Shown here piece after piece: positions 1 through 42,524 of a DNA stretch of 42,524 nt. This DNA comes from Bacteroidaceae bacterium (GTDB lineage Bacteria; Bacteroidota; Bacteroidia; Bacteroidales; Bacteroidaceae). Location of the stretch: contig JAFYAT010000015.1 in assembly GCA_017540585.1 (NCBI GenBank), positions 1-42,524 on the forward strand. The letters run 5' to 3'. The stretch's first letter is position 1. Each line of letters begins with the position of its first letter. The notes under the pieces were generated by a model. It saw nothing but the letters and a program-made list of their open reading frames with translations. It did no database searches and was not told the origin of the DNA. Made by a program: the position numbers and the translations under genes.

Positions 1-164
1 CATATTAAAAAAACAGTCAAGAAACAGAACAAAAACAAGAAAAAACATGTTTTTTTTGATTTTATTTGGTTTTTACCATGTTTTTTTAACTGGCCGCACT
101 GCGGCAAAAAACAACATACAGTTTCAACCGTACAGGTCGTTTAATTTCCCATAGTGCTGAATAG

Positions 165-189
165 CCGCCCCCTTTGGGGGTCGGGGGGC
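165..189. repeat. G/C-rich palindrome in the leader of the first gene
   Basis: A C-run, TTT and a G-run (CCCCCTTTGGGGG core) form a self-complementary G/C-rich stretch just before the esterase start at 211. It stands out from the A/T-rich sequence at 1-120. It resembles the other G/C-rich intergenic palindromes in this window (8070-8100, 9400-9465). It may be a dispersed repeat or a structured leader that affects translation of the esterase. I see no TAnnTTTG box in 1-210, so the promoter probably lies outside the window or is weak. Confidence 0.45.
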
Positions 190-210
190 ATGGGATATAG
201 AATAACAAAT

Positions 211-1527
211 ATGAGACGAATAAATACACTTATCACGATAATGGTTCTGACCTGCGCATTGGCAGTGACGAACACTTACGCACAGGTTCGTGGTACAAAC
301 ATTACCGTTACGGTAACGCCTGACCACAAGGACTGGAACTACAAGGTGGGCGAGAAGATTGAGTATGACGTGTGTGTGCTCAAGTCAAGCACTCTGCTTG
401 ACAATGCCAGCATCTCATACGAGATGGGACCGGAGATGTACCCAGAGGTTAAGAAGGACATGACACTCAAGACAGGAAACACAAGGATTGTGGGCAAGAT
501 GAGTAAGCCTGGTTTTTATAAGCTGAAGGTTACGGCTCATGTGGGTGGCAAGGATTACGAGAACTGGTGTACTGTAGCCGTATCTCCGGAGAAGATTGTG
601 CCAAGCACACAATGTCCGAAGGACTTTGATGAGTTCTGGACAAAGACGGCAGAGCAGGCAAGGTGGACAAGTCTTGAACCTACGTTCGAGCTTCTTCCTC
701 TCAAGAGTACACCTGCTGTAAACACATATCAGGTAAGTTTCCAGAATGACCAGTGGGGACGCAGGATATACGGTATTCTCAACGTACCTACAAAGCCGGG
801 CAAGTATCCTGCACTTCTCCGTGTTCCTGGAGCTGGAGCACGCCCATACAATGGCGACAGTTGGTTTGCAAGCAATGGCGCGATACTTCTGGAGATAGGT
901 ATTCATGGTGTTCCTGTCATTTATGAGCGCGACTACTATGAACGACTGATGCAGACAGCAGTCAACGAATACTGGTGGTACGGAACGAATGACAAGAACA
1001 AGAGCTACTACAAGAAGGTCATCACTGGCTGCCTCCGTGCAATCGACCTCATAGCAACGCTTGACAGCCTCAACCCTTCGCTCGGTGTGGGATGGGACGG
1101 CAAGAACCTTGGCGTTACGGGTTCAAGTCAGGGAGGATTCCTCACTCTCGTATGTACGGCTCTCGACAAGCGCGTGAGCTGTTATGGTGCAGTACATGCT
1201 GCCCTTTGCGACCATGAGTCTTCGCTCAAGAAGGTTGCGTGCGGATGGCCTCATTACTACTATAATGTAGCCAATCCTGACCCACGTGACATAGAGAATA
1301 TGCGCTACTACGACGGTGTGAACTTTGCACGCAGGATTACCGTCCCAGGCTATTTCTCCTTCGGATATAATGATGACGTGGTGCCGCCAACATCATCTTA
1401 CGGCACATATAATATAGTGACAGCAGAAAAGACTCTCTCCGTATATCCCCAGACAGCCCACTTCTGGTATCAGGAGCAATGGGACGAATGGCAGGGATGG
1501 TTATTAAAACATTTAGGTATAAAATAA
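211..1527 (+). CDS. CE7-family acetyl esterase (acetylxylan esterase-like), exported
   Basis: This 438-residue protein probably removes acetyl groups from hemicellulose oligosaccharides in the periplasm. The start at 211 is preferred over in-frame ATGs at 154 and 190 because it opens directly into a signal peptide (MRRINTLITIMVLTCALA, cleavage near NTYAQ). An N-terminal beta-rich domain (about 25-140) precedes an alpha/beta-hydrolase domain. The nucleophile elbow is GSSQGG with Ser306; Asp388 lies in NDDVVPP and His417 in TAHFW, the order and spacing of CE7 enzymes (Axe1/cephalosporin C deacetylase family). It heads a mannan cluster, so acetylated glucomannan or galactomannan is the likely substrate, though that is inference. 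The family call is strong; substrate specificity is not readable from sequence. Confidence 0.9.
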   Translation: MRRINTLITIMVLTCALAVTNTYAQVRGTNITVTVTPDHKDWNYKVGEKIEYDVCVLKSSTLLDNASISYEMGPEMYPEVKKDMTLKTGNTRIVGKMSKPGFYKLKVTAHVGGKDYENWCTVAVSPEKIVPSTQCPKDFDEFWTKTAEQARWTSLEPTFELLPLKSTPAVNTYQVSFQNDQWGRRIYGILNVPTKPGKYPALLRVPGAGARPYNGDSWFASNGAILLEIGIHGVPVIYERDYYERLMQTAVNEYWWYGTNDKNKSYYKKVITGCLRAIDLIATLDSLNPSLGVGWDGKNLGVTGSSQGGFLTLVCTALDKRVSCYGAVHAALCDHESSLKKVACGWPHYYYNVANPDPRDIENMRYYDGVNFARRITVPGYFSFGYNDDVVPPTSSYGTYNIVTAEKTLSVYPQTAHFWYQEQWDEWQGWLLKHLGIK

Positions 1528-1690
1528 TTATAGTTTAACTTGTAGTTAAATTGTAGTTAAAATGGAGTTATATAGGAAGTTAAAAAGACGTTTGATTGTT
1601 CGCTATTTTCGTTTATCCAAAACGGACATTCGTCTTTTTTACTCCACTTTAACTACTCTTTAACTCCTTTTTAACTTCTTGCAAGTAAAG
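1528..1690. terminator. Large imperfect inverted repeat, probable bidirectional terminator or attenuator
   Basis: The intergenic space after the esterase holds an extended imperfect inverted repeat. The left arm repeats TAGTTAAA-type units and ends AAAAAGACG near 1590. The right arm begins CGTCTTTTTT near 1632 and runs through ACTCC/TTTAACT units. The innermost stem (AAAAAGACG/CGTCTTTTT) is followed by a T-run, as in a rho-independent terminator. Similar GTTAAA-rich stretches occur at 6625-6710 and 39855-39975. It may separate the esterase transcript from the phosphorylase gene or only dampen read-through. Confidence 0.5.
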
Positions 1691-1742
1691 CGTAAGCTGA
1701 ACTTGCGAAACTTAAATAAAATAATTGAGCTACACAAAGAAT

Positions 1743-4232
1743 ATGGACAACAAGACTTACGGTTACTTTGATGACGAAAACAGAGAGTACGTCATCACCG
1801 ACCCTGCTACGCCTTTTCCATGGATCAACTACCTTGGAAATGAGGATTTCTTTGGATTGATATCCAACACGGCTGGTGGATACGATTTCTACAAGGATGC
1901 CAAGTTCCGACGCATAACGCGTTACAGGTACAATGGTGTGCCTATGGACAATGGCGGTCGCTATTTCTATATAAATGACAATGGTACTGTGTGGAATCCA
2001 GGATGGAAACCTTGCAAGACTCCGCTCGACAAGTATGAGTGCCGTCATGGCATGAACTACACACGCATTACGGCTGCAAAGAACGGCATAGAGGCAAGCG
2101 TCCTCTTCTTTGTTCCTCTTCACACATGGGCAGAGGTGCAGAAGGTGACACTCAGGAACACGACCAGCGAGGTGAAGAAGATAAAGCTCTTCTCCTTTGC
2201 CGAGTGGTGTCTGTGGAATGCAGCTACGGACATGGAGAACTTCCAGCGCAACTGGTCAACAGGCGAGGTGGAGATTGACGGCAGCGTCATCTACCACAAG
2301 ACGGAATACAAGGAACGTCGCAACCACTACGCATATTACTCAGTAAATGTTCCTATACAGGGATATGACACCGACCGCGAGAGTTTCATCGGTCTGTACA
2401 ATGAGTTTGCCGACCCACAGTGTGTGATGGCTGGCAAGCCTGCCAACTCACTTGCTCACGGATGGTCACCCGTTGCCTCACATTATATAGAGGTAGAACT
2501 GAAGCCTGGCGAAAGCAATGACTTCATCTTTCTTCTCGGTTATGTAGAGAATGAGCAGGACGAAAAGTTCTCAAAGGAAGACATCATACGTAAGGCAAAG
2601 GGCGAACTTATCTCATCACAAGCAAGCGACGTAACCCTTGTCAACAAAAAGAAAGCACTTGAAACAATACAACGCTTCTCTACCGTAGAAGCCGTGGACA
2701 AGGCTTTCGATGAGTTGCACAAGATGTGGAACGAGTTGCTTGACAAGTACATAGTCAAGAGTGATGATGAGCGTCTCAACCGTATGGTCAACATCTGGAA
2801 CCAGTACCAGTGTATGATAACGTTCAACTTCTCACGCTCGGCTTCATTCTTCGAGAGCGGCATAGGTCGTGGCATGGGCTTCCGCGATTCCAATCAGGAC
2901 CTTGTGGGATTCGTGCATCAGGTGTCAAGCCGTGCACGTGAGCGCATCATAGACATTGCTTCCACCCAGTTCCCTGACGGCGGATGCTATCATCAGTACC
3001 AGCCTCTCACCAAGCGTGGCAACAACGACATAGGCGGTGGATTCAACGATGACCCTATGTGGCTCATCTTCGGTACTGTTGCCTATATAAAGGAGACGGG
3101 CGACCTGTCCATACTTGACGAGATGGTGCCTTGGGACAATCAACCGGGTACGGAGGTGACGCTCTTTGAACATCTCAAGATTTCATTCAACCATGTCGTC
3201 GAGAACCTCGGTCCTCATGCGCTTCCACTCATCGGACGTGCCGACTGGAACGACTGTCTCAACCTCAACTGTTTCTCTTGGGATCCTAACGAGAGTTTCC
3301 AGACAACGGAGAACAAGACAGAAGGTTCAAAGGCAGAGTCGCTGATGATTGCAGGACTCTTCGTGCTCTGCGGTCGTGACTACGTGGCACTCTGTGAGCA
3401 CATAGGCAAGGAGGAAGAGGCGGAGCGTTGCAAGGCTCACATAAACAATATGATTGCTGCCGTGAAGAAGGACGGCTGGGACGGCGAATGGTATCTTCGT
3501 GCCTACGACTTCTACGGCAATAAGATTGGCTCAAAGGAGAATGAGGAAGGCAAGATATTCATCGAGTCACAGGGATTCTGTACCATGGCTGGCATCGGTC
3601 TTGAGGACGGCATGGTGGATAAGGCTCTTGACTCATGCAAGAAGTACCTCGACTGTGAACACGGTATGGTACTCAATCATCCTGCATACACGACCTATCA
3701 CGTCGAGATGGGCGAGATAAGTTCATACCCTGCTGGCTACAAGGAGAATGCAGGTATCTTCTGCCACAACAATCCTTGGGTCATCATCGGTGAGACCGTG
3801 GCAGGACGTGGTAATGACGCATGGGAGCACTACACCAAGATATGTCCAGCATGGATAAAGGACCAGACCCTCCACAAGGTTGAGCCATACGTCTATTCGC
3901 AGATGGTGGCAGGTAAGGATGCTGCAAAACCTGGTGAGGGCAAGAACTCATGGCTCACGGGTACAGCTGCATGGAACTGGTATGCGATAACACAGTTCAT
4001 ACTTGGTATCAAGCCAACATTTGACGGTATAGAGATTGACCCTTGCATCCCATCTGACATGAAGGAGTACAGCGTCAAGCGCATCCTCCGTGGTGCTGAG
4101 TTTGACATCCACGTGTCTAATCCCAACGGAGCACAGAAGGGTGTCAAGAGCATTACCGTTGACGGCAAAGAGATACAAGGCAATATCATTCGATTCACAA
4201 CAGGCAAGCATAAGGTGGAGGTGAGGATGTAA
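1743..4232 (+). CDS. GH94 family phosphorylase (cellobiose phosphorylase-like)
   Basis: This 829-residue protein has no signal peptide and should act in the cytosol, using phosphate to split a beta-linked gluco-oligosaccharide into alpha-glucose 1-phosphate and a shorter sugar. The ATG at 1743 fits the family N-terminus ([21 protein letters not shown] pattern) better than the TTG at 1725. An N-terminal beta-sandwich is followed by an (alpha/alpha)6 barrel with the GH94 signatures [10 protein letters not shown] and [10 protein letters not shown]; Asp504 is the expected general acid. Length matches cellobiose phosphorylases. In this cluster it could process cello-units released from glucomannan, which would complement the GH130 enzyme that handles mannosyl-glucose. 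It overlaps no neighbour, and the GH26 gene starts 6 bases after its stop, so the two are surely co-transcribed. Confidence 0.88.
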
Positions 4233-4238
4233 TTGTTT

Positions 4239-5375
4239 ATGAAACATACTATTATATTAACATCATTTCTTCTTTGCTTCCTCACATTGAGTGCAGCACA
4301 GAAGACGCCAGCGGAGAAGCTTATTGCAAGGCTTCAGAAGCTACATCAGAAAGGATACATGTACGGACATCAGGATGATCCTTTCTATGGAATAACATGG
4401 GAATGGGACACCGACCGTAGCGACACCAAGGAACTGGTGGGCGACTACCCTGCTGTCATGGGCTTCGACCTCGGTGGTATAGAGATGGGTGACGAGAAGA
4501 ATCTCGACAGCGTACCTTTCAACCGCATACGTGAGGAGATAATCAGCCACTACTATCGTGGAGGTATCATCACCATATCATGGCATCCTCGCAATCCACT
4601 CACGGGTACTACCGCATGGATTGAGAAGGACATAGAGAGATATGACAATGCTGTCAATGCACTCCGTGCCATCAATCATGAACGACTGGTGAAGCAGATT
4701 GTCAACCCTAAGCATACAGTCAGGTCTGTACTCACGGGTGGTAGTCAGCACGCCAAGTTCACGGAATGGATGAACCGTGTGACTATGTTTCTCAAGTCAC
4801 TCACGGACAATAAGGGCAATCCTATCCCAGTCATCTTCCGACCATGGCACGAGAACAACGGTTCATGGTTCTGGTGGGGACAAAACAACTGTACAGATGA
4901 CGAGTTCCAAACTCTCTGGAACATGCTCCAGGACTATGTCAACAAGCAACTGCCTACGAGCATCGTATGGAGCTACTCACCAAACCTTGACGGAATGTGG
5001 ACAGAGACACGCTTTCTCAAACGTTATCCTGGCGACAGCCGTGTCGATTTGATTGGTCTCGATGCCTATCAATGGGGTACGGAAGCAGATTTCAAGGCTG
5101 GAGTGACTGCCGACTTGAAATTTATTAGTACATTTGCATCACAGCATTGCAAACTCATTGCCATGACTGAGTGCGGCTACCAGAACTCGCCCGATGCCAC
5201 ATGGTGGACAAGGGTATTCAAGCCGCTCATCGAGAACTATCCAGTATGCTATTTCCTTCCTTGGCGCAACTACAAGAAGGAACACTTCGGAGCAAGCAAG
5301 GATGCCAAGACAGCCGAAGACTTCAAGGCATGGGCAAAGAACAAGCGTCTGTTGCTACTCAATGATATAAAATAG
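4239..5375 (+). CDS. GH26 endo-beta-1,4-mannanase, secreted
   Basis: This 378-residue protein begins with a signal peptide (MKHTIILTSFLLCFLTLSAAQ). The ATG at 4239 is chosen over the TTG at 4233. It has no obvious lipobox, so it is probably periplasmic or secreted rather than a surface lipoprotein. It matches GH26 mannanases over its full length: the acid/base Glu205 sits in RPWHENNGSWFWWG and the nucleophile Glu311 in AMTECGYQ. It hydrolyses beta-1,4-mannan to manno-oligosaccharides, chiefly mannobiose in many family members. The position directly after the GH94 gene and before GH130 matches the Bacteroides-type pathway in which mannanase, transporter, epimerase and mannosylglucose phosphorylase work in series. 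Confidence 0.93.
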   Translation: MKHTIILTSFLLCFLTLSAAQKTPAEKLIARLQKLHQKGYMYGHQDDPFYGITWEWDTDRSDTKELVGDYPAVMGFDLGGIEMGDEKNLDSVPFNRIREEIISHYYRGGIITISWHPRNPLTGTTAWIEKDIERYDNAVNALRAINHERLVKQIVNPKHTVRSVLTGGSQHAKFTEWMNRVTMFLKSLTDNKGNPIPVIFRPWHENNGSWFWWGQNNCTDDEFQTLWNMLQDYVNKQLPTSIVWSYSPNLDGMWTETRFLKRYPGDSRVDLIGLDAYQWGTEADFKAGVTADLKFISTFASQHCKLIAMTECGYQNSPDATWWTRVFKPLIENYPVCYFLPWRNYKKEHFGASKDAKTAEDFKAWAKNKRLLLLNDIK

Positions 5376-5412
5376 ACTAACCTCTAATTACTAATTACTC
5401 ATTATCAAAACT

Positions 5413-6609
5413 ATGACATTCAAAGAAATGGTTTCCGCCGTTCGTACTCGTCATGAGGCACTTCTCTCACGCAAAAACATACCAGAAGAGGGAGGCAACG
5501 GCATATATACAAGATACAAATATCCTATCGTTACGGCAGAGCACACACCACTGGAGTGGCGATATGACTTCAACGAGCAGGACAACCCATACTTCATGCA
5601 ACGCATCATGATGAACGCCACCCTCAATAGTGGTGCTATCAAGTGGAACGGCAAGTATGTGCTCGTGGTGCGTGTGGAAGGTGCTGACCGCAAGAGCTTC
5701 TTTGCGGTGGCAGAGTCGCCTAACGGTATTGACAATTTCCGTTTCTGGGACGAGCCTATCACCATGCCAGAGGATGAGATACCTGGTACTAACGTCTATG
5801 ACATGCGTCTTACCAAGCACGAGGATGGTTGGATATACGGACTCTTCTGCGTGGAACGTCACGACGACTCCATGCCTAACGACCTCAGTGCCGCTACTGC
5901 CACTTGTGGCATTGCCCGCACAAGAGACCTCGTTAATTGGCAACGCCTCCCAGACCTCAAGGCACAATGTCAGCAACGCAACGTGGTGCTTCACCCAGAG
6001 TTTGTCAATGGCAAGTATGCCCTCTACACACGTCCACAGGACGGCTTCATCGATGCTGGTTCAGGCGGTGGCATAGGATGGGCACTCATCGATGACATTA
6101 CACACGCTGAAGTAAAGGAAGAGGCTATCATCAACGCACGTCACTATCACACCATCATGGAAGTGAAGAACGGCGAGGGTCCTCACCCGATAAAGACACC
6201 AGAGGGCTGGCTTCATCTTGCCCACGGAGTACGTGGTTGTGCTTCGGGCTTGCGATATGTTCTCTATATGTACATGACCGCACTTGACGACCCTACCAAG
6301 GTCATTGCACAACCAGGTGGCTACTTTCTCGTACCACAGGGAGAGGAATACATAGGCGACGTAATGAACGTCACATTTGCCAACGGATGGATTGCCGACG
6401 GATGCGACGATGCTCCACACGGCGGTGCCATGCACTCCATGGACGACAAGGTATATATCTACTATGCCTCTTCCGACACTCGCATGCACGTGGCAACATC
6501 TACCGTGGCACGCCTCGTTGACTACTGCCTCCACACGCCTGCCGATGGATTCACCACTGGTGCAAGCGTGGAGAACATCAAGGCATTGATAAGGAAAAAC
6601 AAAAAATAG
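5413..6609 (+). CDS. GH130 4-O-beta-D-mannosyl-D-glucose phosphorylase
   Basis: This 398-residue cytosolic enzyme resembles GH130 subfamily 1 mannosylglucose phosphorylases, which convert beta-mannosyl-1,4-glucose plus phosphate into alpha-mannose 1-phosphate and glucose. The five-bladed propeller motifs are recognisable, and the catalytic Asp130 lies in TNVYDMRLTKHEDGWIYG. Length and the N-terminus (a long helix, then RYKYPIVTAEHTPLEWRYDF) fit subfamily 1 rather than the mannan-chain phosphorylases. The neighbours supply its substrate: the epimerase gene at 8170 makes mannosylglucose from mannobiose. There is no signal peptide. Subfamily assignment is by recalled motif, not by search. Confidence 0.9.
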   Translation: MTFKEMVSAVRTRHEALLSRKNIPEEGGNGIYTRYKYPIVTAEHTPLEWRYDFNEQDNPYFMQRIMMNATLNSGAIKWNGKYVLVVRVEGADRKSFFAVAESPNGIDNFRFWDEPITMPEDEIPGTNVYDMRLTKHEDGWIYGLFCVERHDDSMPNDLSAATATCGIARTRDLVNWQRLPDLKAQCQQRNVVLHPEFVNGKYALYTRPQDGFIDAGSGGGIGWALIDDITHAEVKEEAIINARHYHTIMEVKNGEGPHPIKTPEGWLHLAHGVRGCASGLRYVLYMYMTALDDPTKVIAQPGGYFLVPQGEEYIGDVMNVTFANGWIADGCDDAPHGGAMHSMDDKVYIYYASSDTRMHVATSTVARLVDYCLHTPADGFTTGASVENIKALIRKNKK

Positions 6610-6714
6610 AAATATTTCTCCTATAGTAAAGAGGAGTAAATAGAAGTAAAAGGAGCAAGTTGAAAACTTGCGAAACTTTTAATTTTTAATTTTTAACTTT
6701 TAACTCTGAAAGTT

Positions 6715-8046
6715 ATGGCAACCTTAAAAGAAAAAATCGGTTATGCACTCGGTGATGCTGCCTCAGGCGGTATCACATGGAAGATTATGTCAATAGCTTT
6801 TCCATTCTTCTTTACAAATGTATTCGGACTATCGCTTGCCGACACAGCAGCACTCATGCTCATAGCACGTATGTTTGATGTCGTCACCGACCCAATCATG
6901 GGTAGTCTTGCCGACCGTACACAGTCTCGCTGGGGCACATACCGCCCTTGGCTCATCTTCGGCTCAGTACCGTTCGGCATCATCTTTGCACTCCTGCTCT
7001 TCACACCCGAACTGGGTGAGACAGGCAAGCGCATCTATGCCTACAGTCTCTACCTCATGATGATGGCAATATATACTGCCGTCAACGTGCCTTACGGCTC
7101 ACTCCTCGGCGTGATGACGGAGGACGACAACGAGAAAAACGAGTTCTCCTCCTATCGTATGGTAGGAGCATACGCCATGGGATTCGTCACTCTCTATTCG
7201 TTCCCTTATCTCCAGAAGATGATAGGCGGAACGGATGCACACCAGTATGCAGTACTCGGAGCAGGCTTCGGACTTCTTGCAGCACTCATGACACTTGCTT
7301 GCGGACTCCTCACAAAGGAACGTGTCAAGCAGGTGCGTGCCGAGAGTTTCTCGTTCAAGCAGTTCGGCAACCTCTTCAAGAACAAGCCGTGGATATTCCT
7401 TACACTCATAGGAATATGCACCAACTTCTTCAACGGCTTCCGCTATGCCGTGGCAAGCTACATGGTAACATACTGCCTCGGTGGCGATGTCACCATCGGT
7501 AGCCTCATCATCAACTATACAGTCTTCATGGCATTCGGCGAGGTGACATGTATGATATTCGGTGGTCTCTCACCTAAGTTCACCAAGTGGGTAGGTTCAA
7601 AGCGCAAGGCATTCATCTGGTCTTCCGCCATCTGCCTTGTACTCTCTCTCACATTCTTCTTCGTACCGATGAGTCCAGACTACATCTGGGTGATGGTCGC
7701 TCTCGTCATACTTACCTCCGTAGGCGTGGGCTTCTATTCCCCATTGCTATGGTCAATGTATGCCGACGTGGCTGACTATGCAACAGAGAAGGACGGTACA
7801 TCATCCACAGGACTCATATTCTCCTCTGGAACGATGTCACAGAAACTTGGTGGTGCCGTGTCTGGCTCACTCATTGCCATCCTCCTCAAGCTCGCTGGTG
7901 CAACGATGGACGAGAACAACACACTTGACGTTGCCTCTATTGACGATAATGTCAAGTCGATGATATGGGCTATCTTCTCTATCTTCCCAGCCATCATTGC
8001 CTTAATCATGGGCTATCTGGCGTATCTGTATCCGATAAAGAAATAA
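6715..8046 (+). CDS. GPH-family (MFS) sugar:cation symporter for manno-oligosaccharides
   Basis: This 443-residue protein has about twelve hydrophobic helices. The GPH (glycoside-pentoside-hexuronide:cation) pattern is clear: an N-terminal KIGYALGDAASG stretch, then RMFDVVTDPIMGSLADRT with the conserved Asp-rich loop between helices 2 and 3, then RWGTYRPWL. It probably imports mannobiose or related disaccharides across the inner membrane using a cation gradient. It sits between GH130 and the epimerase, the place held by the transporter in the Bacteroides fragilis mannan operon. The ATG at 6715 follows an A/T-rich spacer of about 100 bases with GTTAAA/TTTAAC repeats. Substrate is inferred from context. 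Confidence 0.88.
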   Translation: MATLKEKIGYALGDAASGGITWKIMSIAFPFFFTNVFGLSLADTAALMLIARMFDVVTDPIMGSLADRTQSRWGTYRPWLIFGSVPFGIIFALLLFTPELGETGKRIYAYSLYLMMMAIYTAVNVPYGSLLGVMTEDDNEKNEFSSYRMVGAYAMGFVTLYSFPYLQKMIGGTDAHQYAVLGAGFGLLAALMTLACGLLTKERVKQVRAESFSFKQFGNLFKNKPWIFLTLIGICTNFFNGFRYAVASYMVTYCLGGDVTIGSLIINYTVFMAFGEVTCMIFGGLSPKFTKWVGSKRKAFIWSSAICLVLSLTFFFVPMSPDYIWVMVALVILTSVGVGFYSPLLWSMYADVADYATEKDGTSSTGLIFSSGTMSQKLGGAVSGSLIAILLKLAGATMDENNTLDVASIDDNVKSMIWAIFSIFPAIIALIMGYLAYLYPIKK

Positions 8047-8059
8047 GGCAAGCCCCAGG

Positions 8060-8105
8060 ACTCAAGGCCCCACCCCAGCCCTCCCGTGGGGAGGGAGCGG
8101 AAGGC
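8060..8105. repeat. REP-like palindrome (CCCCAGCCCTCCC family), copy 1
   Basis: A G/C-rich palindrome (CCCTCCC GT GGGGAGGG core) follows the transporter stop by about 25 bases. The flank CCCCAGCCCTCCC recurs at 9400-9420, and its reverse form occurs at the right end of the window (42405-42524). It may act as a transcript-stabilising or terminating hairpin inside the operon. Confidence 0.6.
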
Positions 8106-8169
8106 ACTCATCGATGCTTTGCCGTGCACGACAAAGCAAAATCTTAATTCATAATTCATAATTTTCCCG

Positions 8170-9390
8170 ATGGAAGAAAGAATCGCAATAATGAAACAGG
8201 AGATGGAGGATGTTCTTCACAATAACATCCTCCGCTTCTGGCTTGACAAGATGCAGGACATGGAGCATGGCGGCTTCTATGGACAGATGGCGGGCGACGG
8301 CACACTCGTCAAGACTGCCAACAAGGGCGGCATACTCAATGCCCGCATACTGTGGTCATTCTCTGCAGCCTATCGTGTGACACATCGCAAGGAATATCTC
8401 GATGCTGCCACACGTGCAAAGGACTATATCCTCCAGTATTTCGTTGACAAGGAATACGGAGGCACATATTGGGAACTCGACTACATGGGCAATCCCGTCG
8501 ATACCAAGAAACAGTTCTATGCACTCGGTTTCATGCTCTACGGATTGAGCGAGTATGTGCGTGTAACCAACAATGAGGAAGTTCTCCAACAAGCTATCGA
8601 TCTCTACCATTGCATTGAGGAGCGCTCTCTTGACAAGCAATACAACGGCTACATAGAAGCACAGACACGTACATGGCAACCTATTGCCGATATGCGTCTC
8701 TCCGAACTTGATGCCAACTATCCCAAGTCACAGAACACACATCTGCACATCATTGAGCCATACACCAACCTCTATCGTTGTCTCAAGGAGATTGACCATA
8801 AGGACACAGCACTCATGCGTTCGGTAGAAGCATCACTACGCAACCTTATCAGCATCTTTACGGACAAGATACTCAATCCAGAGACTCATCACCTCGACCT
8901 CTTCTTTGAGAACGACTGGACACGTGGTGCTGGTCATCTTGAGAGTTACGGTCACGATATCGAGTGTTCATGGCTCATACATGAGGCTGCACTCGTACTT
9001 GGCGATAAGGCTGTGCTCTTTAAGGTTGAACCTATTGTACAACTCATAGCCAAGGCAAGTGAGAAGGGTCTCAATCCTGACGGTTCAATGATTCATGAAG
9101 CAAATCTTGACACAGGTACAAAGGATGACAACCTCCATTGGTGGGTACAGGCAGAGAATGTCGTTGGCTGGTACAATATCTATCAGCATTTCGGCGATGA
9201 GTCCGCACTCGACAAGTCCCTCCATTGCTGGCAGTACATCAAGGACAATCTCATTGACTACGAACATGGTGAGTGGTACTGGAGCCGCGATGCCAAAGGT
9301 AGCCTAAACACCACCGACGACCATGCAGGCTTCTGGAAATGTCCATACCACAACAGCCGCATGTGTCTTGAGATTATGGAGAGGAGATAG
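8170..9390 (+). CDS. AGE-family epimerase, probable cellobiose/mannobiose 2-epimerase
   Basis: This 406-residue cytosolic protein belongs to the N-acylglucosamine/cellobiose 2-epimerase family. It has the (alpha/alpha)6 barrel motifs NARILWSFSAAY, THLHIIEPYTNLYR, GHDIECSWLIHEA (His262, Glu265) and NLHWWVQAENVVGW (His323). These histidines are the general acid/base residues in cellobiose 2-epimerases. It would convert beta-1,4-mannobiose to mannosyl-glucose, the substrate of the GH130 enzyme. The start at 8170 is near the normal family N-terminus. A simple mannose or acylglucosamine epimerase cannot be excluded, but GH26, GH130 and the transporter nearby favour the disaccharide role. Confidence 0.88.
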   Translation: MEERIAIMKQEMEDVLHNNILRFWLDKMQDMEHGGFYGQMAGDGTLVKTANKGGILNARILWSFSAAYRVTHRKEYLDAATRAKDYILQYFVDKEYGGTYWELDYMGNPVDTKKQFYALGFMLYGLSEYVRVTNNEEVLQQAIDLYHCIEERSLDKQYNGYIEAQTRTWQPIADMRLSELDANYPKSQNTHLHIIEPYTNLYRCLKEIDHKDTALMRSVEASLRNLISIFTDKILNPETHHLDLFFENDWTRGAGHLESYGHDIECSWLIHEAALVLGDKAVLFKVEPIVQLIAKASEKGLNPDGSMIHEANLDTGTKDDNLHWWVQAENVVGWYNIYQHFGDESALDKSLHCWQYIKDNLIDYEHGEWYWSRDAKGSLNTTDDHAGFWKCPYHNSRMCLEIMERR

Positions 9391-9394
9391 ACCC

Positions 9395-9465
9395 ACCAGG
9401 ACCCACCCCAGCCCTCCCTATAGGGAGGGAGTAAGTTACCATTCCATTGGGGAGAGCAGGGTAAA
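9395..9465. repeat. REP-like palindrome family, copy 2
   Basis: The stretch CCCCAGCCCTCCCTATAG followed by GGAGGGAG forms a hairpin 25 bases after the epimerase stop. It continues with AAGTTACCA and GGGGAGAGCAGGGT. The same GGGAGGGAG...AAGTTACCA order is seen on the opposite strand near 42405, so this is a dispersed repeat rather than a gene-specific signal. It may work as a terminator. Confidence 0.6.
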
Positions 9466-9514
9466 ATAGCGAACAGAGTAAAATATATTTTTCACTCTTC
9501 ACTTTTCACTTGTG

Positions 9515-9566
9515 CGATAGGCTATCCATTCCTAATTACTCATTCCTAATTACTCATTAAAAAGAG
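9515..9566. repeat. Tandem 14-bp repeat before the isomerase gene
   Basis: The unit CATTCCTAATTACT is present twice in tandem directly before the ATG at 9567. Related TAATTACT units precede the GH130 gene (5380-5405), and the reverse form follows the antiporter gene (42271-42295). It leaves AAAAAGAG as the only possible ribosome-binding sequence. Confidence 0.5.
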
Positions 9567-10553
9567 ATGAAACCTTACAAATTTCAACCATATCTAAAGA
9601 CCACACTGTGGGGTGGCTATCAGATAGCCCCCTTCAAGGGTATCTACACGGCTCAGCCTAATATAGGTGAGAGCTGGGAGATAAGTGGCGTACCAGGACA
9701 TGAGAGCGTTGCCATAGACCGCGGACTCATTGATGATGTTGACGTGGGACTCACTCTCACCCAACTCATCGACAAGTACAAGGGACTGCTCATAGGCGAC
9801 AAGGTTTACAAGACCTACGGCAACAAGTTCCCTATCCTCGTCAAGCTTATCGACTCACGTCAGGACCTCTCCGTACAGGTGCATCCTGACGACAAACTTG
9901 CCATGGAACGTCACGGATGCGCAGGTAAGACCGAGATGTGGTACGTCATCAAGGCTGACATAGGAGCAAAGATATATAGCGGACTTCGCAAGTCCATCAC
10001 ACCCGATGACTACGAGCGACTCGTAAGCGAGAACGAAGACGAAAGACCCGACGGCAGCGAGAATCCGATGGCTTCGGTCATAGCCACCCATGAGAGCCAT
10101 GACGGCGACCTTTACTTCATTCCTGCGGGACGGCTTCATGCCATCGGTGCAGGCAATTTCCTTGCCGAGATACAGCAGACAAGCGATATAACATACCGTG
10201 TGTATGACTTCGGAAGGAAGGATGCACACGGCAAACCTCGTGAACTGCACGTAGAACAGGCAAAGGATGCCATCGACTATCAGGTATGGCCAGAGTATCG
10301 CACAAGCTACGACTCCACCAAGCCAACCTCACAGCTTATCAACTGTCCTTACTTTGTCGTCCATCGTGTAGTGGTACAGGTAGCGGCACAGATTGACTTC
10401 AAGTGTGACTCCTTCGTCGTCGTCATGTGTCTGTGGGGCGAAGCCAACATCAACGGCATCAGCATCCGCCAAGGCGAGACGGTACTCGTCCCAGCATCCG
10501 AGAACATACTCTACATCTTCGGCAACGCCACCTTCCTCACCGCAACGATGTAA
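9567..10553 (+). CDS. manA: Type I mannose-6-phosphate isomerase
   Basis: This 328-residue cytosolic protein interconverts mannose 6-phosphate and fructose 6-phosphate, the step that brings mannan-derived mannose into glycolysis. Two cupin-like halves are present. Zinc ligands are visible: SVQVHPDD with His106, KTEMWYV with Glu123, and the later GRLHAIGAG with His191. The shorter length matches the bacterial short type I form rather than the E. coli enzyme of about 390 residues. It lies downstream of the epimerase and upstream of the alpha-galactosidase, so it completes the mannose branch of the pathway. The symbol is given by family. Confidence 0.9.
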   Translation: MKPYKFQPYLKTTLWGGYQIAPFKGIYTAQPNIGESWEISGVPGHESVAIDRGLIDDVDVGLTLTQLIDKYKGLLIGDKVYKTYGNKFPILVKLIDSRQDLSVQVHPDDKLAMERHGCAGKTEMWYVIKADIGAKIYSGLRKSITPDDYERLVSENEDERPDGSENPMASVIATHESHDGDLYFIPAGRLHAIGAGNFLAEIQQTSDITYRVYDFGRKDAHGKPRELHVEQAKDAIDYQVWPEYRTSYDSTKPTSQLINCPYFVVHRVVVQVAAQIDFKCDSFVVVMCLWGEANINGISIRQGETVLVPASENILYIFGNATFLTATM

Positions 10554-10935
10554 AGCCAACAAGTTGGAGTGAAGATTGATAAATATATTTTACTCTGCTC
10601 GCTGAAACACAGAGAACACGGAGGAGACAGAGAAAGCAGAGTCCCCAGAGAGGGTTATTTTTTGAAAACACGAATTACCGCGAATTTGCCATAAATTGTC
10701 ATGAATTTAAACACTAAACTTTAGCTCGGCGTATCCAATTATCATTAATCATGATTTCGACATCGAAATCTATTTGTGATAATTAAATTGTTAAAAAAAT
10801 ATTCATGATTATTCGTGGTCAATTACATGATAATTCGTGCAAAAAAAATGGTTTGAACAACTTAGAGTGCTCTCTGTGTTGAGCCTATCTTCCGCGAGAA
10901 CTAAAAAACTCAAGAACTCAAATAATTGCAACTCT
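10554..10935. repeat. Composite intergenic repeat region (AACACAGAG and ATTCGTG families)
   Basis: This 380-base gap has no convincing gene. It starts with AACACAGAGAACACGGAG (10605-10623), a repeat also found at 37143-37161 and partly reversed near 10870 (CTCTCTGTGTT). The interior carries several CGAATT/AATTCGTG and TCATGAAT/ATTCATGA units (10665-10840) able to pair with each other. It looks like a nest of miniature repeats. The open frame running from 10837 into the GH36 gene is not taken as coding, because the signal peptide starts at 10936. Confidence 0.55.
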
Positions 10936-13182
10936 ATGAATCATGAATTGAAATCAGCATTTTTCTCTTTCCTTGCCGCCATGTCACTCACGGCTGCGGC
11001 TGAAAAGGTGGAGATACACACCCCAGCCAACAGCCTCGTCGTTGACCTCTGGAAAGACGGCGAGCCTAAGTTCGTCTATTACGGTTCAAGGCTCTCTGCC
11101 CAGGATCTCAAGTCACTTCCTGATCCTACAAGGGAGAACTGGTCGCACCTCGACCTCTATCCTGCTTATGGTGCCAACCATACACAGAGTGAGGTGGCAC
11201 TTGCCATGACTCATGCCGACGGCAATATGTCCACAAGCCTCCTCGTGCAGGATTTCGACATCAAGGAGGTGAGCGACAAGGCTCCTAACGGCAACGACCG
11301 CAAGGGCACACTCCTTACCATCACACTCAAGGACCCCGTCTATCCGACCACCGTTCATCTCTACTACCTTGCCTACAAGGACGTGGATATGATAGAATGT
11401 TGGAGCGACATCAACAATGCCGAGAAGAAGGATGTGCTCCTCACTCAGTTCTACTCAACATGTATGCCTATACGTCGTGGCAATGTGTGGGCAAGCCATT
11501 TCCATGGTTCGTGGGCAGCCGAAGGACAACTCACCGAGGAAAAGCTGAACAACGGTATGCTTGTAGTCAAGAACAAGGACGGAGTGCGCAATGCCACAAG
11601 CGACCGCTCCGAGGTCATGTTCTCGCTTGACGGCAAGGGACAGCAGAACTGCGGTGATGTCATCGGTACAGCCGTACTCTATTCGGGCAACTACCGTGTG
11701 GCAATAGACACCGACGACTCAGAGTATCACTACTACTTTGCTGGTATCAATCCCGACAACTCGTCATACCGTCTGCGCAAGGGCGAGACATTCACAACGC
11801 CACACGTGGCTTACACATTCTCACGTGAGGGACTCTCAGGAGCATCTCGCAATTTCCACCGTTGGGGACGTAACTATCAGTTGCGACATGGCGACAAGCC
11901 ACGCGACATACTCCTCAACTCATGGGAAGGCGTATATTTTGACATCAACCAGAAAGGTATGGACCAGATGATGGCAGACATAGCATCAATGGGTGGCGAA
12001 CTCTTCGTGATGGATGACGGATGGTTTGGCGACAAGTATCCACGCAAGAACGACACATCCTCTCTTGGCGACTGGACGGTTGACCGTACTAAACTGCCCG
12101 ACGGCATCGAAGGACTACTCCGTGATGCCAAGAAGAACAAGGTCAAGTTCGGTATATGGATTGAGCCTGAGATGGCTAACACCAAGAGCGAACTGTACGA
12201 AAAGCATCCCGACTGGATTATCAAGGCACCACAGCGTGAGCCAATACTCGGACGTGGTGGCTCACAGGTCGTTCTCGACCTCTCCAATCCAAAGGTGCAG
12301 GACTTCGTGTTCAGCATCGTGGACGACCTCCTCACCAAGTATCCAGACATAGCATACCTCAAGTGGGATGCCAATGCACCAGTCATGAACCACGGTTCGC
12401 AGTACCTCACCATGGCAAACCAGTCACACCTGTATATCGAGTACCACCGAGGTTTACAGAAAGTGTGCGAACGCATTCGTGCCAAGTATGCCGATGTAGT
12501 CATTCAGGCATGTGCCAGCGGAGGCGGAAGAGCGACATACGGACTCCTGCCATACTTCGACGAGTTCTGGGTAAGTGACGACACCGATGCCCTCCAGCGT
12601 ATCTATATGCAATGGGGAACAAGCTATTTCTTCCCAGCAATAGCCATGGCAAGCCATATATCTGCCACACCTAACCACCAGACATTCCGCACCATACCAC
12701 TCAAGTTCCGTTGCGACGTAGCCATGAGCGGACGTCTCGGAATGGAGATACAGCCAAAGAACATGACCAACGAGGAGAAAGCACTCTGTCGCAAGGCTAT
12801 CGCCGACTACAAGAGTGTACGTCACATCGTTCAGTTCGGCGACATCTACCGACTCCATTCACCATACGAGGGCGACAACCTTGCATCCCTCATGTACGTG
12901 ACGGAGAACAAGCAAGAAGCTGTCTTCTACTGGTACAAACTGGAGACCTTCTGCAACCAGCACCTTCCACGCATCAAGATGGCAGGACTCGACCCAGACC
13001 GTCTCTATACCGTACATGAACTCAACCGTATCGACAATCGTCCACTCGACTGTGAGGGCAAGACCTTCACAGGTGCCTACCTCATGCAGAACGGCATAGA
13101 CCTTCCATTCAAGCACAATGTGGATTACCACAAACAGAATGACTGGGCAAGCCGTGTGATATGGCTGAAAGCCGTGGATTAA
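10936..13182 (+). CDS. GH36 alpha-galactosidase, exported
   Basis: This 748-residue protein begins with a signal peptide (MNHELKSAFFSFLAAMSLTAAA), which places the start at 10936. It has the GH36 layout: N-terminal beta-sandwich (about 25-310), a TIM barrel, and a C-terminal beta domain. The nucleophile Asp478 is in YLKWDANAP and the acid/base Asp548 in WVSDDTDAL; GIWIEPEM and QACASGGGR are further GH36 signatures. It probably removes alpha-1,6-galactose side chains from galactomannan in the periplasm, opening the backbone to the GH26 mannanase. The last 131 bases before the final four codons are repeated at 25770-25900, on the far side of the A/T-rich island. The 3' end of this gene is therefore the island's left border, and its last residues (AVD) differ from the copy (AKE). 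Confidence 0.92.
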   Translation: MNHELKSAFFSFLAAMSLTAAAEKVEIHTPANSLVVDLWKDGEPKFVYYGSRLSAQDLKSLPDPTRENWSHLDLYPAYGANHTQSEVALAMTHADGNMSTSLLVQDFDIKEVSDKAPNGNDRKGTLLTITLKDPVYPTTVHLYYLAYKDVDMIECWSDINNAEKKDVLLTQFYSTCMPIRRGNVWASHFHGSWAAEGQLTEEKLNNGMLVVKNKDGVRNATSDRSEVMFSLDGKGQQNCGDVIGTAVLYSGNYRVAIDTDDSEYHYYFAGINPDNSSYRLRKGETFTTPHVAYTFSREGLSGASRNFHRWGRNYQLRHGDKPRDILLNSWEGVYFDINQKGMDQMMADIASMGGELFVMDDGWFGDKYPRKNDTSSLGDWTVDRTKLPDGIEGLLRDAKKNKVKFGIWIEPEMANTKSELYEKHPDWIIKAPQREPILGRGGSQVVLDLSNPKVQDFVFSIVDDLLTKYPDIAYLKWDANAPVMNHGSQYLTMANQSHLYIEYHRGLQKVCERIRAKYADVVIQACASGGGRATYGLLPYFDEFWVSDDTDALQRIYMQWGTSYFFPAIAMASHISATPNHQTFRTIPLKFRCDVAMSGRLGMEIQPKNMTNEEKALCRKAIADYKSVRHIVQFGDIYRLHSPYEGDNLASLMYVTENKQEAVFYWYKLETFCNQHLPRIKMAGLDPDRLYTVHELNRIDNRPLDCEGKTFTGAYLMQNGIDLPFKHNVDYHKQNDWASRVIWLKAVD
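13042..13172 (+). repeat. 131-bp direct repeat, left copy (3' end of GH36 gene)
   Basis: These 131 bases recur at 25770-25900 in the same orientation at an exact offset of 12728. Only two substitutions are visible (13071 A versus T, 13140 T versus C). The match begins abruptly: 13041 is T where 25769 is C, and the upstream sequences are unrelated. Beyond 13172 the copies diverge but keep the reading frame to a stop. It flanks the eight-gene operon and is the best mark of an insertion or recombination event. Confidence 0.93.
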
Positions 13183-13227
13183 ACCACATCGTTCTTCAGT
13201 GGTAAACAAAAACAATCCTATATGAAT

Positions 13228-13267
13228 AATGAAAGGGTGGTGACTGATTCGTCACCACCCTTTCATT
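13228..13267. terminator. Strong 17-bp hairpin after the GH36 gene
   Basis: A perfect 17-bp stem (arms 13228-13244 and 13251-13267, AATGAAAGGGTGGTGAC arm) closes a six-base loop about 45 bases after the GH36 stop. There is no clean T-run on either side, but stem strength and position suit an intrinsic terminator or 3' end stabiliser for the mannan operon. Confidence 0.75.
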
Positions 13268-13542
13268 GTCCCATCAGCACACTATCGTAACTTGAATACA
13301 CATTTCTAAGCATTCGTCCAGAAAAATGTAATGTTTATGCAATTATTCGTCCAAAAGAATGTAAACACAGTAGAAAATGTACTGTTTATCACATTGTTAC
13401 TCGTAGATTGTTGATAACATGCCCAATTTGCGTATTCCCTACGTATATTTTCGTTACATTTTTTGATACATCTTAAAATAAGTTATGTATATTAATACAC
13501 GCTAAATGGGGATGTGTCAAAATAGGCACATCTTCTTGTCTT
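13268..13542. repeat. Intergenic junction with a 33-bp-period direct repeat and an operon-end hairpin
   Basis: The converging ends of the mannan operon and the A/T-rich operon meet here and no gene is seen. The 20-base unit beginning ATTCGTCCA occurs at 13312-13331 and 13345-13364, 18 of 20 bases identical, with a period of 33. Closer to the protease gene, GATGTGTC and GGCACATC (13511-13532) form an 8-bp stem with one G-T pair. This is the likely transcript end for the minus-strand operon. Confidence 0.5.
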
Positions 13543-14286
13543 TCATCTAATATATGGCTTAACAGCATCAATACTCCAAGCATAATTTAGATTTGCTTGG
13601 GAACCATCGGCAAACGAACCAGAAGTAATACCAACAACTTCACCATACTCATTAATTAATGCGCCGCCACTACTTCCATGATCTATAAGTACACTTATTT
13701 GCATCAAATTGTCTGCACGCCACTGAGATATCTCTCCAGATGAAAATGTATTTTCCAATCCACGTGGACTTCCAATTGCATACACCTTTTCTCCAACTCT
13801 TGGTTTATCTTTAGCAATAGGTATAAAGTTTGTATTATCACAATCAACTCGGAATAATATAAAATCTTCCTCCTCACTTTTTGCTAATACCTCAATAACC
13901 TTATAAAAAGAGTCACCATCTACGAGTTTTATTTGTTCAAGACCAATACCAGTACCCTTAAATACATGATAATTACTCACAGCAAGGCCTTCATTATTAA
14001 TGAAAAAACCAGAACCTTGATACGTATTTGTTCCATCAGTAGTGAAGACCATAAAAACAGCACTTCCATAACGATCAAATATTTGTGTACCATCCAATTT
14101 TACATCTGATCGTTTGTTGTTTACGCTTATATTGGCAGAAACTCTTGAAGAATTTCTGCCAGAGTTCTTTGCCATTGTTGTACCTGGACGTTCTTTGTCT
14201 TTACTATGTCCTGACTTATGGGCACATGAAATAACAAGCAACGAACATAAACATATAACAATCCCTATTTTTCTTCTATTCTGCAT
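13543..14286 (-). CDS. Trypsin-like serine protease, predicted lipoprotein
   Basis: This 247-residue protein is the last gene of the eight-gene operon. An N-terminal signal ends in the lipobox VISC (Cys21), so it should be tethered to a membrane on the periplasmic side. After a polar linker (22-65) comes a chymotrypsin-fold domain with His107 in SNYHVFKG, Asp141 in EEDFILF and Ser206 in DHGSSGGAL, a complete catalytic triad of the DegP/HtrA-like type. No PDZ domain follows; the chain ends soon after the protease core. The ATG at 14286 is chosen over a TTG at 14292, and it overlaps the MotB-like gene by 11 bases, indicating translational coupling. It may be the output enzyme of the machine or a processing/maturation protease. 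The target is unknown. Confidence 0.87.
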   Translation of the reverse strand: MQNRRKIGIVICLCSLLVISCAHKSGHSKDKERPGTTMAKNSGRNSSRVSANISVNNKRSDVKLDGTQIFDRYGSAVFMVFTTDGTNTYQGSGFFINNEGLAVSNYHVFKGTGIGLEQIKLVDGDSFYKVIEVLAKSEEEDFILFRVDCDNTNFIPIAKDKPRVGEKVYAIGSPRGLENTFSSGEISQWRADNLMQISVLIDHGSSGGALINEYGEVVGITSGSFADGSQANLNYAWSIDAVKPYIR

Positions 14287-14950
14287 CTTCAATTATATTC
14301 TTAGGAATAATATGTATCACAAATCTTTGATTTAATTTCTCATTTTTGCCTCTTTCACGCATTAGCATTGAATCCAACTGCATAAAACGTTCTGTTCCTT
14401 CACCATTTGTATATCCGAAATTGTATCTACCATCTCCACTTCCGGCTATCTGAATCTCGCAGTTTTCTCCAAAATCAATTTTACAGATGTCCTTCCAAAA
14501 CTTCATCAAAGTAAGAGCACGCTGAAAACTCCAATCATAATTTGCATCAGTTTGTCTAACGGAATTACGAGAAGCCTGTCCCTCGATAATCAACAAATAC
14601 TGATTATTTTTATTCCTATTCAAAAAATTCATAATTTCCTTTCCTGCATGTGTTAGACTATCAGTATTTGCCTGCATATCTTCAAGACTGTATTTTGTTG
14701 CATTAAAAAAACAACTAACATGGAGGACATATTTCTTGTATATGTTTTTATATTCAAAATATCCACTCTTCCCAAGTTCCTTTGTAGATGCTTCTACCTT
14801 TTTTATTTCTTCAAGCTGTGCCTCAGTCGCTTCCATACGTTTATGCAACAAAACAATAACAAGCACAAAAAGAGTTAGCATAATGAAGAAAAGACTTGTC
14901 ATCAAATCAGAATAACTTGTCCAGAAAAAAGATTCCTTTTTCTCCGCCAT
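14276..14950 (-). CDS. MotB/OmpA-like stator protein (ZorB-like)
   Basis: This 224-residue protein has a short cytosolic N-terminus and one membrane helix (about 12-35) carrying SYSDLMTSLFFIMLTLFVL. Asp15 is at the position of the proton-binding aspartate of MotB/ZorB. A periplasmic linker (36-65) leads to an OmpA/MotB peptidoglycan-binding-like domain: LLIIEGQASR, then YDWSFQRALTLMKFW, then NQRFVIHI near the end, matching the helix and strand order of that fold. It follows the MotA-like gene by 17 bases, and the pair should form an ion channel/stator complex. It lacks features of flagellar MotB context, and no flagellar genes are seen. ZorB of the Zorya phage-defence system is the closest comparison I can offer. 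Confidence 0.87.
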   Translation of the reverse strand: MAEKKESFFWTSYSDLMTSLFFIMLTLFVLVIVLLHKRMEATEAQLEEIKKVEASTKELGKSGYFEYKNIYKKYVLHVSCFFNATKYSLEDMQANTDSLTHAGKEIMNFLNRNKNNQYLLIIEGQASRNSVRQTDANYDWSFQRALTLMKFWKDICKIDFGENCEIQIAGSGDGRYNFGYTNGEGTERFMQLDSMLMRERGKNEKLNQRFVIHIIPKNIIEDAE

Positions 14951-14967
14951 AGTATTTCCTTATTACG

Positions 14968-16575
14968 TTATTTACGGATGTTTTTTGTACTATCTTTTAA
15001 GACAACACTTGTACTATCATTTGTAATCACAGAACTTTTTGTAGTATCATTAGCATCATTTACATCCTTTGTCGCATAATTCGTTGGCATGTTGTTTGAC
15101 GAGAAACAAATATTGTAAACAGTATTCGAAATACATGCCATGGCAATCGTAATTACAGAAACAACTATTGTCCATTTCATCCATTCTGGCATAACTTGCA
15201 CTTCCACCGTCGAAGAGTGTTCCCTAAAATTATTGTTGCGAGCCATTTCTCTTGCCGTACGTGTCATAGTGTTTTCCACACGAGAAGCCACATCATTATT
15301 AGAACTTTTTATACCTTCAATTAATTTTTCCAATTTTGCAGGAATACCGGATATTTCTGCTAATTGTTTTTCCAGCATAGGGATTTGACTCAACTGTGCT
15401 CCAAACTGCGAACGTAGTTCATTATTTAACATTATAAAGGAATCACGTTCTTCCGCAACAATATTCTTAAACTCTGTAGCCTGTTGAACAAGAGCAGAGT
15501 TCAGATCTCCAATATTTGAACTTGCTGTTTCCTTCAATGTTCGTAATGCATCTCTCAACTCAACATCAACATTTGCAGATGTCTTTGCAATTTCTGCTTT
15601 ATGACGCATAAAATATTGCTGAATCTCTTCCAAAACGTGTAAACGATTTGATTCCCTTTCGAATTGAGATGTAAATGTATGAATAGCATCAGTATAGCCA
15701 TGAATATCGTCCAAATACTGATTAAACAGTTCCAATTTGTCGGTGCATTCTTTTAATTCCTCCAAAACACGAACATTAGCCTTTGCCATTTTCATGACAT
15801 CCATATCATGAACGGCTTTAATAATGTCACCTTGTATGCGATATGACTCATTAACCTCGCATAATGCACTACGAAGGGAAGATGTATTCTCTGAGAAAGT
15901 ATTATTGAACTTGTTAAGATTCTTTACCAAATTGTTGAGAGCATCAGATGTGTCCGATGGTAATTCTGGCAACAACGTTGCTTGAAGCCATGCAAGAAAA
16001 GTGTTTTTACCAGATTCACCTTGTAGCTTAAATCTCTTAAAAAGCAAAGAACCAATTGTCGTAAGCAAAATACCTATAATACTTGCAACCATTGCCCATG
16101 CTACACCTGACAACAAATCATTAACACCTTCAGCTGCCATTCCAAAATTTCCAGAACCTGATGACAGAAGAGCTGTTATACTTCCTGTAGAAAGAAGCGA
16201 ACCTAATCCTACTATCACACCTGCCATTGTACCAGCTAAGCCACAATACAATGGTGTCGGAGTAAGTGTATTTATATCATTCTCGACTGAATCGCAATGA
16301 CGATCTACGGCATCTTTCAACAGAGAGAAATCAATAACAGATCCGGAGTTATTTTTGAGATATTTGTTAATGGAGTCTTTTATTGAGGCAAAAACCTTAT
16401 TGCCACGACCAGAAATACCAGAAACCAAATTGGTTTCTGGATTATATACGATGCCCCATGTTTTATCTTCCTTAAATATTTCCTTGTAATCAATCATTCG
16501 AGCCACATTCTTCACAAAGAAATATATTTGAAACACTACGACAGCAATAACTATTATAATTGGTATTTCTTCCAT
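14968..16575 (-). CDS. MotA/TolQ/ExbB-like channel protein with long helical tail (ZorA-like)
   Basis: This 535-residue membrane protein has helix 1 at 4-22 and the MotA/ExbB channel pair at about 110-137 and 157-179 (PLYCGLAGTMAGVIVGLGSLL; GVAWAMVASIIGILLTTIGSLLF). A long helical, coiled-coil-rich region (about 200-450) follows, as in ZorA, where a cytosolic tail is thought to signal from the motor. Unlike classical ZorA, it has a further membrane helix near the C-terminus (468-490) and a Ser/Thr/Asn/Asp-rich tail of 45 residues. Its start lies one base after the stop of the upstream coiled-coil gene and its partner is the next gene. It should form the pentameric shell of a five-to-two stator by family analogy; the fourth helix is unusual and may anchor the tail back to the membrane. 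Confidence 0.87.
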   Translation of the reverse strand: MEEIPIIIVIAVVVFQIYFFVKNVARMIDYKEIFKEDKTWGIVYNPETNLVSGISGRGNKVFASIKDSINKYLKNNSGSVIDFSLLKDAVDRHCDSVENDINTLTPTPLYCGLAGTMAGVIVGLGSLLSTGSITALLSSGSGNFGMAAEGVNDLLSGVAWAMVASIIGILLTTIGSLLFKRFKLQGESGKNTFLAWLQATLLPELPSDTSDALNNLVKNLNKFNNTFSENTSSLRSALCEVNESYRIQGDIIKAVHDMDVMKMAKANVRVLEELKECTDKLELFNQYLDDIHGYTDAIHTFTSQFERESNRLHVLEEIQQYFMRHKAEIAKTSANVDVELRDALRTLKETASSNIGDLNSALVQQATEFKNIVAEERDSFIMLNNELRSQFGAQLSQIPMLEKQLAEISGIPAKLEKLIEGIKSSNNDVASRVENTMTRTAREMARNNNFREHSSTVEVQVMPEWMKWTIVVSVITIAMACISNTVYNICFSSNNMPTNYATKDVNDANDTTKSSVITNDSTSVVLKDSTKNIRK

Positions 16576-16576
16576 C

Positions 16577-17497
16577 TTACTTGTTCAATTTTAGCATCAA
16601 TGGTTTTGTAACAATCCATGTTTCACTATCACACTTTTCACATTCACCATATTCCTCGACTGTAAAGTTAGATGCTTCGTTTATTGAAACTCCGCTATAT
16701 TTCACTTTTGTTTGCCAATCATTTTTTGATTGTATTTTGTCCAACGATATAATTTCAAATTTACCTTTTGTTGGACTTAAAAATGTAATTTTGAAAGCAC
16801 ATCCTTCTTGATTAGAGTCGTAAATGTGTGTAAAATATTTGTCAGAATCAACTTTTGCATAACCAACTTTATTCTCAACAATGTTAGTTGACACAGTATT
16901 TCTGTGATTATTAACTCCAGAATCTTTTCTACATAATTCTCTCAATTTTCTTTCTACTTCATCCATCTTGCCTTCCAAATTTCTTAAACGCATTTCTCCT
17001 TGTTGAGGAGCGTAATTGTTTTGATTAGATGAATTCTTATTTTGTAAAGAATACAAATGATTTACTTTTCCAGAAAGTTCATGTATTCTTCCTTCGTTTA
17101 TAGAATCATTCAAACGCTTTTCGGCAATATCACGAATGCGACCTTCCCTACACATAATAAGTGTCAAAGCGATGGCAATAAATGACAAAAGCATTGTAAA
17201 TATGGTCATATATTGCCATGCCATTTTGGGCTTCTCCAGTCCATCTATTTTATCCTTTAATTCCGCATTATCTTTGTTTGCAGAATTCAGTTCCGCTGTT
17301 AACGTATCAACTTTATTCACCAGTTCCATCATCAGGCTATCCTGTGCAACAATCTTCTGTTTTACAGAATCTGGAAGCTCGATAATTGTTGTGACCTCTT
17401 TCTCCTCTTTTGTGGAATTATCCTCATCAAGAATGTCACATGATGATATGGCAAAGATAATTGCCATATAAAATATATAATGTATAATACCCTTCAT
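16577..17497 (-). CDS. Coiled-coil membrane protein with predicted lipobox
   Basis: I do not recognise a family for this 306-residue protein. It opens with a hydrophobic segment ending in ISSC (Cys20), a plausible lipobox followed by an acidic stretch (DILDEDN). Residues 43-90 form a predicted coiled coil and 93-115 a membrane helix followed by CREGRIR, so the C-terminal part is probably cytosolic by the positive-inside rule. A second charged helical stretch (about 118-200) and a small globular C-terminal domain (about 225-306) with a CEKC pair follow. It sits between the actin-like and MotA-like genes, one base from each. A bridging role between cytosolic filaments and the stator is inference. 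The lipobox may be fortuitous. Confidence 0.8.
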   Translation of the reverse strand: MKGIIHYIFYMAIIFAISSCDILDEDNSTKEEKEVTTIIELPDSVKQKIVAQDSLMMELVNKVDTLTAELNSANKDNAELKDKIDGLEKPKMAWQYMTIFTMLLSFIAIALTLIMCREGRIRDIAEKRLNDSINEGRIHELSGKVNHLYSLQNKNSSNQNNYAPQQGEMRLRNLEGKMDEVERKLRELCRKDSGVNNHRNTVSTNIVENKVGYAKVDSDKYFTHIYDSNQEGCAFKITFLSPTKGKFEIISLDKIQSKNDWQTKVKYSGVSINEASNFTVEEYGECEKCDSETWIVTKPLMLKLNK

Positions 17498-17498
17498 A

Positions 17499-20400
17499 TT
17501 AATTTCTATTTTCTAAATAATATTCTTGTATCTTACATGAGAGTGATTGCAAAACTCCCTTGATAGGATAGAATGCAATTGCATCTTCTATCTGATTATC
17601 TTTATTTCCTGCCTCAATGCAAGAAAGCTCAAGACCTTTATCCAAATACGTATCTAAATCTTTCAGACATTCTTCTTGGGCAATCTTAATTGTGACATTA
17701 TCCACACCAAAGTTATTGTCAAGATTAAATGATGCAGGAATTTCAGCAAGAACAAAACGGAAGAAATCCTTTACAGAGTTCACGACTTCTTTCTTATAAG
17801 CATCCGTAACAGATGCGTATGTATCACCAGTACCAACCAATGTTCCAGTAGAGTCTTTAAGAACTATTGTGTCTGGTTCATAATCATTAACATCTGTAGT
17901 GATTAATCCTCCCTTACATGTCGCTTCTTTAGGATTTGCACCTTGTTCTAGGCCAAGAATATCAAGCTCAGATTCATATTTCTTACTTAATACCTTCTCA
18001 AATATGACTTTAGTGAACTTTGCCAACAGCTTCGAATCTGTCGAAATGATACTAATAATCTTACTACCATTTCCACTAAAAGCGATATGTCGAGGTTCTT
18101 TTATTCCCTTTATCTTCACAATCTGCGCTATATGATAGATAATTGCAGAATAGAAGATAATGAATACAAGCTTGAACTTAGTATCATTTTGCAAAATTCT
18201 GTTGAAGTCAATATTATTTTGAGCAAGTCCTGTTGTCGCAGAATTATCCTTCAAAGAGAACAAGAACGAAGCCATATTTGCAGGCTGTCCCAAGTTACCA
18301 TTGAAGATACTAACCAACTCATTCAATTCTGGCTTTGACATTAAAAGCTCCAAGAAATCATTCTTAAACCAATCAACGATACCATTATTTGGGTTAATGT
18401 CAGAGAAAGAATCCTCAAAGAGGGAATTTGCTGCAAACTTGAACGAAGTAATATATTCAACTCTTCCGTTTGAAGAAAAGGCTATATCCGTTGTGCCACC
18501 ACCAATATCTACATTTACAAGATTTGTTGCTGTTGCATACCTACGGAAATAGAACTGAATTGGCGCAACGGATTCAGACACATTCAGTGTAACACCATCA
18601 CTCCAAAATAGTTCTTTATAGGAATCGTTCCATGCACTTCGTAATTGTGTAAGACGACGAGGTGACATACTGTTTGGATAAAACCATATAATCTTTGTGC
18701 GAGAAAGATTACCATTATTTGCAATCACCTTGTTACGAATAATCAACATAATATTACGAATATACGCTTGCATAGCTGACTGAGCATTCGTATCATTACT
18801 CCACTTGATATTTACCATAGGTTTAGCATTGTACGCAATACCCAGCTTCTTATTATATGTTAAATCCAAGTTTACGAGTCCAAATACTCTTTGCTCGTTT
18901 TTCCAATCTGTAGATTTTGCATAAGATAAAGCAGTCCTTGTAGGGAAGGAGAAATCAGAATCAATGCCAACGTTCTCTGGAATGAAATCACGAACCATCA
19001 AGTCTTTCTCATCTACGAGATCAAGAGGAATACGTTTCCCTTGAACATCACGAAATGATTGAACAAAGAAAGTACAATATATAGATTCAGAATCCTTGTA
19101 ATCGAATGGAGCAGAATTGTTATTATCCGCTTTCTTATATTCGATATGAGTGTTAGAAGTTCCCAAATCAACAGCAAATTCAAATTCGTCTAAATTCTGA
19201 TGAACAACGAAATTAGGAATTAGGATGTTATATACACCATTCTGATTGGAAACTCTTATAAAATCAAAGTTGTTATGTTCAACAGTATATGTTACAGCCT
19301 TGTAATCATACAATCCTTTTTCTTTATTTCTGCAATCATTAGGAATATCACGTATGATTTCGCCATTACGATAAAAGTCAAAATTAAAGTTACTTGAAAA
19401 AGTGCTTACACATGATATTGTATAAAGTGCATCTTCTTCACGCTGGAATTTTACACCTGGCATTATCATTCCCGTGAAATCAAATGTTACAATACCACCA
19501 GAATTCTGCACATCTGTAACTTCTGCTTTTCTTTGTGCATAATATATACGCTGATACTCAATGTAATTCGTAGTAGCATTTCCTGTGATAGGTATTCGTA
19601 TAATCACATTGACAGAGCCTCCTGCAAGAGATTCCATCTCAAACGCAGGTTTACCATCTGGCATAGAAGAATTCAAAGTATCCACAGAAAAATACTTAAA
19701 ATACATTGGCTTTATAGGTAATAAGAAAGATGTCATTTTTTCTACATCTTTAATATTACCATCAAAGAAATATTTCTTATTTAAGGAATGTGGAACCTTT
19801 ACTATTGAGTCCTCCAGAAAATCACTAATAGTAAGATATGCAAATACCGACCCTTCAAATGGAAGTGTGCGATTGTTTATATCCTCTATTTCTGCTTTAT
19901 ATGGTGCTTTATTTGTTTTACCCCACTTTCCATTGACATACTGTAAGTCAGAATATGTATTACCAGACTCAACAGGAAGTACAAGCGGTTTTGTTCCATC
20001 AATATCAAAATCTGAACGAATTGAAAACTCGTTCTTAATATCCACATTTTTTTTCTTTTTGAACAATACCGTTCCCAACACTTCAACCTGATTGTTTTGT
20101 TGATGAGACTGTACATCAATTAACGAGAAATCTTTAGCTGAAGCAGAAGTTATGGAATTCAATTCATTCTTGATACCTTGATCTGTAATGGCTTTATATG
20201 ACAAATTAAGATAATTCTCCACTTCTGGAAATAAAGTGGAAAAATTAGAAATACTCTTACGAATAGTCCACCAAGCTTTTATATAATCAAAATCCCTTTT
20301 ATATAAAGGCATGTATTCACCATCAAAAGGTTTATCATTATTAGCAAAATATATATCCTTGATGTATTCAAGATTATTTGCTCCACTAAAGAAAAGTGTG

Positions 20401-20927
20401 GCTGGTGAAGTTGAACCAATAATATTCATTTCATCAGGACCTTGAATATAGTTAAGCATATATATATTCTTCATCATCGTAAAGTTGTAGGTCTTTGCAT
20501 CAGAAGAAAGATATTTCTCCAAAGCATCACCTACATAATAATGACTGTTATTGCCATCAGACTTCAACGAACGTATCATCTCAGTTGGATCACAAGTGAT
20601 AATTTCAATCTTATCCTTAAATTTATCAATGTTGAAGAAAATCTCACCAACATCCAAAGAATCAGATACCATTTTATGGAAAATAGTTTTTCCACTCAAC
20701 TCGTTTATATCTCGTGTTGCTCTACGACATACTTCCTTAAAAGCAGTCTTTACAAGATCGATTCGTGCAAAAGGAGATGGGATAGATGTTATTTCACTTT
20801 TTGCACTCGCTCCATCAGGGTCGTCGATTGTGTCACGTGAATTTGAATTATAAGGAAACGTCGGAGAATCATTCCAACCCTGATAGGTGTTTGTTCCTCC
20901 ACTATATAATCTGAAGACTTTTGACAT
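17499..20927 (-). CDS. Large protein with C-terminal actin/Hsp70-like ATPase domain
   Basis: This 1142-residue protein is the largest of the operon. Residues 1 to about 580 are unrecognised; they look globular, mixed alpha/beta, without membrane helices. The C-terminal half carries the three actin-superfamily nucleotide motifs in order: phosphate-1 AVDLGTSNTHIEY (Asp587), phosphate-2 NVDIGGGTTDIAF (Asp807), and adenosine HIAFSGNGSKII (Gly952-Gly954). The size and DLGTSNT signature recall SrfB-type proteins, but I cannot confirm that without a profile search. It follows the tubulin-like gene by five bases and precedes the coiled-coil gene by one. It probably binds ATP in the cytosol and may polymerise or act as an ATP-driven switch. 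Codon use is A/T-rich like its neighbours. Confidence 0.85.
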   Translation of the reverse strand: MSKVFRLYSGGTNTYQGWNDSPTFPYNSNSRDTIDDPDGASAKSEITSIPSPFARIDLVKTAFKEVCRRATRDINELSGKTIFHKMVSDSLDVGEIFFNIDKFKDKIEIITCDPTEMIRSLKSDGNNSHYYVGDALEKYLSSDAKTYNFTMMKNIYMLNYIQGPDEMNIIGSTSPATLFFSGANNLEYIKDIYFANNDKPFDGEYMPLYKRDFDYIKAWWTIRKSISNFSTLFPEVENYLNLSYKAITDQGIKNELNSITSASAKDFSLIDVQSHQQNNQVEVLGTVLFKKKKNVDIKNEFSIRSDFDIDGTKPLVLPVESGNTYSDLQYVNGKWGKTNKAPYKAEIEDINNRTLPFEGSVFAYLTISDFLEDSIVKVPHSLNKKYFFDGNIKDVEKMTSFLLPIKPMYFKYFSVDTLNSSMPDGKPAFEMESLAGGSVNVIIRIPITGNATTNYIEYQRIYYAQRKAEVTDVQNSGGIVTFDFTGMIMPGVKFQREEDALYTISCVSTFSSNFNFDFYRNGEIIRDIPNDCRNKEKGLYDYKAVTYTVEHNNFDFIRVSNQNGVYNILIPNFVVHQNLDEFEFAVDLGTSNTHIEYKKADNNNSAPFDYKDSESIYCTFFVQSFRDVQGKRIPLDLVDEKDLMVRDFIPENVGIDSDFSFPTRTALSYAKSTDWKNEQRVFGLVNLDLTYNKKLGIAYNAKPMVNIKWSNDTNAQSAMQAYIRNIMLIIRNKVIANNGNLSRTKIIWFYPNSMSPRRLTQLRSAWNDSYKELFWSDGVTLNVSESVAPIQFYFRRYATATNLVNVDIGGGTTDIAFSSNGRVEYITSFKFAANSLFEDSFSDINPNNGIVDWFKNDFLELLMSKPELNELVSIFNGNLGQPANMASFLFSLKDNSATTGLAQNNIDFNRILQNDTKFKLVFIIFYSAIIYHIAQIVKIKGIKEPRHIAFSGNGSKIISIISTDSKLLAKFTKVIFEKVLSKKYESELDILGLEQGANPKEATCKGGLITTDVNDYEPDTIVLKDSTGTLVGTGDTYASVTDAYKKEVVNSVKDFFRFVLAEIPASFNLDNNFGVDNVTIKIAQEECLKDLDTYLDKGLELSCIEAGNKDNQIEDAIAFYPIKGVLQSLSCKIQEYYLENRN

Positions 20928-20932
20928 AATAA

Positions 20933-22327
20933 TTACGAATTAATTTTTTCGTTAAACAATCTTGTCATAGCAATGTAGAACATTTCCAAAAATTTATCTT
21001 TATCCTCCTTGCTCTGACATTTCTTTACAGCGGTATTTAAGCGATCAGTCACTAAGTCATAATCAGATTTAAGACTAATAATCTTTTTAGATTTACGACC
21101 TGTAACAATATCAAAAGGCTTGTCATTCGCATTAAGATTAAACAAATCCAAGGAACGTTTGTTATTCTTCATCTCTGCCAACCAATCAATGAACAGAATG
21201 ACAAAGTTCCGCAGATCCGACATAAAAGAAGAGCTATACAATTCGCGGAAATTATCGTTATTCGCATTGAAACTTTTTGATGAATAATAATCAAATTTGT
21301 GATCCAAGCAGTTAGCCATCATCAGAAACTCTGTAAGAGGGGCATAAAGCAAACGATTCTGATTGTCATAAAAAGAATCAAACGTCACAGAATCGACCAA
21401 ATCCTTCAATCCAAGTTCCTTGTTTGTCGTATTTTGATGTTGTTTGTTACTAAAGTCCACAATTGCCGTAGCGGCAAGGAACTCTATTAAATGCGCATCA
21501 TTTTGTTGAGCAATACCACCTTCGTGATTCTCATACGTATTTGCTACATCGTCAGCCAAAAAATAAAGAGCATCTATAGAATTATTTTTTATTATATTAT
21601 TTTCATAATATGCCAATGCTGATTTTGTTTTAGATATAAAAGTTGATGAATCAATTTCACTTTGCTCATCCTTATCCAATTTGAAATATGGAAGAATGGA
21701 AATTGCACCAATCTCAGCATGATTAATAATGTCATGGTTAGGGAAATTAGTTCCTGTACGAAGGGTTTTTAGCAGAAGAGGGAAACCACTGGCTCCTGTT
21801 CCACCAAAAATAGAACTAATGATAAATATCTTATCCCCAGAATCAAAATTATTGGCAAAAGTCTGAAAATCTTCAGAATCCACAATTTGATTTAGGACAA
21901 CACTTCCAACATTTGGATTTCCCTTAAAACCAACATTCATAGAAGACGCAAGATTCTTCTCTGAGAAGAACATTCTCATCATTGCTTGCGACGTTTTATC
22001 CATTGATGGTAAATCAATAAACTGTTGAAATGTCTTGTCATCTGTGTCTTTTACACAGAGTGTATAGTTTACAAGTATTTGTGAAAGTTCTTTTCTGAAG
22101 AAAATAGACTCATTACTATCCGAAAAGGATAATGAAGAACGGATTGACCTATAATTATTCATCAAGGTAACAGTTCTTGTAAGGTCAGCATTGGAAGCAT
22201 CAGGGTCAATGACAATTGGAACAATTTCATCAACTCCAATATTAACTCCAGCAGCCATCAACATGGTAAAAGAACGAAGAACGCGAGCGCCAGTTCCACC
22301 TATTCCAAACACATACAATTTCGCCAT
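20933..22327 (-). CDS. Tubulin/FtsZ-like GTPase superfamily protein
   Basis: This 464-residue protein has an N-terminal nucleotide-binding start (KLYVFGIGGTGARVL, residues 3-17) followed by IVIDPDASN (Asp41). In the middle, FGGTGASGFP (174-183) matches the tubulin signature GGTGSG that binds the GTP phosphates. This arrangement fits the divergent Tubulin_2/FtsZ-like proteins, not cell-division FtsZ: it lacks the FtsZ C-terminal tail and no division genes are near. Residues 200-460 are helical with an unusual asparagine/lysine-rich composition. It should be cytosolic. In the FtsZ-like families described by Makarova and Koonin such proteins lie beside vWA and OmpA-family genes, as here. Polymer formation is likely by family, not shown. 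Confidence 0.85.
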   Translation of the reverse strand: MAKLYVFGIGGTGARVLRSFTMLMAAGVNIGVDEIVPIVIDPDASNADLTRTVTLMNNYRSIRSSLSFSDSNESIFFRKELSQILVNYTLCVKDTDDKTFQQFIDLPSMDKTSQAMMRMFFSEKNLASSMNVGFKGNPNVGSVVLNQIVDSEDFQTFANNFDSGDKIFIISSIFGGTGASGFPLLLKTLRTGTNFPNHDIINHAEIGAISILPYFKLDKDEQSEIDSSTFISKTKSALAYYENNIIKNNSIDALYFLADDVANTYENHEGGIAQQNDAHLIEFLAATAIVDFSNKQHQNTTNKELGLKDLVDSVTFDSFYDNQNRLLYAPLTEFLMMANCLDHKFDYYSSKSFNANNDNFRELYSSSFMSDLRNFVILFIDWLAEMKNNKRSLDLFNLNANDKPFDIVTGRKSKKIISLKSDYDLVTDRLNTAVKKCQSKEDKDKFLEMFYIAMTRLFNEKINS

Positions 22328-22341
22328 AATAGAACTATATA

Positions 22342-22800
22342 TTAAAATGGAGTGTTAGAACAATTTGTACTCCACCATTTGATTAGACAAGAAAATATTA
22401 CAAATGCAATTAAAGCATCAATCATGTTTGTAACGCCAAATGCGAAAATATCATCTGTGTCAATTGGCAGGTCAACCAATTTACCTGTCACGACATCTTT
22501 TTTCACCATAAAGCCAGCATAATAGTCTTTTAGAACCCATTGCCAGCCAACAATTAAATTAACAACAAGATTAATTACAAGAAATATAGCCCATCCCCAC
22601 CATGTATTCAAACGAGGATGATTCAAAACATAATAATAGCATACACATACCAACAACGATATTGACAACATGGACAAACCAACGCCAATATACATATTGC
22701 TCATTTGTTCAGGAGAAGACTCTCCCCAAAGATAATTTGCAAGCTCAATCCCAAAAAAGTCCTCAAGCCAACAATAAATACTTCCAAATAATTCGCCCAT
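22342..22800 (-). CDS. Small integral membrane protein of the eight-gene operon
   Basis: This 152-residue protein has about three membrane helices (roughly 35-58, 67-90 and 118-140) and an aromatic-rich N-terminus (SIYCWLEDFFGIELANYLW). I recognise no family. The loop between helices 2 and 3 contains a short charged hairpin (KKDVVTGKLVDLPIDTDD). Spacing of 7 bases to the vWA gene and 14 to the tubulin-like gene makes co-translation likely. It could anchor the tubulin-like protein to the inner membrane; that is inference from position only. Confidence 0.8.
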   Translation of the reverse strand: MGELFGSIYCWLEDFFGIELANYLWGESSPEQMSNMYIGVGLSMLSISLLVCVCYYYVLNHPRLNTWWGWAIFLVINLVVNLIVGWQWVLKDYYAGFMVKKDVVTGKLVDLPIDTDDIFAFGVTNMIDALIAFVIFSCLIKWWSTNCSNTPF

Positions 22801-22807
22801 ATTTTTC

Positions 22808-23989
22808 TTATTTATTTTTCAAATTAAAAGTAACAACTCCATAAACTTCATAATTCTTATATGATTCTGAAACTCCTTTTATCAAAGACATTAAGCCTGT
22901 TGTCTTATCCAAGTTGTTCGTCACATTTTGTCCTGTAGTATCGTCGGAATTTGAAACCCAGACAGGCATTCTCGGATAAGAGAATGTTATAGTTTCAGTC
23001 CTCAACGTAGCAGGATTATCAATTTCCAATTCAACAACATGACTATATAGACTATTAACATCTGAAATCTCATTTACTGACACAATGGTTACTTGATTTG
23101 GATTTGCGGTCTTTATATTAGAAATATTCGTGAGAACATCTTTTCCCTGTAAGGTGCCTCGAAGATCTACAAGTAAATTAACAGAAATCTTACCCGTGTG
23201 ATTAATTACATAAGACTTTTTCTCAATGTCAAATGGGATTGATTGTGACGTGGAATAAGCACAATATTCCTTAATACCACCAATTATTTCTTCTACAGGC
23301 ACATTTTTGTTTAACTTTGCCAAATATCGTTGGTCACCAATTATCCATATATAGTATGGACGTTTTACATCTTTAAGATATTCCTTATTTAGTCCACAAT
23401 ACCAAAAACCCTCAAATTTTGAATCCAACTTTAATATTTCTACTCCCAAACGAGGATTTGCCGAAATCGCTTCATTAAATGTGTTTTTTATTGCAACTTG
23501 ACAATTGCCCAGATAATCAATTGCATTTTGAGGAATATCCAATATGCAATCTGAAACAAATATTGATACAGTATTACAATTTTGTTCTTTAACAATAGTA
23601 TCCAAAATCTGCATCAAATCTGTATTTTTCCTATTTCCACCAGCTTTAGCAAATGAAACTGGAGTCAAATCTTTTATAAAAGATTTCAAATCGCCATTAT
23701 ATGGAATAACCTGAGAATTAATATAATTGAGAGAACATGATGTAGAGAATCTGCTCACGTCACTTATATAGTCGAATACAGCATCCTTCAAGTTTGAACC
23801 TGCACACATATAAGCATCCATACTTCCAGAGTTTTCAACATAAACTTTTAATTCGATAGAATCCTTAGATATGTCTGAAACTTGCGATGATTGCCAATCT
23901 ATTTGAATTTTATTTCCTCCTGTACACTGAAATATTATAGCAAAAGCAATAACTATGCACAACGCAATTGGAATGATTACTTTTTTCAT
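22808..23989 (-). CDS. Membrane-anchored extracytoplasmic vWA-domain protein
   Basis: This 393-residue protein is the first gene of the operon. A hydrophobic N-terminus (4-21) ends at Cys22, but the sequence IFQC is a poor lipobox, so an uncleaved anchor is as likely as lipidation. A vWA-type domain follows: strand ELKVYVENSGSM gives a metal-site motif ExSxS (Glu52, Ser54, Ser56) in which Glu replaces the usual Asp; Thr123 and Asp147 (FVSDC) provide the other two metal-site positions. Residues 230-393 are beta-rich, ending in a possible immunoglobulin-like or MIDAS-adjacent domain. The domain should face the periplasm, where it may sense or bind an envelope ligand. The vWA call is by motif and is less certain than the neighbours. 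Confidence 0.72.
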   Translation of the reverse strand: MKKVIIPIALCIVIAFAIIFQCTGGNKIQIDWQSSQVSDISKDSIELKVYVENSGSMDAYMCAGSNLKDAVFDYISDVSRFSTSCSLNYINSQVIPYNGDLKSFIKDLTPVSFAKAGGNRKNTDLMQILDTIVKEQNCNTVSIFVSDCILDIPQNAIDYLGNCQVAIKNTFNEAISANPRLGVEILKLDSKFEGFWYCGLNKEYLKDVKRPYYIWIIGDQRYLAKLNKNVPVEEIIGGIKEYCAYSTSQSIPFDIEKKSYVINHTGKISVNLLVDLRGTLQGKDVLTNISNIKTANPNQVTIVSVNEISDVNSLYSHVVELEIDNPATLRTETITFSYPRMPVWVSNSDDTTGQNVTNNLDKTTGLMSLIKGVSESYKNYEVYGVVTFNLKNK

Positions 23990-24113
23990 ATTTAAGATGT
24001 TTCTCTCTATATATACCAGATAAATTAAAATTTCATTATTTTCTGAATATATCTTATAAGTTTAATGTATTAGCATTGATAAAGAAAAGTCTATCGTTAT
24101 TTAACAATTAAGA

Positions 24114-24121
24114 CAAAGATA
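24114..24121 (-). promoter_or_regulatory. Candidate -7 promoter box for the eight-gene operon
   Basis: Read on the minus strand, TATCTTTG matches the Bacteroidetes -7 consensus TAnnTTTG. It lies about 125 bases before the vWA gene start, so the mRNA would have a leader of about 115 bases. No convincing -33 TTTG is seen at the usual distance. Confidence 0.5.
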
Positions 24122-24289
24122 ACAGACATACACTATGTCATACCATTACAGACATATATATTTTCATTATCCACGAATAATTATATAATATTTCTAAGAA
24201 AATATTATATTAACAAAATGAAAATAACAATATGTCATGGAAATGTTTTCCATCTATCTTTTGATATGCTATAGAAAAAAGATTTTACC

Positions 24290-24690
24290 ATTGTTGCATA
24301 AAAGATGTAGCAACCGCCCCAAGATGCTGAGCCAAACATTCAGTTCACATACACACAAAAAAACGTGGAGCCAGTCCTGTCACTCGTTCCACGGATTGAG
24401 GCTCTCGCATTGCCCTACTTGTCGAAACGAGCAACGCTGAAAGCCCCACGCCGATGTATATACAAATACGCCATGTAATATGGTTCTTTGGAACCATAAC
24501 GCAATGACGACATATGTGTACATCCCGAAGGGCGTTCCCGTTGCTTTGTTTTTGACAAGTAATTGTGAATTTGCGAGATTCCAGTCCGTCAAAACCAAAG
24601 CGCTAAGGTACGCCTTTTATGTATATGTCTCTTCCCTCCGCTATAGCCCTCGTGGACTTTCAGCGTGTTTAAAGACCTTGCAAAAATACT
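24290..24690. other. Structured, less A/T-rich segment: candidate ncRNA or dispersed repeat
   Basis: This 400-base stretch has visibly higher G+C than the A/T-rich flanks. It contains nested pairings. CGCTGAAAGCCCCACG (24435-24450) can pair with CGTGGACTTTCAGCG (24651-24665). Inside lie TATGGTTC/GAACCATA with a TTTG loop (24479-24498) and a 14-base stem with one mismatch (24543-24556 with 24588-24601). A further hairpin (CGTGGA/TCCACG) spans 24364-24393. No protein-like ORF is convincing on either strand and no reverse transcriptase is nearby. I do not recognise it as tmRNA, 6S or RNase P RNA. Confidence 0.45.
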
Positions 24691-25184
24691 AATAATACCA
24701 CAATTAACAAAAAAATAATAGTTTTTTTTCTCATTCCCATAAATAATTGGCATCATCACCTCATGGCGATATAAACATATCCTTTCATTACTTCCATTCA
24801 TATTGGAAAGGAACAAAATCTAACATAAAGGAATAGGTCAATGTGTTACGTCATTATTAGAAGTGTAAGGAAGGCACGGAGAAGTAGAAAACGCTATATC
24901 TGGAAACTCCTATTCTGACACATATGATACTTCTATGTTACATAATCGTAATAAAGTGCCGACAAGCACTAAAGAATGTCGTTCCGTTTTGTCCTATCCT
25001 CTTGTGTTTTTCATTCTCCCTTTCATTTTATATGCATAAGGAAGAAAATTTATTTCGTGCACGCAGAAAAAATTATTTGTATGCGTACAAAAAAAATCGG
25101 CCTCACTATATTTATGTCTTAGCTAAGATGTCGAGTTTCGTTTTGTCTTATCCCATGACATAGGGTACATCTGTTTACAAAGAG
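24691..25184. other. A/T-rich non-coding stretch
   Basis: I see no gene here. The open frames on both strands are short, lack ribosome-binding sites and have no recognisable protein pattern. The sequence is A/T-rich like the operon to its left. Confidence 0.5.
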
Positions 25185-25259
25185 ACCCATATCATTCTAC
25201 TACAGACCCCATATCTTTTTGGTTTTATACCCATATCTCCCGACATTTACACCCATATC
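25185..25259. repeat. Four 9-bp repeats at an exact 22-bp period
   Basis: The motif ACCCATATC (GATATGGGT on the other strand) starts at 25185, 25207, 25229 and 25251. The second copy has C in place of the first A. The spacing is exactly 22 bases each time, about two helical turns, so all copies face the same side of the helix. The spacers are unrelated to each other. This suits an array of protein-binding sites, such as iterons or LytTR-type direct repeats, rather than a slipped tandem repeat. A single further CCCATATCT is at 26185. Confidence 0.6.
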
Positions 25260-25476
25260 TTTTTTCAAAGAGAAGACATGATTTGCTATGTTATGCATAA
25301 TCAATAATATGCAAGGGCTGTACGATGTTAAGAATGCAAAAATTTAACAAATATAAAAATAACTCTCACACGTTAGGAATTGGCGCTTTCTCAGACGGAA
25401 GTTTTTCATAACACTAACATTATTAACAAAATAACTTCGCGACACATTGCCTATATTATACCTTATTAATATATAT
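25260..25476. other. Non-coding A/T-rich stretch
   Basis: No gene or repeat is supported here. The minus-strand frame at 25344-25550 has no recognisable protein pattern and includes the hairpin at 25477-25530. Confidence 0.45.
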
Positions 25477-25535
25477 AAAGAGAAAATGCCATCAACATCC
25501 GCAATGGTTGTGATGGCATACTCTTTGTATTTTTT
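25477..25535. terminator. Hairpin with T-run
   Basis: AAAGAG and ATGCCATCA at 25477-25494 pair with TGATGGCAT and CTTT at 25511-25525, followed by GTATTTTTT. On the plus strand this is a typical intrinsic terminator. No plus-strand gene ends directly before it, so it may be the leftover terminator of a lost gene. Confidence 0.55.
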
Positions 25536-25769
25536 AATGATGTTAACCACGAGGCTGCACGTTAATTACTTTCCTACGCCCAGAGAGGAATGTTGGTAAT
25601 TCAGTCCTACAACAAGCGGCTTCAGTCAACTGTTTTTCAACTGTTTTTATCGGTTTTTCCATGTTTTTTCTTCGTCCGCACCTATGGTGTGATAATACCG
25701 CAAATAACGTAACAGATTTCTCCAATTTTCGCCCTCGCTCAACTGGGCGAACAAAGTATCTACCCCAGC

Positions 25770-25910
25770 CCACTCGACTGTGAGGGCAAGACCTTCACTG
25801 GTGCCTACCTCATGCAGAACGGCATAGACCTTCCATTCAAGCACAATGTGGATTACCACAAACAGAACGACTGGGCAAGCCGTGTGATATGGCTGAAAGC
25901 TAAGGAATAG
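25770..25910 (+). pseudogene. 3' fragment of a GH36 alpha-galactosidase gene (right copy of direct repeat)
   Basis: Bases 25770-25900 repeat 13042-13172 with two substitutions. The frame stays open for 46 codons (PLDCEGKTFTGAYLMQ onward) and ends with Lys-Glu and TAG, versus Val-Asp and TAA in the full gene. No start codon or upstream part of the gene is present: the sequence before 25770 is unrelated. It is therefore either the original 3' end of the gene, displaced when the island entered, or the end of a lost paralogue. A plus-strand hairpin (26003-26052) lies about 90 bases after its stop. Confidence 0.9.
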
Positions 25911-26002
25911 GCAACCTCATCCCGCCCTTTGTCATCCATCGAGCAGAACATTTCACCTCTTTATGGAGCATAGGGTAATGAAAATATGGGGATTTAGCAA
26001 TG

Positions 26003-26052
26003 ATTTAACAGCAATTAAACAGCGATTGAACACTGTTTAATTGCTGTTAAAT
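26003..26052. terminator. Perfect 20-bp-stem hairpin
   Basis: Arms 26003-26022 and 26033-26052 are perfectly complementary over 20 bases (ATTTAACAGCAATTAAACAG arm) around a ten-base loop. It is about 90 bases downstream of the GH36 fragment stop, which suggests the original terminator of that gene, although it is A/T-rich with no clear T-run. A related AGCTGTTAAAAGG follows at 26064. Confidence 0.65.
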
Positions 26053-26199
26053 TGTTGATAAAAAGCTGTTAAAAGGTGTTATATTTCTGCAAAAATCATG
26101 TCGCATCCATTCGTAAGCAAGCGGGACTGCCCCCTTCTGACGATACAAGAGCAATGCGGACACTCAGAGTGCGCAGAGTCTCCGCCCATATCTACCATG

Positions 26200-26223
26200 A
26201 AAAATTGGTTTCATGACCATAAA
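26200..26223. repeat. Short inverted repeat (ATGAAA/TTTCAT)
   Basis: ATGAAA and TTTCAT flank an eight-base centre near 26203-26220, within a non-coding stretch. It may be a regulator site or part of a decayed element. Confidence 0.3.
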
Positions 26224-26273
26224 AAGTTGACTTCATCAGCACTAAATACTCGTTTGTTCTGCATAAATTCTTA

Positions 26274-26326
26274 ATTCGCCGACGCTGAATACATATTCAC
26301 CGACAGCGAATTAGTATTCAGCGTCG
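26274..26326. repeat. Symmetrical repeat cluster
   Basis: A 13-bp inverted repeat (26280-26292 and 26314-26326, CGACGCTGAATAC arm) encloses 21 bases. Overlapping it, ATTCGCCGACGCTGAAT (26274-26290) and ATTCACCGACAGCGAAT (26294-26310) form a direct repeat, 14 of 17 bases identical with a 20-base period. The combination looks like a multi-site operator or a mobile-element end. No gene with a clear start lies next to it. Confidence 0.5.
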
Positions 26327-26760
26327 ATGTTTACAAAAATAATGGTGAGCAAACAAACTTTTCATGCTGAGAAAGCAAAGTTTGCATGCCCACCAAACAC
26401 TTTTATGATGGTAGATACATTTTCAGATGATGTAGAAGTCAAAGTTGGTGGTAGGCTTCAGCCTTTACAGAAGTCGTGTTTTCAAGGAGTTATGTTAACA
26501 ATGCACTATTACTGGCGACAACAGGACATGTAATTCTGCAAGAAAGAAAGTCAAAAGCATAACGAGAATTGTATTATATGACAGTTTTTCTCTCTTCTAA
26601 TTTTGAATTTGAGTGCTTGTCACCATTGTCCGCTGCAAGCGTTGAGGGCAGCAGAAATGGCGAGAGGTGCATTGATGTCGGTTACATCTGTACAGCCATC
26701 GGGAAATTGTTCGTGTTCCTCAGGTGTACAGGTGTATCTGAGTGTACAGTCCTTGACTGA
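26327..26760. other. Stretch without a supportable gene
   Basis: Short frames exist on both strands (plus 26327-26533, minus 26620-26913) but none has a recognisable family, a clear ribosome-binding site or compositional support. The minus-strand frame overlaps the esterase remnant that is coded on the plus strand. Confidence 0.4.
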
Positions 26761-27161
26761 CACACCGTAGCGACGGGAGAAAAGGGTCTCGAAAAGACAG
26801 AGACTTGCGGTGTATCTTGGCAATCCCATGCCAAGGTAAGTAACGACGGCAGACAGAAAGTGAGCGGAATAGATGATAAGGTCTATCTCGTTTCGCAAGC
26901 AATGAAGACTCATTCTGCCCTCAAGTTCATTGAGGATGCAGACAATGAGACGATTCAGAAGTTTCGCACTATACGAAGTGGTTCTTTGGCTGTGAAGATG
27001 ACTATTTTCTATTTGACCTTAACGCAAGAATCCATCAACTCATGCGCAACAAGCAAATCAAGGATGAACTACGCATTCGCAACGGAGTGCACAATTGGGA
27101 ATATTGGCATACAGCCTTACGTCTTTCTCTTCCTTTCGCTTCTCGCAACTTCGACAAGTGA
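26761..27161 (+). pseudogene. Frameshifted 3' remnant of an alpha/beta-hydrolase esterase gene
   Basis: One plus-strand frame reads DDKVYLVSQAMKTHSALKFIEDADNE up to about 26970. A second frame continues from about 26970 with KWFFGCEDDYFLFDLN, then HQLMRNKQIKDELRIRNGVHNWEYW, ending FASRNFDK and TGA at 27159-27161. Joined, these resemble the C-terminal third of esterase D/FrmB-like carbohydrate esterases, including the Asp of GCEDDY and the His of GVHNWEYW as catalytic residues. There is no intact start or nucleophile serine. Remnants of a carbohydrate esterase next to a GH36 fragment suggest that this stretch once belonged to a glycan-utilisation locus. Confidence 0.6.
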
Positions 27162-27190
27162 TAGCATACGGATATACAATAAACGGGCAT

Positions 27191-27958
27191 TTAACACATC
27201 AGCCCTGTAAACTCAAACATTTTTGTAAAGTATTTAACGCAACACATGGGGAAACATGAAAACATGCCATTAGCACGACAAGCCTTTGCATCCTCATGAG
27301 TAATCAACAGACGATTCGAAATACTCATCGTACTAACGCCACCAGTACGCATGGTTACAAAATCCTTCTCAATATATTTTGCGTTTAAGCCCCTTTTGTA
27401 GAACAGGCGAACCATCATGTCAAAATCCGCAGCAATCTTATAATTGAGAGAATAGTCACCGACTTCCTGATATACTGATCTCTTCAAATAGAACGAAGGA
27501 TGAGCAGGCATATACCCCCACCTTAAGAGCGAAGGACGAAATATCTTGGACGAGTAATAGCGGACAGATTTGTCTAATTGTCCATCATTCACGAAATGGA
27601 CATCGCCATAAGTAGCCTCTAAAGAACTGTCTGTCTCAAAGGCATTTGCTATAGTAGCGAGGACATCATTAGATGTATAGAAATCGTCCGAATTAAGAAT
27701 ACCGACAACATCACCCTTTGACAAGCGTATTCCCTTGTTCATGGCATCGTATATACCACCATCATGTTCGGAAACGTACTGAAGCCTGCCTTCGAATGCA
27801 GGTTCAAACTCATGCACTATGTCCATCGTAGCGTCGCACGATGCACCGTCTATTATCCACACTTCGTAGTCCTTGTAGGTCTGTCGGAGAATGGACGAGA
27901 GGGTGTCCCTCAACGTCAAGGCACTGTTATATGTAGGTACGATTATAGATATCTTCAT
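27191..27958 (-). CDS. GT2-family glycosyltransferase
   Basis: This 255-residue cytosolic protein has a GT-A fold start (MKISIIVPTYNSALTLRDTL), the nucleotide-sugar residues IIDGASCDAT, an SEHDGGIYDAMNKG segment and the metal-binding LNSDDFY motif. It adds a sugar to the lipid-linked repeat unit; donor and acceptor cannot be read. It is the last gene of the exopolysaccharide operon, six bases after the GT4 gene, and its 3' end faces the esterase remnant 29 bases away. The segment after 160 (PAHPSFYLKRSVYQEVG...AADFDMMVRLF) is typical of the WcaA/GT2 subgroup. Confidence 0.9.
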   Translation of the reverse strand: MKISIIVPTYNSALTLRDTLSSILRQTYKDYEVWIIDGASCDATMDIVHEFEPAFEGRLQYVSEHDGGIYDAMNKGIRLSKGDVVGILNSDDFYTSNDVLATIANAFETDSSLEATYGDVHFVNDGQLDKSVRYYSSKIFRPSLLRWGYMPAHPSFYLKRSVYQEVGDYSLNYKIAADFDMMVRLFYKRGLNAKYIEKDFVTMRTGGVSTMSISNRLLITHEDAKACRANGMFSCFPMCCVKYFTKMFEFTGLMC

Positions 27959-27963
27959 TAGTC

Positions 27964-29025
27964 TTACTGATTTAGCAATCTACTGTACAGTTCGTAATAT
28001 TCCTGTCCCATCCTATCCCATGAGAAGCTGTGAGCCTTCTCCATTCCGTGCGCTATGACGGACGCTCTCGCTGTGGAATCGGAAAGCAGCTGGAACTTCT
28101 CTTGCAGCGACTCGGCAGTTATCTCCGAGAGCAGCATATGCTTGTCGCCTATCACCTCTGGTATTGACGACGAGTCCATTGCTACCACCGGGCAGCCTGC
28201 CATCTGTGCTTCAAGCACAGGCAGTCCAAAGCCCTCGTAGAGCGAGGTGTAAAGAAGACAGAAAGCCTCGTTGTACAGACGGTTCAACTCCTCGTCAGTT
28301 ACGATGCCGCAGTATTCGTACTGCAAACCGCTTTGACGCATAAGTGCTTCCTCATCAGCTGTCAGTGGCACACCGACTATCTTGATACTACGTCCAAGCT
28401 CGGCAAGAGGTGCAACCAAGGCGTTGAAATTCTTGTATCGGTCACGCTTGCCAACGAAGAGGACGAAGTCCTGTGAGCAGGAATCCTCCATCGGGAAGAA
28501 CTTGTTGTCAACTCCGTTGTATATTACCGACACCTTATCCTTTGGTACGTCAGGCAAGAAGCGGAAAAGGTCCTTGCGAGTGTTATCCGATATGCATACC
28601 ACATGGTCAGCCATACGGATGGCACGGAACATCTGACTGCAATGTATGTATCTCTTCAATGGGTTGGTGACGAACATCCTATAGGAGAAGTCATGCACGG
28701 TAGTAACGTTCACGGCTTTAGGATGACCTGACAGGCGGTAGTAGCTCGAGTGGAAGATGAACTTGCCTCCACCTGCAACGTCGCTTGGCACAGAAGGGTT
28801 GAACCAACGGCGCAAAGCCATCAGGCGAGTCTTGAAAGAATGCAGAGCAATTCCATCCAGAGTTAGCTCCTTGCGCACTATGTTACTGCAAGCATCCTCA
28901 CCTTCCAATGCAACGACGTCAACATCGCCGTGCGACATGATGTGATTCAACAGTTTTCCCCACACCACAGAGATACCTCCACAGCGTTGCAGGGAGAATA
29001 TTATATTGTCATATACAACCTTCAT
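27964..29025 (-). CDS. GT4-family glycosyltransferase
   Basis: This 353-residue protein has a GT-B fold. The N-terminal half includes an RCGGISVVWGKLL start and HDFSYRMF; the C-terminal half has VGKRDRYKNF and the donor-site motif YEGFGLPVLEAQMAGCPVV with the EX7E glutamates. The ATG at 29025 (MKVVYDNIIF) is preferred over the upstream in-frame start at 29094, which would overlap the WbsX-like gene; with it, the spacing is 10 bases. It probably transfers a hexose or deoxyhexose in repeat-unit assembly on the cytosolic face of the inner membrane. Confidence 0.9.
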   Translation of the reverse strand: MKVVYDNIIFSLQRCGGISVVWGKLLNHIMSHGDVDVVALEGEDACSNIVRKELTLDGIALHSFKTRLMALRRWFNPSVPSDVAGGGKFIFHSSYYRLSGHPKAVNVTTVHDFSYRMFVTNPLKRYIHCSQMFRAIRMADHVVCISDNTRKDLFRFLPDVPKDKVSVIYNGVDNKFFPMEDSCSQDFVLFVGKRDRYKNFNALVAPLAELGRSIKIVGVPLTADEEALMRQSGLQYEYCGIVTDEELNRLYNEAFCLLYTSLYEGFGLPVLEAQMAGCPVVAMDSSSIPEVIGDKHMLLSEITAESLQEKFQLLSDSTARASVIAHGMEKAHSFSWDRMGQEYYELYSRLLNQ

Positions 29026-29035
29026 AAGCAAAGTG

Positions 29036-30127
29036 TCATTTAGCACAGACTGCATCCACAGCCCTACGCAAAGCATGAATGAATCCCTTGCCAAACTTCA
29101 TGTCCGGTTCCATGTAGTTGCCCTCGCCCCACTCGTTCCATGACTTGAGGAACACCAGTGGGTTGTCCTTCTTCGCAGCAACTGAAGACAAGGCATCGAG
29201 ACAATGCTTGTGGAACTCGTCAGGAGTAGCATGAGTATATAGCATTCCGTTCACACCGCTTCTAGGAGTGTGGTCCCAGTTAGGCATGATGACAGGACAA
29301 TACCTCTCGTCCTTGCGCTCCTTGTCTGTAAGCAGGACGTGCCAGAGCTTCCTGTAGTCGTTAGTACGCGGACGCTGTAGTATCATACTAGTCAACTTGC
29401 GTACAGCCCACTTGAAGTCATGTACCCAGTCAGGACTCATACGGCAAGCTCCGACCGAATTGCAGCCCTTGGAAAGAATAGCATCGCCCTCTTGGTCTGG
29501 CAACAAGGAGAAGCCAACGAAGTAGAACTCAGGAAGCCCGTTCTCCCTTGCAAGCCTTTGCCATTCCTGCATGAACTCAGTCACGTCAGGCATTAGGAGC
29601 GGCTTGTAGATGACATACAAGAGCTTTCCGTCAACCTTTATGTATCGAGCGTCCTTGAAGGCGGCAAGTCGGGCATAGAAGTGCTTCTCGTAGTCTTCCT
29701 TTCCAGGGTAAGTCTGTTCAGCCAGCACCTTCTTGTCAACCACAGAGCCTTCGTTGTTCCAGAACTTCTTGAACCATGACTCGTTTGCCCAGCAAAGGCA
29801 GAAAGGGAAGTCCGGCTTACCACTTTCTACAACCTCTCTGAACGGCATCTCAAGTTCCTCATGACCATTGCCAAACCAATACTCATAGTAGCAGAAGCCA
29901 TCGACTCCAGCTTCACGCGCAAGCTGTGCCTGCTGCTCACGTACCTCAGGAACGCGTAGGTCATAGAATCCCAAGTCTGTAGGAATCTTAGGCTGATAGT
30001 GACCACGGAACAATGGCTTTGCCTTAACGACATTAGTCCATTCGGTAAAGCCCTTGCCCCACCATTCATCGTTGTGAGCGGTAGGATGATACTGTGGAAG
30101 ATAAAACGCTATTACTTGTGGTTTCAT
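29036..30127 (-). CDS. WbsX-like glycosyltransferase/glycoside-active protein
   Basis: This 363-residue protein matches the WbsX family found in O-antigen and capsule loci: the start KPQVIAFYLPQYHPTAHND, then GKGFTEWTNV, GFCYYEYWF, FCLCWANE and a C-terminal FLKSWNEWGEGNYMEPD. The fold resembles a TIM-barrel GH99-like enzyme, so transferase activity is by annotation tradition rather than by a GT fold. No membrane helix or signal is seen. It starts 2 bases after the pyruvyltransferase stop, which supports operon membership. Its exact reaction is unknown. Confidence 0.87.
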   Translation of the reverse strand: MKPQVIAFYLPQYHPTAHNDEWWGKGFTEWTNVVKAKPLFRGHYQPKIPTDLGFYDLRVPEVREQQAQLAREAGVDGFCYYEYWFGNGHEELEMPFREVVESGKPDFPFCLCWANESWFKKFWNNEGSVVDKKVLAEQTYPGKEDYEKHFYARLAAFKDARYIKVDGKLLYVIYKPLLMPDVTEFMQEWQRLARENGLPEFYFVGFSLLPDQEGDAILSKGCNSVGACRMSPDWVHDFKWAVRKLTSMILQRPRTNDYRKLWHVLLTDKERKDERYCPVIMPNWDHTPRSGVNGMLYTHATPDEFHKHCLDALSSVAAKKDNPLVFLKSWNEWGEGNYMEPDMKFGKGFIHALRRAVDAVCAK

Positions 30128-30129
30128 TA

Positions 30130-31299
30130 TTACTTTATAGTATTTTTTAAGTATTCTCTTATACCGTATGCTCGTTCCTTGTACAATGGCATCTGCTGTG
30201 CAAGGGCACTGTGAATCGCATCACCATTGTCCATAAGATACTTCAGGGAGTCAGTTAGCTCTCCCTCACGGAAACTCTTGCTCTGCACAACAAGTCTCTC
30301 GTCAAGGTTCAAGTCCTTTGCTATACCCTTTGACTTTATCGAATAGCCCAAGGCTATTGTTGGTACACACATGGAGTAAGCCGAGATGACAGAATGAGTT
30401 CGTGCCCCAATGAAGTACCTGCACTTGGAGATTACATATCGAATCTCACAATAATTAAGTGCATCAATGTCAAGTACCGATACACGACTACTATGAAGGG
30501 TGTCACGTACCAAGGCAGAGATGCTTCTATCATCCTGGCTCTCACCTCCTGCGTTCCATACCACATGAGGAATCAGCAGGATGTGCATATCGGTGTTAGC
30601 AAGGATATACTCCAGAGCCTTTACCACCTCCTTGCCAAATCCAGTATTGAGCGTAGTTCCTCCCAACGTATAACTGCTTAGGTTCACACCTATGACATCA
30701 CCCTCGAAGCACTTAGGAAGAGCGCACTCCTCAGGTTCAAGTATGAACGCCGGGTCTGGGAACAGACACACGTTCTTCAGTCCAAGACTCTTGAAGAAAT
30801 CATAGGTCAGGGACTCACGAGCATATATCAACGAGTAATTGAAAAGAGTCTTTTCCTTCTCAGGTGTCAGGTTCTCCCTTCCCATGGAACAAGCCCACAG
30901 TATAGTCCTTACACCCTTGTCATGCAAGTAGTCATTCGTATAGATGATTTCGTTATTCTCGTAGCACATCATGTCGCCACCAGTAGAAAGCATAACGTCA
31001 TCCTTACTAATCATCTTCAGGAATGTGCGGAAGAAGTACAGTTTTCTCCACTTCAAGGTCGTATTGGTCTTGAATAACCTGTTCAGCACAGCGAATAGTT
31101 TATCCAACAGATAGTTCTCAAGTGAATAGGGAACCAGTGTGACGTACCTATCCACTCCAAGCCTATGGTCAAGTGCAGTGTCACTACAATATCCGATGCA
31201 GTCACTCACAGGACTGTCAAGCAAAATAGCTGTTCCTTTTGCAATGGCTTCACAACCTCTGTTACCACCATCATAATGTAAAGGAAAAAAATATCTCAT
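30130..31299 (-). CDS. Polysaccharide pyruvyltransferase family protein
   Basis: This 389-residue protein belongs to the family that adds pyruvate ketals from phosphoenolpyruvate to exopolysaccharide sugars. Motifs include HYDGGNRGCEAIAKG at the N-terminus, MLSTGGDMMCYEN, LPDPAFIL and the C-terminal FIGARTHSVISAYSMCVPTIALGYSIKSKG. The start codon overlaps the stop of the Wzy-like gene as ATGA (31296-31299), so translation is coupled. It would place a negative charge on the polymer. The acceptor sugar cannot be inferred. Confidence 0.88.
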   Translation of the reverse strand: MRYFFPLHYDGGNRGCEAIAKGTAILLDSPVSDCIGYCSDTALDHRLGVDRYVTLVPYSLENYLLDKLFAVLNRLFKTNTTLKWRKLYFFRTFLKMISKDDVMLSTGGDMMCYENNEIIYTNDYLHDKGVRTILWACSMGRENLTPEKEKTLFNYSLIYARESLTYDFFKSLGLKNVCLFPDPAFILEPEECALPKCFEGDVIGVNLSSYTLGGTTLNTGFGKEVVKALEYILANTDMHILLIPHVVWNAGGESQDDRSISALVRDTLHSSRVSVLDIDALNYCEIRYVISKCRYFIGARTHSVISAYSMCVPTIALGYSIKSKGIAKDLNLDERLVVQSKSFREGELTDSLKYLMDNGDAIHSALAQQMPLYKERAYGIREYLKNTIK

Positions 31300-32573
31300 A
31301 CTTCAGTCTTATCTTTATGCCATACAATACTAACCTTGGCAAACAAGTACAATAGACCTGCGACCAGGTATTGAATAGCTAGTGGAGCACTATAATAACG
31401 ATAATAGAAAATGCCGAATATCGGGATGGTGACAAGACAGAACAGCATCAGCACATCCGATATATCATACACTTCCCGATTGAATCGCCCTATTACTATC
31501 AAACTTATCAGTGCAAACAAGAAACTCAGGACAAAAGCTCCTATCACACCGACATCCAAAAGCCATGAACCGACATGAGAAGCAAACACGCCGACGAAGA
31601 AGCCTTCTCTTGCCGTACGCTCCGTCTTTGTGTCGGCATACTGACTATTGAATACTATCCATGAAGTAATAGGTATCTCTCTTTCTATATAATACAGATC
31701 CGAATTATGATTCTCATAGAAATAGCAATAATTCAGGAAAGGTTGTCCTGCGTATTCCAGCATACTACCAGAAGCACCTTCCTCCCTCTCTTCAAAACGG
31801 GAGATAGATACGGCTACAATATACACAGTACCTATAATCATAACAGGAACCGAAAGAATACCGAAGAAATATTTCACTCTTTTTTCAAGATGCTTCTGGA
31901 ACAGAATCAAACAGAAAAAGAACATCAATCCATAGTAGATAATCTCTGTTCTGTCCGCAGAAACCATACCTCTCAACACTGGTCCTACAGATACAAGCAG
32001 GAGCGGGGAGGTAAGCCACAGCGAGCGTTTCTCAATACAAGTGAAATAGAAAAACAACGGCAAAGCAAAGAGTGTCAACGATGCTGGCAGGAGGAATATC
32101 TTGATTGCAACATGCATCGTGGCAAGTTTTACCTCAAACGGAGACATATCACCAGCATAACCCGCTTCCTTGATATAGTTAAAGTCACCATCCAACAGAC
32201 CAGAGATAGAACCCATAACTACATAAGCCATCAAGAAGCCCTGCAAAGTAATTATCCCTGTAAGTACATACAGCACTATCCTATGCGCATTCTCAATCCT
32301 CTTTATCTTCTCCGGTCGTATCAATGCAAAAGGAGCAATTGTCATAGTAACAAATGCACAATACGTTATAGTCGCAAATATGCTGATATCTGGGGCATAT
32401 CCATCACATAGCACACCGCTACCTTCCATATAACCGCCCTCAACCATAATAACACAGCAAAAGCTTGTTATTGTAAACAGAAGAGTCATATAAACGGCTA
32501 TATCGAATACATGATTGCGCTGCCAGAAGTAATACGTCAAACTAGCAAAATATATCAATGGAATGAAATGCAT
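31296..32573 (-). CDS. wzy: Wzy-like polysaccharide polymerase, multi-pass membrane protein
   Basis: This 425-residue protein has about ten or more membrane helices and a long periplasmic loop near residues 240-310 containing EREIPITSWIVFNSQYADT. This topology is that of O-antigen/oligosaccharide repeat unit polymerases, which link units on the periplasmic side. Sequence is poorly conserved in this family, so the call rests on topology and context (flippase, chain-length protein and several transferases in the same operon). The upstream gap to the nitroreductase-like gene is 17 bases. Confidence 0.78.
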   Translation of the reverse strand: MHFIPLIYFASLTYYFWQRNHVFDIAVYMTLLFTITSFCCVIMVEGGYMEGSGVLCDGYAPDISIFATITYCAFVTMTIAPFALIRPEKIKRIENAHRIVLYVLTGIITLQGFLMAYVVMGSISGLLDGDFNYIKEAGYAGDMSPFEVKLATMHVAIKIFLLPASLTLFALPLFFYFTCIEKRSLWLTSPLLLVSVGPVLRGMVSADRTEIIYYGLMFFFCLILFQKHLEKRVKYFFGILSVPVMIIGTVYIVAVSISRFEEREEGASGSMLEYAGQPFLNYCYFYENHNSDLYYIEREIPITSWIVFNSQYADTKTERTAREGFFVGVFASHVGSWLLDVGVIGAFVLSFLFALISLIVIGRFNREVYDISDVLMLFCLVTIPIFGIFYYRYYSAPLAIQYLVAGLLYLFAKVSIVWHKDKTEV

Positions 32574-32590
32574 ACCTGACTTTGTTAGTA

Positions 32591-33586
32591 CTAATGATAA
32601 GTATTAGTTACCGTAAAAGGTTTACGTGTTGACTGTGCAATGTTCATCTCATCATACATATAACCTGTACCCAAGATTGCAACCATTGCCTCATTCTCTG
32701 GGATACCAAACCTCTTTTGGATTCTCAGGAGTTTATATGTCAGGAAACCACATGACAATGGTATTGTTCCCAAGCCAAGATAATGCAAGGAATTCATTAA
32801 GTTCTGTGCGTACAATCCACCATCTATATAGCACTGGAACGGTTCATGATTAAGGAATCCCTTCATATCCGCAGTAACGACAATACAACAATTGATATCA
32901 TGTGAAAAGCCATTGCATCCACCCTGCATATCAAGAAGGTCATGCGCATCCTTGCCGAAATAGACATGAGTGTGCCATGCCTGACGATTACATGCAGAAG
33001 GAGTACGCGATGCAAGTGTCAAGGCTTCGTCAATTACGTCCTTAGATGGTAACTCATCCTTAAAGTATCGTATTGAATGACGACTATATAGCAAGCTTTG
33101 GAAATCTCCCTTGGCATCATTCATTATATCTGTACTATGATACAAAGAGATACCAGAAGACACCGTCAGATCATTTGTATTATAACCAGACTGTTCACAT
33201 AGAGAATCAAAGGCTTCCTTTATACGGCTAACATCAACCCCATCGTTCTCCTGATACCTGATATATTCCTTTATTGTTGATAATGAATAAAGAAGGAAAC
33301 GTGAATCCTCTTTTCCATAACGTTTATTATATTTCTGAAGTCTGTTTATGAGGTTTGTCACTTTAGCCTGTCCAAAGCCCTTGCGAGGATTCTTCATAGA
33401 CATACCTTTCTCTATCACGTGGTTCTCACGTAAAAGAGTGTACTGCATCTTATGCAAGTCATTATCTGTCCTAAACGAAGCATTATACTTGCACAACCTA
33501 CACCAATACTGAAGGACTTCAACCAAAAGTGTAAACCACATTGGGAGTCTCAAATATATCCTTTCTGCAATATCCTTTATCGTCAT
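32591..33586 (-). CDS. Nitroreductase-family flavoprotein in the exopolysaccharide operon
   Basis: This 331-residue protein has an N-terminal helical region (1-150) unlike simple nitroreductases. A nitroreductase-fold domain follows with the FMN-binding SRHSIRYFKDELPSKD, TPSACNRQAWHTHV and a C-terminal GIPENEAMVAILGTGYM. The start at 33586 is chosen over 33625: its ATG overlaps the flippase stop as ATGA, and AAGGAG lies about 11 bases upstream. Such proteins recur in polysaccharide loci with unclear function; modification of a sugar or lipid carrier by a flavin-dependent redox step is a guess. Confidence 0.83.
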   Translation of the reverse strand: MTIKDIAERIYLRLPMWFTLLVEVLQYWCRLCKYNASFRTDNDLHKMQYTLLRENHVIEKGMSMKNPRKGFGQAKVTNLINRLQKYNKRYGKEDSRFLLYSLSTIKEYIRYQENDGVDVSRIKEAFDSLCEQSGYNTNDLTVSSGISLYHSTDIMNDAKGDFQSLLYSRHSIRYFKDELPSKDVIDEALTLASRTPSACNRQAWHTHVYFGKDAHDLLDMQGGCNGFSHDINCCIVVTADMKGFLNHEPFQCYIDGGLYAQNLMNSLHYLGLGTIPLSCGFLTYKLLRIQKRFGIPENEAMVAILGTGYMYDEMNIAQSTRKPFTVTNTYH

Positions 33587-34926
33587 TTTATTATATCTCT
33601 CCTTAATGAAAAAAGATATCTCCATCCAAAGAAAATGGATTCTATCTGTAGTTTGAAAATATGTCGATATGGCTTTATCAGAAGATTTGCAAAAAAGCCA
33701 GACGAAACAATAGTAACAACAGAAACAATAGCAGCACCCATAATACCATACCTACCAATCAACACATAGTTCAGTATCACACATACGATGACCGCAATTA
33801 CATTACGAACGGACGCAAATTTCTGTATTCCCTCAATTATCATCAGCTGTCCGGATGTTTGTGAAAGAGCGTCTCCCACAACCCTGAACGCCATAATGTT
33901 CAAAACGCCAGCAGCATATATGTACGATTCGCCATACATGAAGTAAACCAATGGATACGATGCAAGACTAACGATACAGGCCACAAGCATACTTAACCAG
34001 AAAGTAACGCCAAAGAACTGAAGTGAAACCTGATGATAACGCTCTCTATTCTCGTTTCTGACCCTAACGAGCACAGGGCTTATCGTGAGTGCTATTATTG
34101 ATGGTACGTTTATCAGGACATTCGTTAGCTGAAATGCAACGGAGTATAGTCCCAGCTGTGTATCATCAAGCATCTTGGATATCATTATCTGGTCTATTCG
34201 TGAGTAAATCACAATTGCAATACAAGAAAGCAGAAGCGGAAATGCCTGTTTAAGCAGAACTAATGCCACTTCCTTGTCAAAGACACACTTTCTGATACTC
34301 TCTATCTTCTGGGAATACGACATAGTATAACCAGACGCAAGAAGCAAAGAATCAAGAAGCAATGATGCAATAAACCAGATAAGGTCAGCCTTTAACCAAA
34401 GAAGCACAATCTTAACCATTGCGCCTAAAATGGTTCTTGTAATCTCAGTCTTGACACAATATTCATTCCATACAATAGACGTGAAATGATTACGAAATAC
34501 CCAAGTAGAATTAAACACGACACTAAACGAGTAAATCATAATGTATGTTCGCACCATTTCGTCCGATTCAGATACAAATGTAGTGACGAAAACAGCAGCA
34601 AGTACAATGACTGAAAATATAAGCTTCAATCCAAATGCCGTACCGACTATAACATCCCTTCGTTCTGGCATTCTTGCCTCTTCCCTAATCTGAATATTAT
34701 CCAAGCCAAAATCAGCAAACACCTGGAATATGGCGATATAACTCATGACATAGTTCATCAAGCCATATTGTTCAGGACCTAAATATCGTGCTATGATAAT
34801 ACCAACAACAAGTGTACCAATAAGATTGACACACTTGCCCGATACAGCCCAAAACACATTGGTGAATATCTTTTTCCTTGTTTCACTAAGATGAAGCCTA
34901 TTGGTCAATAATTTCAGATAATCCAC
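33583..34926 (-). CDS. wzx: Wzx-type polysaccharide flippase
   Basis: This protein of about 447 residues has 12 or more membrane helices of the MATE/MOP flippase type, with KIFTNVFWAVSGKCVNLIGTL and IIARYLGPEQYGLMNYV near the start, a hallmark of the polysaccharide biosynthesis family. It flips the undecaprenyl-linked repeat unit to the periplasm. The start is uncertain: the longest frame begins at 35007 inside the Wzz-like gene, while GTG at 34926 or TTG at 34908 (TNRLHLSETRKK) would give a normal N-terminus. The stop overlaps the next start as ATGA. Confidence 0.9.
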   Translation of the reverse strand: MDYLKLLTNRLHLSETRKKIFTNVFWAVSGKCVNLIGTLVVGIIIARYLGPEQYGLMNYVMSYIAIFQVFADFGLDNIQIREEARMPERRDVIVGTAFGLKLIFSVIVLAAVFVTTFVSESDEMVRTYIMIYSFSVVFNSTWVFRNHFTSIVWNEYCVKTEITRTILGAMVKIVLLWLKADLIWFIASLLLDSLLLASGYTMSYSQKIESIRKCVFDKEVALVLLKQAFPLLLSCIAIVIYSRIDQIMISKMLDDTQLGLYSVAFQLTNVLINVPSIIALTISPVLVRVRNENRERYHQVSLQFFGVTFWLSMLVACIVSLASYPLVYFMYGESYIYAAGVLNIMAFRVVGDALSQTSGQLMIIEGIQKFASVRNVIAVIVCVILNYVLIGRYGIMGAAIVSVVTIVSSGFFANLLIKPYRHIFKLQIESIFFGWRYLFSLRRDIIK

Positions 34927-34933
34927 GTCCTGA

Positions 34934-35977
34934 TTACTTAAAGAATATTTTGCGACAGAACCACAACGATGATACAAATGCAGCAAAGAACAACATACCT
35001 GCAACAAATATCATTCGCTTAGGTCCCGCTGGTTTAATTGGGATAGTTGCACTCTTTAATGTAGTAAATGCAGGTGTCTGCTCCTGCACTTTTGCCTCCA
35101 TTGCTTTCTGCTGAGCCAACATAGCAGTATAAGTGTTGTATGCAATCTGCATTTCTGACTCCAGATTATTCTGTTCAGACAGGTATGCCTGCATTATTGT
35201 ATTCTTATGCTGGTCGCAATACTTACTGTACTTAGCTACAGCCGAATCATAGTCAGCCTTTGCATCATTTGCCAACTTCTTGTAATGCTCCAAATCCATA
35301 CGGGCTTTGCTCGTACGATAGTTTATGATAAATTCCTGCAACCTTGCCTTGACGGAATCTGCCATAAGGGCACACACCTTGGCATCCTGATCTTGAATAG
35401 TAAGAGTGACAACTTCTGTTTTCTTGTCAACACTACATTTTATCAAATCCTTCAGTTCCTCTATTAACATATAATCCCTACGATTCAGGTGGAAGGCATC
35501 AATCTTGTTCAACCCAGCACCTGGCGTCATTGAGTCACCAAACAAAGAGCTAAGCCATTGCTTTGTCTTTACAAATGGATAAGTAAGTAGGTTTACTTTC
35601 TGATGTTTCGTCAAATATGTATAATAGTCCTCCTTTATTTCTCCGTCAAGAGTCTCTATCTGTATATTTAAGAGGCTCACCATGAACTCTGGCGAATCAA
35701 ACAAATCAGGATACAACATCGGATATATTGCATCTGAGCTACTTCCACCAAGACTAATGCCAAATGAAGATGCTAACGAAGACAAGCCTCCGCCTACACT
35801 CTCATTTGCAACCTCAGGAGCCAATGCAACAGTACTTGTGTAATATCTTGGCTGTGGAAATATCCATATACAAGACACTACGAAAACAACTGAAAGAATT
35901 TTCAGATATTCCTTCTTCTTGCTCGCAATAACGCTTACAATCTCTGCAAAATTTATTATTTTCTTATTTTCACTCAT
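34934..35977 (-). CDS. Wzz-like chain-length determinant protein
   Basis: This 347-residue protein has an N-terminal membrane helix (about 24-44, with SCIWIFPQPRYYTS just after), a periplasmic helical domain with a coiled coil (about 190-300), and a second helix near the C-terminus (327-345, preceded by the Pro-rich IPIKPAGPKR). This is the polysaccharide co-polymerase layout. There is no fused tyrosine kinase, and no separate kinase or phosphatase gene is present in the operon. It should set polymer length with the Wzy-like protein and connect to the SLBB exporter. Confidence 0.88.
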   Translation of the reverse strand: MSENKKIINFAEIVSVIASKKKEYLKILSVVFVVSCIWIFPQPRYYTSTVALAPEVANESVGGGLSSLASSFGISLGGSSSDAIYPMLYPDLFDSPEFMVSLLNIQIETLDGEIKEDYYTYLTKHQKVNLLTYPFVKTKQWLSSLFGDSMTPGAGLNKIDAFHLNRRDYMLIEELKDLIKCSVDKKTEVVTLTIQDQDAKVCALMADSVKARLQEFIINYRTSKARMDLEHYKKLANDAKADYDSAVAKYSKYCDQHKNTIMQAYLSEQNNLESEMQIAYNTYTAMLAQQKAMEAKVQEQTPAFTTLKSATIPIKPAGPKRMIFVAGMLFFAAFVSSLWFCRKIFFK

Positions 35978-36006
35978 AACAAATATAAGACAGATGTTCC
36001 TTTAGT

Positions 36007-37116
36007 CTAAATCTTCTCCATCATATCCATTGCACTCTCGATGACCTTGTGCATGTCGTAATACTTGTACTCGGCAAGACGGCCGCCAAAGATGACGTTC
36101 TTCTCTGTATCGGCAAGCGCCTTGTACTTGGCATAAAGTTCGGAGTTGCGGTCATCGTTTACCGGATAGTATGGTTCGTCACCCGGTTGCCACTCCTTGC
36201 TGAACTCCTTGGAAATGACTGTGTCAGGCTGATTACCAAATTCAAAGTGCTTATGCTCTATGATTCGTGTAAACGGAGTATCTGCATCTGTATAATTGAC
36301 TACAGCATTACCCTGATAGTTGCTTACGCCCGCGAGGAGTTCCGTCTCGAATGATACGGTACGATACTGGAGATGTCCGTACCTGTAATCATAGTAGCGG
36401 TCAATCTCTCCTGTATATATCACCTTGTCGGCAAGGGCATCAAGCTCTGCCTTGTGCTCAAAGTAATCGGTTGAGAGACGTACCTCACAGTCGCCAATCA
36501 TAGCCTCAACGAGCTTTGTGTAACCTCCCTCAGGGATGCCCTGATACTTATCGTTGAAGTAGTTATTGTCAAAGATAAGACGGACAGGGAGACGCTTGAT
36601 GATGAATGCAGGAAGTTCCGTACACTTGCGTCCCCATTGCTTCTCCGTATAGTTCTTGATAAGCTTCTCGAATATGTCCTTACCCACAAGTGTGAGTGCC
36701 TGCTCCTCAAGGTTCTGCGGTTCACGACCACCAAGTGCCTTGACTGCTTCCGCTTTCTGTTCGGCAATCTTTGCCTCAGCCTCAGCAGGAGTCTTGACTC
36801 CCCACATCTGGTAGAAAGTATTCATATTGAATGGCAAGTTGAACAACTCACCCTTGTAGTTTGCCACAGGACAGTTGGTATAACGATTGAACTCAACAAA
36901 TGAGTTTACGAAATCCCACACCTTCTTATTGCTCGTATGGAAGATGTGGGCACCATACTTATGTACGTTGATACCCTTAATCTCCTCTGTATATACATTA
37001 CCACCTATATGAGGACGCTTATCTATGAGAAGGCATTTCTTTCCCTTCTGACTCAACAGATAAGCAGATACAGCTCCGAAGAATCCTGTTCCTACTATAA
37101 GATAATCGTATTTCAT
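36007..37116 (-). CDS. glf: UDP-galactopyranose mutase
   Basis: This 369-residue flavoenzyme converts UDP-galactopyranose to UDP-galactofuranose. It begins with an FAD Rossmann motif (YLIVGTGFFGAVSAYLL), followed by the GGNVYTE and HKYGAHIFHTSNK motifs characteristic of Glf, and KQWGRKCTELP. Length matches bacterial mutases. Its presence implies that the polysaccharide contains galactofuranose, although no transferase here can be named as galactofuranosyl-specific. It lies 29 bases before the Wzz-like gene. Confidence 0.95.
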   Translation of the reverse strand: MKYDYLIVGTGFFGAVSAYLLSQKGKKCLLIDKRPHIGGNVYTEEIKGINVHKYGAHIFHTSNKKVWDFVNSFVEFNRYTNCPVANYKGELFNLPFNMNTFYQMWGVKTPAEAEAKIAEQKAEAVKALGGREPQNLEEQALTLVGKDIFEKLIKNYTEKQWGRKCTELPAFIIKRLPVRLIFDNNYFNDKYQGIPEGGYTKLVEAMIGDCEVRLSTDYFEHKAELDALADKVIYTGEIDRYYDYRYGHLQYRTVSFETELLAGVSNYQGNAVVNYTDADTPFTRIIEHKHFEFGNQPDTVISKEFSKEWQPGDEPYYPVNDDRNSELYAKYKALADTEKNVIFGGRLAEYKYYDMHKVIESAMDMMEKI

Positions 37117-37140
37117 GAATTTCGTTTTTTAATATTTTAA

Positions 37141-37256
37141 GTAAACACAGAGAACACGGAGAGCACAGAGTTTTTTACAATCATGAATGAAAATTTGAAA
37201 AACTATGCATTATAAATGTCTCTGAGGTCTCTGTGTCCTTTGTGTTTCCGACAAAT
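37141..37256. repeat. Miniature repeat with imperfect terminal inverted repeats (AACACAGAG family)
   Basis: The gap between the exporter and mutase genes begins AAACACAGAGAACACGGAGA and ends with the near-reverse form CTCTGTGTCCTTTGTGTTT. About 15 of 20 terminal bases can pair. The same left end is present at 10605-10623. It is a small dispersed repeat inside the operon. Confidence 0.6.
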
Positions 37257-37258
37257 CC

Positions 37259-39796
37259 TTACTTCAGGAGATTTGCTATCGTGATAAGCATTGTTGCGAT
37301 AGATGCAGCAGATGTTCCCATTGCTGAGTATTCGGCTGTTGTCATCTTATGCTTGTTCTTCTTTGATGGAACGACAATCTGACAGCCTGGCTGGATGTCC
37401 TTGCTTCCACCAATAAGCTTAACCGAACCATTCATGTAGATGGCATACACACGACTCTTACGAGCGTTGTCGCCATAACCACCAGCACGGTTGATATAAT
37501 GCTTGAGCGACTTACCCTTTAAGAAGTTCATCGTATTTGGGTACATCACATCACCACTTACCTTAACTGTATTTGAATACTGTGGAATAATGATATGGTC
37601 TCCATCACGAAGCACGATGTCCTCTACGCCACCCGGCTCAGCCATAGCTGCCTCAAGGTCGATGGCAACAGGATAGACATTACCGATATCAAGCTTCATC
37701 TGCAGGAGGGTATCTGCTCGTGCAATATCAAAGTTCTTGTTCTCCGACTGCATAGCCTCCTCATAGAGGGCAATCTGTGAAGTACGGAGGGTAGCCTCAA
37801 CCTGCTTCTTTTCCTCCTCGGTCATTGTACGTTCAAGACGTGCGCCCTTGAGGTAGGCGAGTGAACTTGGACCTCCTGCGGCATTTACAAGGTCTGAAAG
37901 TTTATAGCTATTAGAAGTCATGGAGTATTCACCCTCGAAGTTGATTGAACCCGAAATCTTCACATTACGCTGTTCCGTATATGTTGGGCTCTTACGAACA
38001 ATAACCTCATCGTATGGCTGAAGCACGAAACCTTGCTTGCCATCAACTACGAATCCGTCCTTGAGCGCAAAGCTGAATGTCTCAACCTTTCCATTATCAT
38101 CCTGCATGGCATTTGGGTTATGAGAACGGCGATACACATCCACCTTGACAGTAGAAGCAGCATCCGTCAATCCTCCTGCCTGAAGAACGAGGTCTTCCAC
38201 AGTAGTATTATCCGCATAGACGTATGTTCCAGGATAATTAACCTCTCCATTGATTCTGTATGTACGTTCTCCCTGCATATCAAGCTTGCTTGGTATGAAG
38301 AGTACGTCATTCTTGCGAAGTGGTATGTCAGCCACAGTTCCGTCCATGATACCCTTGATATCAACAGAAAGAACCTCAAGAGTCATATCTTCTTTCTCAC
38401 GGTGCATCACGGCACGGCTTGTGAAGGCATCCTCACGAAGACCTTCAGAAGCCTTCACGAGTTCACGCACGGATGTAATCTTACCATCCATCTGGTACTT
38501 ACCAGCATGGAACACGGCACCACGGATCTCCACCATATTAGAATAACGTGGGATAACGCTATCCACATAAAGGGAGTCGCCATCATTGAGCTTGAAGTTT
38601 GCCCAGTCGAACTCACCCACCGTATGGATGGAATACTCTGCTCCGTTCTTACGAACAAGGCGCACGTTCTTCTTGTAGGCATCTCCCGTGAAACCTCCAG
38701 AATAGCTGAGGAGTGACTTCACGCTCTCTGATGACTTCATCTCATAGAACATCGGACGCTTAATCTTTCCTCGTATTTCCACAAGTGCATCGTATGTTCC
38801 TACAACAATAACATCGTTGTCCTGAAGACGGACATCGCCCTTTGCGTTACCATTGAGGAGATAGTCATACACGTCGATGGTGGCAATCTGTCTTCCCGAA
38901 CGGAACACCTTTATATTACGAAGTGTACCAATATCGCTTATACCGCCTGCGGCATAAAGGGCGTTGAACGCTGTTGAGAGTGCGCTGAGAGTGTATGTTC
39001 CCGGAACATTAACTTCACCCACCACCTGTACCTGAACAGAACGAGTGTCACCCACAGTCAACTGTATGTTTGAACCAGCATAATACTGTCCGAGCTTACC
39101 CTTGAGATAGTTGTTTGCCTCGCTCACACTTTTGCCTGCAAGCTTGATAGGACCCACACCTTCCACGGTTACGGTACCATCTGGCGAAATCTCGCCTGTT
39201 ATTGTCTGCTGTGAAGCACCCCATATCTCGATTATCACGTTATCACCAGCACCAAGCTTGTAGTTTGCAGGAGTGGCAATACTCATGCTTGGCTGGAATG
39301 AGAGATTCTGGTTGTTGAATATATTACGACCGAACACCTGTGATTCGTCGGTGAAGTATTTCTTATAGTATATCAACGAGTCGATATCCATGAAACCAAT
39401 CTCGCCGTTGAGGGCATCAAGACGTTCCTGCCTTGTACCATAACGTGGGTCATTGCGGAAATCGCTCTTCACCATATAGTTGTTCTGCATCTGTCCTTTC
39501 TCGCCTTGTTCCTGATACTGCTGGCGACGACGACTTGTTGTGACACCCTTGTTCTTGTCCGTAAGGTCGGATGCGCCCATGGAGTTCTGTTCAGCCTCGT
39601 ACTTCTTACGGATACGACGAAGCTGCTCAGTCGTGACACCCTTCTGAAGAAGCTTGGTCACAATCTGCTGCTGGTTCTGTCCTGCCTCCTGCTGTTGCTT
39701 GACGAACTTGATGACCTGATCATCACTCATCGACTGAGCCATCATCATCTGTGGCGCAAGCAATAACGATACTATGAATGCAATTTTCTTTATCAT
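37259..39796 (-). CDS. SLBB-domain polysaccharide export outer-membrane protein (Wza-like)
   Basis: This 845-residue protein starts at 39796 with a signal peptide (MIKKIAFIVSLLLAPQMMMAQ), preferred over the longer frame from 39832. A Gln-rich helical section (20-110) is followed by a polysaccharide export domain (about 165-250, YKLGAGDNVIIEIWGASQQ) and then several SLBB beta-grasp repeats (VRGAVFHAGKYQ, INGEVNYPGTYVYAD, ISGSINFEGEYSM, VSGDVMYPNTM). A C-terminal hydrophobic helix (about 825-845) could form the outer-membrane pore as in Wza. It is more than twice the length of E. coli Wza, the usual situation in Bacteroidetes. Confidence 0.92.
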   Translation of the reverse strand: MIKKIAFIVSLLLAPQMMMAQSMSDDQVIKFVKQQQEAGQNQQQIVTKLLQKGVTTEQLRRIRKKYEAEQNSMGASDLTDKNKGVTTSRRRQQYQEQGEKGQMQNNYMVKSDFRNDPRYGTRQERLDALNGEIGFMDIDSLIYYKKYFTDESQVFGRNIFNNQNLSFQPSMSIATPANYKLGAGDNVIIEIWGASQQTITGEISPDGTVTVEGVGPIKLAGKSVSEANNYLKGKLGQYYAGSNIQLTVGDTRSVQVQVVGEVNVPGTYTLSALSTAFNALYAAGGISDIGTLRNIKVFRSGRQIATIDVYDYLLNGNAKGDVRLQDNDVIVVGTYDALVEIRGKIKRPMFYEMKSSESVKSLLSYSGGFTGDAYKKNVRLVRKNGAEYSIHTVGEFDWANFKLNDGDSLYVDSVIPRYSNMVEIRGAVFHAGKYQMDGKITSVRELVKASEGLREDAFTSRAVMHREKEDMTLEVLSVDIKGIMDGTVADIPLRKNDVLFIPSKLDMQGERTYRINGEVNYPGTYVYADNTTVEDLVLQAGGLTDAASTVKVDVYRRSHNPNAMQDDNGKVETFSFALKDGFVVDGKQGFVLQPYDEVIVRKSPTYTEQRNVKISGSINFEGEYSMTSNSYKLSDLVNAAGGPSSLAYLKGARLERTMTEEEKKQVEATLRTSQIALYEEAMQSENKNFDIARADTLLQMKLDIGNVYPVAIDLEAAMAEPGGVEDIVLRDGDHIIIPQYSNTVKVSGDVMYPNTMNFLKGKSLKHYINRAGGYGDNARKSRVYAIYMNGSVKLIGGSKDIQPGCQIVVPSKKNKHKMTTAEYSAMGTSAASIATMLITIANLLK

Positions 39797-39854
39797 TATG
39801 TTTCGTATTTTTTCCTGGTCAATAACTTGCATCAGTCATTCTTCCTGACGCAAG

Positions 39855-39988
39855 AGTTAAAAGTTAAAAAATAAAAGTTAAAAATTGGAGATTACTCATT
39901 CGCGACATCGCCTACAGAAACTCCCAACTTCTCAACTCAACTTATAACTGTTAACTTTTAATTGTTAACTCCTGTATAAATATACAGG
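39855..39988. terminator. Inverted-repeat-rich gap after the sugar transferase
   Basis: Directly after the transferase stop (minus strand), CCTGTATA and TATACAGG (39971-39988) form an 8-bp hairpin with a two-base loop. Further on, GTTAAC/GTTAAC and several AGTTAAAA/TTTTAACT units (39855-39975) build a longer imperfect inverted repeat similar to that at 1528-1690. It may attenuate transcription between the first and second gene of the operon. Confidence 0.5.
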
Positions 39989-40609
39989 TTAGATGCTGAA
40001 AATGGTACGAAGAATTATCTTCATGTCCATAATCAAAGTTCGCTTTCTCAAGTACTCAAGGTCCATGTCAAGACGACGAAGCATCTTCTCCATGGTATCT
40101 GTGTATCCATTTTCTATAGTTGCCAACGACGTTACACCTGGACGAGAGCGGAACAGCAAACTATAATCTGGATTGTGCTCCATTATCTGATTGATGAAGA
40201 ACTGTCGCTCCGGGCGATAACCAACAAACGACATATCTCCCTTGAGCACGTTCCACAACTGTGGAAGTTCGTCTATATGATGTGCCCTGAGTCTTCGTCC
40301 GAATCCTGTGAGACGAATGTCATTATCTGCCTCCAACTGAGGTATCCCGTCCTTTTCAGCATCCACAATCATGGTGCGGAACTTGTAGATGCGAAACGGC
40401 TTACCTCCCCTGCCTATGCGTTCTTGACTATAGAGAACAGGCCCCGGGTTAAGGACTTTCTGCAATATAAATATCAAAAGAAAGACTGGGAAGAGGACGA
40501 CGACGAGCACCAACGCACCTATGATGTCACCAAGGCGTTTCAACAACCTTTCGCCATAGTTCATCCCATCAACGTTATTTGTATCTTTATTATCTCTGTT
40601 CGATTCCAT
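39989..40609 (-). CDS. Bacterial sugar-phosphate transferase (initiating, WcaJ/PglC-like)
   Basis: This 206-residue protein starts exopolysaccharide repeat-unit synthesis by moving a sugar 1-phosphate onto undecaprenyl phosphate. It has one hydrophobic re-entrant or membrane helix (about 27-50) and then the family core YSQERIGRGGKPFRIYKFRTM, RRLRAHHIDELPQLWNVLKGDMSFVGYRPER. It is the short, monotopic form without the extra N-terminal helices of WcaJ. As the first gene of the minus-strand operon it follows a possible promoter at 40754-40762 with a leader of about 140 bases. Confidence 0.93.
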   Translation of the reverse strand: MESNRDNKDTNNVDGMNYGERLLKRLGDIIGALVLVVVLFPVFLLIFILQKVLNPGPVLYSQERIGRGGKPFRIYKFRTMIVDAEKDGIPQLEADNDIRLTGFGRRLRAHHIDELPQLWNVLKGDMSFVGYRPERQFFINQIMEHNPDYSLLFRSRPGVTSLATIENGYTDTMEKMLRRLDMDLEYLRKRTLIMDMKIILRTIFSI

Positions 40610-40753
40610 TTATGATTATTATTGTGCCCACTAACCGAAGACACCAACTGACATGAATGTCTGTTCATAAACATGTAACAATAATAACGCAAAATGTAGC
40701 GAATTATTGTGTCTAACACATCAAAACAGACTTTTAGTTAGTTAAAACACGTG

Positions 40754-40762
40754 CAAAGATAA
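40754..40762 (-). promoter_or_regulatory. Candidate -7 promoter box for the exopolysaccharide operon
   Basis: On the minus strand TATCTTTGC matches TAnnTTTG. It gives a leader of about 140 bases before the sugar transferase. A related CAAAAGATA unit lies just beside it. The -33 element is unclear. Confidence 0.5.
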
Positions 40763-40813
40763 CAAAAGATAACAAGAAAAAAGCACAATATCCCAAAAAT
40801 GATAAAAAAACAC

Positions 40814-40822
40814 TAACTTTGC
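40814..40822 (+). promoter_or_regulatory. -7 promoter box of the antiporter gene
   Basis: TAACTTTGC matches TAnnTTTG and lies eight bases before the ATG at 40831. The transcript would have almost no leader. No matching -33 TTTG is seen. It is divergent from the minus-strand box at 40754-40762, about 50 bases away. Confidence 0.6.
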
Positions 40823-40830
40823 ACCCAATT

Positions 40831-42270
40831 ATGATAGATAGTAATAAAAAACTACCATCAGCATGGGTGTCAATCATACCATTGCTCGTACTCATTGCCA
40901 TGGTATCGCTCTCCATCACACTCTTCCAGAGCGATGCCCTCGAAGGAGGCAATCAGGTGTCACTCCTCGTGGCAACAGGCGTATGCGTATGCCTGTCCAT
41001 GTGGATATACAATATGCCCTGGAAGAAGTTTGAGGACAGTATTGTGGGAACAATAGGACAGGCTTCCGTTTCCATCGTCATCCTCATCATCATAGGCATG
41101 ATGTCTGGCTCATGGATGATAAGCGGAGTCGTTCCTACGCTCATCTATTATGGAGTACAGATTATGTCACCCCAGTTCTTCCTCGTGAGCGCATGTGTCA
41201 TCTGCTCACTCGTGAGCGTCGTGACGGGTAGTTCATGGACAACTGTTGCCACGATAGGTATTGCACTCCTCGGAATTGGCGATGCCCTTTCTATCCCAGC
41301 CCCTTGGACAGCAGGTGCAATCATCTCAGGAGCATATTTTGGCGACAAGGTGTCACCCCTCTCCGACACCACCATCCTCGCTTCCTCAGCAGCAGGAACA
41401 GACCTATTCAAGCACATACGTTACATGACCTACACCACCGTACCGAGCATATCCATCACGATAGTCATCTTCCTCTTTGCAGGATTCTGGTACAACGGAG
41501 AACAGGCTCACGTGGCAGAATATACCGAAGGATTATCACGTACATTCAACATATCCTTGTGGACACTGGTAGTGCCCGTCATCACGGCAATACTCATAGC
41601 CAAGAAGGTACCTTCGCTCATCACACTTTCCGTATCATCTCTCGTGGCAGGAATATGTGCCCTCATCCTCCAGCCTCACATCCTCATGCAGGTTGCAGGA
41701 AGCAACATAATGTCTGTTCTAACCCTTGCCAAAGGAGTCATGATGACATGGTACGGACCTACGGCAATAGAGACTGGTAACGCCACGCTCAACGACCTCG
41801 TATCAACAGGTGGAATGGCAGGAATGATGAACACCATCTGGCTCATCCTCTGTGCCATGTGTTTCGGAGGAGTGATGACCGCAAGCGGTATGCTCCATAG
41901 CCTCACACTCGTCATCATGCGATTTATCAAGGGAGTATGCTCCCTCGTATCGGCTACGGTAACCACAGGCTTCTTACTCAACGTGACGACCAGCGACCAG
42001 TACATCTCCATCATCGTGTCAGCAAGCATGTACAAGGACCTGTATCGTGAGAAGGGTTATGCACCCGAACTCCTATCACGTGCTACAGAAGATTCTGCCA
42101 CCGTCACATCTGTACTCATCCCATGGAGCACCTGCGGAATGACTCAGGCAACCGTTCTCGGAGTAGCGACGATAGAATATCTACCATTCTGTTTCTTCAA
42201 CTACATCAGCCCATTCATGAGTTGTTTCGTTGCCGCCATAGGATGGAAGATTAAGAGAATCTCGGAATAA
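40831..42270 (+). CDS. nhaC: NhaC-type Na+/H+ antiporter
   Basis: This 479-residue membrane protein has about twelve helices and NhaC-family motifs: GMMSGSWMISGVVPTLIYYG, SVVTGSSWTTVATIGIALLGIG, GAYFGDKVSPLSDTTILASS with the conserved Asp residues, and a C-terminal LSRATEDSATVTSVLIPWSTCGMTQATVLG. It exchanges Na+ and H+ across the inner membrane; some relatives carry malate/lactate. The ATG at 40831 is used instead of a TTG at 40819, which lies inside the promoter box. It is not functionally tied to the divergent exopolysaccharide operon. Confidence 0.9.
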   Translation: MIDSNKKLPSAWVSIIPLLVLIAMVSLSITLFQSDALEGGNQVSLLVATGVCVCLSMWIYNMPWKKFEDSIVGTIGQASVSIVILIIIGMMSGSWMISGVVPTLIYYGVQIMSPQFFLVSACVICSLVSVVTGSSWTTVATIGIALLGIGDALSIPAPWTAGAIISGAYFGDKVSPLSDTTILASSAAGTDLFKHIRYMTYTTVPSISITIVIFLFAGFWYNGEQAHVAEYTEGLSRTFNISLWTLVVPVITAILIAKKVPSLITLSVSSLVAGICALILQPHILMQVAGSNIMSVLTLAKGVMMTWYGPTAIETGNATLNDLVSTGGMAGMMNTIWLILCAMCFGGVMTASGMLHSLTLVIMRFIKGVCSLVSATVTTGFLLNVTTSDQYISIIVSASMYKDLYREKGYAPELLSRATEDSATVTSVLIPWSTCGMTQATVLGVATIEYLPFCFFNYISPFMSCFVAAIGWKIKRISE

Positions 42271-42300
42271 TGAGGAATTAGGAATGAGGAACTAAGCGAA

Positions 42301-42317
42301 GCGGTCTCACTGACCGC
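42301..42317. terminator. Hairpin after the antiporter gene
   Basis: GCGGTC and GACCGC form a perfect 6-bp stem with a five-base loop, 31 bases after the stop. It sits in a repeat-rich stretch (GAGGAATTAGGAATGAGGAA units), so it may be a repeat unit rather than a dedicated terminator. Confidence 0.45.
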
Positions 42318-42404
42318 AGGGAAGTAATGAGGAATTGTTTCTAATGAATAATTATTAATGATAAATAGCCATCCGGAGACGCTTGGCACAAACGCATATC
42401 CCCC

Positions 42405-42524
42405 TTGGTAACTTCTCCCTCCCCATAGAGGCGAATGAGGGCGTAGAAGAGAGACTAAATGTCTCTCTGTCCCGAAATGAGGGGAGAGCAGTACCCTGCT
42501 CGACGGAGGTCAAAGAGGGCTGGG
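42405..42524. repeat. REP-like repeat family, copy 3 (reverse orientation, runs off the window)
   Basis: Read on the minus strand this stretch contains CCCAGCCCTC, GAGCAGGGT, GGGGAGGGAG and AAGTTACCA, elements shared with 9395-9465. A further hairpin (AGAGAGAC/GTCTCTCT) is at 42448-42468. The right end is cut by the window. Confidence 0.55.

Follow-up and report, generated by a model that had tools for sequence, protein, structure and literature searches.

What might a bacterial operon do that encodes relatives of tubulin and actin, a MotA/MotB-type pair and a lipoprotein protease? We analyzed such an operon in a 42,524-nucleotide stretch of Bacteroidaceae DNA (the window). The initial annotation described eight A/T-rich minus-strand genes with gaps of 1–17 bases or a small overlap, and coordinates, gaps and G+C content agree with it.

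Genomic context

All eight open reading frames (ORFs) were confirmed on the minus strand of positions 13543–23989, listed here in order of transcription.

22808..23989, minus strand: vWA-like predicted lipoprotein, 393 aa; signal peptide, lipobox, ENSGSM motif
22342..22800, minus strand: three-helix membrane protein, 152 aa; helices 36–54, 72–90 and 118–136
20933..22327, minus strand: tubulin/FtsZ-like GTPase-type protein, 464 aa; GGTGASG loop
17499..20927, minus strand: actin/Hsp70-like ATPase-type protein, 1142 aa; N-terminal half (~580 aa) uncharacterised
16577..17497, minus strand: coiled-coil membrane protein, 306 aa; lipobox-like signal, further helix 93–111, C-terminal domain
14968..16575, minus strand: MotA/TolQ/ExbB-like protein, 535 aa; long helical tail, extra helix 465–483
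14276..14950, minus strand: MotB/ZorB-like protein, 224 aa; invariant membrane Asp15, OmpA-like periplasmic domain
13543..14292, minus strand: trypsin-like lipoprotein, 249 aa, at the variable effector position; PF13365 (1.9e-22)
13364..25755, no strand: A/T-rich variable island, delimited by G+C content, a break in collinearity and a repeated neighbour end

The intergenic gaps from the vWA-like gene to motB are 7, 14, 5, 1, 1 and 17 bases, and motB and the protease ORF share 17 bases, or 11 if translation of the protease begins at an ATG two codons further in. In 1500-base steps, G+C content is 32–37% across 13501–25500, compared with 45–50% to the left and 38–50% to the right. Collinearity with the nearest relative (by neighbouring gene) extends to 13363, a repeat of the 3' end of the left neighbour starts at 25756, and the island is missing at this site in that relative. 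The eight genes are real and part of an A/T-rich accessory island.

Protein assignments

The tubulin-like protein matches PF00091 (5.5e-7, 30.5 bits, below the cut-off of 33) more strongly than PF13809, which we take to be the FtsZl1 family (0.0012, 18.6 bits, below the 27-bit cut-off). Its AlphaFold2 model (pLDDT 85, pTM 0.89) has alternating strands and helices and a helical C-terminal part, and no long coiled-coil extension. The PDB matches listed for the model (50 of 87 with E <= 0.001) come from entries for tubulin, FtsZ or CetZ, at probability 0.99–1.00, with TM-scores of only 0.23–0.42. On the profile match and the predicted structure, we consider the tubulin-like assignment, also made in the initial annotation, firm. 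The same annotation called its neighbour actin-like; this call, one of the two weakest along with vWA, rests on conserved motifs (D587, G589, T590, D807, G809–G811, G952 and G954 invariant in 19 sequences) and weak profile matches to MreB (7BVY, 0.0025) and FtsA (7Q6G, 0.0043).

The MotA-like call draws on the family: PF01618 is matched by 11 of its 21 members (best 1.7e-6), although the window protein alone matches no MotA model in Pfam. Nor does it match a ZorA model, while single ZorA models match up to 6 of the 21 members (best 2.7e-9). The GLxGTxxG channel motif and the membrane Asp, by which we assign the pair to the motor class, are both present. Most PDB matches of the MotA-like profile are unrelated coiled coils; a match to GldL (7SAU, 0.0073) covered the helical part only and was not counted.

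For the MotB/OmpA-like protein, the alignment-profile search makes the annotated assignment firm at the level of sequence. The best match is 8VVN (7.9e-15), followed by 8QYD (1.6e-6), presumably a Zorya structure, and the MotB entries 6YKP (4.2e-4), 6YSF (9.4e-4) and 8UCS (0.0012). It also matches PADLOC ZorB1 (1.3e-11). The profile thus resembles Zorya ZorB more than flagellar MotB. Since the NCBIfam ZorB1 equivalog cut-off is missed (22.3 of 400 bits), we regard the protein as kin of ZorB1 and not the same protein. In the available text of the Zorya paper (PMC11890865), 8VVN is an accession, and ZorB D24, the counterpart of the MotB-like membrane Asp, is crucial for defence.

Most motif calls of the initial annotation hold. 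For the vWA domain of the proposed anchor protein, Pfam vWA models match 0 of 22 family members, and a profile search gave no PDB match. What stands of it is the ENSGSM motif and the DxSxS carried by cyanobacterial homologues, hence our label 'vWA-like'. The protein is itself a predicted lipoprotein, which the annotation had missed. Its lipobox Cys22 is nearly invariant (22 sequences), and it has a single hydrophobic segment (4–22); at the threshold used, 27 of 40 family ORFs have one such segment and 13 have none. The three-helix protein has three helices in 32 of 38 family members.

Conservation of the cluster

We compared the window with 44 other loci (45 in total), picked by a match to the tubulin-like protein. 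The order vWA-like lipoprotein, three-helix, tubulin-like, actin-like, MotA-like, MotB-like is kept in 30 of 45, which supports one recurring unit, as the annotation had proposed. The coiled-coil gene is also in place, by profile match, in 27 of these 30 complete loci. Distribution of the cluster is patchy. We found no description of this gene set in the open-licence literature, and the annotation likewise knew of no named system with it.

Some relatives have clusters without MotB. The idea that MotB is then encoded elsewhere fits only the genome of L028, which has a family MotB on another contig. No family MotB is present in the assemblies of the other seven of the eight such genomes searched (completeness is as low as 80 and 88% for two of them), and the motor is therefore not obligatory. 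The tubulin-actin-vWA core also occurs on cyanobacterial plasmids. One divergent tubulin-like relative, L066, adjoins TerD genes (PF02342, 1.4e-70 and 4.3e-51). It groups with L053 and L065 in the tubulin tree (support 99), and that branch is distant (length > 2) and lacks MotA/MotB; TerD was confirmed in L066 only.

Variable lipoprotein enzymes

The annotation listed a protease as a component of the operon. The trypsin-like lipoprotein is there, and the assignment, judged from sequence, is firm (His, Asp and Ser kept in 7 of 7 aligned trypsin-type sequences), but it is not a fixed component. It is one of several interchangeable, mostly tagged enzymes. The gene after motB usually encodes a lipoprotein whose class varies between loci: trypsin-like (window), aspartyl protease, SNase-type or NucA-type nuclease, or transglutaminase-like. 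In L022, a trypsin is fused to NucA. Among the 31 clusters with MotB, eight lack a close same-strand gene after it and two have one without a lipobox. By active-site patterns, 18 downstream ORFs have a motif of the aspartyl-protease, SNase, EEP or NucA type. These patterns were too narrow for trypsin-type ORFs, which were judged by alignment, and missed the NucA-type genes of L003, L004, L005 and L052, which Pfam identified.

The mature N-terminus carries a short tag, CAHKSGH in the window and CxxCSxSGR in others, in 17 of 21 lipoproteins at this position compared with 0 of 24 control lipoproteins.

14210..14226, minus strand: DNA encoding the lipoprotein tag CAHKSG; the 3.6 Mb assembly has no other exact match to the degenerate tag pattern

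The assembly is 86% complete, and an exact pattern search would miss diverged tags. A tagged nuclease partner elsewhere in the genome was considered: there are two NucA-type genes, and the exact tag pattern occurs in the operon only.

In a relative whose tubulin-like protein is 80% identical, the protease belongs to another class but the tag is the same. On the tubulin tree, effector class changes seven times (minimum possible 4, shuffled mean 12.0), so classes also cluster by descent. Together with the relatives of tubulin, actin and a flagellar-type ion motor, interchangeable tethered enzymes with a similar short tag suggest an undescribed envelope machine, perhaps one that defends against viruses.

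Neighbouring defence genes

The annotation proposed testing for enrichment near known defence genes. Flanks of 18 loci gave 143 ORFs of at least 120 aa, of which 125 (at most 1200 aa) were drawn at random; controls were one other 14-kb stretch from each of the same 18 genomes (195 ORFs, 125 drawn). Leaving out one flank row (the tagged aspartyl protease of L024) and one control row gave 124 proteins each. L021 and L026, which lie beside what we take, from its sequence, to be a type I restriction gene, were outside the flank sample.

At 1e-10, PADLOC matched 25 models in 5 name groups in the flanks and 6 models in 4 name groups in the controls, counting models and not distinct proteins. In the flanks, PDC-M72A was found in two proteins and the 24 other models in one each (17 E1-E2, 3 RtcR, 3 mads, 1 CARF_m8). 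Control models were PDC-S30, 2 AbiEii, 2 mads and AriA, in one protein each. The proposed enrichment was not seen: across 18 loci, PADLOC found no excess of known defence genes in 124 flank relative to 124 control proteins.

Proposed function

The annotation read the operon as one envelope-spanning machine for either phage defence or membrane remodelling/secretion, which is partly supported. The sequences show a recurring core of vWA-like lipoprotein, three-helix, tubulin-like, actin-like, coiled-coil, MotA-like and MotB-like proteins, together with a variable lipoprotein hydrolase that mostly has the common N-terminal tag. Our preferred reading, to which we give a little less than even confidence, is one trans-envelope, cytoskeleton-coupled ion motor that deploys exchangeable tethered periplasmic hydrolases, most likely against invaders. 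MotA and MotB would assemble five to two into an ion-driven motor, as they do in Zorya, and MotB would grip or sense peptidoglycan through its OmpA-like domain. The helical MotA tail would enter the cytoplasm and couple to polymers or switches made by the tubulin-like and actin-like proteins. The periplasm, on the outer face, would hold the vWA-like lipoprotein together with the tagged hydrolase, and the tag may dock the enzyme to the machine. The trigger would be an envelope breach, most likely phage DNA injection, upon which ion flow or motor rotation would release or activate the tethered protease and, where present, nuclease. Once freed or activated, the hydrolases might break down protein and DNA where they enter, or else kill the cell; in the window copy, this would fall to the trypsin-like enzyme.

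We count in favour of this machine the gene order shared by 30 of 45 loci, the Zorya-like MotB with its invariant membrane Asp, the kept catalytic residues and active-site motifs, the interchangeable tagged enzymes, the L022 fusion, the 7 class changes, the patchy presence and the island missing in the nearest relative. We count against it the lack of PADLOC enrichment, the dispensable motor, TerD in one divergent relative, the clustering of effector classes by descent and the 10 of 31 MotB clusters without a following lipobox gene. Roles in nutrition, secretion or turnover would suit proteases and nucleases just as well.

A machine that remodels membranes or forms vesicles, as conceived by Makarova and Koonin, is unlikely. 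In it, tubulin-like and actin-like filaments would bend or pinch the envelope, MotA/MotB would give force and the hydrolases would be cargo or wall-side helpers. Such a role was proposed for an FtsZ-like protein with vWA and OmpA-type partners (PMC2875224, available text). The flanks' lack of enrichment in defence genes fits, and two cytoskeletal NTPase families would be an odd need for a plain sensor. However, the variable proteases and nucleases have no obvious vesicle role and are exchanged as in conflict systems, and presence is patchy.

Equally hard to favour is a machine dedicated to exporting or retaining lipoprotein hydrolases. An energised complex would read the tag as an address and bring the enzymes to the outer face, where they would scavenge or attack other cells. 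The specificity of the tag for this position, with one exact match in the genome, speaks for it, and protease and nuclease pairs would suit scavenging or antagonism. Yet the residues after the lipidated Cys are basic, whereas the Bacteroidota lipoprotein surface-export signal is acidic; Pfam found no beta-barrel or outer-membrane pore family among the eight proteins, and patchy presence again counts against it. Least probable is an envelope-stress or wall-homeostasis system akin to Ter systems, with the NTPases setting a threshold and the hydrolases processing envelope proteins: L066, which lies beside TerD genes and in a well-supported clade, suggests it, but that branch is distant and motorless, TerD was confirmed in L066 only and nucleases fit poorly.

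A broader claim is possible, though we lean against it: the operon would represent a new class of immune or policing machinery in the envelope. Its tubulin-like and actin-like NTPases would power or gate an ion motor of the ZorAB type, its output would be interchangeable tag-docked periplasmic lipoprotein proteases and nucleases, and its tubulin-actin-vWA core would predate the motor module and be more widespread. The last part is suggested because the core is also found on cyanobacterial plasmids and, diverged, beside TerD genes. If true, both great cytoskeletal families and a rotary ion motor would deploy enzymes in the periplasm, the route of incoming phage DNA, and a function would be suggested for the sort of tubulin-like protein that Makarova and Koonin reported in 2010, when a role was lacking. 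The tag, about seven residues long, is a concrete handle, and the exchange of protease and nuclease modules between relatives already provides a natural experiment.

Comparison with known systems

The DO-GTPase/GAP1-N2 systems (PMC7159879) have tubulin, HSP70-superfamily and vWA proteins in conflict-type neighbourhoods, a likeness to the tubulin-like, actin-like and putative vWA proteins of the operon. In the available text, tubulin and HSP70 are separate themes there, mainly in Firmicutes and Actinobacteria, and the words MotA, TolQ and Zorya are absent. Pfam, which was used without dedicated GAP1/DO-GTPase models, recognised no DO-GTPase, GAP1 or FNIII protein and no GTPase family besides tubulin among the eight proteins. 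System 3 of that paper, like L022, couples a trypsin-like peptidase to a NucA-type endonuclease, also as a fusion; as its available section describes it, it is mostly alphaproteobacterial and has no cytoskeletal or motor core.

The initial annotation linked the operon to the FtsZ-like families of Makarova and Koonin. FtsZl1 systems join a divergent FtsZ-like protein to vWA and OmpA-type partners, to which the tubulin-like, vWA-like and MotB-like proteins here may correspond, and a Bacteroides caccae sequence is in the Figure 1 alignment, whose legend names no family for it (PMC2875224, available text). In that text, most FtsZl1 proteins have an extended coiled coil and a helical C-terminus, whereas the 464-aa protein here has no long coiled coil. 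The operon also has an actin-like ATPase and the motor pair. The P-loop GTPase and protein kinase that are frequent, not universal, FtsZl1 partners were not found among the eight proteins with Pfam, so FtsZl1 is a related idea and not a demonstrated match.

Zorya shares the MotA/MotB-type pair, with a ZorB-like MotB that has a membrane Asp and OmpA-like domain, an exchangeable effector and, probably, the long helical MotA tail. PADLOC models of ZorC, ZorD and ZorE match none of the eight proteins. To the Zorya plan the operon adds tubulin-like, actin-like, vWA-like, three-helix and coiled-coil proteins. The Zorya effectors described in PMC11890865 (available text) damage DNA inside the cell, whereas those of the operon are predicted lipoproteins outside the cytoplasm and include proteases as well as nucleases.

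Gene set and order

All eight minus-strand ORFs recognised in the initial annotation (window 13543-23989) were confirmed at their places, as were the gaps of 1–17 bases and the short overlap, which joins motB and the protease gene. Scanning 84,980 species genomes with a pattern that detects close relatives only gave 28 loci with a relative of the tubulin-like gene, 27 of them titled Bacteroidota; the other (L002; L-numbers denote loci, G-numbers genomes), at 66% identity, is titled Bacillota and may be mislabelled. Genus and phylum searches added 16 more stretches, giving 44 loci plus the window, in which the same species is possibly counted twice. In 30 of these 45, genes for the vWA-like, three-helix, tubulin-like, actin-like, MotA-like and MotB-like proteins follow in that order on a single strand, a count that takes in two loci with broken frames (L013, L003) and two in which an extra gene separates MotA from MotB (L014, L019). 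Between actin and MotA, the coiled-coil profile matches in 27 of the 30 complete loci, the exceptions being L051 and L055 (unassigned ORF there) and L052 (none). The extra gene, found in two Kordia loci (L014 17860-19710 and L019), encodes 579–616 aa of unknown family.

Contig ends truncate five of the 15 incomplete loci (L012, L023, L025, L026, L057), and seven have no local MotA/MotB (L028, L053, L056, L062, L063, L065, L066). In L064 MotA is present but MotB was not recognised, in L060 the actin gene is missing and a stop interrupts tubulin, and the tubulin match of L054 lies within a different locus. The MotB profile matched in one of eight genomes searched, that of L028, on another contig; it had no match in the genomes of L053, L056, L062, L063, L064, L065 and L066.

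Among the loci without the motor pair, L053, L065 and L066 form one clade (support 99). Two proteins tested from L066 are TerD proteins (1.4e-70 and 4.3e-51). Since the small proteins encoded at L053 and L065 gave no match to TerD, the TerD link is firm in L066 only. Homologues of the vWA, tubulin and actin proteins, listed in annotation as unknown or hypothetical, are encoded in operon order on two cyanobacterial plasmids (L149, L150), where a small protein that matched nothing takes the position of the three-helix one. Two IMG/VR contigs (L146, L147) hold the set with MotA and MotB included, and may represent prophages, copies carried by phages or bacterial contigs that were sorted wrongly.

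Protein families

The tubulin fold proposed for the GTPase was borne out by a match to PF00091 (5.5e-7; 30.5 bits, cut-off 33) and by an AlphaFold2 model from an alignment of 24 sequences (pLDDT 85, pTM 0.89). The PDB matches listed for this model, at least 50, are all tubulin, FtsZ or CetZ entries (probability 0.99–1.00), and their TM-scores of 0.23–0.42 indicate a far diverged protein. The trypsin-like assignment was likewise upheld: the window protease matches PF13365 (1.9e-22) and the trypsin part of PADLOC RT-Protease models (5.2e-18), and the catalytic His, Asp and Ser are retained in all seven aligned trypsin-type sequences.

The MotB/OmpA-like label agrees with the PDB search, in which the MotB profile ranked 8VVN (7.9e-15) and 8QYD (1.6e-6), the latter presumably a Zorya structure, ahead of the MotB entries 6YKP (4.2e-4), 6YSF (9.4e-4) and 8UCS (0.0012). 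The accession 8VVN appears in a paper on Zorya (PMC11890865).

PF01618 matches 11 of 21 members of the MotA-like family, in which a GLxGTMxG-type motif is conserved, but the window protein alone gave only coiled-coil noise. The actin/Hsp70-like ATPase keeps conserved phosphate and adenosine motifs, and its profile weakly matches MreB (0.0025) and FtsA (0.0043). The vWA protein has a conserved ENSGSM, which reads DxSGS, the canonical form, in the homologues on the two cyanobacterial plasmids, but none of 22 family members matched Pfam vWA and a PDB search gave no match; this is the weakest of the domain assignments. With its conserved lipobox Cys, the vWA-like protein probably lies on the far side of the inner membrane from the cytoplasm. 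In the coiled-coil protein a second helix accompanies a lipobox-like signal, and three helices are predicted in 32 of 38 members of the three-helix family.

Enzymes downstream of MotB

A same-strand gene lies at most 100 bases downstream in 23 of 31 clusters with MotB; the other eight are L014, L019, L024, L027, L051, L055, L058 and L061. Pfam classes downstream of MotB are aspartyl protease (PF13975), DNA/RNA non-specific endonuclease (PF01223), exo/endonuclease/phosphatase (PF03372), staphylococcal-nuclease type (PF00565), transglutaminase-like (PF01841) and trypsin-like, with further loci classed by sequence cluster or motif. The window has a protease and no second enzyme. A protease or transglutaminase-like enzyme precedes a nuclease in L003, L004, L005, L007, L011, L013, L015, L016, L020 and L021; the nuclease comes first in L006, L008, L018 and L051; and L022 joins trypsin (1.9e-22) and NucA (1.2e-52) domains in a single chain. 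Small membrane proteins that form one sequence cluster are encoded 3' of the enzyme genes in L003, L004, L005, L006, L008, L020 and L022 (the one member tested, from L006, matches DUF6804 at 1e-28), and may serve in immunity or anchoring.

A rule-based lipobox occurs in 21 of the 23 genes directly after MotB (all except L052 and L059). Of these, 17 carry a tag, defined as Cys, at most five residues, one of K/R/S/N/Q/H, Ser, Gly or Ala, and one of R/K/H/Q/S, against 0 of 24 lipobox ORFs in 18 control stretches (Fisher 5e-9, a descriptive value since the rule was composed after the sequences were seen). Examples are CAHKSGH (window) and CAGCSKSGR (L016) on trypsin types, CAHKSGR (L005) and CSGCSKSGQ (L011) on aspartyl proteases, CSKSGKK (L018) on a nuclease and CVGCSNSGR (L020) on a transglutaminase. 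The four untagged genes are L006 and L008 (CIPARPNGNTGRQQ-type), L017, whose lipobox is probably false, and L009, which reads CHDCSCSRSGRRR and fails through spacing. In a wider count, the tag was found in 20 of 37 lipobox ORFs up to four genes after MotB (one, the 732-aa protein of L058, looks like a chance match), none of 42 core ORFs and 2 of 44 others, one of these two being the aspartyl protease of the MotB-less cluster L056. The degenerate DNA pattern for CAHKSG occurs once in the window's genome, within the operon protease gene.

A quick tree was built from 42 tubulin-like sequences, with poor support at 10 of its 39 inner branches. Placed on it, the first-enzyme classes of 23 labelled rows require 7 changes, compared with a possible minimum of 4 and a shuffled mean of 12.0; classes thus follow descent yet still change. 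One clade (support 100, about 80% identity) unites the window and L001, both with trypsin, and L005, with an aspartyl protease. By this mixture, one swap of enzyme class is recent, with the tag kept.

Genomic context and distribution

The operon was described as A/T-rich, and G+C is indeed 32–37% across window 13501 to 25500, compared with 45–50% in the left flank. Features around it are:

13028-13190: 3' end of the left neighbour, which we take from its sequence to be an alpha-galactosidase-like gene
13543-23989, minus strand: the operon
25340-25772: stretch with 98% identity to a place in L141, about 12 kb from that locus's alpha-galactosidase-like gene; probably a dispersed repeat
25756-25918: second copy of the neighbour's 3' end (163 bases, 90% identity)
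25993-26062: inverted repeat near that copy

Among 45 genomes of the genus, G020 best matches the neighbour's 3' part (88%). Its collinearity with the window (87%) ends at position 13363, with different genes beyond, and this genome (86% complete) gave no match to the tubulin-like profile. Together with the copied neighbour end, this comparison indicates that the operon is part of an accessory island. In L141, a relative's stretch where the island is absent, two radical-SAM-like genes, presumably HxsB/HxsC-like, lie past the alpha-galactosidase-like gene (7544-9815), suggesting that genes turn over at this site.

Distribution is patchy. The tubulin profile matched in 5 of the 45 genus genomes, the window's own counted; the MotA/MotB form occurs in the window's, G002 and G010 only, the other two matches being the divergent locus L053 in G008 and, in G023, L054, which looks unrelated. 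In a phylum sample it matched 13 of 395 genomes, counting the window's own and the divergent G228, G328 and G353. L054 (3928-14273) has its weak tubulin-profile match among several proteins whose N-termini look to us like TIR domains, and is possibly another defence-like locus.

Proposed mechanism

Zorya is reported to depend on ion flow, on peptidoglycan binding and on the ZorA tail, and to damage DNA through a nickase effector (PMC11890865). By analogy, MotA and MotB would respond to envelope damage, and the MotA tail would link the motor pair to the tubulin-like and actin-like proteins. Output would be on the opposite side from Zorya's, through tagged lipoprotein hydrolases in the periplasm. 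The sequence data establish which genes belong to the set and their order, the tubulin-like fold, the kinship of MotB and the exchange of enzymes under a retained tag, while complex formation, topology, tag docking, trigger and target are the parts of this model that we infer. The flanking genes are not enriched in known defence genes, which counts against a defence reading.

Comparison with known systems

No paper describing the operon's gene set was found in searches of open-licence papers. Conflict systems that combine DO-GTPases with tubulin, HSP70 or vWA, and also trypsin-NucA systems, are the subject of PMC7159879, whose text does not contain the words MotA and TolQ. Other vWA proteins are coupled to TolQ-type motors (PMC12204202). 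FtsZ-like 1, as described in PMC2875224, combines vWA, GTPase, kinase and OmpA-type partners, with membrane remodelling proposed. Compared with that description, neither the GTPase nor a kinase was recognised among the eight operon proteins, which do include an ATPase of actin-like type and the two motor proteins.
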